From assembly GCF_900143515.1 (NCBI RefSeq), contig NZ_FSQT01000001.1, positions 2,356,001-2,420,000 of the forward strand: 64,000 nt of DNA, read 5' to 3'. Source of the stretch: Micromonospora cremea. GTDB taxonomy: Bacteria > Actinomycetota > Actinomycetes > Mycobacteriales > Micromonosporaceae. The notes under the pieces are model-generated. The model was not told where the DNA came from and ran no database searches. It was given only the letters and a program-made list of their open reading frames with translations. Numbering within the stretch: position 1 is the stretch's first letter; every line of letters starts with the position of its first letter. Of the stretch, positions 1 through 64,000 are shown piece by piece. The position numbers and the translations under genes are program-made.

Positions 1-82
1 CGCCTCGTTCGACGTCATCGGGGCGATCGTCATCCTGCTCCTTCTGCCGCTGATGCTCGCTGTCACCGGGGTGGGCCGATGA
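1..82 (+). CDS. C-terminal end of an integral membrane protein (partial)
   Basis: Only the last 26 codons are inside the window, read in the frame starting at base 2 and ending with TGA at 80-82. The peptide is a hydrophobic helix (a run of I, V, L and P followed by a short GVGR tail), so this is the final transmembrane segment of a membrane protein. The stop overlaps the ATG of the next gene as ATGA, which indicates translational coupling. Beside a tartrate/malate-type dehydrogenase, a dicarboxylate transporter would fit, but that is inference from context and the family cannot be named from this fragment. Confidence 0.6.
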   Translation, partial: ASFDVIGAIVILLLLPLMLAVTGVGR

Positions 83-1137
83 GCCAGCGGATCGCCGTCA
101 TCCCCGGCGACGGCATCGGCTGCGAGGTCACCGCGGCCGCGCGCACCGTGCTCGACACCGTCTGCCGGCGGCACGGCATCGAGCTCAGCTACGACGAGTA
201 CGACTGGTCGTGCGAGCGCTACCTGCGCGCGGGCGCGATGATGCCGGCCGACGGGCTGGACGTGCTGCGGCCGTACGACGCGATCCTGCTCGGCGCGGTC
301 GGCGCGCCCGGCGTGCCCGACCACGTCTCGCTGTGGGGCCTGCTGATCCCGATCCGGCGTGCGTTCCGGCAGTACGTCAACGTGCGGCCGGTGCGGGTGT
401 TCGAGGGCGTCGACAGCCCGGTGCGGGGCGCCCGGGCCGGCGAGGTCGATTTCGTCGTCGTACGGGAGAACGTCGAGGGCGAGTACAGCGAGATCGGCGG
501 CCGGCTCGGTCGCGGCCACCCCGAGGAGATGGCGGTGCAGGAGTCGGTGTTCACCCGGGCCGGGGTCAGCCGGATCGCCGACTACGCCTTCGAGCTCGCG
601 CGCACCCGCCGCCGCCACGTCACCTCCGCGACCAAGTCGAACGGCATCGTGCACACCATGCCGTTCTGGGACGAGGTGGTGACCGAACGGGCGGCGGCCT
701 TCCCCGACGTGCGGTGGCGCAGCGAGCACATCGACGCCGTGGCCGCGAAATTCGTGCTGCAACCGGGCAGCTTCGACGTGGTGGTGGCGTCCAACCTGTT
801 CGGCGACATCCTCAGCGACCTCGCCGCGGCGGTGGCCGGCTCGATCGGGATCGCCCCCTCCGGCAACCTCGACCCGACCGGCGCCCACCCGTCCATGTTC
901 GAACCGGTACACGGATCGGCGCCGGACATCGCCGGCAAGGGCGTGGCCAACCCGATCGGGGCGGTGTGGTCGGCGGCGATGATGCTCGAGCACCTCGGCC
1001 ATGCGGCGGCGGCGCGGGGCGTTCTGGCCGCGATGGAGGCGACTCTCCGCGAGCCGGGCACCCGTACCCGCGATCTCGGCGGCACCGCCGACACAGCGGA
1101 GGTGACCGCCGCCCTCGTCGACCACGTGGCCGGGTGA
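79..1137 (+). CDS. Tartrate dehydrogenase / D-malate dehydrogenase family protein
   Basis: This is a 352-residue NAD-dependent decarboxylating dehydrogenase of the isocitrate/isopropylmalate dehydrogenase superfamily. Members oxidise D-malate or tartrate in the cytoplasm. It begins with the nucleotide-site IAVIPGDGIG motif. NVRPVRVFEGV and RENVEGEYSE follow, then ATKSNGI with the catalytic Lys region. SNLFGDILSDLAA carries the metal-binding aspartates, and FEPVHGSAPDIAGKG is the cofactor loop. Length and motif spacing match the tartrate/D-malate branch better than LeuB, because the N-terminal substrate loop is followed by a short LLIPIRRAFRQYVNVRP segment. The ATG overlaps the stop of an upstream membrane protein gene, probably its transporter partner. 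Substrate choice among tartrate, D-malate and 3-isopropylmalate is inferred. Confidence 0.85.
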   Translation: MSQRIAVIPGDGIGCEVTAAARTVLDTVCRRHGIELSYDEYDWSCERYLRAGAMMPADGLDVLRPYDAILLGAVGAPGVPDHVSLWGLLIPIRRAFRQYVNVRPVRVFEGVDSPVRGARAGEVDFVVVRENVEGEYSEIGGRLGRGHPEEMAVQESVFTRAGVSRIADYAFELARTRRRHVTSATKSNGIVHTMPFWDEVVTERAAAFPDVRWRSEHIDAVAAKFVLQPGSFDVVVASNLFGDILSDLAAAVAGSIGIAPSGNLDPTGAHPSMFEPVHGSAPDIAGKGVANPIGAVWSAAMMLEHLGHAAAARGVLAAMEATLREPGTRTRDLGGTADTAEVTAALVDHVAG

Positions 1138-1164
1138 CGACAACGCGCGCGGTGCGTTCGGCGT

Positions 1165-3099
1165 TCAGCTCGCTGGTTCGCCCTCGCCGCGGCGCCCGGG
1201 GTCGCGGCGGTACTCGGGGCGAAGCTTCGCGCTGGCGAACGCCGCCTTCACCGCCGCCGAGAGCGCGGTGATGTCGTACGCGCCGTGGTGGCGCCGGCCG
1301 TTGATGAAGAAGGTCGGGGTGCCGGTGACACCGCTGAGGTCGGCGGAGTCGATGTCCTCGGCGATCCGGTCGACGCCCTTGAGCTTGACCATGTGCTCCC
1401 GGAACTGGTCGAGGTCCAGGCCGATCTGTTCGGCATAGCCGAGCACGTCGGTGGGATTGAGGGCGTCCTGGTGCATGAGCAGCAGGTCGTGCATCTCCCA
1501 GAACGCGTCCTGCTCGCCCGCCGCCTCGGCCGCCTCGGCGGCGAGTTGGGCATGCGGGTGGACGTCGGTCAGCGGCAGGTGCCGCCAGACGTACCGGACG
1601 TTGGCGAAGTCGGCCAGCAGTTCCCGGACCACCGGCTCGGCCTGCCCGCAGTAGGGGCATTCGAAGTCGCCGTACTCCACGACCGTCACCGGTGCCTCGC
1701 GCGATCCGCGCACGTGGTCGCGCTCCGGATCGACCGGCGGCATCAGGTCGACGATGCCCTCGGCGACGCCCAGCAGCGCGCGGGCACGCCGCGCCGGTGA
1801 GAGCCGGGCAGCAGAGCGGAACACCAGCCAGGTGACGACGGACGCACCGATCGTCGCGACGAGGATGCCGAGCTTCGCCTCTTCCAGGGCCGTGCCGCTC
1901 AGCGCATGGGTGGCGATCAGCAGGGCGACGGTGAACCCGATGCCGGAGACCGTGCCGACCCCGGCGACGGCGAGCCAGCCGACCGGTGGCCGGAACCGGT
2001 TGTGGCTCAGCCTGGCCACCAGCCACGAGGTGGCCACGATGCCGGCCGGCTTGCCGACAACGTACGCCGCCACGACGCCGAGCGTGACCGGCGAGGTCAC
2101 GGCCCTGACCAGGAGCTCGCCGTCGATCACGATCCCGACGTTCGCCAGCGCGAAGAGCGGCACGACCACGTAGCTCGCCCACGGATGGTAGAGAGTCTGC
2201 AACCGCTCGTTCGGCGATAGCGCCGAGGTGAGCCCGGCCCGGGCCATACGGGCGAGCTGCGGGGTGGGCTGTTCCCGGAAGAGGCGGAACTGGTCACTCG
2301 CCCGCTGCAGTTCGCTGCGGCCGGGGGCGTAGGCGTAGGTCAGCAACCCCATGACCAGACCCACCACGACCGGGTCGACACCGGACTCCGAGACCGCGAC
2401 CCAGGCCGCGACCCCCAGCAGCGCGTAGACCGACCCGAACCGCACGCCGCAGGCCCGGACGAGCAGGACGAGGGCGAAGATCGCCGCCGCGGCGATCAGC
2501 GCCCTCACCGAAGGATGTTTCGGATAGGCGATCGCCAGCACCGCGATCGCGACCAGGTCGTCGATGACGGAGACCGTCAGCAGGAAACCTCGCAACCGAT
2601 CCGAGAAGCGCGGCCCGAAGACGGCCAACGCGCCGAGCGCGAGCGCGGTGTCCGTGGCCATCACCGCACCCCAGCCCGCGGCGGTGGTGCGCCCGGCGTT
2701 GAACGCGAGGTAGATCACGATCGGCAGGATCATGCCGCCGAGACCGGCCAGCATCGGCAGGGCCAGCCGACGTCGCTCCCGCAGTTCGCCGATGTCGAAC
2801 TCGCGGCGCAGCTCCAGCCCGGCGACCAGGAAGAAGAACGTCATGAGGCCGCTGTTGACCCAGGTACGCAGGTCGTGTGACACGCGCCAGTCGCCGAGCT
2901 GGACGGAGAAGGATGTGCTCCAGAGCGACTCGTACGACGAGACGTGCAGGTTGGCCCACAGGAGAGCCACTACCGCGGCGACCAGCACCACCCGTGCGCC
3001 GCCGGTCTCGGTGCGCAGGAACGAGCGCAGCGGAGCGTTGAGCTGGCCGACCCAGGCGGTCCGGGCGGACCAGCCCCGGTGAGGGTCGTTGCTCGTCAC
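1165..3099 (-). CDS. nhaA: Na+/H+ antiporter NhaA fused to a DsbA-like thioredoxin domain
   Basis: The N-terminal part (about residues 20-430) is a complete NhaA antiporter with about 11-12 membrane segments. It carries the signature ATDTALALGALAVFG and the SVIDDLVAIAVLA motif, whose paired aspartates bind Na+/H+. The C-terminal part (about 460-620) is a DsbA/thioredoxin fold with the redox motif CPYC near residue 481 and the cis-Pro motif GTPTFFI. NhaA-thioredoxin fusions are known in actinobacteria. I chose the GTG at 3099 because AGGAGG (3109-3114 on the reverse strand) lies 9 bases upstream; a longer frame would need a TTG start. The protein probably exports Na+ for pH and salt homeostasis. 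The role of the fused redox domain is not established. The gene is convergent with the dehydrogenase. Confidence 0.93.
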   Translation of the reverse strand: MTSNDPHRGWSARTAWVGQLNAPLRSFLRTETGGARVVLVAAVVALLWANLHVSSYESLWSTSFSVQLGDWRVSHDLRTWVNSGLMTFFFLVAGLELRREFDIGELRERRRLALPMLAGLGGMILPIVIYLAFNAGRTTAAGWGAVMATDTALALGALAVFGPRFSDRLRGFLLTVSVIDDLVAIAVLAIAYPKHPSVRALIAAAAIFALVLLVRACGVRFGSVYALLGVAAWVAVSESGVDPVVVGLVMGLLTYAYAPGRSELQRASDQFRLFREQPTPQLARMARAGLTSALSPNERLQTLYHPWASYVVVPLFALANVGIVIDGELLVRAVTSPVTLGVVAAYVVGKPAGIVATSWLVARLSHNRFRPPVGWLAVAGVGTVSGIGFTVALLIATHALSGTALEEAKLGILVATIGASVVTWLVFRSAARLSPARRARALLGVAEGIVDLMPPVDPERDHVRGSREAPVTVVEYGDFECPYCGQAEPVVRELLADFANVRYVWRHLPLTDVHPHAQLAAEAAEAAGEQDAFWEMHDLLLMHQDALNPTDVLGYAEQIGLDLDQFREHMVKLKGVDRIAEDIDSADLSGVTGTPTFFINGRRHHGAYDITALSAAVKAAFASAKLRPEYRRDPGRRGEGEPAS

Positions 3100-3108
3100 G
3101 TCGACAAT

Positions 3109-3114
3109 CCTCCT
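3109..3114 (-). promoter_or_regulatory. Shine-Dalgarno AGGAGG that fixes the nhaA start
   Basis: The reverse strand reads AGGAGG nine bases before the GTG at 3097-3099. This supports the shorter NhaA reading frame over the TTG at 3150. Confidence 0.6.
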
Positions 3115-3258
3115 CGACCTGATCGCCACGTGGTCCGGATTCGGGCACAAGGCGACCGCTGGTCAGGGTGACGTGCGGCCCGCGCCGGAGCACCTTGTCG
3201 ATCTTGTAGTGCGCCGGCAGCGGCCCCTCGGTGAGGGCTGACACGAGAAAGATTCCGG

Positions 3259-3510
3259 TCAGCGGCGCAGGCGGCGGGAGCAGTCGCCGTCGTGGCCGTC
3301 GCGGAGCAGGCAGCGCCGCCCGCCAGGCAGCCGTAGGTCGCAGAAGACCCGGTGGCGGAGGAACTGCTGATCCTCTTCGGAGACGGTGGTCTCCCCCGGA
3401 TCGGCCATCGGCAGCACCAGCATCCAGCGGCCGATGACCCGGGCCAGGCGTTGCGCGGCCGACAGGTCGGTGGCGACGACGGGCAGGTGGATGACGTACC
3501 GCCGGGTCAT
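3259..3510 (-). CDS. Small hypothetical protein with a C-x9-C-x5-H-x3-C zinc-knuckle-like tail
   Basis: An 83-residue protein starting MTRRYVIHLPVV. The start at 3510 is chosen because its ATG overlaps the stop of the upstream DivIVA-like gene as ATGA; the open frame runs further upstream but would overlap that gene. The N-terminal half has a hydrophobic VIGRWMLVLPM stretch. The C-terminal third holds three cysteines and one histidine (C-x9-C-x5-H-x3-C), which could bind a metal. It forms a two-gene unit with the DivIVA-like protein, divergent from an XRE regulator. I do not recognise a characterised family. Confidence 0.6.
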   Translation of the reverse strand: MTRRYVIHLPVVATDLSAAQRLARVIGRWMLVLPMADPGETTVSEEDQQFLRHRVFCDLRLPGGRRCLLRDGHDGDCSRRLRR

Positions 3511-3809
3511 CGGACCTGGCCTCGCCCGCGGCCGGTCGGGGGGTGGTCGAACCGGCACCGATGGAGCATGACCTCGATCCGGGCGGCCTCCCTGCGACTT
3601 TCCGCGAGGGCCACGTGCAGGGCAGCCATGTCGACCGCGACCCGGTCGAGGAAGGCATACACGCCGTCGGGGTCGAGACCCCGGCGTCCGAACCGGGCGG
3701 GCGGGAATCGGCGCTCGGCCACCTGCCAGGGCAGCAGACTCGGGTACGCCCCGGAGCGGCCGCTGTGGTCGCCGTTCGCCGGGGCCGGTCTCTGGCTGCG
3801 GACGCTCAT
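3507..3809 (-). CDS. DivIVA-like N-domain small protein
   Basis: A 100-residue protein. Residues about 40-75 (RFGRRGLDPDGVYAFLDRVAVDM) resemble the DivIVA/Wag31 N-terminal domain, which reads roughly FxxxRRGYDxxEVDAFLDRV and binds negatively curved membrane. A helix rich in Ala, Glu and Arg follows. The long coiled coil of true DivIVA is absent, so a cell-pole scaffold role is uncertain. I chose the start MSVRSQRP at 3809 over an ATG at 3896 because the extra 29 residues are low-complexity and run into the divergent promoter region. The last codon overlaps the next gene by 4 bases. Confidence 0.6.
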   Translation of the reverse strand: MSVRSQRPAPANGDHSGRSGAYPSLLPWQVAERRFPPARFGRRGLDPDGVYAFLDRVAVDMAALHVALAESRREAARIEVMLHRCRFDHPPTGRGRGQVR

Positions 3810-3911
3810 GCCTGCCTGCCTTCCTGGGTCGGGGGTGATCCAGCTGTGGTCATCCTGCGACGCTCCGGAGTGGAGACGCAACGTTTCATAGCGCAATTTC
3901 GCTGTTATGCA

Positions 3912-3940
3912 TTGACTTTCTTTGCCGGAACCCGTAGGAG
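3912..3940 (+). promoter_or_regulatory. Putative promoter of the XRE-DUF397 pair
   Basis: TTGACT (3912-3917) is followed after 17 bases by TAGGAG (3935-3940). This matches the actinobacterial housekeeping pattern TTGACN-17-TAGNNT except for the last base. It lies in a relatively AT-rich stretch, about 50 bases before the gene start, in the divergent gap. An imperfect AGCG-caattt-CGCT inverted repeat sits just upstream (about 3890-3903). Confidence 0.45.
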
Positions 3941-3991
3941 CTGCAAGAGCGAATCACGCAGTGTTACGCGATGGAACCAGGGAGTGTGCGG

Positions 3992-4882
3992 ATGGCCGAA
4001 GACATCGGATCGACCGTGCCGCGCCGGCAACTCGGCCGGCTGCTGCGCCAGTTCCGCAACGAGGCCGGGGTGACCCTCGACGCCGCCGCCGAGGCCCTCG
4101 AATACAGCCGGCAGAAGACCTGGCGCCTCGAGTGCGGCATGGGCTCAGTCCGGGTGCTCGACGTCAAGGCGATGTGCGAGCTGTACGGGGTGTCGCCGGA
4201 GATGACCGAGGCGATGCGCGGGCTGGCTGCGGACACGAAGTCGAAGGGCTGGTGGCACGCGTACGGCGACGCGGTGCCCAACTGGTTCGAGCTGTACGTA
4301 GGCCTGGAATCCGCCGCCGCCCACCTCCGCGAGTATGAGGAAACGCTGATCCCCGGCCTGCTACAGACACGGGAGTATGCGCTTGGCCTCGCTCGACTGG
4401 ACCAACCGTCTGATAGTGAAGAGGATCGCGAGCGTTCCGTGGAGGTGCGGCTGCAACGACAGGGGTTGCTGACTCGCCGGCTGCCGCAGCCGCCCCGGTT
4501 GGATGCCGTGATCTCAGAGGCGGTGCTGCGTCGGGTTGTCAGCAGCCGGGGCGTCATGATCGAGCAGCTCACTCGCCTCTTGGAGGCCGGAGAAATGTCG
4601 AACCTGTCCGTGCGGGTGCTGCCCTTCGGCGCCGGGGCGCACTGCGGCGCGGTCGCGGGCTCGTTCGTGATCCTCGACTTCCCGGCCACCAACGGCGGGC
4701 GGACGCCCCCGGAGCCCTCGTTGGCGTACAGCGAATCACTGACCGGCGCGCTCTACCTCGACAAGCCTGACGAACTGGCTGCCTACCGGGGGGTGTGGCG
4801 CGGTCTGGAGCGCCTCGCGCTCGATGAGGCACAATCGACAGACATGATCAAGACCACGATCGCGGAGATGCGACATGACTGA
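3992..4882 (+). CDS. XRE-family helix-turn-helix regulator with DUF5753 domain
   Basis: A 296-residue protein. Residues about 12-70 are a Cro/C1-type helix-turn-helix (LGRLLRQFRNEAGVTLDAAA and the following recognition helix). The remainder is the DUF5753 domain common in Streptomyces and Micromonospora, recognised by LIPGLLQTREYA, the RQGLLTR stretch and IEQLTRLLEA. Such proteins pair with small DUF397 proteins, and some pairs have been described as toxin-antitoxin-like (Scr1 type) or as morphology and antibiotic-production regulators. ATG 3992 is preferred to ATG 3971 because AGGGAG lies about 8 bases before it. The gene end overlaps the DUF397 gene by 8 bases, so the two are co-translated. 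Confidence 0.85.
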   Translation: MAEDIGSTVPRRQLGRLLRQFRNEAGVTLDAAAEALEYSRQKTWRLECGMGSVRVLDVKAMCELYGVSPEMTEAMRGLAADTKSKGWWHAYGDAVPNWFELYVGLESAAAHLREYEETLIPGLLQTREYALGLARLDQPSDSEEDRERSVEVRLQRQGLLTRRLPQPPRLDAVISEAVLRRVVSSRGVMIEQLTRLLEAGEMSNLSVRVLPFGAGAHCGAVAGSFVILDFPATNGGRTPPEPSLAYSESLTGALYLDKPDELAAYRGVWRGLERLALDEAQSTDMIKTTIAEMRHD

Positions 4883-5075
4883 CCTGACCGGCACCGTCTG
4901 GCGTAAGAGCACCCGCAGCGGCGGCAACGGCGGCAACTGCGTCGAGGTCGCCACGAACCTTCTCCGCATCGTGGCCGTTCGAGACTCCAAGGACCGGCCG
5001 GGCCCCGTCCTCACCTTCCGGCCGCACGCCTGGAGTGAGTTCATCAAGGCCGTCGATCGCAACGCGTTCCGCTGA
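4875..5075 (+). CDS. DUF397 domain small protein
   Basis: A 66-residue protein made almost entirely of a DUF397 domain. Diagnostic segments are WRKSTRSGGNGGNCVEVA near the N-terminus, VAVRDSKDRPGPVLTF in the middle and AWSEFIKAV near the end. It overlaps the XRE/DUF5753 gene by 8 bases and is its usual partner. By analogy with described pairs it may bind or antagonise the regulator, but whether it acts as a toxin, antitoxin or co-regulator cannot be told from sequence. Confidence 0.85.
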   Translation: MTDLTGTVWRKSTRSGGNGGNCVEVATNLLRIVAVRDSKDRPGPVLTFRPHAWSEFIKAVDRNAFR

Positions 5076-5178
5076 GTCCCGTCCCCCCACCACCGGCGAC
5101 ATCGAGAACACCGCATTGGACCTGGTGTGGCCGCTCGTCGACGGTGTGCTCGTTGCGCCGGACGCTGTAGCGGCGGCA

Positions 5179-6222
5179 CTACAGCGTGCTGCGTTGGTGC
5201 CGTGCCCGCCGCCACAGTTCGGCGCGGATGGCGGGCCATCGCTCCTGAAGCGCCTGTTGGGCGTACCAGAGCGTGTCCAGTGGCTTCGACCGGTCGTTGG
5301 GGTCGATGACCGTCGCGGCGAAGGCTTGACCAGCGCGCATGCGGTAGTACCGTCGCCAGCGTTCAGGCGACATTCCCGGGCTGTTGTTGACTTCTTCGCT
5401 CAGTCGGATATTCATGGCGTGAGACTCCTGCCCCAGGTCCTTGCTGGCGGGCCAGTCGTGCGTCAACGTGTCGAGCACCGCGTTGACCAGTGGCTCGCCA
5501 CGCAGGTCCTGCTCGTCGGCGAGCAGGTCGAGCACCCAGCGCAGTGCGGCGCGGTGTGTCGGCTCGTCGGCCATGAGGAGCATGGCCGCCAGGTCCGTGT
5601 CTGTTGCGGCGAAGCTGCCCGGTGGGCGTGGGTCGTCCGGGATCGGCTTGCGCAGCACGACTGTCGGGTGCGGCTGGTCCAACCAGGCGGCGTCCAGCCG
5701 GACCCCGGTGCGCCGCTCCACCAGGGCCAGCTGCGCCGGGTAGTCCAGGTCTGGATCGTCGGTGAGCCCGCGCAGCGCGGCGCGATCTTCGTCGAGGGCC
5801 TCGGGCTGCTCGCCGCCCGGCCGGTCGTCATCGAGATGCTGCAACTGGGTCATCAACCGGCCGAAGGCGGCGTAGCACAGGAAACTGCGTCCGTTGCCGG
5901 AACCCCACCACGAGCTGTGCACGACGGCGCCGTCGGACAGCCACCGCAGCACCTCCTCGCGGATGCCCTCGGCGTCCATCACCTCCGCCATGACCACGGC
6001 CGGACCGACCTGGTTGAGGTGCACCACCGATGTCGGGGCATCGGGGTCCCATCCGGTCCGGTGCTCGATCTCCGCTGGGTCCCCACCGAGCCGGCGCACC
6101 ACCTCGGCCACCGTGACCGGCTTGGTCAACGGCTGGATGACTGTCCAGCACGGCACCTCATCGATCAGTTCGGGCTTCACTTCGAGCAGCCGCTGATACC
6201 ACGCCACATCATCGTCGGCCAT
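5179..6222 (-). CDS. DUF6461-like hypothetical protein
   Basis: A cytoplasmic-looking protein of about 347 residues, without signal peptide or membrane helix. The N-terminal 130 residues resemble actinobacterial DUF6461 proteins: a W-containing start, VTVAEVVRRLGG, a VVMAEVMDAEGI segment, then RWLSDGAVVHSSWW followed by FLCYAAFGRLMTQ. The rest is a helical region with TDTDLAAMLLMADEPTHRAALRW and a Trp-rich C-terminus. ATG 6222 (MADDDVAW) is preferred; ATG 6240 would add six residues and has no visible ribosome site. Function is unknown. It converges on the DUF397 gene. Confidence 0.65.
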   Translation of the reverse strand: MADDDVAWYQRLLEVKPELIDEVPCWTVIQPLTKPVTVAEVVRRLGGDPAEIEHRTGWDPDAPTSVVHLNQVGPAVVMAEVMDAEGIREEVLRWLSDGAVVHSSWWGSGNGRSFLCYAAFGRLMTQLQHLDDDRPGGEQPEALDEDRAALRGLTDDPDLDYPAQLALVERRTGVRLDAAWLDQPHPTVVLRKPIPDDPRPPGSFAATDTDLAAMLLMADEPTHRAALRWVLDLLADEQDLRGEPLVNAVLDTLTHDWPASKDLGQESHAMNIRLSEEVNNSPGMSPERWRRYYRMRAGQAFAATVIDPNDRSKPLDTLWYAQQALQERWPAIRAELWRRARHQRSTL

Positions 6223-6290
6223 CGAGCTGAGCCTCTCCATCCATCGTCAACCAGCACTCAACGACGACCACCGGCTTACGAACACCCCCC

Positions 6291-6878
6291 TCAGGCAACC
6301 GCTGAATCGGCAGCCTTGGCGGCCCGCTCGATCTGCGCGCGCCTGGCTTCCCAGAAGGCCGCGTCGCGCTGGGCGTTGGTGTCCCAGGCTGCTGTCCCTG
6401 TCAATCCGTCGAGCTGTTCGCGCAGGATGTCGGCGTGTCCGGCGTGCCGGCTCGTCTCGGTGAGCACGTGGACCAGGATGGTGAACAGCGTGATCTGTGG
6501 GCGCGGCCACCAGGGCACGTAGCCGGGTGCATCGATGGCCAGGGCGGTGATCGTCGCGTCTGAGTGTTTCCACACGCGACGGTAACGGTCGATGATCTCC
6601 TCGCGCGTCTCGTGCTCTGTCGCCCACATGTCGCTGTCACCCGCCTCGGCGTCGTCCCAGCGGGCCAGGGGTTCGGGGAACGGCCGACCGAAGACCTCGC
6701 CGAAGTATCTGGCCTCGGAGGCCGACAGGTGCTTGACCAGGCCGAGAAGGTTCGTGCCAGTCGCGGTCAGGGGGCGGCGGATGTCGTACTCGCCGAGCCC
6801 GTCGAGCTTCCAGAGGATCGCCTCGCGAACCTCCCGCAGATCGCGGTGCAGGGACGTCTTCGCGAAGTCATCGATCAT
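6291..6878 (-). CDS. DinB / DUF664 family protein
   Basis: A 195-residue four-helix-bundle protein of the DinB/DUF664 group. Many of its actinobacterial members are mycothiol-dependent enzymes or metal-binding proteins. Visible features are an N-terminal helix REVREAILWKLDGL, the LVKHLSASEARYFGEVFG helix with the first metal-ligand His, the WKHSDATITAL segment, and HVLTETSRHAGHADILREQLDG with the second conserved His pair. The start MIDDF at 6878 is chosen because the upstream ATG would add only a short unconserved tail. It is divergent from a GNAT gene. The reaction is unknown. Confidence 0.8.
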   Translation of the reverse strand: MIDDFAKTSLHRDLREVREAILWKLDGLGEYDIRRPLTATGTNLLGLVKHLSASEARYFGEVFGRPFPEPLARWDDAEAGDSDMWATEHETREEIIDRYRRVWKHSDATITALAIDAPGYVPWWPRPQITLFTILVHVLTETSRHAGHADILREQLDGLTGTAAWDTNAQRDAAFWEARRAQIERAAKAADSAVA

Positions 6879-7006
6879 GGGGCATGAGCCTGCCACGTGC
6901 TCCCGGCGACCTCAACCCGCGACGCCACAAGGGGCCGACGCGTCAGAACCTCCTCGCCCTCGAAATGAGGTGCTTGATGATCCTGAAGCCTGCCAGGCTG
7001 CGCTGC

Positions 7007-7480
7007 ATGGACGTTCGTCTTGAGCCTTGGTCGGAATCCGCGCTCGACCTTCTGCGCCGGATCAACACTCGGCAGATGCGTCGACATGTCGGCGGTCCCG
7101 AGCCGGAGGATCAGCTGCTCGCCCGGCACCGCCGATACCTTGCCATGCCGGCAACTGGCTGCGGCTGCATGTTCGCCGTACTGCTTGGCGACGAGATGGT
7201 CGGCAGCATCGCCTACCACCAGCGTGACTGGCAGGGCGAGCAGATCTACGAGACGGGCTGGAACGTCCTACCGCCCTACCAGGGCCGAGGCATTGCCATC
7301 GCAGCCGGTACCGCCCTGATCACCATCGTCCGCGAGGTTGCCCGCCATCCCGACGCGCCCCACAGCCTGCACGCGTTCCCCTCAGTCGAGAACGCCCCCT
7401 CCAACGCACTCTGCCACCGCCTTGGCTTCACTCTCCTCGGCCGCTGCAATTTCGAGTACCCGCCGGGCAGTGCTCCCTGA
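7007..7480 (+). CDS. GNAT family N-acetyltransferase
   Basis: A protein of about 157 residues starting MDVRLEPWSES. The open frame extends upstream to 6884, but the alignment-like GNAT fold begins with the RLEPW strand, so the ATG at 7007 is chosen. Core motifs are LLGDEMVGSIAYHQ (strand 4), ETGWNVLPPYQGRGIAIAAGTAL (acetyl-CoA pyrophosphate loop Q-G-R-G-I-A) and SVENAPSNALCHRLGFTLLG (the typical N-x-A-S-x-x-L-x-x-x-x-G-F end). It most resembles RimJ/RimL-type enzymes that acetylate small molecules or protein N-termini. The substrate is unknown. Confidence 0.82.
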   Translation: MDVRLEPWSESALDLLRRINTRQMRRHVGGPEPEDQLLARHRRYLAMPATGCGCMFAVLLGDEMVGSIAYHQRDWQGEQIYETGWNVLPPYQGRGIAIAAGTALITIVREVARHPDAPHSLHAFPSVENAPSNALCHRLGFTLLGRCNFEYPPGSAP

Positions 7481-7599
7481 TGCGCAGCAATGACTGGCGC
7501 ATCGACCTCGCCAACTCCGGCCGGCCTGCCGTCACGGCGCGGCACGACCGCCTGTGATCAACGAGAGCGGGATGAGCCTGGCGCGGTAGCCTGCCGATC

Positions 7600-8058
7600 A
7601 TGGCGGACTGGAGGATTCGGCCGGCTTCGGTGGCGGACGTCGAGGCGGTGGCTGAGTTGCGGGCCGTGGTACTGCGGGCGGATCTGGAGCGGCTCGGGCG
7701 GTACGACGAGCAGCGGGTACGGCAGCGACTGCGGGACGGGTTCGCGCCAGCGCACACCTGGGTGATCGAGGTGGGCCGCGCGTTCGCCGGCTGCGTGTCG
7801 CTGCGGCCGGTCGAGGACGCCTCCTGGCTGGAGCACTTTTACCTGGCCCCGCACCTGCAGGGCAGCGGCATCGGTGCGGCTGTGCTGCGCGGGCTGCTGG
7901 AGCAGTGCGACCGCGATGGCACCCTGGTCCGGCTGAACGTGCTGCAGGGCAGTCCGGCCCGGCGGCTGTACGAGCGGCACGGATTCACGCTCGACACCGA
8001 GGATCCAGTGGACGTGTTCATGGTGCGCGAGGCGGCCTTGGCCGTGCGTGACAAATGA
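7600..8058 (+). CDS. GNAT family N-acetyltransferase
   Basis: A 152-residue single-domain acetyltransferase. WRIRPASVADVEAVAELR forms the first strand and helix. GCVSLRPVEDASWLEHFYLAPHLQGSGIGAAVL contains the acetyl-CoA loop (Q-G-S-G-I-G), and VLQGSPARRLYERHGFTL is the C-terminal motif. It follows another GNAT gene on the same strand at a 119-base distance, so the two may be neighbours without being an operon. The substrate is unknown. Confidence 0.88.
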   Translation: MADWRIRPASVADVEAVAELRAVVLRADLERLGRYDEQRVRQRLRDGFAPAHTWVIEVGRAFAGCVSLRPVEDASWLEHFYLAPHLQGSGIGAAVLRGLLEQCDRDGTLVRLNVLQGSPARRLYERHGFTLDTEDPVDVFMVREAALAVRDK

Positions 8059-8598
8059 TCATCTGGCGGGTTCGCGGTGCCGGAGGATCAGGGATGCCAT
8101 GACGAGTCCGGCGTGGCAGCCTGCCCCAAATCCCGTCTGCCTGCCAGCGGGCGAACCTCATAGATGGCCTGCCATGGTCCGTACCGTTCGGGGAGATCAC
8201 GAATCCATTCGCTTTCACGCCGCGTCCGTCAACTCACCTCGACCCGTCAGAAGATCAATTAGCAGACCGGCCCCAGCCCGAGTCAGATCCGCGTCATCCC
8301 ACCCACTTCCGTCGCCATGCCGGCCCGGCCGCGCCGTCGCACTGACCGCAACGCCGACCGGCGTTTCTTGATCGCGGCGGCCGGCCCGACGGCACCGCCG
8401 GGTCGGTCGGTGGATAGGGAAACGCCCGATTCCCCGCCCGGGGATACGGCATAGCGTCGATGCGTCGGGCCGGCTGTCGGCTGCGCCAGGCCAAGGCGGC
8501 ACAGCGGTAGGCAGGTGACGAATGGGATAGCGGCGGTCTGAAACAGCGGCCATGAATGAACACTTGTTGCAGCAGCGGCATGATCGGAGAAGTCACGA
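8059..8598. other. 540-base intergenic region with no convincing gene
   Basis: Open frames exist on both strands here, but none has a recognisable domain, a good ribosome site or convincing codon bias. The reverse strand around 8215-8300 can encode DDADLTRAGAGLLIDLLTG, which looks more protein-like than the rest and could be a decayed gene fragment. I cannot support it further. No strong hairpin was found. Confidence 0.4.
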
Positions 8599-9003
8599 AT
8601 GAACAGGGTGAGGCTCCTCGCGTTGGCCTGTCTGTCGGCCATGACGCTCACCGCCTGCGGAGGCGGCACCGCCAGCACCACCGGCTCGCCGTCGGCCGGC
8701 CCGAGTGCCGAGGCGAGCGCCGCACCGGCCGCGTCCGCCACCACCGGTGCGGGCTCCGGGTCGGGTGGGGTCACGGCGAGCGCCCTCTGTGACTACCTGC
8801 GGGATGAGCTGCCCGCGCTGCGCAAGGCACCCGGCGAGATCGAGGTGATGGCGCGGCTCGCCACGGGGCTCAGCGGGTGGTACGACCAGCGGGGCGGGGT
8901 GCCCGACGGCACCGAGATCGACACGCTCACCAAGGAGCAGTGCGCGGACGTCCGCACCGAGGTGCTCGAGCTGGCCGGGGTGCAGAGCTTCCTACAGTTG
9001 TAG
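8599..9003 (+). CDS. Small secreted lipoprotein, function unknown
   Basis: A 134-residue protein. The signal peptide MNRVRLLALACLSAMTLTAC ends in a lipobox LTAC, so the mature protein is probably lipid-anchored at Cys20 on the outer face of the membrane. A 35-residue Ser/Ala/Gly/Thr-rich linker follows, then a small helical domain with ASALCDYLRDELPALR and EQCADVRTEVLELAG; its two cysteines could form a disulfide. No named family is recognised. It converges on phoD, and a strong hairpin lies between the two genes. Confidence 0.75.
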   Translation: MNRVRLLALACLSAMTLTACGGGTASTTGSPSAGPSAEASAAPAASATTGAGSGSGGVTASALCDYLRDELPALRKAPGEIEVMARLATGLSGWYDQRGGVPDGTEIDTLTKEQCADVRTEVLELAGVQSFLQL

Positions 9004-9004
9004 T

Positions 9005-9041
9005 GATGTGGGCGGGCGGCTTGCCGCCGCCCGCCCACATC
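9005..9041. terminator. Bidirectional hairpin terminator between the lipoprotein gene and phoD
   Basis: A perfect 16-base inverted repeat (GATGTGGGCGGGCGGC at 9005-9020 and its complement at 9026-9041) with a 5-base loop. It sits exactly in the 43-base gap between two convergent genes. There is no clear T-tract, as is common for high-GC actinobacterial terminators. Confidence 0.75.
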
Positions 9042-9046
9042 AGCCG

Positions 9047-11581
9047 TCAGAGCTGGCCGAGCACCGCGAACGGGTCGGTGCCGGGGCCGCTGTCGATGGC
9101 GACTATCCGGCGCCGAAGCGTGAATGTCCCGCCCGGGGCGAGGGTCACCTGGCGCTGGCTCATCACCCAGTTGTACGCGGCGTACGCGACGAAGCCGGCG
9201 TCCTCGTAGAGCAGGCCGTAGGTCTGCCGGTCGGAGCCGGTCATGCCGATCCACGGCGCGGCGGGCGGGTAGTCGGCCGGGGTGCTGCTGGTGATGGTGC
9301 CGTGCCCGGGGATCCCGCTGCGCTGGCCGGCGCCGTCGTGGTCGAGCGCGTCGCCGGTCCAGAACGTGCGCGGCACCGTGCCGAGGTTGGTGAAGACGCT
9401 CTCCGCCAGCACCCACGGTTCGTTCGGCCGGATGGTGTACGTGGTGACGACCTGGAGGTCGGCGACCGCCGTGCTGACGCCGGTGGCGCGGACGGACGCC
9501 AGCGGGCCGGTCGCGGAGAGCACCTCGACGGCGCTGGAGCGAACGGTCCGCTGCTGCCACGCATTGGTGCCACGGGGCTGCGTCGCCGAGGCGTACGGCA
9601 GGTTGATCCAGTCGAGCTGGTCGAGGCGTCCGACCGCGGCCAGGTCCAGGGGCTTGCCGACGGTGACCCCGGCCAGTTGCGGGTCGTCGGTGCCGGCCGA
9701 GACGGCCAGGGCCACCAGGTCGTTGCCGAGGACCAGGTCGGACGTCGTCGCCTCGGCCTGTGGCCCGGGGATGACGCGGTCGGCGCCGGCTCTGGTCGCC
9801 GCCCGGGTCAGCCGTAGGTCGAGCTTCGTCGGCGTGCCCTGAGCGACCGTCACCTGACGGCTCACCGGCTCGTAGCCGACACCGTTCACGGCGACGGTGT
9901 AACTGCCCGGCGGCGCGAAGGCGAGGACCTCGCCCGACGGGTCGGTCGTGCTCGCCACCAGTCGGCTGCCGTCCGCCCGGACCACGGTCACCTGCACGTT
10001 CGGCAGGGCGGCGCCGGTGGCCGCGTCGGTGACCCGACCGACGATGCCGTCCCCGGCGTCGATCCGGTACGCCCCTGGTTCGCCATCGCGCACCTCGAAC
10101 GCCGCGATCGTGTACGCCGGTGAGAGGGCGTCCCGCGCGTCCAGCACGATGCGCAGGTCGGCACGCCAGCGCCGCTCGGTGACGTCGCAGATCACGTAGC
10201 CGCGGTAGCTGCCGTTGTAGAACCTGACGTGCGGGTTGGCGGCGAGTCCGGCCCGGACATCGGCATCCCAGCCCGCGCCGGAGGAGATCGACGTGCCGAC
10301 GAACTCGGTGGCGATCGTCTTCGCGGCGGGGTCGGTGAAGTCGGTCTTGAGGTCGTTCACCCAGTGGGTGTGCCAGTCTCCACCGAGGACGACGGGGTTC
10401 GACACCCGGTGCGTGGCGATGAAGTCGAGGATGCGGGAGCGGGCCGGCGGGTACCCGTCCCACTGGTCGAGGTTGACGATCCGCCCCGGCCCCAGGTCGT
10501 AGTCGAAGGCGGCCATGATGGTCTGCTGCGCGATGACGTTCCAGCGGGCCTTCGACCGGCGCAGCCCGTCGAGCAGCCAGCGCTCCTGCTCGGGGCCGGT
10601 CATCGTGCGGGTCGGGTCGAAGACCTCGCCGGTTGGTTCCTTGCGCCCGTCGCCGAGCGCCTGGTCACTGCGGTACTGCCGGGTGTCGAGAACGCTGAAC
10701 TGGGCCAGCCGGCCGAAGTCGACCCGCCGGTACATGAGCATGTCCGGCCCAGTGGGACGCTGCTCGGGCCGGAGCGGCAGGTGCTCGTAGTAGGCCTGGT
10801 AGCCGTTGGCGCGCCGCTCCAGGAAGGGCCGGCCGTCGCCCGTCCCGGACGGCACCGCACCGGCGTAGTTGTTCTGCACCTCGTGGTCGTCCCAGGTCAT
10901 GATGAACGGGAACCGGGCGTGCGCGGCACGCAGGTCGGGCGAGGTCTTGTAGAGCGCGTGCAGCCGGCGAAACTCGGTCAGGCTGCCGTTCGTGGTCTCG
11001 TAGATGTAGTCGCCCAGGTGCACGACGAAGTCGAGGTCCTGTTCGGCCAGGTCCCGGTAGGCGGGGTAGGGACCGCCCGCCCAGGACTGGCAGGAGACGA
11101 ACGCGAAACGCATGTGGTCGGCCTTCGCGCCGGGCGGCGGCATGGTCCGGGTACGCCCCGTGCGGCTGGACACCCCGTCGGCGGAGAAGCGGTACCAGTA
11201 CCAGCAGTCGGGGGCCAGGTCGTCCACGAGCACGTGCACGGTGTGCGCGGCCGTCGGCGTGGCCGTCACCTCGCCGGAGCGGACGACGTGGCGGAACTGT
11301 GGGTCGCGGGCCACTTCCCACCGCACCTGGACGGGCTCGGGCGGCATACCGCCGTCCGCCGCGTTGAGCGGGTCTCGGGCCAGGCGTGTCCACAGCACGA
11401 CGCTGGTGTGGTCCGGCTCGCCGGAGGCGACGCCGAGGGTGAACGGCGCCGGGTCCAGGTCGTCGGCGTACGCCGCGGGGAGCTCGGCGACCAGCTGGCT
11501 CACCGCGATCACGCCGGCGGTACCGCCCGCGATGGTCAGGAACCGTCGACGGCTGATGGTGAATGGGTCGGGCACTGCCAC
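9047..11581 (-). CDS. phoD: PhoD-family alkaline phosphatase/phosphodiesterase with large C-terminal extension
   Basis: An 844-residue Tat-exported enzyme. The signal SRRRFLTIAGG is followed by a hydrophobic core and an AYA-type cleavage site. PhoD N-domain: FTLGVASGEPDHTSVVLWTRLA. Metallophosphatase domain: FAFVSCQSW, VVHLGDYIYE, TWDDHEVQNNY and VVLGGDWHTHW. PhoD enzymes use Ca2+/Fe3+ and release phosphate from phosphodiesters and teichoic acids. After residue about 525 come a carboxypeptidase-regulatory-like beta domain (IVGRVTDAATGAALPNVQVTV) and a further beta-rich segment of about 230 residues not typical of PhoD. The gene follows the phospholipase C gene on the same strand, so both may serve phosphate scavenging. 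Confidence 0.93.
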   Translation of the reverse strand: MAVPDPFTISRRRFLTIAGGTAGVIAVSQLVAELPAAYADDLDPAPFTLGVASGEPDHTSVVLWTRLARDPLNAADGGMPPEPVQVRWEVARDPQFRHVVRSGEVTATPTAAHTVHVLVDDLAPDCWYWYRFSADGVSSRTGRTRTMPPPGAKADHMRFAFVSCQSWAGGPYPAYRDLAEQDLDFVVHLGDYIYETTNGSLTEFRRLHALYKTSPDLRAAHARFPFIMTWDDHEVQNNYAGAVPSGTGDGRPFLERRANGYQAYYEHLPLRPEQRPTGPDMLMYRRVDFGRLAQFSVLDTRQYRSDQALGDGRKEPTGEVFDPTRTMTGPEQERWLLDGLRRSKARWNVIAQQTIMAAFDYDLGPGRIVNLDQWDGYPPARSRILDFIATHRVSNPVVLGGDWHTHWVNDLKTDFTDPAAKTIATEFVGTSISSGAGWDADVRAGLAANPHVRFYNGSYRGYVICDVTERRWRADLRIVLDARDALSPAYTIAAFEVRDGEPGAYRIDAGDGIVGRVTDAATGAALPNVQVTVVRADGSRLVASTTDPSGEVLAFAPPGSYTVAVNGVGYEPVSRQVTVAQGTPTKLDLRLTRAATRAGADRVIPGPQAEATTSDLVLGNDLVALAVSAGTDDPQLAGVTVGKPLDLAAVGRLDQLDWINLPYASATQPRGTNAWQQRTVRSSAVEVLSATGPLASVRATGVSTAVADLQVVTTYTIRPNEPWVLAESVFTNLGTVPRTFWTGDALDHDGAGQRSGIPGHGTITSSTPADYPPAAPWIGMTGSDRQTYGLLYEDAGFVAYAAYNWVMSQRQVTLAPGGTFTLRRRIVAIDSGPGTDPFAVLGQL

Positions 11582-11640
11582 ACCTGCCTTGATCGAGACG
11601 AGATCGTCCCGACAGCCTCGGCAGTCCGTCCGCCCGATTC

Positions 11641-11656
11641 TTGAAGATCATGTGAA
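11641..11656 (-). promoter_or_regulatory. Possible PHO-box-like direct repeat upstream of phoD
   Basis: On the reverse strand, TTCAC and TTCAA occur with an 11-base period (11656-11652 and 11645-11641), about 60 bases before the phoD start. Actinobacterial PhoP boxes are 11-base direct repeats containing GTTCA. The match is short and partial, so this is only a candidate. Confidence 0.25.
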
Positions 11657-11704
11657 GGGCGGAGGTACGGCGGTGGAAAGCTGTCACTCGGCATCCGGGC
11701 ACGG

Positions 11705-11739
11705 CGGGGTCGAAGGACGGACGTTGTCCCTCGACCCCG
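11705..11739 (-). terminator. Hairpin terminator after the phospholipase C gene
   Basis: A 14-base stem (CGGGGTCGAAGGAC at 11705-11718 with 11726-11739, one G-T type mismatch) and a 7-base loop, starting 7 bases past the stop of the leftward phospholipase gene. Confidence 0.65.
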
Positions 11740-11746
11740 GAACCGC

Positions 11747-13816
11747 CTAGACGAGCCCGCCGAGGGACGGGTCGCTGATGCTGTCCTTGCCGTTCTCGAC
11801 GTGGCCGGCGTAGCGGTACGCGAAGCCGGCGTCATCCGCGACGGTGACGGTCAGGTCGTACCAGCCGTGCGTGCGGGCGAGCGTCCACTGTGCTCGCTCG
11901 GACTCCCCCGGGCGCAGCGACACCGTGACCGGACGGGAGTTGTACCCGTCCCGGACGGTCACCTCGACCCGCTTCGAGGCGCGGTTCTTGAGCGTGAGGA
12001 CCGCCTTGTAGTCCCGCTGGTCGTAGGAGGCGGTGATGTCGAGATTCGACCGGCCGCTTGTGAACCGGCGGAAGAAGCCGTTCGGCCCGTGGACCGCCAG
12101 GTCGTGGCCGGACCCGACCTCCCAGGTGTCCGTCAGGTGCTTGCCCGGTTCCACGGTGTAGCTGCGGGGCACGTCCGCGCTGCCGGCCTCGCGTACCTGG
12201 AAGACCGCGCCGGCGCTGCCGGCGTTGCGGAAGTCGATCCGGAACGAGCCGTCACCGGCACGACCGTCGGCGTGCAGGGTGTACGGGATCGCCCGCGCGG
12301 GCCGCACCCCGCGCTCCTGCTTCGGCAGCCGCTGGTCGACCGGCGGGACCGGCACCTCGTCGGGGTGCCGCACCAGGTCCTCGGGCTTGAAGTCGTCGGT
12401 GTCGGGCAGCGTGACCTGGTGCGACCGGTTCGGGTGCCGGAAGTCGAAGGCCGTGGTCAGGTCACCGACGACGGCGCGCCGCCACGGGGTGATGTTCGAT
12501 TCGATCAGGTCCTTGCGGCCGTGCCCGAACCGCGCCTCGAGGAACTTGATCAGCGAGGTGTGGTCGAACACCTGGGAGTTGACCCAGCCGCCGCGCGTCC
12601 ACGGCGAGACGATGACCATCGGTACCCGGATGCCGAGGCCGTACGGGCCGGCCGGGTGATCGCCGTCGCCGGGGAAGATCTCGTTGGTGGTCGGTACGGT
12701 CGACAACCCGTGGGCACGCGTCTGCGGGGGCGTCGGCGGGACCACGTGGTCGAAGAACCCGCCCTCCTCGTCGTACGTGATGAAGAGCGCCATCTTGCTC
12801 CACACCTCGGGGTTCGACGCGAGGATGTCGATGACCTGCGAGATGTACCAGGCGCCGTAGGCCGGCTCCCAGTTCGGGTGCTCGGTGTAGGCCTCCGGCG
12901 CGGTGATCCACGAGACCTCCGGCAGGCGGCCAGCCTCGACGTCGGCCCGGAAGTCGGCGAGCAACGCGTCGGGGCTGCGGCCCTGGGTCCTGATCTCGGT
13001 GCCGGTCTTGGCCTTGTCCGCCAGGGGCGTTCCGGGCTGCGCGTTCTGGTACTGGTGGAAGTAGAGCAGCGAGTTGTCGCCGTAGTTGCCGATGTACGGG
13101 TCGTTGGTCCAGCCCCAGGAGCCGGCGGCGTTGAGACCGGCGCCGATGTCCTGGTAGATCTTCCAGGAGATGCCGTTGCGCTCCAGCCGCTCCGGGTAGG
13201 TCGACCAGTCGTAGCCCGCCTCGGCGTTGGTGATGACCGGTCCCCCGGCCTTGCCGTCGTTGCCGACCCAGCCGCTCCACATGTGGTAGCGGTTGGGGTC
13301 CGTCGGCCCCATCAGCGAGCAGTGGTAGTTGTCGCAGACCGTGAAGGCGTCGGCGAGCGCGAAGTGGTAGGGCAGGTCCTGGCGCGTGTGGTAGGTCATC
13401 GCGGTGACGCCCTTGTTGGGCACCCACTGGTCGAACCGACCGTCGTTCCAGGCCGCGTGCCCGTCGTTCCAGCCGTGCGGCGGGTCCGGTAGGAAGGTCT
13501 GGCCGAGGTCTTTCACCTCGGGGCGGAACGGCAGCAGCTCGTCGGCCCCGTCGGCCTGGTGCCACACGTCCTTACCGGACGGCAGCGTCGCCGGATGCGG
13601 GTCCCCGAAACCGCGCACACCCTGCAGCGTGCCGAAGTAGTGGTCGAAGGAGCGGTTCTCCTGCATCAGGATGATGACGTGCTCGACGTCGTTGATCGAG
13701 CCCGTCTTGTTGTTCGCCGGGATGGCGAGCGCCTTGCTGAGGTCCAGCGGAAGCGCCGCGCCGATCGCCGGGACGCCCATCGCCTTGAGAAATGTACGCC
13801 GATCCACCATGCCCAT
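11747..13816 (-). CDS. Tat-exported phospholipase C (phosphoesterase family)
   Basis: A 689-residue protein of the bacterial phospholipase C/acid phosphatase (phosphoesterase) family, close to phosphocholine-specific PLCs. The Tat signal is DRRTFLKAMGVPAIGAALPL. The catalytic domain starts at VEHVIILMQENRSFDHYFG, where Asn and Asp are metal and nucleophile-region residues. It continues with CDNYHCSLMGPTDPNR, TYDEEGGFFDHVVPP and VPMVIVSPWTRGGWV. Two C-terminal beta domains (about residues 500-680) match the repeated DUF756 domains of this family. It should hydrolyse phospholipids outside the cell. The start could be the second Met (MVDRRTF). It lies upstream of phoD with its own hairpin terminator. 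Confidence 0.92.
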   Translation of the reverse strand: MGMVDRRTFLKAMGVPAIGAALPLDLSKALAIPANNKTGSINDVEHVIILMQENRSFDHYFGTLQGVRGFGDPHPATLPSGKDVWHQADGADELLPFRPEVKDLGQTFLPDPPHGWNDGHAAWNDGRFDQWVPNKGVTAMTYHTRQDLPYHFALADAFTVCDNYHCSLMGPTDPNRYHMWSGWVGNDGKAGGPVITNAEAGYDWSTYPERLERNGISWKIYQDIGAGLNAAGSWGWTNDPYIGNYGDNSLLYFHQYQNAQPGTPLADKAKTGTEIRTQGRSPDALLADFRADVEAGRLPEVSWITAPEAYTEHPNWEPAYGAWYISQVIDILASNPEVWSKMALFITYDEEGGFFDHVVPPTPPQTRAHGLSTVPTTNEIFPGDGDHPAGPYGLGIRVPMVIVSPWTRGGWVNSQVFDHTSLIKFLEARFGHGRKDLIESNITPWRRAVVGDLTTAFDFRHPNRSHQVTLPDTDDFKPEDLVRHPDEVPVPPVDQRLPKQERGVRPARAIPYTLHADGRAGDGSFRIDFRNAGSAGAVFQVREAGSADVPRSYTVEPGKHLTDTWEVGSGHDLAVHGPNGFFRRFTSGRSNLDITASYDQRDYKAVLTLKNRASKRVEVTVRDGYNSRPVTVSLRPGESERAQWTLARTHGWYDLTVTVADDAGFAYRYAGHVENGKDSISDPSLGGLV

Positions 13817-14064
13817 AGCTCACCCTTTGTGCGGTGTTCCGAGTAACTGGCGACCGGACGCTACCGACGACGGGTTGACGGCAGATGACCATGATTGGTT
13901 GATCTTGCGACCTCTCGACGACGGGCGTCGGGCCCAACGGTCCGCCGAGGGTCAGCGGGACCCTGGCCGCAGCAATGAACATCATGTTCACCGGGAGCGG
14001 CGTGAGAGGGGCGTTACAGCTGATCTGCCGGCACACCGGGAGCACCCCGACGTAGCGTGAGATC

Positions 14065-15114
14065 GTGCCGACGAAAGACATACTCACCAAGGCCGACCTC
14101 GCCGAACTTCGCCGCTCGGCGCTCGGGATGGCCAACCCGCTCGGTGTCGCCGCCGAGATCGCCGAGGCGGTGGAGCAGGACCGGCTGGATGATCCGGACG
14201 ACGCCGGGGACGTGCTGACCCTGGCCGCCGAGATCGCCGAGATCCGGGGAAGATCAGATGCCGCGCTCCGGTACGCGGAACGTGCCCTGGCGGCGTACCC
14301 GTCGGGGGACGACCCCCGGGCCGGGTTCGCCCGAGCGTTGCGGGCCCGGACCCTGTTCCAGGCCGCCGGCCGGGAGGACGAGGCGATGGCGGAGCTGACC
14401 GCGCTTCGCCCGCTCCTGCTCGTTCAGCCCGACGCCCCCGCGTACGTGAGCGCGGCGCTGGACTCCGGTGGTCGTTCGGCGATCGCGGAGAGGTGGTTGA
14501 GCGAGGCGGTCGACACCCTGCTCGGCGAGCGCGCCGCCGCCGCCGGAGCACCGGCGCAGGCCATCACCGCCGTCGAGCCCGCGGTCGAGGTCGGCCCGCC
14601 GGAATCGCCCGGTGTCCTCTTCTTCCTGCTGCAACAGCGACACCGGGTACGCCGGGACCTCAACCTGCCGCACGACCGCCACGACGATCTGGCGGACCGG
14701 CTGGAGTCGCAGCTCGTCCGTCGGGCGGCGCAGCGGGAGGGTGACCAGTCGGACCTGCTCTTCTGGCCCAGGGCCGAGTTCGACCGCCTACTGGCCGAAC
14801 ACCCCGACCTGACCGAGGTGTACGGGCCGGACTGGGACGCGCACCGGGCCCGGCTGGAGAAGGCGCTGGTCCGGCTGGCGAACGCCGGCGGGACCGGTCT
14901 GGGCGTACTCACCGCGACGGTGGCCGGCCTGGACGCCCATGCCAACCGACGCAACGGCGATCCGACCGACCCGCAGACCCGGGCCGGCTACGCCGGCGAG
15001 CTCGCGGCCCGACCCGAGGCGCGAATTCCCTGGCCACCGGAGCGCAACGACCCCTGTTGGTGCGGGTCGGGCCTGAAGTACAAGAAGGACTGCCTGCCAC
15101 GCTCCCGTAGCTGA
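14065..15114 (+). CDS. SEC-C motif protein with TPR-like helices
   Basis: A 349-residue cytoplasmic protein with a GTG start. Residues about 20-130 are alpha-helical repeat-like (LTLAAEIAEIRGRSDAALRYAERALAAYPSG is TPR-like). The last 20 residues carry a SEC-C zinc motif (NDPCWCGSGLKYKKDC) as found at the end of SecA and in many stand-alone proteins. The middle has LFFLLQQRHRVRRDLNLPHDRHDDLADRLESQL. SEC-C usually binds zinc and mediates protein or ribosome contact. The specific function is unknown. Confidence 0.8.
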   Translation: MPTKDILTKADLAELRRSALGMANPLGVAAEIAEAVEQDRLDDPDDAGDVLTLAAEIAEIRGRSDAALRYAERALAAYPSGDDPRAGFARALRARTLFQAAGREDEAMAELTALRPLLLVQPDAPAYVSAALDSGGRSAIAERWLSEAVDTLLGERAAAAGAPAQAITAVEPAVEVGPPESPGVLFFLLQQRHRVRRDLNLPHDRHDDLADRLESQLVRRAAQREGDQSDLLFWPRAEFDRLLAEHPDLTEVYGPDWDAHRARLEKALVRLANAGGTGLGVLTATVAGLDAHANRRNGDPTDPQTRAGYAGELAARPEARIPWPPERNDPCWCGSGLKYKKDCLPRSRS

Positions 15115-15123
15115 TCGCGGCAG

Positions 15124-15729
15124 CTATCGACCTGTGGCGTGCCGCTGGTAGTGGCGGGCGACGCGGGCACGGTTGCCGCACGAGGGCTTGCACCATTCCT
15201 GACGCGGGTGGTCCTTGACGAAGTAGCGTACGCAGCGTGGCGCGGGGCAGGCCCGCAACAGGCCGCGGGCCGGACCGGCGATGAACTCGATGGCGGCACG
15301 TGCCAGCCCCGCGGTGATCGCCAGCCGCGTGTCAGCCGCTTCGCCGCGCCAGGCGAGGGACGGCGTGTCCTCCTCCGCCCAGCTCAGCAACGGCCGGACC
15401 GGCAACGCCCCGGCGGCCTGGTTGAGCCGGGCGACCGCCTCCTGTGGAGGCAGCAGCGAGGCGGAGTCGGCGCGGCTCGGCGGGCCCGGGCGGACCGCCA
15501 CCGCGAAGAGGGTACGCGCGGCGCGGCGCACCGCCACCACGTCGCGCCGGGTCCGCTCGTCGACCACGCCGCCACGAATCTCGAACCCGCCCACGTACTC
15601 CCGCAGTGGCTCGGCCTGCTCATTGAGCCAGGCAGTCAAGCCGGCGAGGTCGGCGAGGTCATCGGCGACGCCGCCGTTGCCGTCGTGTCGAATCGTGCTG
15701 ACCAGGGCGAGCGCGAGCTGGGCTGACAT
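15124..15729 (-). CDS. CGNR zinc-finger (ABATE domain) protein
   Basis: A 201-residue protein. The N-terminal ABATE domain (LALALVSTIRHDGNG through LLSWAEEDTPSLAW) is followed by a C-terminal CGNR zinc finger: CPAPRCVRYFVKDHPRQEWC then SCGNRARVARHYQRH, with four Cys ligands. The family is thought to comprise DNA-binding stress regulators. Start 15729 (MSAQLALA) is preferred over an upstream ATG at 15807 that adds 26 poorly conserved residues. It is convergent with the SEC-C gene and divergent from the metallophosphoesterase gene. Confidence 0.85.
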   Translation of the reverse strand: MSAQLALALVSTIRHDGNGGVADDLADLAGLTAWLNEQAEPLREYVGGFEIRGGVVDERTRRDVVAVRRAARTLFAVAVRPGPPSRADSASLLPPQEAVARLNQAAGALPVRPLLSWAEEDTPSLAWRGEAADTRLAITAGLARAAIEFIAGPARGLLRACPAPRCVRYFVKDHPRQEWCKPSCGNRARVARHYQRHATGR

Positions 15730-15818
15730 CGGTCCCCTCCTGTTCTGGCTTGTGTGGCCGGCGCCGCCCAGTGTAGCTTCCCTAATGCCTTTTCCGTCGG
15801 TAACCATTAGGGGTCGTC

Positions 15819-16565
15819 GTGTTGGTCATCGCGCACGTCAGTGACACTCACATCGACCATCACCCCCGATCGGCCGAACGGACCGCACGGGTGATGGACC
15901 ACCTGCACGCCCTGCCACGACCGGTCGACGCGATCCTGATCACCGGGGACATCGCCGACCATGGCGAGGTGGCCGAATACGAGACCGCCGCGAGGCTCTT
16001 CGACTCCCCGCTTCCGGTCATGATCTGTCCCGGCAACCACGATGTGCGCGACGCGTACCGCAAGGGTCTGCTCGGCGACGGCGGTGGCTGCACCGGCCCG
16101 ATCAACACCCGGTACGACGTGGCCGGCGCGGTCTTCCTCCTCGCCGACTCCTCCGTGCCCGGCCAGGACGACGGCCACCTGGACGAGGAGACCGTGACGT
16201 GGCTCGCCGACGAACTGGGCTCGGTGCCGGCCGAGACGCCGACGTTCATCGCCTTCCATCACCCGCCGGTCGTGCTGCGCCACCCGGTCATCGACCCGAT
16301 GCGGCTACTGCCCGCCGACCCCCTGGCCGACCTGGTCAACGCCCACCCGCAGGTCGTCGCCGTGCTCACCGGGCATTTCCACACCGCCGCCGCGAGCACC
16401 TTCGCCGGCCGCCCGGTGCGGATCGCGCCGGGCGTGGTCTCCACCCTTCGGATGCCCTGGGAGGGCGAGGGACCGTTGACCACCCAGACCCAGCCGCCCG
16501 GCATCGCATTCCACGTGTACGACGACAGTGGACTGCTCACGACCCACTACCGGGTGGTGGTATGA
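15819..16565 (+). CDS. Calcineurin-like metallophosphoesterase (CpdA-type)
   Basis: A 248-residue enzyme, GTG start. All metallophosphoesterase blocks are present: HVSDTHIDHH, LITGDIADHG, PGNHDVRDAY, FHHPPV and LTGHFHTAAA. This is the layout of CpdA/3',5'-cyclic-AMP phosphodiesterases, which coordinate two metal ions. Cytoplasmic, no signal peptide. The stop overlaps the ATG of the LysE gene (ATGA), so the two are translationally coupled. The cyclic-nucleotide substrate is inferred from family only. Confidence 0.88.
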   Translation: MLVIAHVSDTHIDHHPRSAERTARVMDHLHALPRPVDAILITGDIADHGEVAEYETAARLFDSPLPVMICPGNHDVRDAYRKGLLGDGGGCTGPINTRYDVAGAVFLLADSSVPGQDDGHLDEETVTWLADELGSVPAETPTFIAFHHPPVVLRHPVIDPMRLLPADPLADLVNAHPQVVAVLTGHFHTAAASTFAGRPVRIAPGVVSTLRMPWEGEGPLTTQTQPPGIAFHVYDDSGLLTTHYRVVV

Positions 16566-17257
16566 GCACGCACGGGGTCGCGGTGCTCGGCTTCCTGGCC
16601 GCCGTCGCGCCGATCACCACCACGCCGGGAACGAGCATGACGCTGGTCGTCTCACGGGTGGCTACCGGCGGGCGGCGGCAGGGGTGGTGGGTGATCCTGG
16701 GTACGGTCACCGGGATCTACGTGCATGCCACCCTGGCCGCCGCCGGCCTGGCCGCGCTGTTGCTTCGCTCGTCGCAGGTGTTCTGGGTCGTCAAGCTGGT
16801 CGGTGCCGCCTACCTGATCGGGCTCGGGCTCTGGCTTCTCTGGTCCGCGACCTACCGCCGCACGGCGACCAGTTCAGGGGCGTCGGACGTGGCCGCGGCG
16901 GAGGCGACGCCGACGGCCGCGGCGGGCCGGCCGGCTCCGGTCCGCGCCCGGAGGCTGCCGTGGCGCGTGCACCATCCCTACCTTCAGGGACTGCTGGGCA
17001 ATGTCCTGAATCCCAAGGCGGCCGCCGTCTACCTCACCCTCGCACCGCAGTTCCTCGAACCGGGCCGACCGGTGCTGGTGCCGATGTTGCTTCTCGCCAC
17101 GACGCACGCCGCGCTGCACACCTGCTGGCTCGCGGGATGGACCGCCGTCTCCGGTGCCGCCGCCCGGCTGCTCCGCACGGCCAGCATTCGACGCATGCTC
17201 GATCGGCTGACCGGCGTGATCCTGCTCGGCCTCGGTGTGCGGTCCGTGGTGACCTGA
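16562..17257 (+). CDS. LysE/RhtB family amino-acid exporter
   Basis: A 231-residue membrane protein with five or six hydrophobic helices. Family signs are the N-terminal AAVAPITTTPGTSMTLVVSRV and the following GGRRQGWWVILGTVTGIYVH segment. WVVKLVGAAYLIGLGLWLLW and GLLGNVLNPKAAAVYLTLAPQFL come next, and the last block is the usual NPK motif. A 40-residue Ala/Thr/Arg-rich insert between helices 3 and 4 makes it longer than the usual 205 residues. It probably exports amino acids or a similar metabolite. The ATG overlaps the metallophosphoesterase stop. Confidence 0.88.
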   Translation: MSTHGVAVLGFLAAVAPITTTPGTSMTLVVSRVATGGRRQGWWVILGTVTGIYVHATLAAAGLAALLLRSSQVFWVVKLVGAAYLIGLGLWLLWSATYRRTATSSGASDVAAAEATPTAAAGRPAPVRARRLPWRVHHPYLQGLLGNVLNPKAAAVYLTLAPQFLEPGRPVLVPMLLLATTHAALHTCWLAGWTAVSGAAARLLRTASIRRMLDRLTGVILLGLGVRSVVT

Positions 17258-17322
17258 GCCGAGTGCCCGCCGACTGAGCACCGGCGTCGCGCCGGCCACG
17301 ACTGTTGCCGACCGGACGGGCG

Positions 17323-17985
17323 CTATCGGAGGATCTCGGCCAGCTCGGACAGGTCGGCGATCTCGTACGCGACCGGGACATCGCGCGGCGCGGTCTGCCC
17401 CCGGTGGTTGACCCACACGGACCGGATGCCCGCCGCGTGCGCCCCACCCACGTCGGCGGTGAGCGAGTCACCGACGTGCAGCACCTCGTGCGCCTCCAGC
17501 TCAAGCGCGGCGAGCGCCCGGCGGAACATGGCCCGGTCCGGCTTGTACGCGCGGGCGGCCTCGCTGGTCACGACCGCCGTGAAGGCCAGGCCGTGATGCG
17601 CCACCGCTGCCTCCAGATCGTCGCCGTCGACATCGGACACCAGGCAGATCGGCACGGTGACGCGGGACAGGAACTCGCGGGTGCCGGGCCGCAGCGGTGG
17701 CGATCGCCAGTACCTGAACTGCGCCGCGCACAGATGCGCCGGGTCACCGACGCAGCCGACCTCGGCCATCACCGAGGCGAGGCTGGACATCGCGCTGTCC
17801 CGCAACGAGCGGAACCGCGGCCCGGAGGCGACAGCCTCGAACTCCGCTCCCCAGGCCGTGACGACATCGCGGCCGGAGACCGGCACCGATGCGCGAGCGG
17901 CCACCTGGTCGGCGATCTCGGCCATCATGGCGTCGTCGTCCTCGACCACCGTGCCGTAGAAGTCGAGCAGCAGGCCCTTGAGCAC
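17323..17985 (-). CDS. HAD-superfamily hydrolase
   Basis: A 220-residue haloacid-dehalogenase-like phosphatase, GTG start. Motif I is LLLDFYGTVVED (nucleophile Asp), motif II CLVSDVDGDD, motif III is the Lys in ARAYKPDRAMF, and motif IV is HVGDSLTADVGGAHAAG. The alpha-helical cap between motifs I and II is of subclass I, as in phosphoglycolate phosphatases and YjjG-type nucleotidases. It is convergent with the LysE gene. Substrate unknown. Confidence 0.9.
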   Translation of the reverse strand: MLKGLLLDFYGTVVEDDDAMMAEIADQVAARASVPVSGRDVVTAWGAEFEAVASGPRFRSLRDSAMSSLASVMAEVGCVGDPAHLCAAQFRYWRSPPLRPGTREFLSRVTVPICLVSDVDGDDLEAAVAHHGLAFTAVVTSEAARAYKPDRAMFRRALAALELEAHEVLHVGDSLTADVGGAHAAGIRSVWVNHRGQTAPRDVPVAYEIADLSELAEILR

Positions 17986-18115
17986 CGTCGCACCCTACCC
18001 GTCGCCGCTGACCGCCGAAGCGCTCGCGGACCGGGGGCTGACACGCCCGGCCGGTACCGATAGCGTCCATCCCTGGACGATCACGGTCCGCCCGCCATCG
18101 CCGGAGGAGACGCCG

Positions 18116-18616
18116 ATGTTCGAGGAGTTCATGGGCATCCCCGCTCATCCTCTCGTGCTGCACGCCGCGGTCGTGTTCGTGCCGCTACTGGCCCTCCTGG
18201 CGGTCGCCTACGCGCTCGTCGCGCCGGTGCGGCCGCACACCCGCTGGGTGCTGGGGCTGCTCGCCCTGGGCGCACCGCTCGCCGCGCTGCTGGCGAAGCT
18301 CTCCGGTGACGCCTTCTTCGAGCGCATGCGGGCCGCGAACCGGGTCACCCCAGAGTTCGTCCCAACGATCGAGGCCCACCAGCAGTTCGGCGACATCACG
18401 CTCTGGGCCACCATCGGGCTGGCGATCGTGGCACTGGCACTGCTCTGGTTCGTCCCGCCCCGTGCAGCCGAGGCGAGCGCGACCGGAGGCGGCGGAACCA
18501 GCCGGGCGCTGACCCTGTCGTTGCAGGTGTTGTCGCTGGTGGCCGCGGGCGTCGCCCTGTACTACGTGGTCCGCACCGGCGACTCCGGCGCGAAGGCGGT
18601 CTGGACCGGTCAGTGA
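18116..18616 (+). CDS. DUF2231 family membrane protein
   Basis: A 166-residue protein with four predicted membrane helices: HPLVLHAAVVFVPLLALLAV, WVLGLLALGAPLAALLA, the third at LWATIGLAIVALALLWF, and the last at LSLQVLSLVAAGVALYYVV. The N-terminal GIPAHPLVLHAAVV is the DUF2231 signature, with a His that may bind haem or metal. The start at 18116 has a clear GGAGGAG ribosome site 6-8 bases upstream; the frame is open further upstream but overlaps the divergent HAD gene. Function unknown. Confidence 0.85.
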   Translation: MFEEFMGIPAHPLVLHAAVVFVPLLALLAVAYALVAPVRPHTRWVLGLLALGAPLAALLAKLSGDAFFERMRAANRVTPEFVPTIEAHQQFGDITLWATIGLAIVALALLWFVPPRAAEASATGGGGTSRALTLSLQVLSLVAAGVALYYVVRTGDSGAKAVWTGQ

Positions 18617-18636
18617 CCGGACCAGGCGGTGCAGGG

Positions 18637-19077
18637 TCAGCGTCGGCTGGCCCGGTCGACGCCCTGGTGCACCCGCGCGGTGCGCTCGATCAGCTCGCGC
18701 AGCGCGCTCTCGTCGACGGTGTCGAGCCGCTTCAGGTAGAGGCATCCCTTTCCGGCGCGGTGTGGGCCGAGCCGTTCGAGGATCCGGCCGTACCGATCCT
18801 CGAACCCGCCCATCAGGTAGACGACGAGGTGCTGTTTGCGCGGTGAGAAACTCACCAGTGGGGCGTCGCCCGTACGCCCGCTGTCGTAGGTGTAGTGGTA
18901 GCTGCCGAAGCCGACGATGCTCGGACCCCACAGCACCGCCGGCTCGCCGGTCACCTCGCCCATGATCGCGCGGAGCCGCCCAGCGTCGGCCCGCCGACGC
19001 TCATCGGGAACCGCGGCCAGGAAATCGTCGACGCTGACCTCGGTCGGGACCGTAACCGGCTCTTTCGGAGTCGCCAT
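18637..19077 (-). CDS. DUF1801 domain protein (YdhG-like)
   Basis: A 146-residue cytoplasmic protein with the DUF1801 pattern: VDDFLAAVPDERRRADAGRLRAIM, PAVLWGPSIVGFGSYHYTYDSG, LVSFSPRKQHLVVYLMGG and GKGCLYLKRLDTVDESALREL. The fold resembles small SRPBCC/YdhG proteins of unknown function. It is convergent with DUF2231 and precedes the DUF998 gene on the same strand. Confidence 0.87.
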   Translation of the reverse strand: MATPKEPVTVPTEVSVDDFLAAVPDERRRADAGRLRAIMGEVTGEPAVLWGPSIVGFGSYHYTYDSGRTGDAPLVSFSPRKQHLVVYLMGGFEDRYGRILERLGPHRAGKGCLYLKRLDTVDESALRELIERTARVHQGVDRASRR

Positions 19078-19133
19078 GACGGGATGCTCTCACGCCAGTA
19101 CGACGAGGAGGCGCCACGCCGGTCCCGCCCTGA

Positions 19134-19802
19134 TCAGGCCAGATCCGCACGCGCTCGCCAGGAGAGGGCGACGAGCCAACCCGAGATGAGCACCGCTCCG
19201 ACGGCGAAGCGGATGCTCACGCTCTCCTCGCTCCAGGGCAGGGCGGTGAGCACGAACGCGACGGCACCGCTGGCGGCGCTGTAGATCGCCCAGCCCCGCC
19301 GCCCCTGCCCGGCGAACCGCCGGGCGAACAGCAGACCGGCCGCTATCAGCGACAGGAACGCCGCGGCGCCGCAGACCGTGTGCAGGATGCTGCCCGTGCT
19401 GGCCTGCGCGGGAAGCCCCGCCGGGGCACCCGACGGCCAGCCGAACGCGGGGTCGGGCACGAAGATGCCGCCACCGACCATCGCCACCCCGTAGACGGCG
19501 ACCAGCACCGGCCCGACCGTGCCGGCCCGGCCCGGGCGCAGCGCCCGCCACAGGCCGACCGCGAAGGCGACGGCCAGCAGGCCGGTGCCCACGAACGCGA
19601 CGACCTGCAACCAGCCGAGGTCACCGAGGGTGAGTGAGCTCAGCGCGTGGCGGCGCAGGTCGAACCCGGATCTGGTGAAGGCCTGCCCGAACGACAGGGC
19701 CGGAAAGAGAACACCGGCGACCGTGCCGCACAGCAGCAGGTACCGGGTTCGGTGCGGTCGGATTGACGTTGCCCCCTCGGGGACGGTGGTCAGGGACGTC
19801 AT
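19134..19802 (-). CDS. DUF998 family integral membrane protein
   Basis: A 222-residue protein with six hydrophobic segments, starting MTSLTTVPEG at 19802. The family pattern is visible in SFGQAFTRSGFDLRRHALSSLTLG in the first loop, followed by helices, GGGIFVPDPAFGWPSGAP and SILHTVCGAAAFLSLIAAG. An upstream ATG at 19979 would add 59 Arg-rich residues overlapping the subtilase gene and is rejected. Function unknown. Confidence 0.82.
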   Translation of the reverse strand: MTSLTTVPEGATSIRPHRTRYLLLCGTVAGVLFPALSFGQAFTRSGFDLRRHALSSLTLGDLGWLQVVAFVGTGLLAVAFAVGLWRALRPGRAGTVGPVLVAVYGVAMVGGGIFVPDPAFGWPSGAPAGLPAQASTGSILHTVCGAAAFLSLIAAGLLFARRFAGQGRRGWAIYSAASGAVAFVLTALPWSEESVSIRFAVGAVLISGWLVALSWRARADLA

Positions 19803-19887
19803 GGGCGTGCCTCTCGTGTCGGCGTCACGTTCTACCGTCACGACGAACGAGGCACGGCGGGATCGACACCAGCGGCCGGTCGGGGAT

Positions 19888-19924
19888 GCTGGTGCGGCCC
19901 GGCGGAGGGCCGGGCCGCACCAGC
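19888..19924 (-). terminator. Hairpin terminator after the S8 peptidase gene
   Basis: A perfect 16-base stem (GCTGGTGCGGCCCGGC at 19888-19903 and its complement at 19909-19924) with a GGAGG loop, 12 bases past the stop of the leftward subtilase gene. Confidence 0.75.
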
Positions 19925-19935
19925 TCCGGTGACGA

Positions 19936-22900
19936 TCAGCCGGCGTTGTACGCCCGGATGATGGTCTGGTCGATACCACTACCGCCGTTCGCGGCAGCCG
20001 TCACCCGCAGCGAGACGGGCTTCCCGGCGGCGGCGGTCGGCAGTTCGGCCCGGTAGCTGTCCCCGGCGCTGGTGACCCGGGCCGTCTTCCAGGTGGCACC
20101 GTCGTCCGTCGAGGTCCAGACCTGGAACGAGGTCACCCTCTGCGGCTTGACGCCGTGCGCCTGACGAACGGCGAACTCCGCCGTTCCCCCGGTGGCGTGG
20201 TTGTTGGTGTCCATCGGCAGGGCGTAGTCGACCGCGAGCAACGGCAACGGCACGCTTGCGGTCCCGTCCGGCCCGGCGGACCGGAACGTCCACGAGGTGT
20301 TGACCTTGGTCGAGATCGGCAGGATCAGGCTCGTGTCGACATCGAGGGTCAGCCGGTAGTCCGCCATCTGCTGCGGGACGGTGAAGTCGGCGAGCGGGCG
20401 GTCCCGCTCCTCGACCAGCTTGCCGTTGCGGTACAGCGACAGCGTGCGCTTCACGCCGATCGCGCTGCCCTGGAGGCAGTCGGCGCGCTGGTGCTGGTCG
20501 ACGAGCGACGCCAGGTCGACGTGCAGGTTGCCCCGCGTCCGCGACGGTGGGGTGGCACAGCTCCAATCGGCGCCGGCCGGATCGTCGTACCAGCCGGAGT
20601 GCAGGGGCTGCCGCGCCCAGATCTTGGACTGCCGGCTGCCCGGCTGGTAGCTGCGGGGCGCCTCCTGGGCCGACAGGCCACCGTAGACGCCCTCGTCGGC
20701 CCAGACAATGCCGGGCGAGAGGTAGTCGGTGCGGTACGGCGGCAGGTTCCCCTCGTGGGTCTGGGTCACGCCCACCCCGTCGGGAGTGAGGCCGGTGCGG
20801 ACCAACTGGGTGACCATCCCCGGCGAGTCCATCTGGTGGAACCGCTCGTCGATCCGGGCCAGCTTCGCCTGCTCCGCAACGGTCACCCGGTACGCGGGAT
20901 CGGCCGGCACGCCGTTCGCGTACTCGTGAACCAGGTTGTAGCGGTACGGCTCGGCCGTGCCGGCCGGCGAGTCCAGGTTGACGGCCGCCCAGGTGCGCCG
21001 CGATCCGATGCCGGGCTTCGGCAGTGGAGAGGTGCGGACGGTCGTCGCGCCCCCGTACCCGCTGATCTGGTTCCACCAGGACAGGCCGTTCGGCGCGGTC
21101 TGGAGACTGGTGAGGTCGACCCGGGTGGGCTCGGTGGCGACTCCGTCGACCGTCGCCGTCACCGGCCTGGCTCGCGCCGGGTCGAGCGTCACGCTCCGCG
21201 CGCCGTTCACGTTCAGGTCGGTCTCACCGACGAGCGTCGTCTCCAGCACGTCACTGTCGACGTAGTAGGCGACGGAGGAGCCGAGGATCGCGTACCGGCC
21301 GGCCGGTACCCGCGTGGTGAAGGTGTCTCCGGGCGCACCGCCGAGGCCACCGTAGTAGATCACCGGGTCGGTGAGGTTGGTGATCAGGATGTTGATCCAG
21401 CTCTCCGCGCCCTCCTTCAGGCCGGCCAGGGGCTTCGTGCGGATCGTCAGGTCGTAGCTGGGCACCTCGACGTAGAAGCTCACCGGAGTGGTCGTGACCA
21501 GCTTGCGGCCGGGGGCGCGGGCGGTGACGGTGGCCAGGTAGAAGCCCGGCCGGCTTGCCAGCGCCGCGTGGTTGAACCGGAGCGTCGCTCCTGCGGTTGT
21601 GCCCCGCTTCAGCGTCAGCCGGGTCGTCGAGAGCGACACCGCGCCACGCGGTACCGACTGCCCGTCGTGGTTGACCACCGTCAGGTCGAGGTCGAGGATG
21701 GTCGTCGCCGAGGTCGGCGCGCCGGTCCAGCTCAGCTTCGTCTCGCTGGTGCCGCCCTGCGGGTACGCGAAGGTGCCGAGGTTGACCACCGGCTGGTTGC
21801 TGACCGGGCCGCCCAGCGCCCGGGCCGCGTTGAGCCGACCGGCCCCGACGGCGTACGGGTCGACGCCGGTCAGCGGGTCGGCGGCACCGACGAGCGCGGC
21901 CTTGAGCTGCTCACCGGTCCAGTCCGGGTGCCGCTGGGCGAGCAGCGCGGCGGCACCGGCCACGTGTGGCGCGGCCATCGAGGTGCCGGTCGAGCCCTCG
22001 TAGTACTGGTCGATCGGGTCCTGCAGGTTGGTGCCGGCGGCCCGGGCGGCGACGATGTCGACACCGGGCGCGACCAGTTCGGGCTTGGCCACGTTGCTGG
22101 TGACCAGTGGTCCACGGCTGGAGAAGTCGGCGAGCTTGTCGTTGCGGTCGACGGCGCCGACGGTCAGTGCGCTGGCTGCGGAGCCGGGCGAGGAGATAGC
22201 GCCGCCGCTGTTGCCGGCGGAGATGACGAAGAGCGCTCCGGTCTGCTTGCTCAGCCCGTCGACGGCGAGTGAGAGCGGGTTGGTGCCGTCGTCCGGATCG
22301 CTGCCGCCGAGGCTCATGTTGATGACATCGGCCCGGCTGGCAGCCCACTCCATGCCGGCGATGATTCCGGAGTCCGCACCGGAGCCGTGGTCGTCGAGGA
22401 CCTTCCCGATCACCAGCTGGGCGTCCGGCGCAACGCCGCGACGCTGGCCGCGAGCGGCAGCGCCGGTGCCGGCGATGGTCGACGCGACGTGCGTACCGTG
22501 GCCGTTGTGGTCGACGGCGTCGCCACCCTCGGCGGTGAAGTCGGCCCGTTCGACGACCCGGCCGACCAGGTCAGGGTGGGTGAAGTCGGCGCCGGTGTCG
22601 AGCACCGCGACGCGGACCCCCTTGCCGGTGTACCCGGCCTTCCAGGCGTCGGGCGCGGCGATCTGGCCCAGGTTGCGGTCCAGGTCACCATGCTGGGCGC
22701 CGCCGGTCAGCGCGGTGGCGCGGACCTTGCGGTCGAGCCAGACCTTCCTGGCACCGGCGAGCAGCGAGTTCGTCGCCAGCTTGGCGGTGGCCGGGCTCTT
22801 CTTGGGTACGTGGCCGGCGACGGCGCCGATGCTGGGCAGCGTGAGCACGTCACTGAGCGCGGCCACCCGGGCGGAGGCGGTGGCGGGCTGCACGATGACC

Positions 22901-23289
22901 GGCAGCTGCGAGGTGTTCTCGTCGTCGTAGCCGTCCGCGATCAGCGTGGTGACGTCGAAGAGGTCGGGGTCGAGGATCGAGCCGATCTGGGACGCGACGC
23001 GCGCGGGGACGACATGCAGGTGGCCGTCCGGACCGCAGGTCTGTCGGATCACCGCGTTCGGGTCTGCCGGTTGCACCGTGGCCTGCGGGCATCCCGTTCC
23101 GGTGCTTCGTACGGTCACCACGTCGCCGGTCAGCAGGGTGACGGTGTGCGTCTTGTCGTCGAGCGAGCCGCCGGGGGCGGCCGTCAGGGTGGCACCGCTG
23201 GGGCCGGCCGTGGCGGAACCGCCCGGCACGGCGGTCAGTGCCGTGGCCGTGACGGCGACGGCCAGCAGCCACCGCGTTTTCCTGAGCAT
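19936..23289 (-). CDS. Secreted subtilisin-like serine protease (S8 family)
   Basis: A 1117-residue preproenzyme. A Sec signal (MLRKTRWLLAVAVTATALTA, AxA-type site near 28) is followed by a prodomain of about 190 residues. The catalytic domain has Asp231 in VAVLDTGADFTHPDL, His264 in HNGHGTHVAS, Asn360 in VISAGNSGG and Ser437 in GTSMAAPHVAGAAALL. About 600 C-terminal residues form several beta-sandwich domains of the kind found in large Streptomyces and Micromonospora subtilases. The triad is intact, so an active extracellular protease is expected. The gene is divergent from an S15-type peptidase, and the two share a 238-base control region. Confidence 0.95.
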   Translation of the reverse strand: MLRKTRWLLAVAVTATALTAVPGGSATAGPSGATLTAAPGGSLDDKTHTVTLLTGDVVTVRSTGTGCPQATVQPADPNAVIRQTCGPDGHLHVVPARVASQIGSILDPDLFDVTTLIADGYDDENTSQLPVIVQPATASARVAALSDVLTLPSIGAVAGHVPKKSPATAKLATNSLLAGARKVWLDRKVRATALTGGAQHGDLDRNLGQIAAPDAWKAGYTGKGVRVAVLDTGADFTHPDLVGRVVERADFTAEGGDAVDHNGHGTHVASTIAGTGAAARGQRRGVAPDAQLVIGKVLDDHGSGADSGIIAGMEWAASRADVINMSLGGSDPDDGTNPLSLAVDGLSKQTGALFVISAGNSGGAISSPGSAASALTVGAVDRNDKLADFSSRGPLVTSNVAKPELVAPGVDIVAARAAGTNLQDPIDQYYEGSTGTSMAAPHVAGAAALLAQRHPDWTGEQLKAALVGAADPLTGVDPYAVGAGRLNAARALGGPVSNQPVVNLGTFAYPQGGTSETKLSWTGAPTSATTILDLDLTVVNHDGQSVPRGAVSLSTTRLTLKRGTTAGATLRFNHAALASRPGFYLATVTARAPGRKLVTTTPVSFYVEVPSYDLTIRTKPLAGLKEGAESWINILITNLTDPVIYYGGLGGAPGDTFTTRVPAGRYAILGSSVAYYVDSDVLETTLVGETDLNVNGARSVTLDPARARPVTATVDGVATEPTRVDLTSLQTAPNGLSWWNQISGYGGATTVRTSPLPKPGIGSRRTWAAVNLDSPAGTAEPYRYNLVHEYANGVPADPAYRVTVAEQAKLARIDERFHQMDSPGMVTQLVRTGLTPDGVGVTQTHEGNLPPYRTDYLSPGIVWADEGVYGGLSAQEAPRSYQPGSRQSKIWARQPLHSGWYDDPAGADWSCATPPSRTRGNLHVDLASLVDQHQRADCLQGSAIGVKRTLSLYRNGKLVEERDRPLADFTVPQQMADYRLTLDVDTSLILPISTKVNTSWTFRSAGPDGTASVPLPLLAVDYALPMDTNNHATGGTAEFAVRQAHGVKPQRVTSFQVWTSTDDGATWKTARVTSAGDSYRAELPTAAAGKPVSLRVTAAANGGSGIDQTIIRAYNAG

Positions 23290-23411
23290 CTTGCTCCTTG
23301 TTTGGTGTGGACGGACGCGCCCGTGGCGCGGCCTGACCGCAAGATCATATGTGTGTATGCGCGGTTTTCGCGGTCTCCGGCGGCGCTTTCACCGCAGGCG
23401 GAGAGGCTCAC

Positions 23412-23457
23412 ATCCCTACTCGCAGGGATCGACGTAACGTCGGCCCGGACCTAGCAT
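23412..23457 (+). promoter_or_regulatory. Candidate promoter/operator region of the S15 peptidase
   Basis: Two adjacent inverted repeats, ATCCCT-actcgc-AGGGAT (23412-23429) and CGACGT-a-ACGTCG (23430-23442), precede TAGCAT (23452-23457), a good actinobacterial -10 hexamer. The palindromes sit where a -35 region and an operator would be. The regulator is unknown. Confidence 0.4.
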
Positions 23458-23527
23458 GTGCAGAATGGATCTTCCGGATCCACCTCGGCCGACCCCCGGC
23501 GACCAGCCCGACCGAAGGGAAACGCGC

Positions 23528-25408
23528 ATGCGTCGAACCCCCTTGGCACTACTCGGCGTCGGTGTGTCCGGCGCACTGCTGTTGAGCGCAGCACCGGCGG
23601 CGGCGGCGGCTCCGCCCGCGGCGCCCGCACCGACCGGCATCGTGGTCAGCGACGGCATGACCCAACCGGTGTTCTCACTCGCCGACGCGATCGAGGAGCG
23701 GGTCTTCGTCCAGACCCCGGTGGACACCGACCACGACGGTCACCTCGACCGGGTGGCGATCGACATCTCCCGGCCCCGGGAGACCGCCACCCAGGGCTTC
23801 AAGGTGCCGGTCATCTTCGAGCACAGCCCGTACCGCAAGGGCACCTGGGGCGACGTGCCCTACCCGAGCGTGCTGGTCGACGACCTGCCGCAGAACGGCT
23901 TGACCGACCGCTCCGGGCGCCGGGCGCTCGACGCGGAAGCGCAGCGGGCGCAGGCGAAGGCGAATCTGCCCGGCTCGCTGGACGACTACTACGTGCCGCG
24001 GGGGTACGCGGTGGTGCTCGGTCAGAGCGTCGGCACCGGCGACTCGGACGGCTGCCCGACCAGCGGCGACCAGGCCGAGACGCTCGGCACCAAGGCGGTC
24101 ATCGACTGGCTGAACGGCCGGGCGAAGGGGTACGACGCGAACGGCGCCCCGGTCACCGCCGGCTGGACCACCGGCGCGGTCGGTATGACCGGCGTCTCCT
24201 ACAACGGGACGCTGCCCAACCAGGTGGCCACCACCGGCGTCCGGGGCCTCAAGACCATCGTGCCGGTCTCCGCGATCAGCAGCTGGTACGACTACTACCG
24301 GGCCAACGGCCTGGTCGTCGCCCCCGGGACGTTCCAGGGCGAGGACACCGACATCCTGGCCCAGTACACGGCCGGGCAGGCACGGGCCGAGGGGCCCTGC
24401 GCCGACGAGATCGCGAAGATCACCGAGGAGCAGGACCGGGTCACCGGCGACTACTCGAAGTTCTGGCAGGACCGCGACTACCTCGACGCCCGGGACGTGG
24501 AGGCGAGCGTCTTCGTCGTGCACGGCCTCAACGACTGGAACGTGAAGACCGAGCACTTCGCCGGCTGGTGGGACGAGCTCGCCAAGCGCGACGTACCGCG
24601 CAAGATCTGGCTGCACCAGGGCGGGCACGGTGGCCCGGGCAGCAGCGCGTCGGTGACCCTGCCGGACGGTCGGACGTGGACGTACAAGCAGACCGAGAAC
24701 CGCTGGTTCGACTTCTGGCTGTGGAACGTGCGCAACGGAATCATGGACGAGCCGACCGCGGTGCTGCAGCGGGAGGACCGGGCCTACACCACGTACGCCA
24801 ACTGGCCGGACCCGGCCGCCCGTACGGTCGGGCTGAGGTTCGCCGCCACCGACGCGACCTCCCCGGGGGCGCTCACCACGGGTAAGCCGCCGAAGGCCCG
24901 GGTCCAGCAGGGCTTCGTCGACGAGGGCCGAACCATCCACCCGGACACCCTGGTGGCCAATCCGGACACCGCCAGCCCGAACCGACTCGCCTACCGCTCC
25001 CCCGTGCTGACCCAGAACGTCCGCATCTCCGGGCGCCCGGAAATGCGGCTGCGGATGGCGATCGACAACAAGCCGGACGCGAACCTCACCGCGTACCTGG
25101 TCGACTACGGTCCGGCCGGCTCGACCGCCGCGCCGACCGTGGTGACCCGGGGCTGGATGGACCCGCAGAACCGCAAGGGCCCGGCCCGCACCGAGCCGGT
25201 GAAGCAGGGCAAGCTGTACGACTACCGGTGGACCCTGGAGCCGAAGGACTACATCTTCCCGACGGGCCACCGGATCGGCGTGGTCGTCTTCTCCAGCGAT
25301 CAGGAGTACACCCTGCTGCCGCTGGGTGGCACCGAGCTGCGGGTCGCGCCGAACGACAGCGAACTGCGGCTGCCGGTGGTCGGGGGTCGCGCCGTACTCG
25401 GGTTCTGA
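23528..25408 (+). CDS. Secreted Xaa-Pro dipeptidyl-peptidase / CocE-NonD family hydrolase (S15)
   Basis: A 626-residue alpha/beta hydrolase with a Sec signal (hydrophobic core LALLGVGVSGALLL, AAAAA cleavage region). The catalytic triad is visible: Ser224 in GMTGVSYNGTLP, Asp336 in VVHGLNDWNV and His367 in LHQGGHGG. The C-terminal jelly-roll domain (about 470-626) is the PepX_C domain. Such enzymes release X-Pro dipeptides or hydrolyse esters and amides. Start 23528 has a GAAGGGA site; an in-frame start at 23456 would place charged residues before the signal. It probably acts after the neighbouring subtilase in extracellular peptide digestion (inference). Confidence 0.92.
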   Translation: MRRTPLALLGVGVSGALLLSAAPAAAAAPPAAPAPTGIVVSDGMTQPVFSLADAIEERVFVQTPVDTDHDGHLDRVAIDISRPRETATQGFKVPVIFEHSPYRKGTWGDVPYPSVLVDDLPQNGLTDRSGRRALDAEAQRAQAKANLPGSLDDYYVPRGYAVVLGQSVGTGDSDGCPTSGDQAETLGTKAVIDWLNGRAKGYDANGAPVTAGWTTGAVGMTGVSYNGTLPNQVATTGVRGLKTIVPVSAISSWYDYYRANGLVVAPGTFQGEDTDILAQYTAGQARAEGPCADEIAKITEEQDRVTGDYSKFWQDRDYLDARDVEASVFVVHGLNDWNVKTEHFAGWWDELAKRDVPRKIWLHQGGHGGPGSSASVTLPDGRTWTYKQTENRWFDFWLWNVRNGIMDEPTAVLQREDRAYTTYANWPDPAARTVGLRFAATDATSPGALTTGKPPKARVQQGFVDEGRTIHPDTLVANPDTASPNRLAYRSPVLTQNVRISGRPEMRLRMAIDNKPDANLTAYLVDYGPAGSTAAPTVVTRGWMDPQNRKGPARTEPVKQGKLYDYRWTLEPKDYIFPTGHRIGVVVFSSDQEYTLLPLGGTELRVAPNDSELRLPVVGGRAVLGF

Positions 25409-25421
25409 GCCACTGTTCCCA

Positions 25422-25463
25422 CGCGGGTGGGGCGGTCCGACGTTTCGGGCCGCCCCACCCGCG
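25422..25463 (+). terminator. Strong hairpin terminator after the S15 peptidase
   Basis: A perfect 14-base outer stem (CGCGGGTGGGGCGG at 25422-25435 with 25450-25463) continues into an inner CCGA/TCGG stem with a CGTT loop, giving about 19 paired bases. It begins 13 bases past the stop. Confidence 0.8.
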
Positions 25464-25611
25464 CGTTCCGGCCGCCCCTGGCCCCTCCCCTTCCGTCCGG
25501 GGTTTGGCGGGCGGGGGCGCGGGAAGACCTCGCCGATCGGGCCGGGCGGCCCGCCGACACCTGCCGCCCGGCAGTGCTGGCGACGCCGGCGTTACCCGAG
25601 GAGGAGCGAGG

Positions 25612-26040
25612 ATGACACGCAAGACGATCACCCCGGCGCGCAGGTCGGCCGGGCCGGCCAAGGCCACCGAGGCGAAGACGATGCCGCCGAGCCGGAAGGT
25701 CGCGGCGAAGAAGGTCGCCACCGCCACGAAGCGGGCCACCGGCGCGAGCGCGGCCAAGGCGGCCGGCGAGAAGCCCAAGACCACCACGCCCCGCGTCGCG
25801 CAAAAGAAGGACACCTCCGCCACCACGGCGACGCCCACCCGCAGGCCGACGGCGAAGGCGGCCACCGCCAAGAACGCTCCGCCGAAGAAGGCGCCCGCGA
25901 CGAGGGCCGCGTACAAGAAGGCGCCCGCGAAGAAGGCCGCGTCGGCCCGGGCCCGCACCACGTCCGCCACCAAGGCGCCGGCCAAGAAGGCGACCACCAT
26001 GGAGTCGTTCGGCAACCGGCGTACGCCCCGGAAGACCTGA
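25612..26040 (+). CDS. Lys/Ala/Pro-rich histone-H1-like protein
   Basis: A 142-residue, very basic, low-complexity protein starting MTRKTITPARRSAGP. It consists of degenerate repeats such as PAKKA, KKAPA, TAKAA and ATKAPAKKA, like the C-terminal tails of eukaryotic H1 and actinobacterial HupB/Lsr2-associated H1-like proteins. No folded domain is visible. It probably binds DNA non-specifically. The end MESFGNRRTPRKT is not repetitive. GAGGAGCGAGG lies just before the ATG and supports this start over a longer open frame that runs through the terminator. Confidence 0.7.
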   Translation: MTRKTITPARRSAGPAKATEAKTMPPSRKVAAKKVATATKRATGASAAKAAGEKPKTTTPRVAQKKDTSATTATPTRRPTAKAATAKNAPPKKAPATRAAYKKAPAKKAASARARTTSATKAPAKKATTMESFGNRRTPRKT

Positions 26041-26070
26041 CCGCCGCTCAGACGCGTCGGTCCCGGTCGG

Positions 26071-27003
26071 TCAGGCGGGCGGATCGGGGCAGCAGACGGT
26101 GAGCGCGCCGGGCACCGAGCGCACCTTGAGCTTCCCGACCGCGGTACGCGCGCCACCGTCGAGCTCGTACATCCGCGGCGCCGCGAAGCGGACACGCACC
26201 CGGCGGCCCCGGGTGATCCGGACAAAGGGCGAGTCCGTCGAGCGGCCGGCGGCCATCCGGCCGAGGGTGCGGGCCCAGTCGATCGCCCCGCTCGCGGTTG
26301 ACACGCCCACCTCCAGGCAGCCGTCGTCCGGGCGGGCGTCGTCGAAGGCCGGGATGCCGCCGGTGATCGTGCCGACATTGCCGAAGAGCACGCAGCTCGC
26401 CTCGCCGTCGAACCAGGTGACCCCGTCCACCCGGATCCGCGTGTGCACCAGCTCGCCCCGAACGTGCCGCAGCCCCGTCCAGACGTACGCCAGCCGGCCG
26501 AGCCGGCTCTTGAGGTCCCGGTCCGCCTCGCGGATCAGGTCGCCGTCGAACCCGGCGCCGGCCATCACCGCGAAGTGCTCGCCGTTGAGTCGGCCAAGGT
26601 CCAGCCGGCGCCGCCGGCCGTGCAGACCAATTCGCACCGCCTCCGCCAGGTCCTCCGGGATGCCGAGGTTGGCGGCGAAGAGGTTCGCGGTGCCGGCGGG
26701 CAGGATGGCCATCGGGGTCCCCGAGCTGGCCAGCGTGTCCGCGCAGCGCTGCACCATGCCGTCCCCACCCCACACGAACACCAATCCAGCGCCCTTCTTC
26801 AGCGCCTTGCGGATCTTCTTCGGCGCCTTGCGGCTCTTCGGCACCTCGTACCAGAGCAGGTCATCGACGCCGGCACCGGCGAGGGTCGCCCGCAATTCGT
26901 CGAGCCCGCCACCGAGGCTCTTGCGGCGGTGGGCGACCACCGCGACCGTGCCCGGCCGGGCGGCGGCCACGGGCGTGGCGGGGGCTGCGGCGCTCATGCT
27001 CAT
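26071..27003 (-). CDS. Diacylglycerol/sphingosine-kinase-like lipid kinase (YegS/DgkB family)
   Basis: A protein of about 310 residues starting MSMSAAAPATPV (27003; a second Met is at 26997). The catalytic domain has VFVWGGDGMVQRCADTLA (the GGDG nucleotide motif), MAILPAGTANLFAANLGIP (the PxGTxNxxA motif) and VMAGAGFDGDLIREADRDLKSRLGRLAYV. FGNVGTITGGI and DDGCLEVGV complete the family pattern. It should phosphorylate a lipid at the membrane inner face. The long upstream in-frame extension to 27219 is Arg-rich, covers the repeat at 27210-27259 and is rejected. Confidence 0.9.
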   Translation of the reverse strand: MSMSAAAPATPVAAARPGTVAVVAHRRKSLGGGLDELRATLAGAGVDDLLWYEVPKSRKAPKKIRKALKKGAGLVFVWGGDGMVQRCADTLASSGTPMAILPAGTANLFAANLGIPEDLAEAVRIGLHGRRRRLDLGRLNGEHFAVMAGAGFDGDLIREADRDLKSRLGRLAYVWTGLRHVRGELVHTRIRVDGVTWFDGEASCVLFGNVGTITGGIPAFDDARPDDGCLEVGVSTASGAIDWARTLGRMAAGRSTDSPFVRITRGRRVRVRFAAPRMYELDGGARTAVGKLKVRSVPGALTVCCPDPPA

Positions 27004-27209
27004 GGCCGCCGGTGTTACCCAGCCGGCCGATTCGCTACGCCTCGGCACCGCACCGCACGGTGTCGACCGGTCGTAGCATGTCGGCGCGGGCCATACGCGG
27101 ATGGACTTTGATTTCCGGTTCGCCCGGATGCGTGCCGCACCCCGCCGTCGCTGGCCGCCGCCTGGCCGAAGGTCTGCGCTGAGCCGGTCACGGGCGGCAC
27201 CCGCACCAG

Positions 27210-27259
27210 GGAGCTTCATACCTCAGAGTCATATTGATGCCTCAGAGGTATCAAGCTCC
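27210..27259. repeat. 50-base imperfect palindrome, probable dispersed repeat
   Basis: Left arm 27210-27228 (GGAGCTTCATACCTCAGAG) and right arm 27241-27259 (CTCAGAGGTATCAAGCTCC) are complementary at 17 of 19 positions, around a 12-base centre. Within it, AT[A/G]CCTCAGAG also occurs twice as a direct repeat 19 bases apart. It is markedly more AT-rich than its surroundings and lies in a gap free of genes, as expected for a REP/MITE-like mobile palindrome. Membership of a repeat family cannot be tested here. Confidence 0.55.
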
Positions 27260-27296
27260 ATGCCACCGAAGATGCGGTATCACGCACGGGGCTGAC

Positions 27297-27402
27297 CGCA
27301 CTTTCCCCGCGCCCGCGCGCGCAGTCGGCGTTCCCCGCCGCGCAACTTCCGGGAAAGTGTGGCCTCGCCGCGTCGGGAGGCGGCGGTTTCCCGGAAAGTG
27401 CG
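27297..27402. repeat. Inverted and direct copies of a GGAAAGTG-containing motif
   Basis: CGCACTTTCC (27297-27306) is perfectly complementary to GGAAAGTGCG (27393-27402). A third copy, ACTTCCGGGAAAGTG (27345-27359), matches GTTTCCCGGAAAGTG (27386-27400) at 12 of 15 positions or better. Each copy contains a small TTCC/GGAA palindrome. This pattern suggests REP-like intergenic repeats rather than coding DNA. Confidence 0.45.
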
Positions 27403-27712
27403 CGGATCTGGGGCTGGTCGGTCTGGGACGTAAAGGACTTGGTGTCCGATTCGCGAGCGACGCGGCTGGGCGCGGTGTCCGATACCGGGGCAGCCGTCCC
27501 GTGGGCGGGGCCACCCTGAGCGTGGAATCGGGGGCGGGCCGGGGTCGTTATACCCGGCAGACCACCGCGGCTTCACCGCCGTAGTGCACGGCAGCCGCCG
27601 GGAACACCCCGCCGGCCGCCGCGGTTACATCCCCCCGGACACCCGAGCAGGTCCCCCCGGATCGCCGGGCCGTCTCCCCTTTGAACTTCTTCGCGCGCGG
27701 CACACGCCCCCT
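27403..27712. other. Non-coding remainder of the 27.0-27.76 kb gap
   Basis: No supported gene. GGTGTCCGAT occurs twice (27441-27450 and 27474-27483), and CCCCCCGGA occurs twice near 27630 and 27655. A TG-rich tract (27713-27728) follows just before the C39 gene. The region may hold the C39 promoter, but no good -35/-10 pair was found. Confidence 0.4.
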
Positions 27713-27756
27713 TGTGTGTGTCGTGTGTATCCCCCAATGCAGAGGAGCACGCCATC

Positions 27757-28416
27757 ATGCGTACCGATCTGATTCGTAAGACCGCTCTGACCGCTGCTGG
27801 GCTCGCGTTCACCGGCGGCGCCATCGCCGGCCCCGTCACCGCCGCCTACGCCGCATCCGAGGCGAAGCCCCCCACGCAGACCCACACCGACCGCAAGGGT
27901 CACGGCGAGCGGGAGCTCGGCGTGCGCTACGAGGCGCAGCCGAACTTCTACTACTGCGGCCCCGCCGCGGCCCGTAACGCCCTGTCCGTGCAGGGCAAGG
28001 ACATCAGCGTCGACGCCATGGCCAAGGAGATGGGCACCACCGAGGCCGGCACCAACTCCATCAACGACATCACCCCGGTCCTGAACAAGGAAACCGGCAA
28101 GAAGAACGCCTACCACTCCGTCGAGATCAGCGGCTCGAACGCTGACGACAAGCAGACCGACAAGCTGCGCGCCGACGTCGTGCGCACCGTGGACGACGGT
28201 CGGGCCGTGGTCGCGAACATCGCCGGCACCACCACCGACACCGACGGCGGCGTGCACTCCTTCGAGGGTGGGCACTACATCAGCGTCGTGGGCTACCGCG
28301 ACGGCGGGAACGTGGTGAAGATCGCCGACTCCGCCGACCCGAACATGGCCTCCTACGAGGTCACCGTCGAGCACCTCGCCGACTGGATCGCCACCCGCGG
28401 CTACGCCACCTCCTGA
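27757..28416 (+). CDS. Secreted C39-like cysteine peptidase family protein
   Basis: A 219-residue protein with a Sec signal (MRTDLIRKTALTAAGLAFTG, cleavage near AYA-AS, residue 33). The papain-like C39 core has Cys67 in NFYYCGPAAARNALS, His173 in EGGHYISVVGY and Asp191 in VKIADSAD, so the catalytic triad is present. Stand-alone secreted C39 proteins of this type are common in actinomycetes, and their substrates are mostly unknown. AGAGGAG lies about 10 bases before the ATG. A perfect hairpin terminator follows. It lies immediately upstream of the TnpB element on the same strand. Confidence 0.82.
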   Translation: MRTDLIRKTALTAAGLAFTGGAIAGPVTAAYAASEAKPPTQTHTDRKGHGERELGVRYEAQPNFYYCGPAAARNALSVQGKDISVDAMAKEMGTTEAGTNSINDITPVLNKETGKKNAYHSVEISGSNADDKQTDKLRADVVRTVDDGRAVVANIAGTTTDTDGGVHSFEGGHYISVVGYRDGGNVVKIADSADPNMASYEVTVEHLADWIATRGYATS

Positions 28417-28432
28417 CACACCCACCAACGAC

Positions 28433-28462
28433 AAGGGCCGACCCCAACCGGGGTCGGCCCTT
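28433..28462 (+). terminator. Hairpin terminator after the C39 gene
   Basis: A perfect 13-base stem (AAGGGCCGACCCC at 28433-28445 with 28450-28462) with an AACC loop and a terminal TT, 17 bases past the stop codon. Confidence 0.8.
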
Positions 28463-28571
28463 CGGCGTCGTCATCGATGTCGCGGCGTGGATACCTCCGC
28501 CTTCAGGCGGGGGAGGAAACGCCGCTCCCCTCAGGGATGGGCTTACGTGAACTACTGGTAAAAAGTGAGGT

Positions 28572-29684
28572 ATGGGTGAGGTGGTGAAGCGTGCGTACAA
28601 GTACCGCTTCTATCCGACCCCGCAGCAGGCTGATCAGTTGAACCGCACCTTCGGGTGCGTGCGCAAGGTGTACAACCTGGCCTTGGAGGCGCGCACCCGC
28701 GCGTGGGCGGTTGACCGGCAGCGCAGCACCTACGTTCAGTCGTCGGCGTGGCTGACCGAGTGGAAGCGCACCGAGGATCTGGCGTTCCTTAACGAGGTCA
28801 GCTCCGTGCCGTTGCAGCAGGCGCTGCGGCACCTGCAAGCCGGGTTCGCCGCGTTCTGGGGCAAGCGGTCGCGTTACCCGCGTTTCAAGTCCATGCGTAA
28901 GTCTCGGGCGACGGCGGAATACACTCGCTCGGCGTTCCGCTGGCGTGACGGGCAGCTCACCCTGGCCAAGATGGAGACCCCGCTGGCCATCGTGTGGTCC
29001 CGGCCTCTGCCCGAGGGCGCGCAACCGTCCACGGTTACGGTGTCCCGCGACGCGGCCGGCCGCTGGTTCGTGTCCATGCTGGTGGAAGACCCGTCCGTCG
29101 GGGCCCTGCCGCCGGTGGGCGCCGTGGTGGGGATCGACGCGGGCATTACCAGTCTGCTCACCCTGTCCACCGGGGAGAAGATCACCAACCCGCGGCACGA
29201 GCGCGCTGACCGGCGCAAGCTGGCCAAGGCGCAACGCACCATGGCCCGCAAGGCCAAGGACTCCGCCAACCAGGCCAAAGCCCGCCTCGCGGTGGCCCGC
29301 ATCCATGCCCGCATCGCCGACCGGCGGCGGGACCACCTGCACAAGCTGTCGACTCGACTCGTCCGCGAGAACCAAACGGTCGTGATCGAAGACCTCAGCG
29401 TGCGCAACATGCTGCGCAACCACTCGCTGGCCCGCGCCATCTCTGACGCGGCGTGGACACAACTGCGCAACATGATCGAGTACAAGGCCGCCTGGTACGG
29501 GCGGACCGTGATCGCCGTCGACCGCTGGCATCCGAGCACGAAGACCTGCTCGGCGTGCGGTCGGATCAACACCGCCATGACTCTCGGCGTCCGCGCCTGG
29601 ACGTGCCCCGGCTGCGATGCCGTGCACGACCGGGACGTCAACGCCGCCCGCAACATCCTCGCCGCCGGGCTGGCGGAGAGGTGA
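28572..29684 (+). CDS. tnpB: TnpB RNA-guided endonuclease (IS605/IS1341 transposase-like)
   Basis: A 370-residue full-length TnpB. The N-terminal helix-turn-helix region (AYKYRFYPTPQQADQLNRTFG) and wedge-like beta domain are followed by a split RuvC nuclease: Asp189 in VVGIDAGITSL, Glu273 in VVIEDLSVRNM and Asp355 in HDRDVNAARNIL. Between them is a zinc ribbon (C326, C329, C345, C348). All catalytic and zinc residues are intact. TnpB proteins are ancestors of Cas12 and cut DNA next to a short TAM, guided by omega-RNA from the element's right end. It lies inside the element described here; the guide RNA is expected to overlap the end of this gene. Confidence 0.93.
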   Translation: MGEVVKRAYKYRFYPTPQQADQLNRTFGCVRKVYNLALEARTRAWAVDRQRSTYVQSSAWLTEWKRTEDLAFLNEVSSVPLQQALRHLQAGFAAFWGKRSRYPRFKSMRKSRATAEYTRSAFRWRDGQLTLAKMETPLAIVWSRPLPEGAQPSTVTVSRDAAGRWFVSMLVEDPSVGALPPVGAVVGIDAGITSLLTLSTGEKITNPRHERADRRKLAKAQRTMARKAKDSANQAKARLAVARIHARIADRRRDHLHKLSTRLVRENQTVVIEDLSVRNMLRNHSLARAISDAAWTQLRNMIEYKAAWYGRTVIAVDRWHPSTKTCSACGRINTAMTLGVRAWTCPGCDAVHDRDVNAARNILAAGLAER

Positions 29685-29807
29685 AACGCCTGTGGAGGGC
29701 CGGTGAGACCCGACCCGCGCAAGCGGTGAAGGCGCGGCCCGGTGAAGCAGGAACCCCCTCGGGTGACCGAGGGAATCCCCGCCCTTCAGGGCGGTGGAGG
29801 ATGTCAA
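29560..29807 (+). ncRNA. Predicted omega-RNA (reRNA) scaffold at the right end of the TnpB element
   Basis: By analogy with characterised TnpB elements, the scaffold RNA covers the 3' end of tnpB and the right end, with the guide taken from the DNA just past the boundary. Two stable hairpins are visible: CCCTCGG-GTGA-CCGAGGG (29756-29773, with a GNRA-type loop) and CCGCCC-TTCA-GGGCGG (29779-29794). The 5' limit is a guess; the 3' limit is the TCAA end at 29807. Confidence 0.5.
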
Positions 29808-29822
29808 TTCCACCAACTGCGG

Positions 29823-29848
29823 CACACACACACACACACAACACACAC
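29823..29848. repeat. (CA)9-(AC)4 dinucleotide tract
   Basis: An uninterrupted CA tract at 29823-29840 continues as AC repeats to 29848 and ends 3 bases before the -35 hexamer of the DUF1996 promoter. A similar TG-rich tract (27713-27728) lies before the C39 gene. Simple repeats of this kind are rare in high-GC genomes and can change length. Confidence 0.7.
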
Positions 29849-29851
29849 GTA

Positions 29852-29899
29852 TTGACAAGCGTCGACATCGGGGTGAGGCTGGGACGTGAGAGCGCTCTC
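29852..29899 (+). promoter_or_regulatory. Promoter with LacI-type operator for the DUF1996 gene
   Basis: TTGACA (29852-29857) is followed after 17 bases by GAGGCT (29875-29880), close to the actinobacterial -10 pattern. The perfect palindrome GAGAGCGCTCTC (29888-29899) lies at the expected transcription start. It resembles CebR/LacI-family operators (TGGGAGCGCTCCCA) that control cellulose and oligosaccharide genes. Repression by a LacI-type regulator in response to sugars is inferred. Confidence 0.5.
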
Positions 29900-30008
29900 T
29901 CGTTCCCGGGCTCAACAGACCACCACCAGTCTGGCCAGGGCAAACTCCGATGTCTTCGGCGGCGGCGCCGGAGCTGCCCCTGACCCCGCCCCCGACAGGA
30001 GTCACGAG

Positions 30009-30902
30009 ATGGACAGGGCCGCACCCCTCTCCGGCATCCACCGCCGGCTGCGCCTCGCCACGGCGATCGGCGCCCTGCTGGCGCTACTCGGCACGTACAT
30101 CGCTTCCACCACCGGCCGGGCCGATGCCGCCCCGGGCGTCAACGTCATCCGGGTCGCCGAGTTCCCCGCCGACTGCACGTACAGCCACCGGCTGCCGGAC
30201 GACCCGATCATCTTCCCCGGCCTGCCCGGGGCCTCGCACATGCACAGCTTCTTCGGCAGCACGGTGACGAACGCCCACACCACGCTCCCCGACCTGGTCA
30301 ACTCTCCGACCACGTGCAATCCGCGGACGGACGTCTCGTCATACTGGGTGCCCACCCTGTACAACAACAACGTGCCGGTCGAGCCGGCCATCTCCACGTT
30401 CTACTACCTGGGTGAGGGCGTACGCGCCGACGTCGTCGCGGCCACCCAGCCCATCCCGCAGGGACTGCGGATCGTGGCGGGCAACGCCAAGGCGACCGGG
30501 CCGAACGAGAGCATCGCCCGCTGGTCCTGCCTGCACGCGGGGCAGGTGCCGCCGTCGAAGAACTTCGTCACCTGCCCGGCCGGGACGATGCTGGAGTCGT
30601 ACCTGGACTTTCCGCAGTGCTGGAACGGCCGCGACCTGGATTCGCCCGACCACAAGAGCCACATGGCGTACCCGGTGAATCAGGCCTGCCCGTCGACGCA
30701 CCCGGTGCACGTGCCGAAGCTGCGGCAGGTGCTGCGGTACCCGGTCAACGGCAACCCGGCGCAGTTCCGGCTGGCCTCGGGTCCGGGCTACACGATGCAC
30801 GGTGACTTCTTCAACGCCTGGCCGGTGGCGGAGATGGCACGCCGCGTCCAGGACTGCATCCGTCCGGTCATCAAGTGCGGGCACGACGGCCGGCCGATCT
30901 GA
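30009..30902 (+). CDS. Secreted DUF1996 domain protein
   Basis: A 297-residue protein with an N-terminal signal (LRLATAIGALLALLGTYIAS, cleavage near ADA). The DUF1996 fold is shown by SHMHSFFGSTVTNAHTT, SSYWVPTLYNN, SIARWSCL, LDFPQCWNGRDLDSPDHKSHMAYP and TMHGDFFNAW. Such proteins occur in fungi and actinomycetes, often with carbohydrate-binding or glycosidase genes, but no activity is known. The LacI-type operator at its promoter agrees with sugar-dependent expression. Start 30009 is chosen because it opens the signal peptide; the upstream open frame covers the operator. Confidence 0.85.
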   Translation: MDRAAPLSGIHRRLRLATAIGALLALLGTYIASTTGRADAAPGVNVIRVAEFPADCTYSHRLPDDPIIFPGLPGASHMHSFFGSTVTNAHTTLPDLVNSPTTCNPRTDVSSYWVPTLYNNNVPVEPAISTFYYLGEGVRADVVAATQPIPQGLRIVAGNAKATGPNESIARWSCLHAGQVPPSKNFVTCPAGTMLESYLDFPQCWNGRDLDSPDHKSHMAYPVNQACPSTHPVHVPKLRQVLRYPVNGNPAQFRLASGPGYTMHGDFFNAWPVAEMARRVQDCIRPVIKCGHDGRPI

Positions 30903-30923
30903 GCCGACTCGTTCGCACCCGAG

Positions 30924-30950
30924 GGCGGGCCCGGTCACGCCGGGCCCGCC
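30924..30950 (+). terminator. Hairpin between the DUF1996 and DUF305 genes
   Basis: A perfect 11-base stem (GGCGGGCCCGG at 30924-30934 with 30940-30950) and a TCACG loop, 21 bases after the DUF1996 stop and 24 bases before the next start. It could attenuate rather than fully stop read-through. Confidence 0.6.
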
Positions 30951-30973
30951 GCCCCGGGCGGAAAGGAGGCCGG

Positions 30974-31651
30974 ATGCGGGCTCTCGTCGCCGCACCGTCC
31001 GCTCTGCTCGTCGCGGTCCTGTTCGTCGCCGGCTGCGCTGCCGGGTCACCAGACGCCGCTGGCACCACCCCGCCGTCCGCGACGGCGCCACCGGCAGCCA
31101 CACGGCCGAGCGCCGCCGCGTCACCCACGGGTACGGCCGGTCCGTTCAGCGCCACCGACATCGCCTGGCTCCAGCTGACCGTGGCCATGGCCGATCGGCT
31201 GCTGCCGGTGCTCGATCTGATGCCGGCCCGGACCACCGACCCGGCGTGGCGGCGTCTGGCCGCCCAGGTCGAGGCCACCCACCGCGCCGACCTGACCCGG
31301 TCCCGCCGGCTGCTGGGCGAATCCGGCGGGCCGGTGACCAACCCGCACGAGGGCCACGACATGCCGGGCATGATCACGGCCGAGGAGCTGGCCGCGCTGC
31401 GGGCTGCCACCGGGAAGCCGTTTCACCGGCTGCTCGCCGGGCACCTGCGTGCGCACCTGACGCAGTCGGTCCGGATCGCCGCCGCGGAGCAGCGGGGCGG
31501 GGTCCACCCTGCGACCACCGCGTTGGCCGCGGCCGTGGTCCGAGGCGGCACCGCCGAACTCGCGCGGCTCGGCCGGCTCGTCCCGCCGCCGACGGTCACC
31601 CCGGCGGCGCAACCGCCAGCGGGCATTGCCGGCGACGCTCAGGCGGCGTAG
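30974..31651 (+). CDS. DUF305 family lipoprotein
   Basis: A 225-residue protein. The signal peptide ends in a lipobox (VLFVAGC), so it is probably lipid-anchored outside the membrane. A Pro/Ala/Thr-rich linker is followed by a DUF305 ferritin-like helical domain: DIAWLQLTVAMADRLLPVLDL, ATHRADLTRSRRLLGESG, HEGHDMPGMITAEELAALRAATG and HLRAHLTQSVRIAAAEQRGG. The usual DUF305 HHxxA motif is weakened, but H-E-G-H-D-M-P-G-M remains and may bind copper. AAAGGAGG precedes the ATG. Its last 13 bases overlap the convergent lyase gene. Confidence 0.82.
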   Translation: MRALVAAPSALLVAVLFVAGCAAGSPDAAGTTPPSATAPPAATRPSAAASPTGTAGPFSATDIAWLQLTVAMADRLLPVLDLMPARTTDPAWRRLAAQVEATHRADLTRSRRLLGESGGPVTNPHEGHDMPGMITAEELAALRAATGKPFHRLLAGHLRAHLTQSVRIAAAEQRGGVHPATTALAAAVVRGGTAELARLGRLVPPPTVTPAAQPPAGIAGDAQAA

Positions 31652-32460
31652 CGGGCGGCCAGGTCCACGGTGCGCCGGGCTGCGGCGACCATCGCCCGGT
31701 CGGCGAAGCGGCCGTCGGGCAGCACCACGGTGCCCGAATCCCGCCGTTGCGCCTCGGCCACCGCGGCCAGCAGCTCCGCGGCCCGGGCCACCTCCCGGTC
31801 GGCCGGCCGGAACGCCTCGACGATCACCGGAAGCTGGCGCGGGTGGATCGCCGTGCGGCCGAGGAAGCCGAGCCGTCGACCCACCGCGCAGGAGGCGGCC
31901 AGCCCGGCGACGTCGGCGACGTTCGCGTACACCGACATCGCCGGCGGGACCAGGCCGGCGGCGCGGGCCGCCACCACCACCCGGCCGCGCGCCCAGAGCA
32001 ATCCGTCGTCGTCGCTCACTCCGAGGTCCGAGCGGAGGTCGGCCTCACCGAGCCCGATCGACGCCACCGCGGGGTGGGCGGACGCGATCGGGTACGCGGC
32101 CTCCAGCCCGAGCGCCGACTCGACCAGCGGGTGCAGCGGCACGTCGACCCGGTCGGCGAGCGCCGCCACCGTCGCCGCCGACTCCACCTTCGGCAGCCGC
32201 AGCCCCGCCAGCCCGCGACGACCGGACACCGCCGCCAGGTCGGCATCGACGTCCGGCCCGGTCAGCTCGTTGACCCGGACCTGCACCGGTACCGGGTGCG
32301 CCTCGGAGAGGAACTCGGCGACCGCGTCCCGGGCGTACGCCTTGCGCCCGGCGACGACGGCGTCCTCTAGGTCGAGGATGACGGCGTCGGCACCGGAGGC
32401 GACCGCCTTGGCGAACCGGTCCGGGCGGTCACCGGGCACGTAGAGCCAGCTGAGCAGCAT
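31639..32460 (-). CDS. HpcH/HpaI-CitE family CoA-ester lyase
   Basis: A 273-residue TIM-barrel protein. WLYVPGDRPDRFAKAVASGADAVILDLEDAV is the CitE N-terminal signature. LRLPKVESA and SIGLGEADLRSDLG hold the Mg2+-binding Glu/Asp residues, and GRTAIHPRQLPVIVEAF is the C-terminal acyl-CoA motif. Stand-alone CitE-like proteins of this length, such as mycobacterial Rv2498c, cleave beta-hydroxyacyl-CoA substrates such as HMG-CoA or citramalyl-CoA rather than citrate. It is the last gene of the long leftward operon. Its ATG overlaps the stop of the CaiB-type gene (TGATG), so it should act on the CoA ester made by that transferase. The exact substrate is unknown. Confidence 0.88.
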   Translation of the reverse strand: MLLSWLYVPGDRPDRFAKAVASGADAVILDLEDAVVAGRKAYARDAVAEFLSEAHPVPVQVRVNELTGPDVDADLAAVSGRRGLAGLRLPKVESAATVAALADRVDVPLHPLVESALGLEAAYPIASAHPAVASIGLGEADLRSDLGVSDDDGLLWARGRVVVAARAAGLVPPAMSVYANVADVAGLAASCAVGRRLGFLGRTAIHPRQLPVIVEAFRPADREVARAAELLAAVAEAQRRDSGTVVLPDGRFADRAMVAAARRTVDLAARYAA

Positions 32461-33647
32461 CAGAGCACTCCCCGCTCGCGCAACGCGGCCAGCTCGTCGG
32501 CGCTGAGGCCGAGCGCGCCGAAGACCGCGTCGGTGTCCTGGCCGTGCCGCCGGCCGGCGTGGCGGATCTCCCCCGGGGTGTCCGTGAGCCGGAACGGCAC
32601 GTTCTGCATCCGCACCTCGCCCAACTCCTCGTCCGGGACGCTGCGCACGGTGCCCAGCGCCGCGTACTGCGGGTCGGCGAGGATGTCCCGCACGTCGTAG
32701 ACCGGCGCGACCGCCGCCTGGGCCGCTTCGAACGCGGCCACCACCTCGTCCCGGTCCCGCTTCGCCACCCAGGCGCTCACTGCGGCGTCCAACTCGTCGG
32801 CGTGCGCGGCCCGGCCGCTGCCGGTGGCGAACCACGGCTCGTCGATCAGCTCGGGTCGGCCGATCAGCCGCAGTACCCGCTCGGCGATGCTCTGCGCGCT
32901 GGTGGAGACGGCCACCCAGCGCCCGTCCGCGCACCGGTACGTGTTGCGCGGGGCGTTGTTGTTGGATCGGTTGCCCAGCCGGGGCTGGATGTAGCCGAGC
33001 TGGTCGTACCAGGTGATCTGTGGGCCGAGCATCGCCATGATCGGCTCGATGATGGCCAGGTCCACCACCTGCCCGGCGCCGGTGGCGTCCCGGGCCCGCA
33101 GGGCGAGCATCACCGCGTACGCGGCGGCGAGCGCGGTCACCGAGTCGGCCAGCCCGAACGGGGGCAGGGTCGGTGGGCCGTCCGGTTCCCCGGTGGCCGC
33201 GGCGAAGCCGCTCATCGCCTCGGCGAGGGTGCCGAAGCCGGGCCGGCGGGCGTACGGGCCGACCTGCCCGAATCCGCTGATCCGGGTGATCACCAACCGG
33301 GGGTTGACCTCGTGCAGCTCGGCCGGGCCGAGGCCCCACCGCTCCAGCGTGCCGGGGCGGAAGTTCTCCACCAGCACGTCGGCGTCGGTGAGCAGCCGGC
33401 GTAGCAGCGCGGCGCCGTCCGGATCGGACAGGTTGAGGGTGACCGTCCGCTTGTTGCGGCCGAGCACCTTCCACCAGAGCCCGACGCCGTCCCTGGCCGG
33501 ACCGTGGCCCCGGGACGGGTCCGGCTTGGCCGGGTGCTCCACCTTGACCACGTCGGCGCCGAAGTCGCCGAGGAACGCCGCAGCGAGCGGCCCGGCGAAG
33601 AGGGTGGCCAAGTCGACGACCTTGATCCCGTCCAGGGGTGCGGTCAC
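32460..33647 (-). CDS. CaiB/BaiF family (class III) CoA transferase
   Basis: A 395-residue protein, GTG start. N-terminal VVDLATLFAGPLAAAFLGDFGADVVKVEHP is the family signature. The middle has FRPGTLERWGLGPAEL. Asp168 in LPPFGLADSVTALAAAYAVMLALRARD is the likely catalytic aspartate, and RNTYRCADGRWVAVSTSAQ follows. These enzymes move CoA between carboxylic acids. Its start overlaps the upstream glycosidase-like gene by 4 bases (GTGA), and its stop overlaps the CitE gene. Together they suggest activation of a carboxylic acid followed by C-C cleavage, which is unusual inside a sugar operon. Confidence 0.9.
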   Translation of the reverse strand: MTAPLDGIKVVDLATLFAGPLAAAFLGDFGADVVKVEHPAKPDPSRGHGPARDGVGLWWKVLGRNKRTVTLNLSDPDGAALLRRLLTDADVLVENFRPGTLERWGLGPAELHEVNPRLVITRISGFGQVGPYARRPGFGTLAEAMSGFAAATGEPDGPPTLPPFGLADSVTALAAAYAVMLALRARDATGAGQVVDLAIIEPIMAMLGPQITWYDQLGYIQPRLGNRSNNNAPRNTYRCADGRWVAVSTSAQSIAERVLRLIGRPELIDEPWFATGSGRAAHADELDAAVSAWVAKRDRDEVVAAFEAAQAAVAPVYDVRDILADPQYAALGTVRSVPDEELGEVRMQNVPFRLTDTPGEIRHAGRRHGQDTDAVFGALGLSADELAALRERGVL

Positions 33648-35614
33648 CGGGTCACCTCCGCCGCCGCATCCGGGTCGGACACCAGGTCCGCGGCGCAGCG
33701 GAAGCCCACCTGGTCGGAGCGGGTGAGCCCGGCACCGGTCAGCAGCAGCTTCACCGAGACGTCCGCCGGCTGTGGGCCGCCGTCGAGGTACCAGTCGGAG
33801 CCGTCCGCACGGTAGTCCGCGCCGCCCTTGAGGATGGCGAACCGGGTACGACCGTCGGAGTGCTCGCTCTCGGTCAGGTTCCAAACCAGCGGTTCGCGGC
33901 GGACGAGCAGCCCCGCCTCGGCGGCCACCTGCCACTCGTCCTCGGTGGGCAGCCGCAGCCCGGCCCACGCCGCGTACGCCCGGGCGTCGGCCAGCTCCAC
34001 CCCGGTGACCGGCGCGCCGGCCGGCCCGCGCCCCGCGGTGAACCGTTCGGGGCGCACCGGGCGGTAGCCGGTGGCTCGCAGGAACTCGGCGTACTCGCCG
34101 TGGGTGACCTCGTGGGTCGCGATGGCGAACCGGCCGAGCCGGACGTTGCGGCGCAGCGTGCCGGTGTGGTGCAGCCGGGGCGGCAGCGGCTTCCACTCGT
34201 CGACGTAGGGCGCCTCGCCGTACAGCCCGCTCTCCCGTACCCGGTGCCGGACCGCCAGGTTCCGCCGGCCGGCCTCGACGGCTGCCATGCCTCGCGGCAG
34301 CTGCGGCCGGGGCGCCCACGGGGTCCGGACGCGCACCGCGGCGCGGGCCGGGAAGGACGGGTCGCCGGTCGGTGGCTCGTGCCGCTGTACGACGGCGTCG
34401 GTCACCACCACGGCGGCGATGGCGCCGGCCGGCAGCGGGCCGCCCACCGCCAGTCGACCGTCACCGGTCTCGGTGACGCTCAGCTCGGCGCCGGTGACCA
34501 GGTCGACGAAGCGTCGGCCGGCCCGGACGTCGGTGACCAGCCACGGCCCGTCGTGGTCCGCGCCCCGGTTCACCACCGTCCACAGTGGCTCGTTCTCGTG
34601 CGTCCAGCGCGACGCGTACACCTGGCCCGCGCCGGGGTGGTCGGCGAGAGGAACCCAGTCCTCGGCGCGCAACCACGCGGCGTGGCTGGTCTGCACCCGG
34701 CGCATCGCCCGCAGCACCGCCCGGTCCCGGTCGTTCCAGCCGACCCAGACGCCGAAGACGCTCTCCCACACCAGCATCCCGACGCCGTTGAGCCAGGCGG
34801 AGTGCAACTCGTCGAGGTGGTCGCGGTGCCAGCGGCGGGTGTGGTGCAGCACGTGTCGCCGCTCGAACCACTTCGCCCGCAGCACACCGGGGACCTCGGA
34901 GTCGGCGAACCACTGCGCCCAGGACATCGCGTGGTCGGCGATCCGGGCCAGCGGGACGCGGCTCTCGCCTTCGAGGACCATGCCGGGGCGAATTGCGTCC
35001 AGCGCGGCGCGCAGTTCGCCGGCGCCCTCCTTCAGGGTGTCCAGGAAGACCCCGTCGACGCCGAGCTTGCCGGCCAGGGCCGCGACCTCCTCGGCGTCGC
35101 TACCCGCCTCCCGGCGGGTGCCGGTGTCCCAGGGGTTGTAGTCGATGAAGACCCGCACCCCCCGCTCCTGGAACGCCCGCACCACCTCGGGCAGCTCCGG
35201 CACGTCCCGGTACCAGTCGAACTGGTTGCGGTCGTCCAGGCCGATCACGGGGTACGCGTGCCAGAGCACCACCCCGTCGAAGCCCCCGAAGTCCCGTCCG
35301 GCCGCGTCGAGGAACTCGTCGACGGTGAAGACGCCGCGCTCGTGGTCGTAGAGCGCCTCGTCCCAGAGCCACGCCAGGCACACGTTGAAGCAGTCGCCGG
35401 CGATCTCGTCGTAGTGGGCGCCGGTGTAGCCGATGCGCTCGCGGGCGTCGGTCCGCCAGCGGGTGAGCTGCTCCCGCCAGGCCGGCCAGTCGGCCGGCTG
35501 TGCCGGTGCGGCGAAGATCTTCGCCTCGTCCAGGGTGGTCAGGTCGGCGTGCCCGCCGAGCGGCACCTCGGTCGGCCGGTCGATCGGTCGCGGGACGTAC
35601 GGATTGAAGCTCAC
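33644..35614 (-). CDS. Glycosidase-like TIM-barrel protein fused to a C-terminal FGE/SUMF1-like domain
   Basis: A 656-residue cytoplasmic protein, GTG start. Residues about 1-360 look like a glycoside-hydrolase barrel: GFDGVVLWHAYPVIGLDDRN, VRVFIDYNPWDTGTRRE, LGVDGVFLDTLKEG (possible nucleophile Asp), MVLEGESRVP (possible acid Glu) and MLVWESVFGVWVGW. A beta domain follows (about 370-450). The last 170 residues match the formylglycine-generating-enzyme-like fold (FAIATHEVTHGEYAEFLRATGY, LRLPTEDEWQVAAEAG, ILKGGADYR, SDQVGFRCA). The FGE catalytic cysteines are not visible, so that domain may bind sugar or protein. It overlaps ribokinase and CaiB by 4 bases each. Substrate unknown. Confidence 0.75.
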   Translation of the reverse strand: MSFNPYVPRPIDRPTEVPLGGHADLTTLDEAKIFAAPAQPADWPAWREQLTRWRTDARERIGYTGAHYDEIAGDCFNVCLAWLWDEALYDHERGVFTVDEFLDAAGRDFGGFDGVVLWHAYPVIGLDDRNQFDWYRDVPELPEVVRAFQERGVRVFIDYNPWDTGTRREAGSDAEEVAALAGKLGVDGVFLDTLKEGAGELRAALDAIRPGMVLEGESRVPLARIADHAMSWAQWFADSEVPGVLRAKWFERRHVLHHTRRWHRDHLDELHSAWLNGVGMLVWESVFGVWVGWNDRDRAVLRAMRRVQTSHAAWLRAEDWVPLADHPGAGQVYASRWTHENEPLWTVVNRGADHDGPWLVTDVRAGRRFVDLVTGAELSVTETGDGRLAVGGPLPAGAIAAVVVTDAVVQRHEPPTGDPSFPARAAVRVRTPWAPRPQLPRGMAAVEAGRRNLAVRHRVRESGLYGEAPYVDEWKPLPPRLHHTGTLRRNVRLGRFAIATHEVTHGEYAEFLRATGYRPVRPERFTAGRGPAGAPVTGVELADARAYAAWAGLRLPTEDEWQVAAEAGLLVRREPLVWNLTESEHSDGRTRFAILKGGADYRADGSDWYLDGGPQPADVSVKLLLTGAGLTRSDQVGFRCAADLVSDPDAAAEVTR

Positions 35615-36549
35615 GGGGTACCTCGGTAGGTCGCGTCGTAGAGGGCGTCGATGGCGGACCGCTCGGGCAGGGCGGTGGACGCGCCGGGCCGCTGGGCGCA
35701 GGCCGCGCCGGCGGCGCACGCCCAGCGCAGGCTCGCCATGACGGTGTCTTCGGTGGTGGCGCCGCCGCGCTCGGCCCAGCCGACGGCGAGCGCCCCGGTG
35801 AAGGCGTCGCCCGCGGCGGTGGTGTCCACCGCGTCGATGCGCGGGGCCGGGACCGCCAGGCGCAGACCACGCCGGTCGGCGTACGCGGCACCGCGCGCGC
35901 CGCGGGTCAGCACCACCCGGGGCACCAGCTCCAGCAGGGCGTCGAGCAGCACCGACGGGTCGTCGGAGAAGACCCCGGCCACGACCGCCGCCTCGTGTTC
36001 GTTGACCACCAGCACGTCGACCAGGTCGAGCAGCTCCGTCGGCAGGATCGCGGCCGGTGCGGCGTTCAACACGACGGTCGTCCCCTCGGCCCGGGCCCAG
36101 TCGGCCGCCCGGACCACGGCGGCCAGCGGCACCTCCAACTGGAGCAGCAGCACGTCCGCCGCGGCGATCGTCGCCCGGTTGTCGGCGTCCAGCTCGGTCA
36201 ACGTGCCGTTGGCGCCGGGCGCGACGACGATGAAGTTCTCCGCGTCCCGGTCGACGGCGATCAGCGCGATGCCGGAGGGACCGGCGACGGTCCGCAGGCC
36301 GCGAACGTCCACCCCCGCGCCGGCCAGGCTCGCCCGCATCTGCGTACCGAACTCGTCGTCGCCGACCGCGCCCACGAAGTCGCAGGCGGCACCGGCCCGT
36401 GCGGCGGCGACCGCCTGGTTGGCGCCCTTGCCGCCGGGCACGGTCCGGAAGTTCTCGCCGAGCACCGTCTCGCCGGGGCGGGGCAGCCGCGACGCCGTCA
36501 CCACCAGGTCCAGGTTGCTGCTGCCCACCACCGCCACTCGCGCGCTCAT
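35611..36549 (-). CDS. rbsK: Ribokinase / PfkB-family sugar kinase
   Basis: A 312-residue ribokinase-like enzyme. N-terminal VVGSSNLDLVVTASRLPRPGETVLG leads to the substrate motif VPGGKGANQAVAAARAGA. The C-terminal ATP/anion-hole motif is DAVDTTAAGDAFTGALAVG, with the catalytic Asp in AAGD. Overall spacing and the GGKGANQA motif are those of true ribokinases rather than fructokinases. It should phosphorylate D-ribose or a close sugar released by the glycohydrolases in the same operon. It starts 32 bases after the second ADP-ribosylglycohydrolase gene and overlaps the next gene by 4 bases. Confidence 0.88.
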   Translation of the reverse strand: MSARVAVVGSSNLDLVVTASRLPRPGETVLGENFRTVPGGKGANQAVAAARAGAACDFVGAVGDDEFGTQMRASLAGAGVDVRGLRTVAGPSGIALIAVDRDAENFIVVAPGANGTLTELDADNRATIAAADVLLLQLEVPLAAVVRAADWARAEGTTVVLNAAPAAILPTELLDLVDVLVVNEHEAAVVAGVFSDDPSVLLDALLELVPRVVLTRGARGAAYADRRGLRLAVPAPRIDAVDTTAAGDAFTGALAVGWAERGGATTEDTVMASLRWACAAGAACAQRPGASTALPERSAIDALYDATYRGTP

Positions 36550-36580
36550 GCCGTGCTCCCTTCCGTCCCCCCGTGCTGCG

Positions 36581-37933
36581 TCATGACCCGCTCCCCGCCT
36601 GGGCCAGGGCCCGGGTCCGCTCCGCCAGCTCGTCGAAGCCGATCCCGTCGAAACCGGCGATGCTGCTGGCCAGCCGGTTGCGCAGCGGGGCGACCCACCG
36701 CGCCGGCAGCCCGCACGCCCCGGTGAGCGCCCCGGTCACCGCACCGACCGTCGCGCCGGTCGAATCGGTGTCCCAACCGCCGCTGACCACCGCGGTGATG
36801 GACCGCTCCAGGTCGCCGCGGCCGTACGCCAGCGCGGCGGCCACCAGCGCGGCGTTGTTGCGCACGTGCACCCAGTGCAGGTGACCGTGCCGGGCGTAGA
36901 GCTCGTCGACCACGCGTTCCCAGTCGTCGGCTCCCGCGCCGAGGGCGCGCGCTTCACGGACCGTGGCCGCGAACCGACTGCGCGGCGGCAGCACCGCCTC
37001 GGCCGCGTCCAGCACCTCGTCGACGGTGTCCGCGACCGGCGCGGCGGCGGCCAGGGCGGCGGCCCAGAGCGCGCCGTGCACGCCACCCCGGACGTGGCTG
37101 ACGGCGGCGTCCCTGAGGGCCAGCTCGGCGGCCCGGTCCGGCCGGCCGGGGTTGACCCAGCCGTACACGTCGGTGCGGATCTGCGCACCGATCCATTCCC
37201 GGAACGGGTTGTGCCGGCGGGCGCTCTGCGGTGGCGCGAGCCCGAGCAGCAGGTTCCGGTACGCCACCCGTTCGGCGGTGAAGACCCGCCCACCGGGCAG
37301 CCAGTCCAGCCAGGCCTGCGCCACGTCGGCGCTGGTGAAGCCCCGCCCGTGGGTCTCCAGCACCCGCAGGGCCAGCAGCGCGTAGTTCAGGTCGTCGTCC
37401 TCCGGCATGCCGTCGATGTTCTCGGCGAGGCTGGTCGGCGCGCTGCGCCGGTTCCACGGCCAGCGGGCGGCGACGTCGGCCGGCAGCCCCTTCGCGGTGA
37501 ACCAGTCGTGCAACGGCCACCGGCCGGTGGCGGTGAGGATCTCCCGGATCCCCTCCCGGGGGATCTTCTCCACCGGCTTGCCGAGCAGGCAGCCGACCGC
37601 CCGGCCGAGCCACGCGCCGTGCAGCCGGTCGTGCGTCACGTTCGTCGGCAGCGACCAGGTCGCCGGCCACTCGGCCCGGAGCGCGGGCAGGTCGTCCGGC
37701 TCGTCCTCGGTGGCGACGGCGGGCAGCGCGTCGGCGGCGTCCAGCAGCTCCGCCGCGAGCGCCCGCAGCGCGGGCGAGGCCGGGGTCGGCGACGCTCCGC
37801 TGACCGGTGGGGTCGGGTCCCCGCCGGCCTCCGCCCACCGCCGGGCGAGGGCCGCCACGTCGCGGCCCTCGTCCCGGCTGGCCGCCAACTCGTGGGGCAG
37901 CAGGTCCTCCGGCTGGACCCAGGTGATCCTCAC
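36581..37933 (-). CDS. ADP-ribosylglycohydrolase family protein (GRAxG/EDDDLNY subtype)
   Basis: A 450-residue protein, GTG start. After an N-terminal region of about 90 residues comes the ARH fold: LHGAWLGRAVGCLLGKPVE, ENIDGMPEDDDLNYALLALRVLE, AERVAYRNLLLGLAPP and the C-terminal metal motif SGGWDTDSTGATVGAVTGAL. The N-terminal G-D-A-x-G aspartate of classical members is replaced here by Arg in GRAVG, and the T-D-D-T block reads E-D-D-D, which marks a separate subfamily. Classical enzymes cleave N- or O-ribosyl bonds. It overlaps the other ARH gene by 4 bases. The substrate is probably the imported riboside (inference). Confidence 0.85.
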   Translation of the reverse strand: MRITWVQPEDLLPHELAASRDEGRDVAALARRWAEAGGDPTPPVSGASPTPASPALRALAAELLDAADALPAVATEDEPDDLPALRAEWPATWSLPTNVTHDRLHGAWLGRAVGCLLGKPVEKIPREGIREILTATGRWPLHDWFTAKGLPADVAARWPWNRRSAPTSLAENIDGMPEDDDLNYALLALRVLETHGRGFTSADVAQAWLDWLPGGRVFTAERVAYRNLLLGLAPPQSARRHNPFREWIGAQIRTDVYGWVNPGRPDRAAELALRDAAVSHVRGGVHGALWAAALAAAAPVADTVDEVLDAAEAVLPPRSRFAATVREARALGAGADDWERVVDELYARHGHLHWVHVRNNAALVAAALAYGRGDLERSITAVVSGGWDTDSTGATVGAVTGALTGACGLPARWVAPLRNRLASSIAGFDGIGFDELAERTRALAQAGSGS

Positions 37934-39114
37934 CGGGCCGACTCCCCGTCCGCTGCGTCCGGCACGCCCCGCACCGCGCCACCGGCCAGGCCGGCGAAGC
38001 GCTCCGCGCGTCGGGTGAACCGGGCCTGGTCCCGCTCGAAGACCTCGCCGGCCACCGCCGCGAGGACCCGCGCCGGCTCCACCAGGTCGGTCCTGGAGGC
38101 GGTGGCGACCACCTCGGACCACTCCGCGGGCACCGCGGCGGCGCCGCCGAGCGCCCCGGCGATGGCGGCGGCCATGGTCGCGGTCGAGTCGGCGTCGCGG
38201 CCGTAGTTCACCGCGCCGAGCACCGCCGGGCGGAACTCGCCGCCGGCCACCACGAGCATGCCGATGGCCACCGGCAGCTCCTCGATGGCGTGCAGCCGGC
38301 TGGGCCGCCGCGCACCGAGGCCCGGACTCCGGTACTCCTCCCCCACCGTGTCGTAGGCGGCGACCGCCGCGCGCAGCGCCGGGATCGCCTGCTTCCAGTC
38401 GTGGTGGCTCCGGGCCTCCTTGACCACCGCGTCGATGGCCGCCCGGGTACCGTCGCGGGCCAGGTCCAGCGCCGCGGTGACGACATCCTCGACGCCCGCG
38501 CCGGGGGTGGCCGCCGCGGCGACCGCCGCCGCGAAGACGGCGGCGGCCTCCCGCCCGTAGCTGTGCTGGTGCGCCCCGGCGATCTCCACCGCCTCGGCGT
38601 ACGCCCCGGCCGGATCGCCCGCGTTGACGATGCCGACCGGGGCCATGTACATGGCCGCGCCACAGTTGACGATGTTGCCGACCCCGGCCTCGCGCGGGTC
38701 CGCGTGGGCGTGGTGCAGGCGGGTGACCAGCCACCGCTCGGCGGCCGCGAGCCGGTGGAAGGTCACCCCCTCCCGCTCCAGGTCGGGGATGTAGACCACC
38801 CGCTCGATCAGATCGGGGACCAGCAGCTCCACCACGTCGTACGCGTCGAGGTGGTCGCGTTTGGCCGCGTAGGCGCGGACCAGGGCGTGGGTCATCAACG
38901 TGTCGTCGGTGATGTGCCCGTCGCCCTTGTGGTACGGCGCGAGCGGTCGCGCGGTGGCCCAGTCGGCGTGGTACGGGGGCACGATGCCCTCGACCCAGCC
39001 GCCGAAGCGCGCACGGATCTGCTCCGGTAGTGCCGTCTCGGTGGCGCCGCCGAGGGCGTCTCCGACCGCGGCGCCGACCAGGCAGCCGACCGATGTGTCG
39101 AGCAAGAGTGACAT
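37930..39114 (-). CDS. ADP-ribosylglycohydrolase family protein (classical subtype)
   Basis: A 394-residue protein. It has the classical ARH signatures: VGCLVGAAVGDALGGATE at the N-terminus, the metal ligands T69-D70-D71 in GDGHITDDTLMTHAL, and GRDADSTATMAAAIAGALGG at the C-terminus with its two aspartates. The binuclear Mg2+ site therefore looks intact. ARH enzymes hydrolyse the bond between ribose C1'' and an acceptor. The start MSLLLDTSVG at 39114 lies 2 bases after the stop of the binding-protein gene, so they are co-translated. Acting in a sugar-uptake operon, it more likely cleaves an imported riboside than ADP-ribosylated protein (inference). Confidence 0.88.
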   Translation of the reverse strand: MSLLLDTSVGCLVGAAVGDALGGATETALPEQIRARFGGWVEGIVPPYHADWATARPLAPYHKGDGHITDDTLMTHALVRAYAAKRDHLDAYDVVELLVPDLIERVVYIPDLEREGVTFHRLAAAERWLVTRLHHAHADPREAGVGNIVNCGAAMYMAPVGIVNAGDPAGAYAEAVEIAGAHQHSYGREAAAVFAAAVAAAATPGAGVEDVVTAALDLARDGTRAAIDAVVKEARSHHDWKQAIPALRAAVAAYDTVGEEYRSPGLGARRPSRLHAIEELPVAIGMLVVAGGEFRPAVLGAVNYGRDADSTATMAAAIAGALGGAAAVPAEWSEVVATASRTDLVEPARVLAAVAGEVFERDQARFTRRAERFAGLAGGAVRGVPDAADGESAR

Positions 39115-39116
39115 GT

Positions 39117-40409
39117 CTACCTCAGAACCTGCTTGCCACCGTCGACCAGCTGCGTACCGAGCTGATCGAGGGTGATCTTGTTGGCGAAGTACTGCTGGAG
39201 AGCCGGGGTGGCGTACTTGGTCTTCCACTCCGGGTAGCCGTCGGCCTGCTGGAACGGGGCGACGGTCAGGTCCGCGGCGCTGGCCGCGGCGACGTCCCAG
39301 CCCTGCTTGCCGGCGGTGAGCTTGACCAGTTCCTCGTTGGCCTGCTTGCCGGTCGGGACCAGCCAGTCACCCTTGGCCAGCGCGGCCATGTTCGTCGGGT
39401 TCAGGAAGTACTCGAGGAACTGCGCGGCCTGCTTCTTGTGCTTGCTGTCCTCGGAGACCGAGAGCGTCTGCGGGTTCGCGGCCTGCTTGGCGGAGAGGCC
39501 CTTGACCGGCGGCAGGGTGACCCACTCGAAGCCGGCCGGCGCCTGCTCGACCATCTGCTGACGCAGCGACACCGAGCCGGGCAGCATGGCGTACTTGCCA
39601 CCGAAGAAGCCGGGCAGGGTGTCCGCGCCGCTCATGCCGAGCGCCTCCGGGGACGCGGACTTCGCGGTGTAGATCATGTCGTGGATCCGCTTCGGGATCT
39701 CCTTCTCGGCGTCACCGACCTTGACCTCGGTGCGCCCGCCGTCGGTGTAGAAGAACTTCCCGTCGTAGTTGAGCGCCAGGTTGAGCACCCGGTTGGTCGG
39801 CGACTTCAGCGCCCAGGCCACCCCGTACTGGCCGGGCTTGGTGAGCTTCTGCGCGTGGCCCTGGAACTCGTCCCAGGTCCAGCCGCCGTTGGCTGGCGGC
39901 ACCGCGACGCCGGCGGCGTCGAGCATCTTCTTGTTGGCGATGACGACCTGCGACTCCAGCAGGAACGGCACGCCGGCGACCTTGCCGTCGAAGGTGGCGG
40001 TGTCCCAGACGCCCTGGTCGATCTGGCCCTTCAGGTCGCTTGAGACGAGCCCGGAGAGGTCGGCCAGGTAGCCCTGCTTGCTGAACTCGCCGATCGCGGA
40101 CGCCTCGTAGTGCAGGATGTCCGGTGCGTCGCCGCCCTCGAAGGAGGTCAGCAGCTGGTCGTGCACCGAGTTCCAGTCACCCTGGACGTACTCGACCTGG
40201 ATGTCGGGGTGCTCGGCGTTCCACTTGGCGACGAGGTCCTTGTTGACCTGCAGCGACTCCTTCTGCCAGGCGAGGCTGAGGAAACGCAGTTTGACCGGGC
40301 CGGACGTGGCCTCGTCGCCGCCGCCGTCACCGCACGCGGCGAGCGCGCCGAGGCCGACGACCGCGACCGCGGTGGCCGCGGCCAGTCGACGGAATCGGGT
40401 ACGGAGCAT
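39117..40409 (-). CDS. ABC transporter sugar-binding lipoprotein (SBP family 1)
   Basis: A 430-residue extracellular solute-binding protein. The signal peptide ends in a lipobox (GALAAC, Cys about 26). Typical cluster B (MalE-like) features follow: WNAEHPDIQVEYVQGDWNSVHDQLLTSFEGGDAPDILH, VPFLLESQVVIANKKMLDAAGV, WDEFQGHAQKLT and LPPVKGLSAKQAANPQTLSVS. The PDI/GG motif after the first strand matches oligosaccharide binders. It captures the substrate for the two permeases encoded just upstream. No ATPase gene is in the operon, so a shared MsiK-type ATPase encoded elsewhere is expected. Confidence 0.92.
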   Translation of the reverse strand: MLRTRFRRLAAATAVAVVGLGALAACGDGGGDEATSGPVKLRFLSLAWQKESLQVNKDLVAKWNAEHPDIQVEYVQGDWNSVHDQLLTSFEGGDAPDILHYEASAIGEFSKQGYLADLSGLVSSDLKGQIDQGVWDTATFDGKVAGVPFLLESQVVIANKKMLDAAGVAVPPANGGWTWDEFQGHAQKLTKPGQYGVAWALKSPTNRVLNLALNYDGKFFYTDGGRTEVKVGDAEKEIPKRIHDMIYTAKSASPEALGMSGADTLPGFFGGKYAMLPGSVSLRQQMVEQAPAGFEWVTLPPVKGLSAKQAANPQTLSVSEDSKHKKQAAQFLEYFLNPTNMAALAKGDWLVPTGKQANEELVKLTAGKQGWDVAAASAADLTVAPFQQADGYPEWKTKYATPALQQYFANKITLDQLGTQLVDGGKQVLR

Positions 40410-40444
40410 TGGGGGTACCTCCTTGGTGGTGGTTGGGGGACGGT

Positions 40445-41284
40445 TCAGCCCTTGACCGCGCCGGCGAGCGACCCGGACGAGAGCCGGCGCTGCATGAACG
40501 CGAAGAAGATCAGGCTGGGCAGCGTGGCCAGCAGCGAGCCGGCGGCCAGCGGCCCGAGTCGGGCGGTGCCCTCGATGCCGACGAACCGGGCCAGCGCCAC
40601 CGGCAGGGTGGCCAGCTCCGGGGTCTTGATCAGCACCAGCGCGAAGAAGAACTCGTTCCAGGCCGAGATGAAGGAGAAGAGCGCGGTCGCGACCAGGCCC
40701 GGGGCGAGCAGCGGGAAGACCACCCGGCGCAGGACCTGCACCCGGCTCGCCCCGTCCACCGACGCGGCCTCCTCCAGCTCGCGAGGAATGTTGCGGACGA
40801 AGCCCTGCAGCATCCACAGCGCGAACGGCAGCGCCCAGACCACGTAGATCAGCACCAGCCCGGCGTGCGTGTTGGCCAGGCCGATCTGCCGCAGCACCAG
40901 GAAGATCGGGATGATCAGCAGCACGAACGGGAAGAGCTGCGACAGCAGCACCCAGCCCAGCGCCGCGGTGCCGAGCTTGGAACGGAACCGGGCCAGCGCG
41001 TACGAGGCCGGCATGGCGACCAGCACGGTCAGCACCGCCGAGGCGAGCGAGACCTGGAGGCTGTTCAGCGCCGCCCGGCCCAGCTCCTGCTCGGTGAAGG
41101 CCTGGACGAAGTTCTGCACGGTCGGGTCGCTCGGGATCAGCGTGGGGTGCAGCCGCACCAGCTCCCGCGGCGGCTTGAACGCCGTCGAGAGCAGCCAGAT
41201 CAGCGGGAACCCGAGGAAGATCAGGTAGCCGGTGAGCGCCAGGTACTGCAACGCCCGCCCGGTACGGCTCGGCTTTCCGAACAT
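40445..41284 (-). CDS. Carbohydrate ABC transporter permease (MalG/UgpE type)
   Basis: A 279-residue membrane protein with six helices. The cytoplasmic EAA loop ELEEAASVDGASRVQVLRRVVFPLLAPG is the ATPase docking site. N-terminal FPLIWLLSTAFKPPREL and the end FMQRRLSSGSLAGAVKG are typical of MalG-type subunits. It starts 1 base after the stop of the first permease gene. It imports the substrate together with that permease and the binding lipoprotein. Confidence 0.93.
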   Translation of the reverse strand: MFGKPSRTGRALQYLALTGYLIFLGFPLIWLLSTAFKPPRELVRLHPTLIPSDPTVQNFVQAFTEQELGRAALNSLQVSLASAVLTVLVAMPASYALARFRSKLGTAALGWVLLSQLFPFVLLIIPIFLVLRQIGLANTHAGLVLIYVVWALPFALWMLQGFVRNIPRELEEAASVDGASRVQVLRRVVFPLLAPGLVATALFSFISAWNEFFFALVLIKTPELATLPVALARFVGIEGTARLGPLAAGSLLATLPSLIFFAFMQRRLSSGSLAGAVKG

Positions 41285-41285
41285 G

Positions 41286-42221
41286 TCAGTTCGCCTCCCT
41301 CAGCCGGCGCCGGAGATAGACGGCGAGCAGCGCGATGATGAGCACGACCATCACGTTGCCGAGCGCGGCGGCGTAGCCGTAGTTGCCGTAGCGGAACGCC
41401 TCCTCGTAGGCGAAGAGCATCGGCAGCATGGTCTTGCCGCCCGGCCCGCCCGCGGTCAGCACGTAGACCAGGCCGAACGAGTTGAAGTTCCAGATGAAGT
41501 CCAGCGACGTGATCGCGACGATCACCGGGGCCAGGGCGGGCAGCGTGACGTGCCGGAACCGGTGCCAGGTGCTGGCCCCGTCCACCGCGGCCGCCTCGTG
41601 CAGCTCGCGGCCCACCCCTTGGAGGCCGGCGAGCAGGACGACGGTGGTCTGCGGCATGCCGGCCCAGACCCCGACCAGGATCACGGCGGGCAGTGCCGTG
41701 CTGAAGTCGCCGAGCCAGTTGGTCCGTAGCCCGTCGGCGCCGATCCGGTGGAAGAACTCGTTGAGCAGGCCGGCGTCCGGGTGGTAGACGAGCTTCCAGA
41801 GGATGCCGACCACGACCGGCGGCATCGCCCACGGCACCACGGCGAGCACCCGGGCCACGCCCCGGAACCGCAGCTGCTGGTTGAGCAGCAGGGCCAGCCC
41901 GAGTGCGAGCAGGAACTGGAGCACCGTCACGCCGACCGCCCAGAGCAGCCCGATCTTGAACGAGTTCCAGAACAGCTCGTCGCCGAGGAGTTCCCGGTAG
42001 TTGGCCAGGCCGGTGAAGCTGACCTCGACGTTGCGCCCGGCCCGGGCGTCGGTGAAGCCGAGGTAGATCCCCCGCAGCAGCGGAAACACCGACAGCACCA
42101 GGATCGGCAGCAGCGACGGCAGGAGCAGCAGGTAGATGGCGGTCCGGTCGGAGCGGAACCGGTTCGGCCGGCGGGCCGGTCCGGCCCGTTCGACGTCCGG
42201 CCGCTCAGCCAGCGTGGTCAT
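41286..42221 (-). CDS. Carbohydrate ABC transporter permease (MalF/UgpA type)
   Basis: A 311-residue membrane protein with six helices. The first helix follows a charged leader (RFRSDRTAIYLLLLPSLLPI). The EAA loop is LHEAAAVDGASTWHRFRHVTLPALAP. FPLLRGIYLGFTDARAG and PVVVGILWKLVYHPDAGLLN are typical of the MalF/UgpA group. The ATG overlaps the LacI gene stop by 4 bases, so regulator and transporter are one transcription unit. Confidence 0.93.
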   Translation of the reverse strand: MTTLAERPDVERAGPARRPNRFRSDRTAIYLLLLPSLLPILVLSVFPLLRGIYLGFTDARAGRNVEVSFTGLANYRELLGDELFWNSFKIGLLWAVGVTVLQFLLALGLALLLNQQLRFRGVARVLAVVPWAMPPVVVGILWKLVYHPDAGLLNEFFHRIGADGLRTNWLGDFSTALPAVILVGVWAGMPQTTVVLLAGLQGVGRELHEAAAVDGASTWHRFRHVTLPALAPVIVAITSLDFIWNFNSFGLVYVLTAGGPGGKTMLPMLFAYEEAFRYGNYGYAAALGNVMVVLIIALLAVYLRRRLREAN

Positions 42222-43309
42222 GCGGTCACCCCTTCGCTGGACGGGTGGGTGGTCGGTGGGCCGGCCGGCCGGGGCGCCGGCAGCGGTGTGCCACTGGACG
42301 CGCGGATGGCGAGGCTCGGTGGCACCTGCTCGCGCCGCGGCGGCAGGGTCGGGTCGGCGATGCGTTGCAGGAGCAGCTCGGCGGCCCGGCGACCGCGCTC
42401 GGTGGAGCCGAGCGAGACGCTGGAGAGCTGGGGAAACATCATCCGGGCGAGCTCGGTGTCGTCCATGCCGACGACGGCGACGTCCTGCGGCACCTGGCGC
42501 CCGGCGGCGAGCAGGGCGTGCAGCGCCCCGACCGCGATGAGGTCGTTGGCGCAGACCAGCGCGTCCGGGTCGGTGCGGGCGAGCAGCCGCTCGGTGGCGG
42601 CCCGGCCGGCGGCGTACTGGAAGTCGCCGACCTCGATCAGGTCCTCGTCGAGAGTGATGTCGTGTCGCGTCAGCGCTGCCCGGAAGCCGGCGTCACGCGC
42701 GGTGCCCGGGACGGTGTCGAGGGGGCCGTTGACGAAGCCGATCCGGCGTCGGCCGCTGGCGACGAGGTGGTCCACGGCCAGCGCCACGCCGTGCCGGGAG
42801 TCGGTACGCACGTTGTCGACCGCGGCGTCCGCGCCGAGCTGGCCGACCACCACCACCGGCACCGGGCTGTCCACCAGCGCGGTCAGGTGGTCGTCGGTGA
42901 CCCGGATCGGCGAGACGATCATCCCGTCCACGTAGCGGTTGGCCAGCCGGCGCAGCAGGGCGGTCTCGTTGTCGATCCGTCCGCCGGTGGCGTGCACCAG
43001 CAGCTGCCGCCCGGAGGAGGCGACCACGGCCTCGATGGCGCGCATCATCTCGACGTAGACCGGGTTGCCGATGTCCTCGACGGCGAGCGCGACGAGGCCG
43101 GTGCGCTGGGACTGCAACGACCGGGCGATCGCGTTCGGCACGTAGCCGACCTCGGCCGCCGCGGCGCGTACCTTGCGGATGGTCTCCGGGCTGCCGCCGA
43201 TGCCGTTGAGCACCCGCGAGGCGGACGCGATGGAGACACCGGCGCGGGCGGCGACCGTGTGCACCGTGGGCCGGCCGTCCGCCGGTTCCTGTAAACGTTT
43301 ACGACCCAC
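42218..43309 (-). CDS. LacI-family transcriptional regulator, first gene of the operon
   Basis: A 363-residue regulator. The helix-turn-helix is PTVHTVAARAGVSIASASRVLNGIGGSPETIRKVRAAA, and the hinge contains PNAIARSLQSQRTGLVAL. The periplasmic-binding-like effector domain continues through VCANDLIAVGALHALLAAG and VVGMDDTELARMMFPQLSSV. GTG 43309 is chosen because GGAGGT (43317-43322 on the reverse strand) lies 7 bases upstream. The longer frame would need a TTG and would run through operator sequences. One operator (43291-43302) lies inside codons 3-6, so strong autoregulation of the whole operon is likely. The effector is probably the imported sugar or ribose. Confidence 0.92.
   Translation of the reverse strand: MGRKRLQEPADGRPTVHTVAARAGVSIASASRVLNGIGGSPETIRKVRAAAAEVGYVPNAIARSLQSQRTGLVALAVEDIGNPVYVEMMRAIEAVVASSGRQLLVHATGGRIDNETALLRRLANRYVDGMIVSPIRVTDDHLTALVDSPVPVVVVGQLGADAAVDNVRTDSRHGVALAVDHLVASGRRRIGFVNGPLDTVPGTARDAGFRAALTRHDITLDEDLIEVGDFQYAAGRAATERLLARTDPDALVCANDLIAVGALHALLAAGRQVPQDVAVVGMDDTELARMMFPQLSSVSLGSTERGRRAAELLLQRIADPTLPPRREQVPPSLAIRASSGTPLPAPRPAGPPTTHPSSEGVTA
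43291..43302. promoter_or_regulatory. LacI operator O1 (perfect palindrome, inside the lacI coding start)
   Basis: GTAAACGTTTAC is a perfect 12-base palindrome with the central CG of LacI/PurR-type sites. It encodes residues 3-6 of the regulator from the chosen GTG start. Confidence 0.7.
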
Positions 43310-43333
43310 GTCCGGCACCTCCACCCGATAGCT

Positions 43334-43345
43334 GTAAACGTTTCC
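43334..43345. promoter_or_regulatory. LacI operator O2 upstream of lacI
   Basis: GTAAACGTTTCC matches O1 at 11 of 12 positions. Its centre lies 43 bases from that of O1, in the 65-base gap before the lacI start, where the promoter should be. Confidence 0.65.
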
Positions 43346-43374
43346 GGGAGTCTGCGCCGCCTGCGGCGGAGAGG

Positions 43375-45030
43375 TCAAGGGCTCGTTACGAAAACGTTTC
43401 CAACAGTGGACGGCTCGACGGCGAGAGCGACCTCACGACCCGGCCACCGGGATCTGAGTCGCCGGTCGTGACTGGCGACGACGATGGCGCCCGGACCGGT
43501 GCCCAGGGCCTCCTCCAGCTCGTCACAGAGCCGCGGGGAGAGATGATTGGTCGGCTCGTCCAGCAGGAGCAGGTCCGGCGGGTCGGCGACGAGCACCGCG
43601 AGGGCGAGCCGACGACGCTGGCCGACCGACAGCTGCGCCACCGGTCGGTCGAGGTCCGCGGGCGCGAGCAGCCCGAGCGACGACAGCGGCACCTCCTCCG
43701 CCCGCTCCGCACCGACGGCCCCGCCGAAGACGTCCCGCGCGGTCCGTAGCGGTTCCTCGAAGGTGGTGTCCTGGGTCAGCAGGCCGACGCGCAGGTCCGG
43801 CCGCCGCCAGAGCACGCCGGTGCCGCTGACCCGCCCGGCGAGGACGGCGAGCAGCGTCGACTTGCCCGCACCGTTCGGGCCGCTCACCAACAGCCGATCG
43901 CTGGCCGTGACCTCGAGGTGCGCCATCGACAGCCGGCCGGCTATCCGCACCCGGTGCATCGTGGCGATCACGTCGTCGCCGGCGCCGGTGGCGAGAACGG
44001 GTGCGTGAAAGCGCAACGGCTCCGGCGGCGCGGCGACCTGATCGCGCTCCAGTGTCTCCAGCCGGCGGGTGGCATCGCGGACGCGGCGGGAGATCTGGTT
44101 CTGCACCCGGCCGGCGGTGTGCCCGTACCCCATCTTCTCGCTGTCGCGCGGACCGCGGCCGGGTGCGACCTGATGCCCGGTCGCGGCCGCGGCCTGACGC
44201 AGGTCGGCGAGCCGCGCCTGCTCGTCGTCGTAGCGTCGGCGCCAGCGCTCGGCCTCGGCGCGTTTCTGCGCCAGATACGCGCTGTAGCCGCCGCCGTAGC
44301 GGACCGGACCCTCGACCGCCGGGTCCAGATCGATGACGTCGGTGCACACCGCGTCCAGGAACGCCCGGTCATGGCTCGCCACCACGACCACTCCGGTCAT
44401 CGCGCGGAGTTGGTCCTCACAGAACGCCGCCGCCGCGTCGTCGAGATGGTTGGTGGGCTCGTCGAGCAGCAGCGCGGCCGGCCGACGGATCAGCATCGCG
44501 GCCAGCGCGAGGCGGCCACGCTGCCCGCCGGACAGCGCGCTCAGCCTCCGATCGTGCGCCAACCCGCCGAGGCCAAGGCCGGCGAGCACCGTCATGGCGC
44601 GCCGGTCGGCGTCCCAGGCGTCACGGTCCTGCGCCCGCTCCAGGGCCTCGCCGTACGCCGCCAGCAGCTGGGCGTGCCGCTCGGTGCCCTCCGGCGCGTC
44701 GCTCAGCGCGGGGCCGAGCCGGTCCAGCTCGGCGAGGTCCGCTCGGACCTCGCGCAGCGCGTCGTCAAGGATCGTGGCGACCGTCGCGGACGGGGCGTAG
44801 GGCATCTCCTGCTGCAGGAAACCGAGGTCCGGCGGACGCGCGACGGTGCCGGAGTCGGGTACGTCGACGCCGGCCAGGACCCGCAACAGCGTCGTCTTGC
44901 CGGTGCCGTTCTCGCCGATCAGGCCGATCCGGTGCCCGGGCGCGGCGGTCAGGGAGACACCGTCGAGCACGCGGCGGTCACCCCGGACGCGCAGCAGATC
45001 ATGGGCGATGAGGGCGGGTCGAACAGACAT
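43375..45030 (-). CDS. ABC-F family ATPase, antibiotic-resistance (ribosome protection) type
   Basis: A 551-residue protein with two ABC nucleotide-binding domains and no membrane segment. Domain 1 has GLIGENGTGKTTLLRVLAG, LSGGQRGRLALAAML and LLLDEPTNHLDD. Domain 2 has LVSGPNGAGKSTLLAVLAG, LSVGQRRRLALAVLV and LLLDEPTNHLS. An Arg/Glu-rich linker (KRAEAERWRRRYDDEQARL) lies between them. This layout matches the OleB/TlrC/VarM-like actinomycete group that displaces drugs from the ribosome. The start MSVRPALIA at 45030 is the first sensible Met. A long GC-rich leader with short ORFs precedes it. It lies between TetR and LacI genes on the same strand. Confidence 0.85.
   Translation of the reverse strand: MSVRPALIAHDLLRVRGDRRVLDGVSLTAAPGHRIGLIGENGTGKTTLLRVLAGVDVPDSGTVARPPDLGFLQQEMPYAPSATVATILDDALREVRADLAELDRLGPALSDAPEGTERHAQLLAAYGEALERAQDRDAWDADRRAMTVLAGLGLGGLAHDRRLSALSGGQRGRLALAAMLIRRPAALLLDEPTNHLDDAAAAFCEDQLRAMTGVVVVASHDRAFLDAVCTDVIDLDPAVEGPVRYGGGYSAYLAQKRAEAERWRRRYDDEQARLADLRQAAAATGHQVAPGRGPRDSEKMGYGHTAGRVQNQISRRVRDATRRLETLERDQVAAPPEPLRFHAPVLATGAGDDVIATMHRVRIAGRLSMAHLEVTASDRLLVSGPNGAGKSTLLAVLAGRVSGTGVLWRRPDLRVGLLTQDTTFEEPLRTARDVFGGAVGAERAEEVPLSSLGLLAPADLDRPVAQLSVGQRRRLALAVLVADPPDLLLLDEPTNHLSPRLCDELEEALGTGPGAIVVASHDRRLRSRWPGREVALAVEPSTVGNVFVTSP
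43390..43401. promoter_or_regulatory. LacI operator O3 inside the end of the ABC-F gene
   Basis: GAAAACGTTTCC shares the AAACGTTT core. Its centre is 56 bases from that of O2, within the last codons of the upstream ABC-F gene, suggesting a looping or auxiliary site. Confidence 0.55.
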
Positions 45031-45223
45031 GAGGACCTCAGAGAAGGAAGATCCGGGCGCACACAAGTGACCCGGCGGGAGCAGGGCATGACGACAGAGG
45101 CCGCGGCGACGGCGGCGCGATCACGCGCCCGTCGGCGGCCGGTCCGGGCTCTCACCCGGAGATGTCGTCGTCACCTGCCACGCTTGCTCCGATCTCCCAC
45201 AGCTCCGCGGAAGGATAGCTCGA
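45031..45223 (-). promoter_or_regulatory. Leader region of the ABC-F gene with short ORFs and hairpins
   Basis: On the reverse strand a 17-codon ORF starts at a GTG (M-T-T-T-S-P-G-E...). A second ORF ends in VCARIFLL just before the ABC-F ribosome site. A third, starting at ATG 45089 (MPCSRRVTCVRPD), overlaps the ABC-F start out of frame. Hairpins GGCGCG-atca-CGCGCC (45114-45129) and CCGGG-ctctca-CCCGG (near 45143-45158) are present. Several resistance ABC-F genes are controlled by ribosome-stalling attenuation, so such control is possible but unproven. Confidence 0.3.
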
Positions 45224-45829
45224 TCAGGCGGTGCGGGCACCCGCCCGCAGGGAGTCGATGGTGAGGTCCAGGGCGGCCTCAAGATGATCGATCTTCCCGG
45301 TGGTGAGCAGCAGCAGCACGCCGCCCTGGATGCCGGCCAGCAACGCCGCGGCGGCGCGGTCGGCGTCCACCTCGGAGGCGATGTCCCCGGTCGACTGCAT
45401 GTGCCGGATGCCCTCGGCGATCGCCTTCTGCCAGCGCCACATGAGCCCGGTCACCACCGCCTGCGCCCCCGGCCCACGCCGGCCCGCCTGGCCGAGCAGA
45501 CCGTTGAGCGGGCACCTCACGCCCTGCGCGAGGTAGCGCTCGATCAGCCGGTCGCGCCACGCCAACCATGCCGGCCAGGACGTCAGGTTGCTGAGCATCG
45601 GCTCCTGGTCGATGAGCACCTGGTCGGCCTCGTGCTGGGCCACGGCGAGCAGCAGCTCCTCCTTGCCCTCAGGGAAGTAGTGGAAGAGCTGGCCCTTGCT
45701 GGTGCCGGTGCGGGCCATCACGTCCTCGAGGCGGACCTCGTCGACGCCGCGCTCACGGATCTCGGCGGCGGCACCGGCGACGATCCGCGCCCGGGTCGCC
45801 TCGCCCTTGCGGGTCAACGCGCGCGTCAT
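45224..45829 (-). CDS. TetR/AcrR-family transcriptional regulator
   Basis: A 201-residue repressor. The helix-turn-helix is EATRARIVAGAAAEIRERGVDEVRLEDVMARTGTSKGQLFHYFPEGKEELLLAV. The C-terminal ligand domain includes CPLNGLLGQAGRRGP and AAALLAGIQGGVLLLLTTGKIDHLEAALDLTIDSL, a TetR_C_6-like ending. Start 45829 (MTRALTRKGE) is preferred to an upstream start that would cover the operator region. It is divergent from an aldo/keto reductase gene with two similar 16-base motifs between them, so it probably represses itself and that reductase. Confidence 0.9.
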   Translation of the reverse strand: MTRALTRKGEATRARIVAGAAAEIRERGVDEVRLEDVMARTGTSKGQLFHYFPEGKEELLLAVAQHEADQVLIDQEPMLSNLTSWPAWLAWRDRLIERYLAQGVRCPLNGLLGQAGRRGPGAQAVVTGLMWRWQKAIAEGIRHMQSTGDIASEVDADRAAAALLAGIQGGVLLLLTTGKIDHLEAALDLTIDSLRAGARTA

Positions 45830-45854
45830 GAGACCTCCGACACCGATTCTCGTC

Positions 45855-45902
45855 TGGACCTGCCAGGCCAACCCTAGCTCGCTCTTTGGACTTGCCGGTC
45901 CA
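45855..45902. promoter_or_regulatory. Two related TetR-type operator candidates in the divergent gap
   Basis: TGGACCTGCCAGGCCA (45855-45870) and TGGACTTGCCGGTCCA (45887-45902) agree at 13 of 16 positions. Both have TGGAC...(G)CCA partial dyad symmetry and are spaced exactly 32 bases apart, about three DNA turns. They lie between the TetR and aldo/keto reductase genes. Confidence 0.55.
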
Positions 45903-45971
45903 TTTCTGGCGAGCAAAAGTCTGGGCCACGCGGTCCACTCCGGGCCGACGAGCGATCGGAAGGACGCAACG

Positions 45972-47075
45972 ATGAACCAGTACTACCTGCTCGGGCGGTC
46001 CGGTCTGCGGGTGAGCCGACTGGCGCTGGGCACGATGAACTTCGGCGTCGACGGGTTCCACGCCGCGTACGGCAGGACCGAGGAGCAGGCGGAGCCGATC
46101 TTCCGCCGGTATCTGGAGGCGGGCGGGAACTTCATCGACACGGCGGACTTCTACACCGCCGGTGAGAGCGAACGCATCCTCGGCCGCCTGATCGACCGGG
46201 CCGGTGTCCGGGATCGGCTCGTGCTCACCAGCAAGGCCACCAACACCATCGACCCGACCGACCCGAACGCCAGCGGCAACGGCCGCAAGCACATCGTGCG
46301 AGCCGTGGAGGCCTCGCTGCGCCGGCTCGGCACCGACTACATCGACCTGCACCTGCTGCACACCTGGGACCGGATCACCCCGGTCGAGGAGGTCGTGCAC
46401 ACCCTCGACGACCTGGTACGCGCCGGCAAGATCCGGTACGCCGGCCTCTCCGACGTACCGGCCTGGTACGCGGCGCGGGCGCAGAGCTACGCCGAGACGC
46501 ACGGGCTCGCCCCGATGATCACCGTGCAGCTTCCGTACTCCCTGGTCATGCGCGACATCGAGGCGGAGTACGTGTCGATGGCCCAGACCCTCGGCATGGG
46601 CCTCACCGCGTGGAGCCCGATCGGCGGCGGCCTGCTCAGCGGCAAGTACCGGCGGACCGGCGAGGGCATGAGCGGGACCGGCCGGTTGACCAATCCCGAC
46701 GCCCCGGGTCGCGAAATCAACCCCAGGGACTGGCAGGTGATCGAGGCGCTGGAGGGCGTGGCCGCCGACCTGGGCCGCAGCATGGCCCAGGTCGCGATCA
46801 ACTGGGTGGCCACCCAGCCGGCGGTCGCCTCGGTGGTCATCGGGGCGAGCAGCCCCGAGCAGCTGGACAGCAACCTCGCCGCGCTCGACTTCGAGATCCC
46901 GGCGGACGCCCGCCGCCGGCTCGAGGAGGCCAGCGCACCACACGTCGGGATGCCCTACGGGATGTTCACCCCGCAGTACCAGTCCTGGGTCGTGAGCCCC
47001 GGCCTCGGCATCGGCGACAAGCCGGCCGGATATGCCCCGCCGGTGTTCAACGGCGCCACCCAGCCCACCAACTGA
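45972..47075 (+). CDS. Aldo/keto reductase
   Basis: A 367-residue NADPH-dependent TIM-barrel oxidoreductase. The catalytic tetrad is present: Asp56 and Tyr61 in NFIDTADFYTAGESE, Lys88 in LVLTSKATN and His130 in IDLHLLHTWDRITP. The cofactor end SVVIGASSPEQLDSNLAAL is typical of the AKR11/YccK-like group. It reduces aldehydes or ketones in the cytoplasm. The divergent TetR gene probably controls it, which suggests induction by a reactive carbonyl or drug. The ATG at 45972 has a GGAAGGA site. The longer upstream frame overlaps the TetR operators. Confidence 0.92.
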   Translation: MNQYYLLGRSGLRVSRLALGTMNFGVDGFHAAYGRTEEQAEPIFRRYLEAGGNFIDTADFYTAGESERILGRLIDRAGVRDRLVLTSKATNTIDPTDPNASGNGRKHIVRAVEASLRRLGTDYIDLHLLHTWDRITPVEEVVHTLDDLVRAGKIRYAGLSDVPAWYAARAQSYAETHGLAPMITVQLPYSLVMRDIEAEYVSMAQTLGMGLTAWSPIGGGLLSGKYRRTGEGMSGTGRLTNPDAPGREINPRDWQVIEALEGVAADLGRSMAQVAINWVATQPAVASVVIGASSPEQLDSNLAALDFEIPADARRRLEEASAPHVGMPYGMFTPQYQSWVVSPGLGIGDKPAGYAPPVFNGATQPTN

Positions 47076-47118
47076 AGGAGCACGACAATGGCACAGGGCG
47101 CCGACCTCCGTCCGACGG
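47076..47118 (+). pseudogene. Vestigial start of a second gene after the aldo/keto reductase
   Basis: Four bases after the reductase stop there is a canonical ribosome site (AAGGAG) and an ATG (47088) opening MAQGADLRP. The frame then runs into low-complexity Arg/Ala-rich sequence antisense to the convergent hydrolase. The good initiation signal without a sensible protein suggests that the operon once continued and was cut by rearrangement. It could also be chance. Confidence 0.3.
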
Positions 47119-48135
47119 CTACTCGCCTGCGCTGGTCGTCTGGGCACGCCTGGGCGTCGGCGCCGGGTCGCCCTCGTACAGCGCGACGTACAGCCGGTGC
47201 AGGTCGGATCCGTCGGCGCCGAGCGCGGCGAGGTCGAGCACGTCGTGGCGGAGGCCCAACGACTCCGGCAGCTCGCAGACGCCGAGCGGGATTCCGTTCG
47301 CCTCTGCGATCCTGGCCGGCACCCTCACCGCCGCCCGGCGGTCCACCACCCCGTCGAGCGGGCTGATCGCGACCGCCGCGGTCAGCAGTCCGGTCCGGCG
47401 CGGTGGATCCGGGAGACTTCGCGCGATCGTCAGGTACTGCGTGACGGCGGACAGCGAGTAGCCGCGCGAGGTGACGCGGTCGGGCAGGATGCGGCGCCCG
47501 TACAGGACGATGAGCGGCTTGACGGCGAACGCCGGCGCCTGACGCGGATCAGGGCCGAAGAACGGCGACAGCAGCAGCAGGCGCCGCACGACGTCGCCGC
47601 GGACCTGGGCCAACCAGGCGGCCAGGACCGCGCCGCCTGAGATCCCCACGACACCGACCTCGTCCCCGAGACCCGCCGCGACGGTCAGCGCCTGGGCGGC
47701 GTACGCGGTCAGCTCACCGGCCTCGACCTGGTGATGGGCCCGCCGGTCGACTGTGCCGTGGTGGGGGGAACGCGGCACCCAGACGTTGTAGCCACGGGCG
47801 AAGAACTCCTCGGCCAGCTCGTCGTACTGGTCCGGCGCGTGGGTGTATCCGTGCAGCAGCAGCACGACCCTGCCGGTACGAGAGCCGTGGCTCAGCAACC
47901 GGCTGCGCGACTCCGGCCGGACCTGGGGATCCGCGGCCTCGGCCGCCATGATGGTGTCGGCGACACGGGTGGCGGCGGCGAAGTCGAGCGGCTGCGCGGG
48001 TGCCCCACGGGGTTCACGGCGGCGTAGCGGCCAGAGATAGAGCGCGACGACCGCAGACACGAGCAGCGTCAGCCCGGCCCCGACGAGGGCCACGCAGTAG
48101 TCGAAGAAGGTCTGGTGGTCGCCGATCAGGTCCAT
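47119..48135 (-). CDS. Membrane-anchored alpha/beta hydrolase
   Basis: A 338-residue protein. One N-terminal transmembrane helix (residues about 15-33, LVGAGLTLLVSAVVALYLW) is followed by an alpha/beta-hydrolase domain. VVLLLHGYTHAPDQYDELAEEFFARGYNVWVPRSPHHG is the oxyanion and HG motif region, and GVVGISGGAVLAAWLA holds the nucleophile Ser. A likely catalytic Asp lies in AISPLDGVVDR; the His is not certain. It resembles monoacylglycerol-lipase-like enzymes (Hydrolase_4). ATG 48135 is chosen over 48195, which lacks support. It converges on the aldo/keto reductase. Confidence 0.8.
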   Translation of the reverse strand: MDLIGDHQTFFDYCVALVGAGLTLLVSAVVALYLWPLRRREPRGAPAQPLDFAAATRVADTIMAAEAADPQVRPESRSRLLSHGSRTGRVVLLLHGYTHAPDQYDELAEEFFARGYNVWVPRSPHHGTVDRRAHHQVEAGELTAYAAQALTVAAGLGDEVGVVGISGGAVLAAWLAQVRGDVVRRLLLLSPFFGPDPRQAPAFAVKPLIVLYGRRILPDRVTSRGYSLSAVTQYLTIARSLPDPPRRTGLLTAAVAISPLDGVVDRRAAVRVPARIAEANGIPLGVCELPESLGLRHDVLDLAALGADGSDLHRLYVALYEGDPAPTPRRAQTTSAGE

Positions 48136-48224
48136 CGACGCTGGGCCTGGTGGTGGGTGCTGGCAACGATCTTCGGCACCGCCAGATCCTCCCACCGAGC
48201 ACTCGGTCGATGCGGCGGTGGGTA

Positions 48225-48259
48225 CGGGGTACGCCCTGGTGGTGCCAGGGCGTACCCCG
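48225..48259 (-). terminator. Hairpin terminator after the GNAT gene
   Basis: A perfect 15-base stem (CGGGGTACGCCCTGG at 48225-48239 with 48245-48259) and a TGGTG loop, 6 bases past the stop of the leftward GNAT gene. Confidence 0.8.
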
Positions 48260-48264
48260 ATCAG

Positions 48265-49212
48265 CTAGTCCAGATGGCCGGCGGCGACCGCCGGACCGGG
48301 CTGGGCCGCCGGAGCGGGCGGGGTGCCGGTTGCCGGCGCGAAGACGACCCGTGAGCGCAGCTGCCGGAACCCGGTCCGTTCCAACTCCGCCAGCACCCCC
48401 ACCCGGTGGGCGTCGACGTCGGCGATCACCTCCCGGGCGCCGCCGGCCGCCAACACCCGGACCGCCTCGACCAGCAACTCACTCCGGACGGCCTCGTCGA
48501 GCAGACCGAGGTAGGCGATGAGCGGGTAACAGGCGTCCCCCGCTGGTCCGACCAGCCCGACCGGCACGCCGTCGTCCAGCGCGATCCGCCACTCGCTGAT
48601 CGAGCCGCTCAGCCAGGCCAGCGGGTCGGTGGCCAGGTCGACGCCGCCGACCGCCCGCGCTATCTCCACGCCGGTCAGCACGTCCGGCTCGGCGATCCGG
48701 GCGACCAGTGCGTTGATCTCCGTGGGGTCGGCGGCCGGGCGGAAGGCGTACCGCCCGGACGTGGCGGGCAACGGCGTGCCCGTCCAGGAACATCTCAGCC
48801 GCTCCCCCCGCTCGACCAGGCCGGCGAGCCGAGCCGCCGCCATCGGCGCCTCCATCACGGCCAGCACCTCGGGCCGGCGCCGCCAGTGCGCCGGCATGGC
48901 GGCGAGGTACAGGCCGGGACCGCCCAGCGCCTCGTGGGCGGCGCGCAGCAGCGCGGCACCCACCTCCGGCTCGGCGTCCAGGTCGAACCGCTCCAACCAG
49001 GGCGCACCGACGGCGCCCGGCGGAAGGAGCCAGGCCGCCCGGGCGACCACCCGGCCGGTTCGGAGGGCGACCCAGGTGTTCTCGGGTCGGTAGCCGCCGC
49101 CGGCGATCCCGTCGGCGTAGGCGACCTGGCGCAGTTGGGGTAGCGGATCGGGCATGGAGTCGAACACGTGTTCCTCGCCCGCGACGAGCGGACGGATGAC
49201 CAGATCGGTCAT
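48265..49212 (-). CDS. GNAT-fold acetyltransferase-like protein, double domain
   Basis: A 315-residue protein. The N-terminal half is a GNAT-like domain (LVIRPLVAGEEHVFDSMPDP, VALRTGRVVARAAWLLPPG, APWLERFDLDAEPEVGAALLRAAHEAL). The C-terminal half forms a second one (SEWRIALDDGVPVGLVGPAG, LIAYLGLLDEAVRSELLVEAVRVLAAGGAREVIADVD, VLAELERTGFRQLRSRVVF). The Q/R-x-x-G-x-G/A acetyl-CoA loop is not well preserved in either half, so activity is uncertain. A 16-codon leader ORF with a strong ribosome site precedes it by 32 bases. CGGAGGATCAACCT supplies its own ribosome site. Confidence 0.72.
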   Translation of the reverse strand: MTDLVIRPLVAGEEHVFDSMPDPLPQLRQVAYADGIAGGGYRPENTWVALRTGRVVARAAWLLPPGAVGAPWLERFDLDAEPEVGAALLRAAHEALGGPGLYLAAMPAHWRRRPEVLAVMEAPMAAARLAGLVERGERLRCSWTGTPLPATSGRYAFRPAADPTEINALVARIAEPDVLTGVEIARAVGGVDLATDPLAWLSGSISEWRIALDDGVPVGLVGPAGDACYPLIAYLGLLDEAVRSELLVEAVRVLAAGGAREVIADVDAHRVGVLAELERTGFRQLRSRVVFAPATGTPPAPAAQPGPAVAAGHLD

Positions 49213-49244
49213 AGGTTGATCCTCCGGAAAGCGAGCGCCCCGGG

Positions 49245-49295
49245 TCAGATCCGCGTGGACGCCGGGGCGCGGAGGGGGCGCAGAACATCGGACAT
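49245..49295 (-). CDS. Short leader peptide ORF (MSDVLRPLRAPASTRI) upstream of the GNAT gene
   Basis: A 16-codon ORF (ATG at 49295, TGA at 49245) has a strong ribosome site, GGGAGGAGG, about 8 bases upstream on the reverse strand. It contains three Arg codons and two Pro codons. CAGAACA-N8-TGTTCTG (49281-49302) is an inverted repeat overlapping its start. The position, 32 bases before the GNAT gene, suggests a leader peptide for attenuation or translational coupling. It could be fortuitous. Confidence 0.4.
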   Translation of the reverse strand: MSDVLRPLRAPASTRI

Positions 49296-49414
49296 TGTTC
49301 TGACCTCCTCCCGGCTCGACGGCGTGCCCGAGAACCTATCCGAGGTGCTCGCCGCTCCGCAAGACCGCGCTCGGGCTGCCGTGGCAGGTGGAGTCGGACA
49401 GACGCAGCGCCCGG

Positions 49415-50614
49415 CTACAGCGGCGGATTGGTTCCCGGTCCGCGCCGGTGGCCGAACCCGTCGGAGATGGCGATCGCGGCCAGGATCAACCCGGCGGTGA
49501 CGACCGCCGCGACCGGCGGAAGGAACACCATGGGCGGCGCCGCCACGACCATCGCCAGCGCGCCGAGCAGCAGCACCCGGCAGCGCGGCCCGTTGGGGGA
49601 CAACTGCTCCAGGTAGGTCCGCCCGATCAGGAACAGCACCGGGCCGCCGAAGATGATGACCACCAACGCCCAGTCGATCGGCGGATCCGGGTTCTCGATG
49701 ACCTGTCCGAAGCCGACCGCGGTGCAGATGATGCCGCCGACGATGAGCAGCAGGCTGAAGCTCGCCCACCGGGACAGTTGCATCCCGTCCCCGGCCGAAC
49801 TGGCGACCGTGTCCCGACCCGGGCTCAGGTGGTAGAAGTAGATCCGCCAGAACGCCACCACCGCCACGAACGCGGCGACGAGGGTGATGGTCCGCAGGGT
49901 CGAGAAGCCCGGAAAACTGATGGTGATGCCGGCTTCGAGCACCACCTCGGCGAGCGCGATCATGAAGAACTGGTTGTACCGCTCGGCGAGGTGCACGTAG
50001 GAGACCCCGACCCAGGCGCTGCGCCGTGCCCCGGCAACCCCGAAGGCGGGCCAGTTGGTGGCCGCCCCGACGACCTCGATGGCGAGCGCGATGGTCCAGA
50101 AGACGCCGCGGCCGAGCCCTCCGCTGATGCCGCCACCAATCCACAGCACGGCGGACACCGCGTGCCAGCTCAGCACCCGGGCCGAGACCTCGCGCATCGG
50201 GTGGCCCCGAAGAGCCCACGTCAGGTAGAGCGGGCGGCCGACCTGAATGAGGACGTACGCGCACGCGAAGATCACCCCACGCTGACCGAACGCCTGGGGC
50301 AACGTGACCGCCAGCACCAGCGTGCCGAACATCGTCGCCAGCAGGACGACCTGGATGTCGGTGCGACGTGGGTCGTAGGTGCTCGCCATCAGGGCGTTGA
50401 GCGACCAGATCATCCACATCGCGGCGAAGAACAGCACCGTCTGGCCCGCCTCCGACAGCAGCGCGTGCCGGACGATGGTCAGGTCGTCCGCGACCCGCCC
50501 GGCGAGACGGGCGAGCACGAAGACATAGACGATGTCGAAGAGCAGCTCCAGGACGGTCGCCCTGGGTGGGCTCCTGCTGTCCCCGAGCCCGCGAATCGCT
50601 GCGCCTGTCAGCAC
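49415..50614 (-). CDS. ltrA: Low-temperature-requirement protein A family membrane protein
   Basis: A 399-residue protein with about 11-12 hydrophobic helices. The LtrA signature is visible in TVLELLFDIVYVFVLARLA, WMIWSLNALMASTYDPRR, PLYLTWALRG, YVHLAERYNQFFMIALAEVVLEAG and FWRIYFYHLSPG. The H-L-A-E-R...I-A-L-x-E block is the most conserved part of the family. LtrA of Listeria is needed for growth in the cold, but the molecular role is unknown. The gene stands alone; an AT-rich palindrome lies just upstream. Confidence 0.9.
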   Translation of the reverse strand: MLTGAAIRGLGDSRSPPRATVLELLFDIVYVFVLARLAGRVADDLTIVRHALLSEAGQTVLFFAAMWMIWSLNALMASTYDPRRTDIQVVLLATMFGTLVLAVTLPQAFGQRGVIFACAYVLIQVGRPLYLTWALRGHPMREVSARVLSWHAVSAVLWIGGGISGGLGRGVFWTIALAIEVVGAATNWPAFGVAGARRSAWVGVSYVHLAERYNQFFMIALAEVVLEAGITISFPGFSTLRTITLVAAFVAVVAFWRIYFYHLSPGRDTVASSAGDGMQLSRWASFSLLLIVGGIICTAVGFGQVIENPDPPIDWALVVIIFGGPVLFLIGRTYLEQLSPNGPRCRVLLLGALAMVVAAPPMVFLPPVAAVVTAGLILAAIAISDGFGHRRGPGTNPPL

Positions 50615-50767
50615 GGAGGGGGTCAGCTACCGGTCAGGGCCGCCGGCACGGGCACGGGGACGTCCAGCCGCCAAGCCTGGTGGCGATGCTCGGTGATCCG
50701 CCCCGCCGCCATCGCCCCCGCGCCTCCTCACCGACCGTCCACCCCATCCGTGATGAGGCATTTTATC

Positions 50768-50791
50768 CCGTTAGTTACCCACTTCTAACGG
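50768..50791. promoter_or_regulatory. AT-rich palindrome upstream of ltrA
   Basis: CCGTTAG (50768-50774) and CTAACGG (50785-50791) form an inverted repeat with a 10-base spacer in an unusually AT-rich island (about 50758-50800). On the reverse strand, GGGTAA and GATAAAAT elements overlap it. It is a likely promoter or operator for ltrA. Confidence 0.35.
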
Positions 50792-50820
50792 TTATCGCGA
50801 ATACAGCTCCGGATGTCGCC

Positions 50821-52356
50821 TCACCGCGCCACGGGACGGGCCCCAGCCGGTTCGACCCGGCCGGTCGCGCCGCCACCGGCGGTACGCCGGATCATGCGGG
50901 GCGTCACCCTGCGGTAGGAGCGCGGGTCGACGGGCAACAACCACTGCCGGGCCCGTGCCAACCGACCGAGGTTGAGCCCGAGTTCGTCGAGCACCTCGTC
51001 GATGTTGTGCATCGAGAACGGGATGACGTTCGTGCCCCGGGCGTGCCGCCCGCTGGTGCGCGCCGCCATCCAGGCCACGCGCGTACGAACCTGCTCGCGC
51101 ATCCGGTCCGGGGGCGGCAGTGTGATCCCGCCCCGCAGGTGGGCGGCGGTCCAGACCGCTGCCATCTCCGCGCTCAGCGGGCTGAAAAACGAGGAGTTGT
51201 AGCCGGCGAAGGTCAGGCGTGGGACATCGATCGGCAGGATCTGGCGGTGGAGCATGAAGTTGCCGGCGGCGTCCTGAAGCCGGGCGTGCAGCGCGTCATC
51301 GAAGAACGGAACGTGCTGCCGGAAGCCGGTGCCACAGATCACCAGGTCCGCCGCGAGCACCGTGCCGTCGTCGAGGCGGGCCGCCGGTCGGCCGCCGTCG
51401 ACCAGGAGCTCTGTGATCGTCCGGTCCCGATGGACGGTGATGCGGCCGTCGACGACGCGCTCGAAGAAGCCTTCCGTCGCGAGGCTGACGGTGCTGCGGG
51501 CGATGTCCTGGAAGGTCCCGTTCGGCACGATGCCCAGCTCGCGCAGCTTGAGCTGCCGGGTCGCGACCGACCCGACGCTGTCGAGCAGCCGACGGCGCAG
51601 GCCGTCTCCCGGACCGTGCAGGAACCGCTCGACGCCTTTGAGGCTGAGGTAGCGGAACAGCGCCTCACCCATCCGGGTGAGCAGGAGGTACTTGTAGTTG
51701 AGTGCGCCGCCGAGCTTCCTGGGCATCTTCCAGAGCAGCTCGCGGGCGACGAGGTGGGTCTGGGCGGCGACGTCGCTCAGCGGGACCGCCACGTCACAGG
51801 AGGACTTGCCGTATCCGACGACGAGGACGTTCTTTCCCCGGGCCGCCGCGAGGTCGTGGAAATCGCCCGCCGCCAGGACGCGTCCTCCGGCGGCGGTGAA
51901 GTCCTCGCGGCCGTCGAAGGACGGAACGAGCGGATCGGAGAAGATGCCGTTGGCGACGATGAGGTGGTCGTACCGCTCCAAGGTCACCGGGTCCTGACCC
52001 GCCGGGCGCGACGTGAGCAGCCACCCGGTCTCGTCGTCAAGGAGAGCCGCGGAGACGACCTCCGTGGAGAGACGCAGGACGGCGCCGAGCCCGAACATCT
52101 CCACGTAGCTCTCCAGGTACTGCTGGACCTGCTCGCCCGTCGGCCACTGCGGGTAGTGCGCGGGCATGGGGAGGTCGGAGAGGTGGTAGGTGCCCTTGTC
52201 GTTCTGGGTACGGAGGCCGGGGTACCGGCGGGTGCGGCTCCACACCCCGCCGACGTCGGGCGCCTTCTCAAACACGGTGACGTCGAAGCCACTCTGTCGC
52301 AGCACCTTCGCTGCGCTCAGGCCGGCGAATCCAGCGCCGACGACGGCAATCCTCAT
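50821..52356 (-). CDS. FAD-dependent flavin-containing monooxygenase-like protein
   Basis: A 511-residue protein. The N-terminal FAD motif is IAVVGAGFAGLSAAKVLRQSGFDVTVFEKAPDVGGVW. The NADPH motif is VLVVGYGKSSCDVAVPL, preceded by VLAAGDFHDLAAARGK, a degenerate form of the flavin-monooxygenase fingerprint. LVICGTGFRQHVPFFDD is the third conserved block. These class B enzymes hydroxylate N or S atoms or carry out Baeyer-Villiger reactions. It is divergent from an AraC-type gene with tandem direct repeats between them, so it is probably under that regulator. Confidence 0.9.
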   Translation of the reverse strand: MRIAVVGAGFAGLSAAKVLRQSGFDVTVFEKAPDVGGVWSRTRRYPGLRTQNDKGTYHLSDLPMPAHYPQWPTGEQVQQYLESYVEMFGLGAVLRLSTEVVSAALLDDETGWLLTSRPAGQDPVTLERYDHLIVANGIFSDPLVPSFDGREDFTAAGGRVLAAGDFHDLAAARGKNVLVVGYGKSSCDVAVPLSDVAAQTHLVARELLWKMPRKLGGALNYKYLLLTRMGEALFRYLSLKGVERFLHGPGDGLRRRLLDSVGSVATRQLKLRELGIVPNGTFQDIARSTVSLATEGFFERVVDGRITVHRDRTITELLVDGGRPAARLDDGTVLAADLVICGTGFRQHVPFFDDALHARLQDAAGNFMLHRQILPIDVPRLTFAGYNSSFFSPLSAEMAAVWTAAHLRGGITLPPPDRMREQVRTRVAWMAARTSGRHARGTNVIPFSMHNIDEVLDELGLNLGRLARARQWLLPVDPRSYRRVTPRMIRRTAGGGATGRVEPAGARPVAR

Positions 52357-52455
52357 GGCGGCCTCCCGAGAGTGTGTGACCCGCTGGCGACATACCGCGG
52401 CAGCAGGGGCGCCGGCGGTGTCAGCACGCTAACGGGCACGGCGCAAGGGCCGCTA

Positions 52456-52487
52456 TCCGCTGCGCGCGGGGTCTGTCCGCTGCGCGC
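52456..52487. promoter_or_regulatory. Tandem AraC-type binding repeats in the divergent gap
   Basis: TCCGCTGCGCGC occurs at 52456-52467 and again at 52476-52487, exactly 20 bases (two DNA turns) apart. Direct repeats with this period are characteristic of AraC-family dimers, and the adjacent gene encodes one. Confidence 0.6.
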
Positions 52488-52576
52488 AGCCGGCTGTTCC
52501 TTGTCGGGTCGGCGGCTTTCCTCTGCTGTCCGCCCGGGTCGCGTCCTAGGGTCAGCGCAGCCCCGGGAGGTGTCGG

Positions 52577-53540
52577 ATGGTTGCCGTGACGGTCAGGACG
52601 GACGACGTCGAGCACGCTCGTGCCGAGGTGGGTCGCGTCTTCTGCCCGCACCGGCTCACACCGCAGGCGGGTGTCCGCGACGTTCGGCTGCGGATGGCGG
52701 CCCGCCGCGTGGCAGGCGTGGGCATCATCGACCTCGACTACGGGCAGGCGGTGTGGATCCAACCCCCCTCCGCTGGAGACCTTCTATCTCGTGCAGATCC
52801 CCCGCAGCGGCAGCACGATGCTCCGGCACGCCGGCCGTAGCGTGACCTCGACGCCCGACGTCGCCTCGGTCCTCTCCCCGTACGACGCCTCGGACATGCA
52901 CTGGTCAGCGGGTTCGCCGCACCGGATCTTCTACGCCGACCGGCGCACCGTCGACCGGGAGCTGGCCCGCCTGCTGGGCCGTCCGGTGGACGGCCCGGTC
53001 CGCTTCGACATCGGCATGACCATGACCACGGCCGCCGCGAGGGCCTGGGCGCGCGGTGTGGACTTCCTCGCCGACGAACTGTCGCAGCCGCTGGACGCGT
53101 CCCTGTTCGACCACCCTCAGGTCGCCGCTCGGTTCGAGCAGGGACTCATCGGCAAGTTGTTGCTGGCCCACCGGCACACCTATTCCGACCAGCTCGCCGA
53201 GCCGGCGCGCCATTCGGCCCCCGGGCACCTGGTGCGCCGGGCCTGCGCCCTGATCGCGGACCACCACGGCGAGGCACTGACGGTCGGGGATGTCGCGGAG
53301 GCGCTCCGGGTGAGCGTACGAACGCTGCAGGACTGCTTCCGCCGGGAGTTGCAAACCACGCCAACGGCGTACGTGCGCGCATGCCGGCTCGAGGCGGTCC
53401 ACCGCGCGCTGCGGGCGGCCGGTCCCGGCGCGTCCGTGACGACCGTTGCCCTGCAACACGGGTTCGTCCATCTCGGCCGCTTCGCCAGCGACTACCGGGT
53501 GCGCTTCGGCGAGTCGCCGTCCACGACCCTGCGGGGCTGA
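52577..53540 (+). pseudogene. AraC-family regulator disrupted by a +1 frameshift in a C6 run
   Basis: The N-terminal part is read in one frame from ATG 52577 (MVAVTVRTDDVEHARAEVGR ... GIIDLDYGQAVWIQP). The rest is in another frame (PLETFYLVQIPRSG ... to the stop at 53540). The two parts join into a single AraC_binding_2 domain at a CCCCCC run (52763-52768). Removing one C gives a continuous reading frame of about 320 codons. The C-terminal part has two helix-turn-helix motifs (LTVGDVAEALRVSVRTLQDCFRREL and VTTVALQHGFVHLGRFASDYRVRFGESP). This is either a true mutation, a sequencing error or slippage. It is divergent from the monooxygenase. Confidence 0.75.
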
Positions 53541-53584
53541 CGGCCTCCGGGCTCAGCCGCGGCTTCCCGTGCCACCCTCGGCCG

Positions 53585-54526
53585 TCAGCGGTGCATGTGC
53601 AGACGAATCGTGGTGCCGCCGGGCATGGTGTGGACGCGCACGAGATCGCAGAGTTGGTTGACCAGAAGGAGGCCTCGGCTGCCGGGCTGCTGCGGTGGCA
53701 CAGGAATCCGGCCGGCGAGCGGATTGGTGATGTGCCCGGTGTCGGTGAGCTGGCAGATCAGCCGGGTGTCGTCGGTCCAGACCGCGAGGGTGCCGCCGCC
53801 GGCAGTGTGCTTGACCGTGTTCGCGGCCAGTTCGCTGACCGCCAGGGTGAGGTCGGAGACCCGGTCGGGGGACAGACCGGCCGCGATGGCCTCGGCGGTC
53901 ACCACCCGGCGGATGACCGAGAGGGCGTGCAGGTCGATGGTGATGGTTCTCGCCTGAGCGGGCGGGTCCTGCAGCGGCAGGTTGAACCCTGCGGCCACCG
54001 CCACCGGGTCCGCGTAGTGCGGGCTCTCCCGCACCACGCTGCCCATCTGGACGACGGGATGGGTGCGGTGGGCGTCGTCGAGCCAGCGCCGGTCCAGGTG
54101 ACTGGTGTCGTAGGGGCAGAGGATGGTGGCCGGCCGCCCGGCGAACGCGGCGTTGATCAGTGCCTCGTGCTGGGCGCAGGCGGGGTATTCGGTCGCGCTA
54201 CGCCCGGCCCAGATCGGTTCGCCGATGATGCGCACCCGCTTGCCGGCGTGGGCGGCGGCGAAGGCGAGCAGGACGCCCGGAATGATCCGCCCGGGGTTGC
54301 GCCCGGCCACCCCCATGTCGTGCAACTGGACCCTGCCCGCTTCGGTGCCGAGGGCGGTCCGGATGTGGTCGAGGTTGTCCCCTGGGACGGCGACCATGAC
54401 TGGCTCGTCGGCGACGAGACCGGCCTCGATGAACGGCAGCGTGCCCGCCAGGTACTCCTCGTGGTCCGCGTAGAAGAGAGCGGGGTGCGCGAAGCTGTCG
54501 GTCCTGGTGGCGACGGAGATACTCAA
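53585..54526 (-). CDS. MEDS-domain sensor with anti-sigma-factor-type HATPase domain
   Basis: A 313-residue cytoplasmic protein. Residues about 15-165 form a MEDS (MEthanogen/methylotroph DcmR sensory) domain: HPALFYADHEEYLAGTLPFIEAGLVADEPVMVAVPG, with RIIGEPIWAGRSATEYPACAQHEALIN. Residues about 195-313 are an RsbW-like HATPase (VSDLTLAVSELAANTVKHTAGGG with the N-box, ICQLTDTG and SRGLLLVNQLCDLVRV). Such proteins are thought to bind sigma or anti-anti-sigma factors. It lies downstream of a SpoIIE phosphatase on the same strand (127-base gap), so both may belong to one partner-switching pathway. No sigma factor is nearby. Confidence 0.88.
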   Translation of the reverse strand: MSISVATRTDSFAHPALFYADHEEYLAGTLPFIEAGLVADEPVMVAVPGDNLDHIRTALGTEAGRVQLHDMGVAGRNPGRIIPGVLLAFAAAHAGKRVRIIGEPIWAGRSATEYPACAQHEALINAAFAGRPATILCPYDTSHLDRRWLDDAHRTHPVVQMGSVVRESPHYADPVAVAAGFNLPLQDPPAQARTITIDLHALSVIRRVVTAEAIAAGLSPDRVSDLTLAVSELAANTVKHTAGGGTLAVWTDDTRLICQLTDTGHITNPLAGRIPVPPQQPGSRGLLLVNQLCDLVRVHTMPGGTTIRLHMHR

Positions 54527-54653
54527 GCTGTGGCCTCCGAGGTGCGTGACCCGGCCGCCTCGTCGGCCCCGGCAGGATCAGGCCGGGGACCTGCGTGGCA
54601 CCGGTCAGGTGCAGTGTACGGGGGACAGCTCCGGAACAGCCGGTCAGAGTCGT

Positions 54654-55871
54654 TCACGCGATACGTCTGTTGGTTGAGTGGATGGCGAGCAGGGCGATGT
54701 CGTCGGTGGCCTGCTCGCCGGCGAGCATGGTCATGACGCGGGCGCAGACGTCTTCGGCGAGGCCTGGTTCAACCGCTGCGCAGAGCCGGCCGATGCCGAC
54801 GTCGATGATCTCGCCGCGGCGTTCGACGAGCCCATCGGTGTAGCAGATCAGTACCGCGTCGGAGGGGAACGCGACCTCGGTGCACCGACGGGCTGGCTGG
54901 CGTGGGCCGATACCCAGTGGAAGATCAACGGGAATGGTCAGCGGGTCGGCCGGGTGTCCTGGTGCGGCCAGGACGGGTTGCAGGTGCCCGGCGAGGGAGA
55001 CCCGGATGGTGGCGCGATCCGGGGAGATCATGGCGTAGAGGACCGTGGCCAGGTTGCCGGTCTCGAAGTGTTGGATCTTGCGATCGAGCAGGGTCAGCGC
55101 ACTGGCCGGGTCGTCGCAGACCAGCGCGTAGGCGCGCAGCGCGCTGCGGAGACGACCCATGACGACCGCCGAGCGCAGGCCGTGTCCGGACACGTCGCCG
55201 ATGACCACACCCAGCCAACCGGAGGGCAGGGTGAACACGTCGTACCAGTCGCCGCCGACGCCGGCGTCGTGACCGGGTACGTAACGGGCCGCCATGTCCA
55301 CACCTGGCGTGTCGGGCAGGTGGGTGGGTAGCAGGCTGCGTTGCAATGCGAGGGCGGCGCTGCGGTCGAGGCCGCTCGCCCTGGTCCGACTGGCAAGGCT
55401 CGCCCGGTCGGCGGCGAGTTGCAGCAACCGCACGTCGTCATCGGTGAATCGGTGCGGCCGCAGGCTGCCGACATGCAGGACGCCGATCAGCTCGCCCCCC
55501 ACGAGCATGGGCACACCCAGCAACGAGCGGACCCCCCGGCCGATCAGAGCCGGGTCGTCGGCGTCGGCGACGTCGTCCAGTATGACGGGCTGCTTCTCCT
55601 GGGCGATCCGGCCGGCGAAGCCGCGGCCGACGGGGATCCGGGCACCTTCTCGGACCTCCTTCCCCAGGCCCTTCGTCGCGGTGGCCACCAACTGCTGGGC
55701 GTGCAGGTCCAGCAGCAGGATGGCCGCGGTGTCGACGCCCAGCACCTCTCCGACACGATCGAGGAGCTCGTCCAGAAGGTCTTTGACGTCAAGCTGGGAC
55801 AGCGCGGCGTCGGTAACCGCCTCGATGCGACGCAGCCGCTCGTCGCTCCCGCTCCCCTGCACGTCAATCAC
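54654..55871 (-). CDS. GAF-SpoIIE (PP2C) serine phosphatase
   Basis: A 405-residue protein. A GAF domain (about 20-165: LLDELLDRVGEVLGVDTAAILLLD to LIGVLHVGSLRPHRFTDDDVRLLQLAADRA) is followed by a SpoIIE/RsbU-type PP2C domain (about 175-400). The LQRSLLPTHLP linker is typical, and GVGGDWYDVFTLPSGWLGVVIGDVSGHGLRSAVVMG holds the metal-binding aspartates. CYTDGLVE and TDDIALLAI complete the active site. These phosphatases dephosphorylate STAS anti-anti-sigma proteins in response to a small ligand or redox cue. It precedes the MEDS-HATPase gene on the same strand. Confidence 0.92.
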   Translation of the reverse strand: MIDVQGSGSDERLRRIEAVTDAALSQLDVKDLLDELLDRVGEVLGVDTAAILLLDLHAQQLVATATKGLGKEVREGARIPVGRGFAGRIAQEKQPVILDDVADADDPALIGRGVRSLLGVPMLVGGELIGVLHVGSLRPHRFTDDDVRLLQLAADRASLASRTRASGLDRSAALALQRSLLPTHLPDTPGVDMAARYVPGHDAGVGGDWYDVFTLPSGWLGVVIGDVSGHGLRSAVVMGRLRSALRAYALVCDDPASALTLLDRKIQHFETGNLATVLYAMISPDRATIRVSLAGHLQPVLAAPGHPADPLTIPVDLPLGIGPRQPARRCTEVAFPSDAVLICYTDGLVERRGEIIDVGIGRLCAAVEPGLAEDVCARVMTMLAGEQATDDIALLAIHSTNRRIA

Positions 55872-56082
55872 GTGCAGGAGCCTAACCCTTCCGAGCCCCT
55901 AGCCAGGTCACGAGGAGGGCCGATATCGGTCCAGACCGTCGGGCACCCACCGGCCGCCCAGGGGGAAAGGGAACCCAGGCGCCGGGTCGATGGCCAGAAC
56001 CATTGGGCGCTTTCGGCCCTTTTCGGCCATTGGCCGCGACGCCGGGAGCCACCCCGGCCTACGTCAAGCTCACCGGTGCGCG

Positions 56083-56592
56083 TCAGATGGCCGCGGCCCT
56101 GGCCACCTTCCACTCCCCGTTCACCGGGACCAGCGTGAGCACCACCCGGTTCTGGTCGACCTTCTCCCCGGCCGTGTTCACGTTGCGCCGGTACTGGTTG
56201 AGGTACACGAGCAACTCGACCCGTTCGGCGGTCGCGGTCACGACGCCCGTCGCGGACACCTCGGCCGCGACGACCGCCTGCTGGGTGGCAGCGGTCTGCT
56301 TCAACGCCGCCGTGGTCTGCTCGTACTCCTTGCCGAACGGGCCGGTGGCGAAGGTGCGGCCGTTGGCGACGCTGTCGTCGAACGTGCGGTAGTCGTAGGA
56401 GAAGATCGCCTTGGCGGCGGCGGGCGCGGTGGCAAGCGCCTGACGTACGGCGCTGTCCCGCTGCTCGGCGCGGTGGTCGCCCCACCAGCCGGCGCCGGCG
56501 ACGGTGGCCGCCAGGACGATCGCGACGACCAGGGCCGGAACGAGCCGGATCCGGGTGGGGCGCAGCCGGGAAACGCGGACCAGGGTACGCAT
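56083..56592 (-). CDS. Mce-associated membrane protein (Mam/Mas type), second copy
   Basis: A 169-residue protein with one N-terminal membrane helix (LVPALVVAIVLAATVAGAGWW). It has a short extracytoplasmic domain of the NTF2-like fold seen in Mce-associated proteins (ATAPAAAKAIFSYDYRTFDDSV, KVDQNRVVLTLVPVNGEWKVA). GGGAGGACAC before ATG 56592 supports this start; ATG 56610 would overlap the previous stop as ATGA and is also possible. It is the last gene of the mce operon and probably stabilises the Mce complex. Confidence 0.82.
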   Translation of the reverse strand: MRTLVRVSRLRPTRIRLVPALVVAIVLAATVAGAGWWGDHRAEQRDSAVRQALATAPAAAKAIFSYDYRTFDDSVANGRTFATGPFGKEYEQTTAALKQTAATQQAVVAAEVSATGVVTATAERVELLVYLNQYRRNVNTAGEKVDQNRVVLTLVPVNGEWKVARAAAI

Positions 56593-56606
56593 GTGTCCTC
56601 CCTCAC

Positions 56607-57389
56607 TCATCCGACGAACTGCAGCCGCGACACGAGCCACCGTCCGGATGCCTTGTCGCGGACGATGTCGAGCTGGATCCGGTAGTGCGACGGCCGCCCC
56701 TCGGGTGCCTTGACGTTCTTGACGGTGGCGTCGACGGCGACCAGCACGACCGCTCGGTGGCGATCCCCGGAGACCAGCCCGGCCCGCAGCACCGATCCGC
56801 GCGAGTCGACCTTGTTCTCCACCACCGCGGCGCGGACCTGCGACTGCCCCCGGGTGAACTCGTCCTTGAAGTCGCCGGTGGCCCCGGCGGTGATCCGCTG
56901 GATGTCCCGGTCGACGCTGGCCGCGCTGACCGAGACGAAGTTGACGCTGGCCTGTTTGGCGGCGGCGACGGCCTGTTGCCGGGCCTGATCGGTCGCCCGG
57001 TCGACGTACCAGCGGTGGCCGGTCACGCCGCCGGCCATGACCGTCGCGGCGAGCACGGCCACGAGCAGGAGGATCAGCGACCGTCGCTGGGGCGTCGACG
57101 TGGCTCGCTCACCCGTGCGACGGCCACCGGAGACATCCTCCGGGGTGGCGTCCGAACTCGCGGGGTCGTCTCCGCTCGCCGGGTCCGCGGCGTCCGCCGG
57201 GTCCTCGACCGGCTCCTGGTCGAGCCGCTCCAGCAGGTCCTCGATCGGCTCCACCGGTCGGGGAAACTGGCGGGGCACGATCCGGCGCTGCGGAGCCCGG
57301 CCGGGCACCCCGGGCTTGGCCCCCTTGATGACTTTCAGCGTGTGATCCCTCCGGGCCTGCATCTCCCCCTCCTTCTTCCCGCCGCTCAT
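56607..57389 (-). CDS. Mce-associated membrane protein (Mam/Mas type), first copy
   Basis: A 260-residue protein. A cytoplasmic N-terminal part of about 115 residues, rich in Pro, Asp and Arg, is followed by one membrane helix (LILLLVAVLAATVMAGGV). The extracytoplasmic NTF2-like domain contains QQAVAAAKQASVNFVSVSAASVDRDIQRITAGATGDFKDEF and ASGRWLVSRLQFVG. This is the usual form of Mce-associated proteins. The ATG overlaps the MceF stop by 4 bases. A second such gene follows. Confidence 0.85.
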   Translation of the reverse strand: MSGGKKEGEMQARRDHTLKVIKGAKPGVPGRAPQRRIVPRQFPRPVEPIEDLLERLDQEPVEDPADAADPASGDDPASSDATPEDVSGGRRTGERATSTPQRRSLILLLVAVLAATVMAGGVTGHRWYVDRATDQARQQAVAAAKQASVNFVSVSAASVDRDIQRITAGATGDFKDEFTRGQSQVRAAVVENKVDSRGSVLRAGLVSGDRHRAVVLVAVDATVKNVKAPEGRPSHYRIQLDIVRDKASGRWLVSRLQFVG

Positions 57390-58642
57390 GGCGTCACCCC
57401 GGCCAGCAGCAACTGCTTCCACGACTGGTCCCCGGCCAGCCGGGACTGCCCCCCGGTCCCGCCGAACTGCAACGGTCGGCCGTCCGAGCCGAGCACCAGG
57501 CCGGTTGCCGGGTCGTACCCGCCGGTCTCGCTCCCGGCGGTCGGGGCGTCGGCCGACCGCCCCGCATCGGGGGCCGGTTCGCGGCCACCCGGTCGAGGGG
57601 CGTTGGCGGCACCGCGCACGCTGGCGCCGGCCGCCCGCTCCCCCGCAGCGCAGGTGGTTCCGCCGCCGCGGTACACGCAGGACGGCGGGTCGTCGACGTT
57701 GAGGACCAGACCGAGGTGCGCGGTGCCGTCGCCCGGGGTGACGGTGAAACCGCCGGCGACGGCGATCGGGTACACCACCAGCAGGTGCTCGATGCCGGGC
57801 AGCCGCCGGGCGGCGATGCCGTTGACGGTCACCAGGTTGGCGAGCAGGGCACCGACGGTCGGTTCCAGCCCCCGCAGCAACGCGACCAGTTCCCGGCCGG
57901 CCGGAGGCCCGGCGGCGAGCAGCCGCCGCAGGTCCGGGTCGGCGTCGCGGACGGTGGCCGCCAGCTGGGCCAGTCCTGCCGCCCACCGGCGCAGCGCCTC
58001 GGCCGACTCGGCCTGGGAGGTGAGCACGGTCCGCCCGTCGTTGATCAGCGCGAGTGTCTCGGGAAGGCGGGTGGTCGCATCGGTCAGCAGCGCGTCCCCG
58101 TAGTCCAGGAGTCGGGCCAGGGCCAGCTCGTTGCCCTCGAACGCGGTACCGAGTTCGGTGATCAGGACGGTGAGGTCCTCGGGGCCGACGGAGCGGACCA
58201 GAGCGTCGAGATTGCTCAGCAGTACCTCCGGGGCGAGCGGGACACCGGTCCGCTCGGCCGGGATCACCGCGCCGTCGGTGAGGTACGGCCCGGTGTCGCG
58301 GTCCGGACGCAGGTCCACGTACTGCTCCCCGACGGCGGAGCGCTGCGCCACCACGGCCCGCAGGTCGTCCGGTACCCGGACCTCGCGCCGCAACCGCAGG
58401 TCGGCACGGACCCCGTCACCGCGCAGGGCGACCGCGGCGACCCGGCCGACGGGCACCCCGCGGTAGGTGACCGGGGCGTTGGGGAAGATTCCGCCGGCCC
58501 GGGCGAGGTCCAGGTGGACGACGTAGCTTCCGCCGAGCAGCCGGTCGCCCAGCCCGACGTAGCGGACGCCGACGTAGCTGACGCCGAGGACGCTCACCAG
58601 CAGGAACGCCAGAACCTGCACCTTCGCGGTACGTCCGATCAT
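57386..58642 (-). CDS. mceF: Mce family protein, position F
   Basis: A 418-residue protein with an N-terminal helix (VQVLAFLLVSVLGVSYVGVRYV). Its MCE domain (about 40-120) has VHLDLARAGGIFPNAPVTYRGVPVGRV and AVVAQRSAVGEQYVDLRPD. A helical needle segment with LNDG-type repeats follows. The C-terminal tail of about 100 residues is Gly/Pro/Asp-rich and includes CVYRGGGTTCAAG. MceF is the last of six subunits thought to form a tube for lipid or steroid transport across the envelope. It overlaps neighbours by 4 bases on both sides. Confidence 0.92.
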   Translation of the reverse strand: MIGRTAKVQVLAFLLVSVLGVSYVGVRYVGLGDRLLGGSYVVHLDLARAGGIFPNAPVTYRGVPVGRVAAVALRGDGVRADLRLRREVRVPDDLRAVVAQRSAVGEQYVDLRPDRDTGPYLTDGAVIPAERTGVPLAPEVLLSNLDALVRSVGPEDLTVLITELGTAFEGNELALARLLDYGDALLTDATTRLPETLALINDGRTVLTSQAESAEALRRWAAGLAQLAATVRDADPDLRRLLAAGPPAGRELVALLRGLEPTVGALLANLVTVNGIAARRLPGIEHLLVVYPIAVAGGFTVTPGDGTAHLGLVLNVDDPPSCVYRGGGTTCAAGERAAGASVRGAANAPRPGGREPAPDAGRSADAPTAGSETGGYDPATGLVLGSDGRPLQFGGTGGQSRLAGDQSWKQLLLAGVTP

Positions 58643-60066
58643 GGCTTCAGGCCCCCTGACAGGACGTCCGGCAGGCTGCCGATCTGCCCGATCACCGCGC
58701 CGGTCAGCGGCAGGACGCACTGTGCCGACATGACCGTGCCGGTGGGCAGTTCGGTCCCGACGGGAAAGACCGTGCCCGGCGGTACGAGGCCCTTGGGCAG
58801 GATCAGTCCGCCGACGGGCACCGTCGAGCCGGGCTTGAGCAGGACGCAGCCCTCCGGCAGCAGACAGTCCTTCGGCGGCGTCCAGGTCGCGGGGAAGTTG
58901 CGCGGGTCAGGCAGGCATTTCAGGATCGGCAGGTCGGGCAGCGGGCGTGACCCGCCGGGGGGTCGCGGTACGGCAGGTGTGGCGCCGCCGGTCGCCGGCG
59001 CTCTGCCGTGGGTGGCTCCCTTCGGCGGCGTGGCCGGACGGGCCGGGGCGGCGGGGGCGGCCGGGGCGGCGGCGACCAGGTTCGCCAGGATCGACGCCGA
59101 GTCGAGGTCGGCGGTGATGGAGAGGTTGACGAAGTCACCGACGATCGCGCCGGTGACGTTGGGTGGGAACGGGTAGGACAGCATGAAGTCCAGCGACTTC
59201 GGCAGGTCGTCCCCCGCACGTGTCAGCTGCTCCAGGATCGGTTGCAGCGCCCGGACGTCGGCCAGCGTGTCGTCGCGGCTCCGGTTGACGACCCGGGTGC
59301 CGACGTCGCCCAGCCGGTCCAGCGCGGTCAGCGCCCGGGTCAGTTGGGCGCGCTGCCCGGCCAGCACCGTCAGGCCCGGGGCGAGGGAGTCCACGGCCTC
59401 GCCGAGCACCTGCTTCTGGCGATGGAGCCGGCCGCTGAGCCGGTCCAGGGCGTCGAGAGCGCGGACCAGGTCGGCCTTCTGCTTGTCCAGCCCACCGATG
59501 AACGTGTCGAGCTGGTCCAGCGCGTCCCGGACGGCGGGCTCCCGTCCGTCGAGTGCGGCGCCGAGCTCCTGGTTGATGGTTCTCAGTTGCGCCAGACCAC
59601 CGCCGTTGAGCAGCAGCCCGAGGGCGGCGAGGACCTCTTCCACCTCGGCACCGCGAGCGGTGCGCGACAGCGGGATGAGGTCGCCGTCGGCGAGTCGACC
59701 GGCGGCGACACCGGTGGGCGGCGGCGCCACCGTCACGTATTTCTCGCCCAGCAGGCTGCTCTGCCGGACGGCGGCCGTCGCGTTGGACGGCAGGCGTACG
59801 TCGGTGCCGATGCGCAGGGTGACCCGGGCGGTCCAGCCGGCCAGGGAGATCTTCTCCACGCTGCCGACCGTCACGTCGTCGACCTTCACGGCGGCCTGCG
59901 GCACCAGGTCGAGCACGTCACTGAATTCCGCGGTGACGGCGTATCCGTCGCCCTTCGGGGCGCCACCGGGCAGCGGCAGGTCGGCGAGGTCGGGCAGGCC
60001 GCACCCGGCCGGCAGGATCACCACCACGATCGCGCACGCCAGGGTACGCAGGATGCGGGGGCTCAT
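58639..60066 (-). CDS. mceE: Mce family lipoprotein, position E
   Basis: A 475-residue protein. The signal peptide (ILRTLACAIVVVILPAGC) ends in a lipobox, as is usual for MceE (LprK-like). The MCE domain has YAVTAEFSDVLDLVPQAAVKVDDVTVGSV and SSLLGEKYVTVAPP. A long helical stretch (about 150-290) forms the tube part. After an Ala/Pro/Thr-rich linker, the tail has three cysteines and a Pro/Val/Gly/Thr-rich repeat-like end (PGSTVPVGG, PGTVFPVGTELPTG). The ATG overlaps the MceD stop by 4 bases. Confidence 0.93.
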   Translation of the reverse strand: MSPRILRTLACAIVVVILPAGCGLPDLADLPLPGGAPKGDGYAVTAEFSDVLDLVPQAAVKVDDVTVGSVEKISLAGWTARVTLRIGTDVRLPSNATAAVRQSSLLGEKYVTVAPPPTGVAAGRLADGDLIPLSRTARGAEVEEVLAALGLLLNGGGLAQLRTINQELGAALDGREPAVRDALDQLDTFIGGLDKQKADLVRALDALDRLSGRLHRQKQVLGEAVDSLAPGLTVLAGQRAQLTRALTALDRLGDVGTRVVNRSRDDTLADVRALQPILEQLTRAGDDLPKSLDFMLSYPFPPNVTGAIVGDFVNLSITADLDSASILANLVAAAPAAPAAPARPATPPKGATHGRAPATGGATPAVPRPPGGSRPLPDLPILKCLPDPRNFPATWTPPKDCLLPEGCVLLKPGSTVPVGGLILPKGLVPPGTVFPVGTELPTGTVMSAQCVLPLTGAVIGQIGSLPDVLSGGLKP

Positions 60067-61313
60067 GACACACCGCGCAGGATGCCGCCGAGGGTGGGGT
60101 CGCTGGTGATGCCGGAGCCGCCCGGCGCCTGGTTGGGGATCGGCGCACCGGGGGAATGGAGGAGAGGGTCTCCCGGTGAGGACCCGCCGCTCGCCGGGGC
60201 GCCGGGCGGCAGCTTGAGGAGCTTGCGCAGCTGGTCGGTCATGGGCAGCCCGCGCGAGTGCAGGGTCTGCGCGAGTGCCTTGCACTTGGCGGGCACCTGC
60301 GCCGCGGGCAGCTGGTCCACCATCAGCGAGCAGGCGAAACCGGCGGGGTCGTAGGGACCCATCACGTTGTCGCGGGTGTCCAGGGTGCCGGATCGCGGGT
60401 TGTAGGCCAGGTTGAGGTTGCTCAGGGCGAGCGGGGCGACGTCGAGGATGTCGATGACGGCCTGTTGCTGGCGGACCAGGATGCCGGTGATGTCCGCCAG
60501 CGCGGCGACGTTGGAGGTCAACGCGTCCCGGTTCTGCCGCACGAACGTGGTCACGTCGGCCAGCGCGGTGGAGAGGTTGCGGAGGGCGGCGGCCAGTTCG
60601 TCGCGCTCCCCGGCCAGTTGTTCGGCGACGTCGGCCAACTGCTGGTTGAAGGCGCGCACCTCCCGGTCACTGCGGGCCAGTGCGGTGGTGAAGCGCTGCA
60701 GGTTGGCGACCGACCCGAAGAGGTCCTGGCGCCCGTCGGAGAGGGTGGCCAGTGCCCGGGACAGGCCGTCGAGGGTGTCGTGCAGGTTCTGTCCGTTGCC
60801 CTCCAGGTTGGCGCGGCCGGTGGCGACCAGGTCGGACAGTGCGCCGTCGCGGTTGGCGCCCTCCGGGCCGAGGGTGCGGTTGAAGTCGTCGAGCGCCTGG
60901 TAGATGTCGTCGATCTCCATGGGAGCGGCGGTCCGCTCCAGTGGTATCTCGGCCCGGTCGGCGAGCGCGGCTCCGCCCGCGTAGGCGGGAGTGAGCTGGA
61001 CGTAGCGGTCGCTGACCACGCTGGGCGGCACGATGAGCGCCTGCGCGTCGGCGGGAACGGTGATCTCCGGGTCGTAGGACATGGTCACCTGGACGGTTCG
61101 GCCCTGCGGGGTCACGGCGACCACCTCGCCGACGCGCACGCCCAGCACCCGGACGTCCGATCCGGGGTAGACGCCGACGGCGCGGTCGAAGTGGGCCACG
61201 ACCCGCCGCGGGGGTGTGCCGTCGCGGAGAACGACCGCGCCGGCGGCGACGGCCACCAGGAGGGTGGTGCCGACGGCGACCGGCCGTCGCCACCGCTGCA
61301 TGGGTCCGGGCAT
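60063..61313 (-). CDS. mceD: Mce family protein, position D
   Basis: A 416-residue protein. One N-terminal helix (VAVGTTLLVAVAAGAVVL) precedes an MCE domain with VVAHFDRAVGVYPGSDVRVLGVRVGEV and PPSVVSDRYVQLTPAY. A long alpha-helical region follows (about 120-300, with ALATLSDGRQDLFGSVANLQRFT). The tail is Pro/Gly/Ser-rich. The ATG overlaps the MceC stop by one base (TGATG). Confidence 0.93.
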   Translation of the reverse strand: MPGPMQRWRRPVAVGTTLLVAVAAGAVVLRDGTPPRRVVAHFDRAVGVYPGSDVRVLGVRVGEVVAVTPQGRTVQVTMSYDPEITVPADAQALIVPPSVVSDRYVQLTPAYAGGAALADRAEIPLERTAAPMEIDDIYQALDDFNRTLGPEGANRDGALSDLVATGRANLEGNGQNLHDTLDGLSRALATLSDGRQDLFGSVANLQRFTTALARSDREVRAFNQQLADVAEQLAGERDELAAALRNLSTALADVTTFVRQNRDALTSNVAALADITGILVRQQQAVIDILDVAPLALSNLNLAYNPRSGTLDTRDNVMGPYDPAGFACSLMVDQLPAAQVPAKCKALAQTLHSRGLPMTDQLRKLLKLPPGAPASGGSSPGDPLLHSPGAPIPNQAPGGSGITSDPTLGGILRGVS

Positions 61314-62293
61314 CAGCGGCCTCCCGTGGGCTGGTACGGCTGGAGCAGACCGGAGACGTACGAGTCGAACCAGCGGCCGTTGCCCACCACGTTGGCGAAC
61401 GCGGTGACGAACGGCCCCATCCGCTGGATGGTTTTCTCCAGGTCGTCCCGGTTGCGTTGCAGGACGGCGACGACCTCCCGCAGCTTGTGCAGCGCGGGAG
61501 CGAGCTGGGCGCGGTTGTCGCTGACCAGACCGGAGAGCTGCGTGGCGAGTTCGTCGGTGCCGACGAGCAGCTTGTGGATGGCGTCCCGACGCCGGCTCAC
61601 CTCGGTCAACAGTGCCTCGCCGTCGGTGACCAGTGCGCGGAACTCCTCGTCCCGGGTGGCGAGCACGGCGGTCACCTGGCGGGCGCGGTCGAGCAGCGCC
61701 CGCAGTTCGGCGTCGCGTCCGGCGACGGTCCGGGAGAGCCGGGAGAGGCCGACCAGGGAGGCGTTGACGTTCTCGGGGGTGTCGGCGAAGGTCTCGGACA
61801 GTGTGGTGAAGGCGGTGGCGAGCTGGTCGGTGTCGACCCGGTCGAGGGTGTCGGCGAGCCCGGTGACCGCCTGCACCACGTCGAACGGCGCCGCGGTGCG
61901 GGCGAGCGGGATCTGCCCGCCCTCACGCAGCCGGCCCGGTCCGGCCGGTGCGAGGGCCAGGTACTTCTGGCCGAGGACCGTCTTGATCCTGATCGTGGCG
62001 CCGGTGTCGGCGCCGAGCCGGACGCTGTCGTCGTCCACCCGGAACCGGACCCGCACGTGGGGCGCGCCGTCGCGGGCGAGTTCCACGGCGGTCACCTTGC
62101 CGACCCGCACCCCGGCGACCCGCACCTCGTTGCCGGTGACGAGTCCACTGGCGTCGTGAAAGGCCGCCTGGTAGCCGCGTCCGGTGAGATCGGCCAGCCG
62201 GTCGAGCTGGAAGGCGCCCAGCAGGGCGGTGACGATCAGCACCAGACCGAGCGTGCCGACGACCACGGGGTTGCGTTCCCGAAACGGTGTCAC
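61313..62293 (-). CDS. mceC: Mce family protein, position C
   Basis: A 326-residue protein. The GTG at 62293 is chosen because it overlaps the MceB stop as GTGA, matching its neighbours; an ATG at 62311 would add six residues. N-terminal NPVVVGTLGLVLIVTALLGAF is the membrane helix. The MCE domain has YQAAFHDASGLVTGNEVRVAGVRVGKV and IKTVLGQKYLALAP. The helical part ends with NGRWFDSYVSGLLQPYQP, typical of MceC. Confidence 0.92.
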   Translation of the reverse strand: MTPFRERNPVVVGTLGLVLIVTALLGAFQLDRLADLTGRGYQAAFHDASGLVTGNEVRVAGVRVGKVTAVELARDGAPHVRVRFRVDDDSVRLGADTGATIRIKTVLGQKYLALAPAGPGRLREGGQIPLARTAAPFDVVQAVTGLADTLDRVDTDQLATAFTTLSETFADTPENVNASLVGLSRLSRTVAGRDAELRALLDRARQVTAVLATRDEEFRALVTDGEALLTEVSRRRDAIHKLLVGTDELATQLSGLVSDNRAQLAPALHKLREVVAVLQRNRDDLEKTIQRMGPFVTAFANVVGNGRWFDSYVSGLLQPYQPTGGR

Positions 62294-63321
62294 TGGCTGC
62301 CTCCGGCGCATCGGGCGGCCGGGGCGCTGAACGTGGGCAGGTCGAGCGGCGCCCGGCCCGACACCGCCACGTTGCCGTCGAAGTCGCAGAGGTAGAAGTT
62401 GAACCACGAGCCGTGGGAGGCGACGCGGGTCAGCGACTCGTACCGTTCCGGCAGCCGCCCGAGGGTGCTGTCGATGACGGCCGCGTTGCGGTTGAGGGTG
62501 CCGGAGAGTTCGTCCAGGGCACGCACGTCCGCGGCGAGCGGTGGTCGTACGTCGCGTAGCAGCGACGACGTGGCATCGGTGAGCTCACCGATGCTGACCA
62601 GCGACTCGCCGATGGCCGTGCGGTCGGCGGACAACCCGGAGACGAACTGCTGGAGCTGGCTGATGCTCTGGTCGAGATTCTGGTCCCGTTCGGCCAGCGT
62701 GCCCAGGACGCCGTTGAGGTTGGTGATGACCCGCCCGATGACGGCGTCCCGGTCGGCGAGGGTGTTGGTCAGTGACGCGGTGCGTTGCAGCAGGCTGCTG
62801 ACCGTGCCGCCCTCGCCCTGCAGCACCTGGATGATTTCGTAGGCGAGCTTGTTGACGTCCTCCGGGTTGAGTGCCGTGAACAGGGGCCGGAATCCGTTGA
62901 ACAACACCGTGAGGTCCAGCGCCGGCGTCGTCTGGCCGAGCGGGATCAGGCCGTCGGGCCGCAGTGGCCGCCCCTCCCCTGGCCCTTCGCTCAGCGCCAC
63001 GTACCGCTGGCCCACCAGGTTGCGGTAGCGGATCTTGGCACGGACGCTGGTGGCCACCGGAACGTCGGAGGTGACCGTGAAGGTCACCTCGGCGAGCGTG
63101 TCGTCGACGACCCTGATGCCGCTGACCCGGCCGACCTGCACGCCAGCGACGCGGACGTCGTCGCCGGGGAGCAGGCCGGTGACGTCGGTGAACCGGGCCC
63201 GGTAGGTGACGCCGCCCGGTGGAAAGGCACCGAGGGTCTGCGCGAGCAGCGCCGTCAGCAGCAGGGTCACCGCGGCGAAGACCACCAGCTTCAGCAGGGG
63301 TGCCACCGTTCTGGTGCTCAT
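62290..63321 (-). CDS. mceB: Mce family protein, position B
   Basis: A 343-residue protein. N-terminal LLKLVVFAAVTLLLTALLAQTLG is the membrane helix. The MCE domain has TYRARFTDVTGLLPGDDVRVAGVQVGRV and IRYRNLVGQRYVALSEG. The helical part contains LFNGFRPLFTALNPEDVNKLAYEIIQVLQGEGGTV, the most conserved MceB stretch, and the end has SWFNFYLCDFDG. It overlaps MceA and MceC by 4 bases each. Confidence 0.94.
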   Translation of the reverse strand: MSTRTVAPLLKLVVFAAVTLLLTALLAQTLGAFPPGGVTYRARFTDVTGLLPGDDVRVAGVQVGRVSGIRVVDDTLAEVTFTVTSDVPVATSVRAKIRYRNLVGQRYVALSEGPGEGRPLRPDGLIPLGQTTPALDLTVLFNGFRPLFTALNPEDVNKLAYEIIQVLQGEGGTVSSLLQRTASLTNTLADRDAVIGRVITNLNGVLGTLAERDQNLDQSISQLQQFVSGLSADRTAIGESLVSIGELTDATSSLLRDVRPPLAADVRALDELSGTLNRNAAVIDSTLGRLPERYESLTRVASHGSWFNFYLCDFDGNVAVSGRAPLDLPTFSAPAARCAGGSQ

Positions 63322-64000
63322 CGCGCGTTCACCACCCCTCCGCGCAGCAACGGCCCCCAGAGCAGGACCGCGATGTCGGGAACCTCCGCAGGCAGGATGC
63401 CGGTGACGGCACCGACCAGCGGCTTGACCAGCGCACGCTCCTCGCCGGTGGCGGCCCGACCCATCGCCGGGGAGCCGCTGGCCGGCACGGCCGCCGCCAG
63501 GCCGACCGGCAAGGGGGTACTCGGGCGAGCGTCGCCGTGGTCGTATCCGTCGACGATCGACACGCCGGGCGCCGGCCGCTTCGGTTGGGGCAGGCCCCGG
63601 CACTGCGGCCCGTCGTGCGCGCCGTAGACGGGCTCGTCGCGGCCCTTGTCGTACTTGCCGCCGTCGCGGGTGACCTCCAGGGTGACGTGCATCCGCCCGC
63701 CGGCGAAGGCCTTCTCGACGTGGGGTTGCAGGGCGACCAGGCCGCTCATCAGGCACGGATACTCGGGGGCGTAGGTGGCGAGCAGTTCCAGCACCGGGCG
63801 GCTCACCTGGCCGAGCTCGATGAGCTGGTCGCCGTGCCGGTCGAGGAAGCCGCGGGTGGCGTCGGCGGTGTCGGTGGTGTCGGCGAGGAACGCCGCCAAC
63901 TGTGCACGCTGGTCGGTGACGGTGCGGGCGGTGACGGTGACGTCCCGGAGCAGGGCCAGCAGGTCGGGCAGGGCGGCGTCGTAGCTGTCCAGCACGACGG
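63318..64000 (-). CDS. mceA: Mce family protein, position A (C-terminal part, cut by window edge)
   Basis: About 227 codons of the C-terminus are visible; the start lies beyond base 64000. The segment holds the end of the helical region (LLALLRDVTVTARTVTDQRAQLAAFLADTTDTADATRGFL) and the typical MceA block TYAPEYPCLMSGLVALQPHVEKAFAGG. The terminal domain has DEPVYGAHDGPQCRGLP and ends GPLLRGGVVNAR. The stop overlaps the MceB ATG. YrbE permeases should lie further right. Confidence 0.92.
   Translation of the reverse strand, partial: VVLDSYDAALPDLLALLRDVTVTARTVTDQRAQLAAFLADTTDTADATRGFLDRHGDQLIELGQVSRPVLELLATYAPEYPCLMSGLVALQPHVEKAFAGGRMHVTLEVTRDGGKYDKGRDEPVYGAHDGPQCRGLPQPKRPAPGVSIVDGYDHGDARPSTPLPVGLAAAVPASGSPAMGRAATGEERALVKPLVGAVTGILPAEVPDIAVLLWGPLLRGGVVNAR

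Follow-up and report, generated by a model that had tools for sequence, protein, structure and literature searches.

Sugar operons of the CUT1 type that carry a LacI repressor can depend on an ATPase supplied in trans, of the MsiK type. The degradation of itaconate and citramalate (Ict/Ich/Ccl, RipABC) employs a CoA-transferase together with a CitE-type citramalyl-CoA lyase, and proteins of the ADP-ribosylglycohydrolase (ARH) family are usually assigned the role of removing ADP-ribosylation. In three papers, SCO2028–SCO2031 of Streptomyces coelicolor appear as putative, uncharacterised ADP-ribosyl hydrolases (PMC9411070, PMC5087735 and PMC13036486, one of which covers SCO2028–SCO2030). PMC10819704 describes the E. 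coli yegTUV–yegW system (GgaR) as encoding a nucleoside-symporter-type transporter, the ARH-family protein YegU and the sugar kinase YegV, with functions unknown. The locus described here lies in a window of 64,000 nucleotides from Micromonospora cremea, a soil actinomycete. We read it, with moderate confidence, as a catabolic operon under a single-target LacI regulator, its substrate being a glycoside conjugate that is imported, contains ribose and also bears or releases a carboxylic acid.

Layout and control of the ten-gene block

The block extends from 43309 to 31639 and comprises ten intact genes on the minus strand, as the first-pass annotation had claimed, each an open reading frame with a proper stop. 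In reading order, they are:

lacI, 42218..43309, minus strand: LacI-family regulator, RbsR/CcpA-like, below equivalog cut-offs
permA, 41286..42221, minus strand: MalF/UgpA-type permease
permB, 40445..41284, minus strand: MalG-type permease
SBP, 39117..40409, minus strand: CUT1-type solute-binding protein
ARH1, 37930..39114, minus strand: ARH-family hydrolase with the metal-site motifs TDD and DADS kept
ARH2, 36581..37933, minus strand: second ARH-family hydrolase with an N-terminal extension of ~95 residues and the motifs EDDD and DTDS
RbsK, 35611..36549, minus strand: ribokinase-like PfkB kinase
gene 8, 33644..35614, minus strand: amylase-fold TIM barrel and beta domain fused to a degenerate FGE/EgtB-like domain
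CoAT, 32460..33647, minus strand: family III CoA-transferase
CitE-type C–C lyase, 31639..32460, minus strand: (citra)malyl-CoA-lyase-like

The Pfam matches of the ten products are LacI/Peripla_BP_3, BPD_transp_1 (twice), SBP_bac_1, ADP_ribosyl_GH (twice; E 1e-46 and 6e-50), PfkB, FGE-sulfatase, CoA_transf_3 (E 3e-124) and HpcH_HpaI. The junctions from lacI to the lyase measure −4, +1, +35, +2, −4, +31, −4, −4 and −1, so that the tight spacing noted earlier stands, while its range of overlaps or 1–36 bases narrows slightly to −4 to +35. This spacing, together with the conserved operators in front, argues for the single transcript that had been proposed. A simple scan for internal promoters and terminators in 30500–44500 detected no sigma-70-like and no terminator-like sites (mean of 2.0 in shuffles for the latter), which is weak evidence in a stretch of 70–76% GC. 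Neither a tRNA nor an Rfam match at the gathering threshold was found in the window.

Three LacI-type palindromes lie at the head of the block:

O1, 43390..43401, unstranded: LacI-type palindrome, GAAAACGTTTCC on the plus strand; putative operator
O2, 43334..43345, unstranded: LacI-type palindrome, GTAAACGTTTCC; putative operator
O3, 43291..43302, unstranded: perfect palindrome, GTAAACGTTTAC; putative operator

The lacI gene starts at a GTG with GGAGG upstream, and O3 overlaps its first codons if the start is at 43309; a shorter alternative start at 43264 is possible. O1 falls within the 3' end of a co-directional ABC-F-type gene that lies upstream, and its counterpart occurs at about −138 in most of the Micromonospora loci listed and is absent from the Asanoa loci. 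Such palindromes are present upstream of lacI in 46 of the 57 loci examined and absent from the other 11, and no further copy of the core motif was found across the 7.76-Mb genome with at most one mismatch allowed. LacI would keep the operon repressed from O1, O2 and O3 until it is bound by the substrate or by something formed in its breakdown.

The importer components are SBP and the two permeases, and no MalK-type ATPase is encoded among the ten genes. Elsewhere in the genome, seven candidate ATPases show 42–56% identity to the ATPase of a related locus (L088), and a shared ATPase of this kind would power import of the conjugate through SBP, permA and permB. By sequence, SBP matches 486 PDB entries (5f7v scores highest, at 78 bits), which indicate no single ligand.

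Predicted activities of the enzymes

Both hydrolases belong to the ARH/DraG family by fold, by Pfam ADP_ribosyl_GH score and by metal-site residues, and both score below the DraG and Tri1 equivalog cut-offs. T69-D70-D71, D307 and D309 of ARH1 are invariant in 24 rows, as are E178-D179-D180, D388 and D390 of ARH2 in 26 rows, where Glu takes the place of the usual Thr; we take these TDD and DxD residues to form the two-metal site. The predicted fold of ARH2 resembles ARH3, with metal ligands retained in the model. ARH1 and ARH2 would cleave glycosidic bonds and liberate a ribofuranosyl unit, which the ribokinase-like kinase would trap as ribose 5-phosphate.

Gene 8 had been called a glycosidase-like fusion, and the description holds for its N-terminal part by predicted fold, outside any Pfam family. 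The model places the barrel and beta domain at about residues 45–407 and the FGE/EgtB-like domain at about 440–645; the former is a predicted (beta/alpha)8 barrel of amylase-like form, with Asp192 after strand 4 and Glu217 after strand 5. Pfam gives no match before residue 490, with FGE-sulfatase matching the C-terminal part only, and the PDB sequence matches, apart from a single designed protein (E 0.017), are all to FGE/EgtB relatives and lie beyond residue 520. FGE carries copper-site cysteines and EgtB a His triad in a DinB domain; in gene 8, no FGE-type Cys pair is conserved in the KGG...GSDWY region of a 30-row alignment and no DinB domain is matched by Pfam, and the protein does not qualify as an FGE/EgtB non-heme enzyme. 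Its amylase-fold part would help the ARHs to cut the glycosidic bonds of the conjugate. Gene 8 may represent a family of glycoside hydrolases that is as yet unassigned.

CoAT would activate the acid, and the CitE-type lyase would then split the activated acid, probably into acetyl-CoA and a keto acid, in the way that citramalyl- or malyl-CoA is cleaved. In CoAT, Glu200 (counted from the second codon) occupies the Asp169 position, presumably that of the catalytic Asp of family III enzymes, in 75/75 rows and in all 13 further relatives. This change was considered as a special feature and rejected: the five distinct rows of own-genome paralogues have Glu (two), Asp (two) and Ser (one), and the Glu is therefore a subtype trait. 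The lyase reaches 144.3 bits against an equivalog cut-off of 375 for RipC/Ccl and 144.0 against 443.4 for CitE, and none of kinase, lyase and CoAT reaches the curated cut-off of any specific NCBIfam model listed. In alignments, catalytic residues are retained in the ARHs, the kinase and the lyase. The pathway proposed by the first-pass annotation is supported in part, by the linkage, the ARH/CoA core and these residues; the substrate class, the reactions, the order of steps, repression and the inducer are what we infer.

Conservation of the operon and its core

Of 79 loci collected through the gene 8 fusion, 64 have the full set of ten genes in an unchanged order, with insertions tolerated, which places the block far beyond chance. 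Six of the remaining 15 loci are cut by contig ends and nine differ. The operon genes are separable, as L108 and L111 (fusion and kinase), L120 and L040 (fusion alone) and L118 (lacking CoAT and CitE) show. Within the order of the Rhizobiales-labelled genome, the search returned 1 of 249, the query genome itself.

Pairwise-distance correlations among the five enzyme genes (r 0.905 to 0.968, with 0/300 permutations as high) were computed on 61 aligned rows including the window, L068, L069, L071, L073, L094 and L117 being left out by choice; they fit joint inheritance but are uncorrected for shared species history, and are thus not relied on. In Kribbella (L095, L099 and L104), an insert between ARH1 and ARH2 was considered as part of the pathway and set aside as an interruption, because it is a PhoD-like phosphatase gene (family by eye) on the opposite strand.

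Streptomyces-like genomes keep four ARHs, CoAT and lyase in 9/9 cases and the kinase in six, while importer, regulator and gene 8 are all absent from stretches of 16–20 kb; the ARHs, CoAT and lyase (with the kinase), rather than the importer, thus form the core. Far from being occasional passengers, the ARH and CoA genes are the most widely kept part of the block. The order is ARHa–ARHb–ARH1–ARH2 followed by CoAT–CitE, and the flanking genes are, by eye, gltB-like and trpB/lgt-like. From gene order, gene numbering and flanks, these loci appear to correspond to S. coelicolor SCO2028–SCO2033.

The substrate and comparison with known systems

Residue conservation does not fix substrate specificity, and several substrates were considered and, for want of evidence, not adopted (poly-ADP-ribose fragments, apiosides, alpha-ribazole, bacillithiol-like malate glycosides and HMG esters). 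The acid may be attached through an ester and not a glycosidic bond, because a PF00756 esterase (Pfam checked on one) joins the cluster, lying in or beside it in at least 23 loci of seven genera; esterase matches also flank the L156 cluster. The acid would then be a sugar-esterified acyl group (e.g., hydroxy-dicarboxylic or HMG-like) freed by the esterase, whose N-terminus looks secreted by eye, and this agrees with the best specific model of CoAT, succinate-glutarate CoA-transferase, and with 9br7, a succinate-hydroxymethylglutarate CoA-transferase, among its PDB matches. However, the operon in the window has no esterase, and a search of its own genome, run without a positive control, gave no match at 1e-10; we regard this origin of the acid as somewhat unlikely.

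The sugar is likely ribose, short of proof because the kinase is missing from Streptomyces-like (3/9) and exceptional loci. It is absent from the block in six of the nine exceptional loci (L088, L112, L115, L117, L119 and L120), although in Calidithermus (L117) a kinase gene adjoins the block in divergent orientation, and is also missing from the small-genome locus L041 and from L156 and L158, of the same class as Calidithermus. These gaps, a score of 273.9 bits against the ribokinase cut-off of 299.65 (TIGR02152), and the distance of the closest solved ARH relatives (best E 1e-9 for ARH1 and 3e-6 for ARH2) would suit ARHs that cleave other cis-2,3-diol furanosides, such as apiose, or a non-ribose N-glycoside, with the kinase acting on that sugar or as an accessory. 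Yet N12, D14, G40-K41, N44, E139 and D248 of RbsK, which we take to be the sugar-site and catalytic residues of ribokinase, show conservation of at least 97% across 74 rows, and we consider another sugar unlikely.

Salvage of ADP-ribosyl or NAD-derived conjugates, in which the ARHs would genuinely hydrolyse ADP-ribosyl bonds and the kinase would recycle ribose, draws on the predicted ARH3-like fold of ARH2 and on the printed designation of SCO2028–SCO2031. It is distinctly improbable: Pfam assigns none of the ten products to a Nudix, phosphodiesterase or nucleosidase family, import would be by a sugar-type transporter, CoAT and lyase are left without a role, and PMC13036486 reports no detectable activity of SCO2028 and SCO2030 on U-alpha-ADP-ribose, the one substrate concerned. 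A further reading, which the incomplete loci L108, L111, L118, L120 and L040 might suggest, is that several loosely related units without a common pathway came onto one transcript through chance or regulation alone; it is very hard to credit against the order kept in 64/79 loci and the ARH–CoAT–CitE core that persists without importer and regulator.

Catabolism of an imported ribose conjugate thus remains the preferred reading, although the importer-free Streptomyces-like version weakens nutrient import there, and the kinase gaps, parting loci, sub-cut-off scores and loci lacking palindromes count against it. We tentatively extend it, as a possibility short of probable, to a widespread undescribed pathway for a common but so far unrecognised class of ribose-containing conjugates, in which the ARHs would be dietary ribosidases rather than ADP-ribosyl hydrolases, gene 8 would represent a new glycoside hydrolase family working alongside them, and SCO2028–SCO2031 would serve the same metabolism rather than ADP-ribosylation signalling. 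With two to four ARHs tied in a conserved operon to a sugar importer, to a ribokinase-like kinase and to a pair of acid-degrading enzymes, another role for ARHs becomes directly testable. This also concerns several ARHs that are uncharacterised in S. coelicolor, a model organism; some enzymes held to strip ADP-ribose tags may instead digest food sugars. The substrate, if found, would name a carbon source usable by many soil and plant-associated actinomycetes.

The freely licensed literature yielded no description of this gene set, consistent with the earlier statement that no described pathway of this exact composition was known; the passages of PMC8562490 considered in this connection proved not relevant. 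The S. coelicolor cluster SCO2028–SCO2031 resembles the Streptomyces-like loci in its four consecutive ARH genes, and differs from the operon in lacking importer, LacI and gene 8. According to PMC10819704, E. coli yegTUV–yegW likewise joins a transporter, an ARH and a sugar kinase in an operon that a single-target repressor governs, but has an MFS transporter rather than an ABC importer and a GntR rather than a LacI regulator, and lacks CoA-transferase, lyase and glycosidase. Itaconate/citramalate degradation shares the pair of CoA-transferase and CitE-type lyase, and RipC_Ccl is among the best models of the operon lyase; in contrast, the operon has no hydratase, both of its proteins score below the specific cut-offs, and the pair is linked to sugar genes. 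In general kind, the operon is a sugar-ABC catabolic operon, sharing with CUT1 systems a solute-binding protein, two permeases, LacI, a sugar kinase and a glycosidase-fold enzyme, with seven similar ATPases encoded elsewhere in this genome; to this set it adds the ARHs, the unassigned glycosidase–FGE fusion, the CoA-transferase and the C–C lyase.

Layout, borders and protein families of the operon

The operon is located on the minus strand of the window (contig 1, positions 2356001–2420000, of the 7.76-Mb Micromonospora cremea genome) and comprises ten frames, from lacI (GTG at 43309, with GGAGG upstream; a shorter start is possible at 43264) to the gene of a CitE-type lyase, citE, with its stop at 31639. 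The junctions, in the order lacI, permA, permB, SBP, ARH1, ARH2, RbsK, gene 8, CoAT and citE, are −4, +1, +35, +2, −4, +31, −4, −4 and −1 bases. The operon and its borders include the following features:

43375–45066, minus strand: gene of an ABC-F-type ATPase, immediately upstream and read in the same direction as the operon, its 3' end at 43375 forming the upstream border
43390–43401 (O1), 43334–43345 (O2) and 43291–43302 (O3): palindromes upstream of or at lacI
30875–31651, plus strand: DUF305 gene, the downstream border, convergent with citE and overlapping its end by 13 bases
29886–30902, plus strand: DUF1996 gene on the downstream side
28572–29684, plus strand: IS605-family TnpB-like gene (OrfB_IS605, Cas12f1-like TNB domain), past the downstream end

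O1 is situated within the 3' end of the ABC-F-type gene, and the stretch holding the TnpB-like gene has a lower GC content (0.67).

Families were assigned with Pfam and NCBIfam. The regulator is of the LacI type, near the RbsR and CcpA models with scores under their cut-offs, and the transport proteins are MalEFG/UgpABE-like. The operon itself contains no ATPase gene; seven ATPases elsewhere in the genome share 42–56% identity with the MalK-type query, taken from a Rhizobiales-labelled MAG (L088) in which the ATPase gene lies inside the cluster. RbsK resembles ribokinases, scoring 273.9 bits where the cut-off is 299.65. Neither the CoA-transferase nor the lyase reaches the cut-off of any specific model listed; their nearest models are succinate-glutarate CoA-transferase and citrate/citramalyl-CoA lyases, respectively. 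The closest named relatives of gene 8, a glycosidase-like fusion, are in Micromonospora.

At least one such palindrome occurs upstream of lacI in 46 of the 57 compared loci with enough sequence (79 minus 22 without lacI or its upstream sequence) and is missing there in 11 (eight Kribbella, two Nocardioides and Calidithermus). In the whole genome, O2 and O3 are the only sites for GTAAACGTTTAC at ≤1 mismatch, a search outside which O1-like copies fall, O1 being two bases off; the reversed control gave zero sites. This confinement of the core points to LacI as a putative regulator of one operon.

Conservation and variation of the block

The 79 loci came from a single scan of genome contigs with gene 8 as query and are thus selected through it, being mostly Micromonospora and Kribbella. 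All ten genes occur in order in 64, spanning 18 genus-level groups and with inserted genes in some, while six are truncated by contig ends with the order otherwise kept. The nine deviating loci are L088 and L117; L108 and L111 (kinase and gene 8 only); L120 (gene 8 only); L118 (without CoAT and citE); L119 (without the kinase); and L112 and L115, both of which begin at a contig end and, in addition, have no kinase within the block. In three Kribbella loci (L095, L099, L104), an opposite-strand PhoD-like phosphatase gene, identified by eye, splits the cluster between ARH1 and ARH2.

The distribution is patchy, not universal. Gene 8 was found in 18 of 296 genomes evenly sampled from the class, own genome counted; among the other 17, which partly overlap with the genomes of the 79 loci, 16 also carry ARH1, ARH2, CoAT and citE, and in the remaining one (L040) gene 8 stands alone. 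Matches occur in 44 of the 151 genomes of the genus (own counted; G1100 and G1154 only partially or distantly) and in 6 of 111 in the Calidithermus class, query genome counted. Two distant relatives in the genus, in G1154 (contig 1, 5785534–5786715; 48% over residues 9–404) and G1059 (contig 47, 12914–14650; 35% over 31–575), are possibly other members of gene 8's unassigned putative glycosidase family. In Micromonospora veneta (L065), identity to the window is just 50–68% from permA to ARH2 and 79–92% from RbsK to citE; the operon appears mosaic, as if importer and ARH genes had been exchanged as one unit.

Two further ARH genes, ARHa and ARHb, precede ARH1 in mapped loci of Jiangella, Phytoactinopolyspora, Haloactinopolyspora and Pseudonocardia, and in L156 and L158 of the Calidithermus class; Pfam confirms both families in a Streptomyces-like locus (L132). 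In a phylum-wide sample of 396 genomes, 10 (own counted) have ARH1 at E 1e-40. All nine others have the order ARHa-ARHb-ARH1-ARH2-CoAT-CitE, with RbsK between ARH2 and CoAT in six; no importer, LacI or gene 8 occurs in the stretch read. Their flanks (by eye, gltB with a VIT-type gene and lgt with trpB) point to Streptomyces.

Pathway reading and known relatives

The operon is best explained as taking up a glycoside conjugate that contains ribose and has an acid arm, and breaking it down step by step. ARH1-ARH2-CoAT-CitE is the most widely retained part; sugar release by the ARHs and acid breakdown by the CoA route are therefore probably one pathway. The rival reading, ADP-ribose salvage, is opposed by the sugar-type importer, by the presence of CoAT-CitE and by the fact that none of the ten genes belongs to a nucleotide-processing family. 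The absence of kinase and importer from some versions argues for caution on conjugate breakdown. The substrate may plausibly contain an ester bond, since a PF00756-type esterase with beta-propeller repeats lies in or beside the cluster in at least 23 loci of seven genera, a lower bound because ORF choice was lossy, with Pfam run on one. It is located between gene 8 and CoAT in the six mapped inside-cluster layouts (L049, L060, L068, L071, L072, L080) and after citE in L109; L156 has esterase matches on both sides of the cluster, one of them Pfam-confirmed. A search of the own genome, run without a positive control, gave no match.

From gene numbering and flanking genes, we take the nine-locus cluster to be S. 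coelicolor SCO2028–SCO2033. In two papers, SCO2028–2031 are termed uncharacterised DraG/ARH homologues (PMC9411070) and SCO2028–2030 are listed among such homologues (PMC5087735), and a third reports no detectable activity of SCO2028 and SCO2030 on a single substrate, U-alpha-ADP-ribose (PMC13036486). Another operon that joins an ARH gene to transporter and kinase genes, E. coli yegTUV, is a precedent; its function is described as unknown (PMC10819704).
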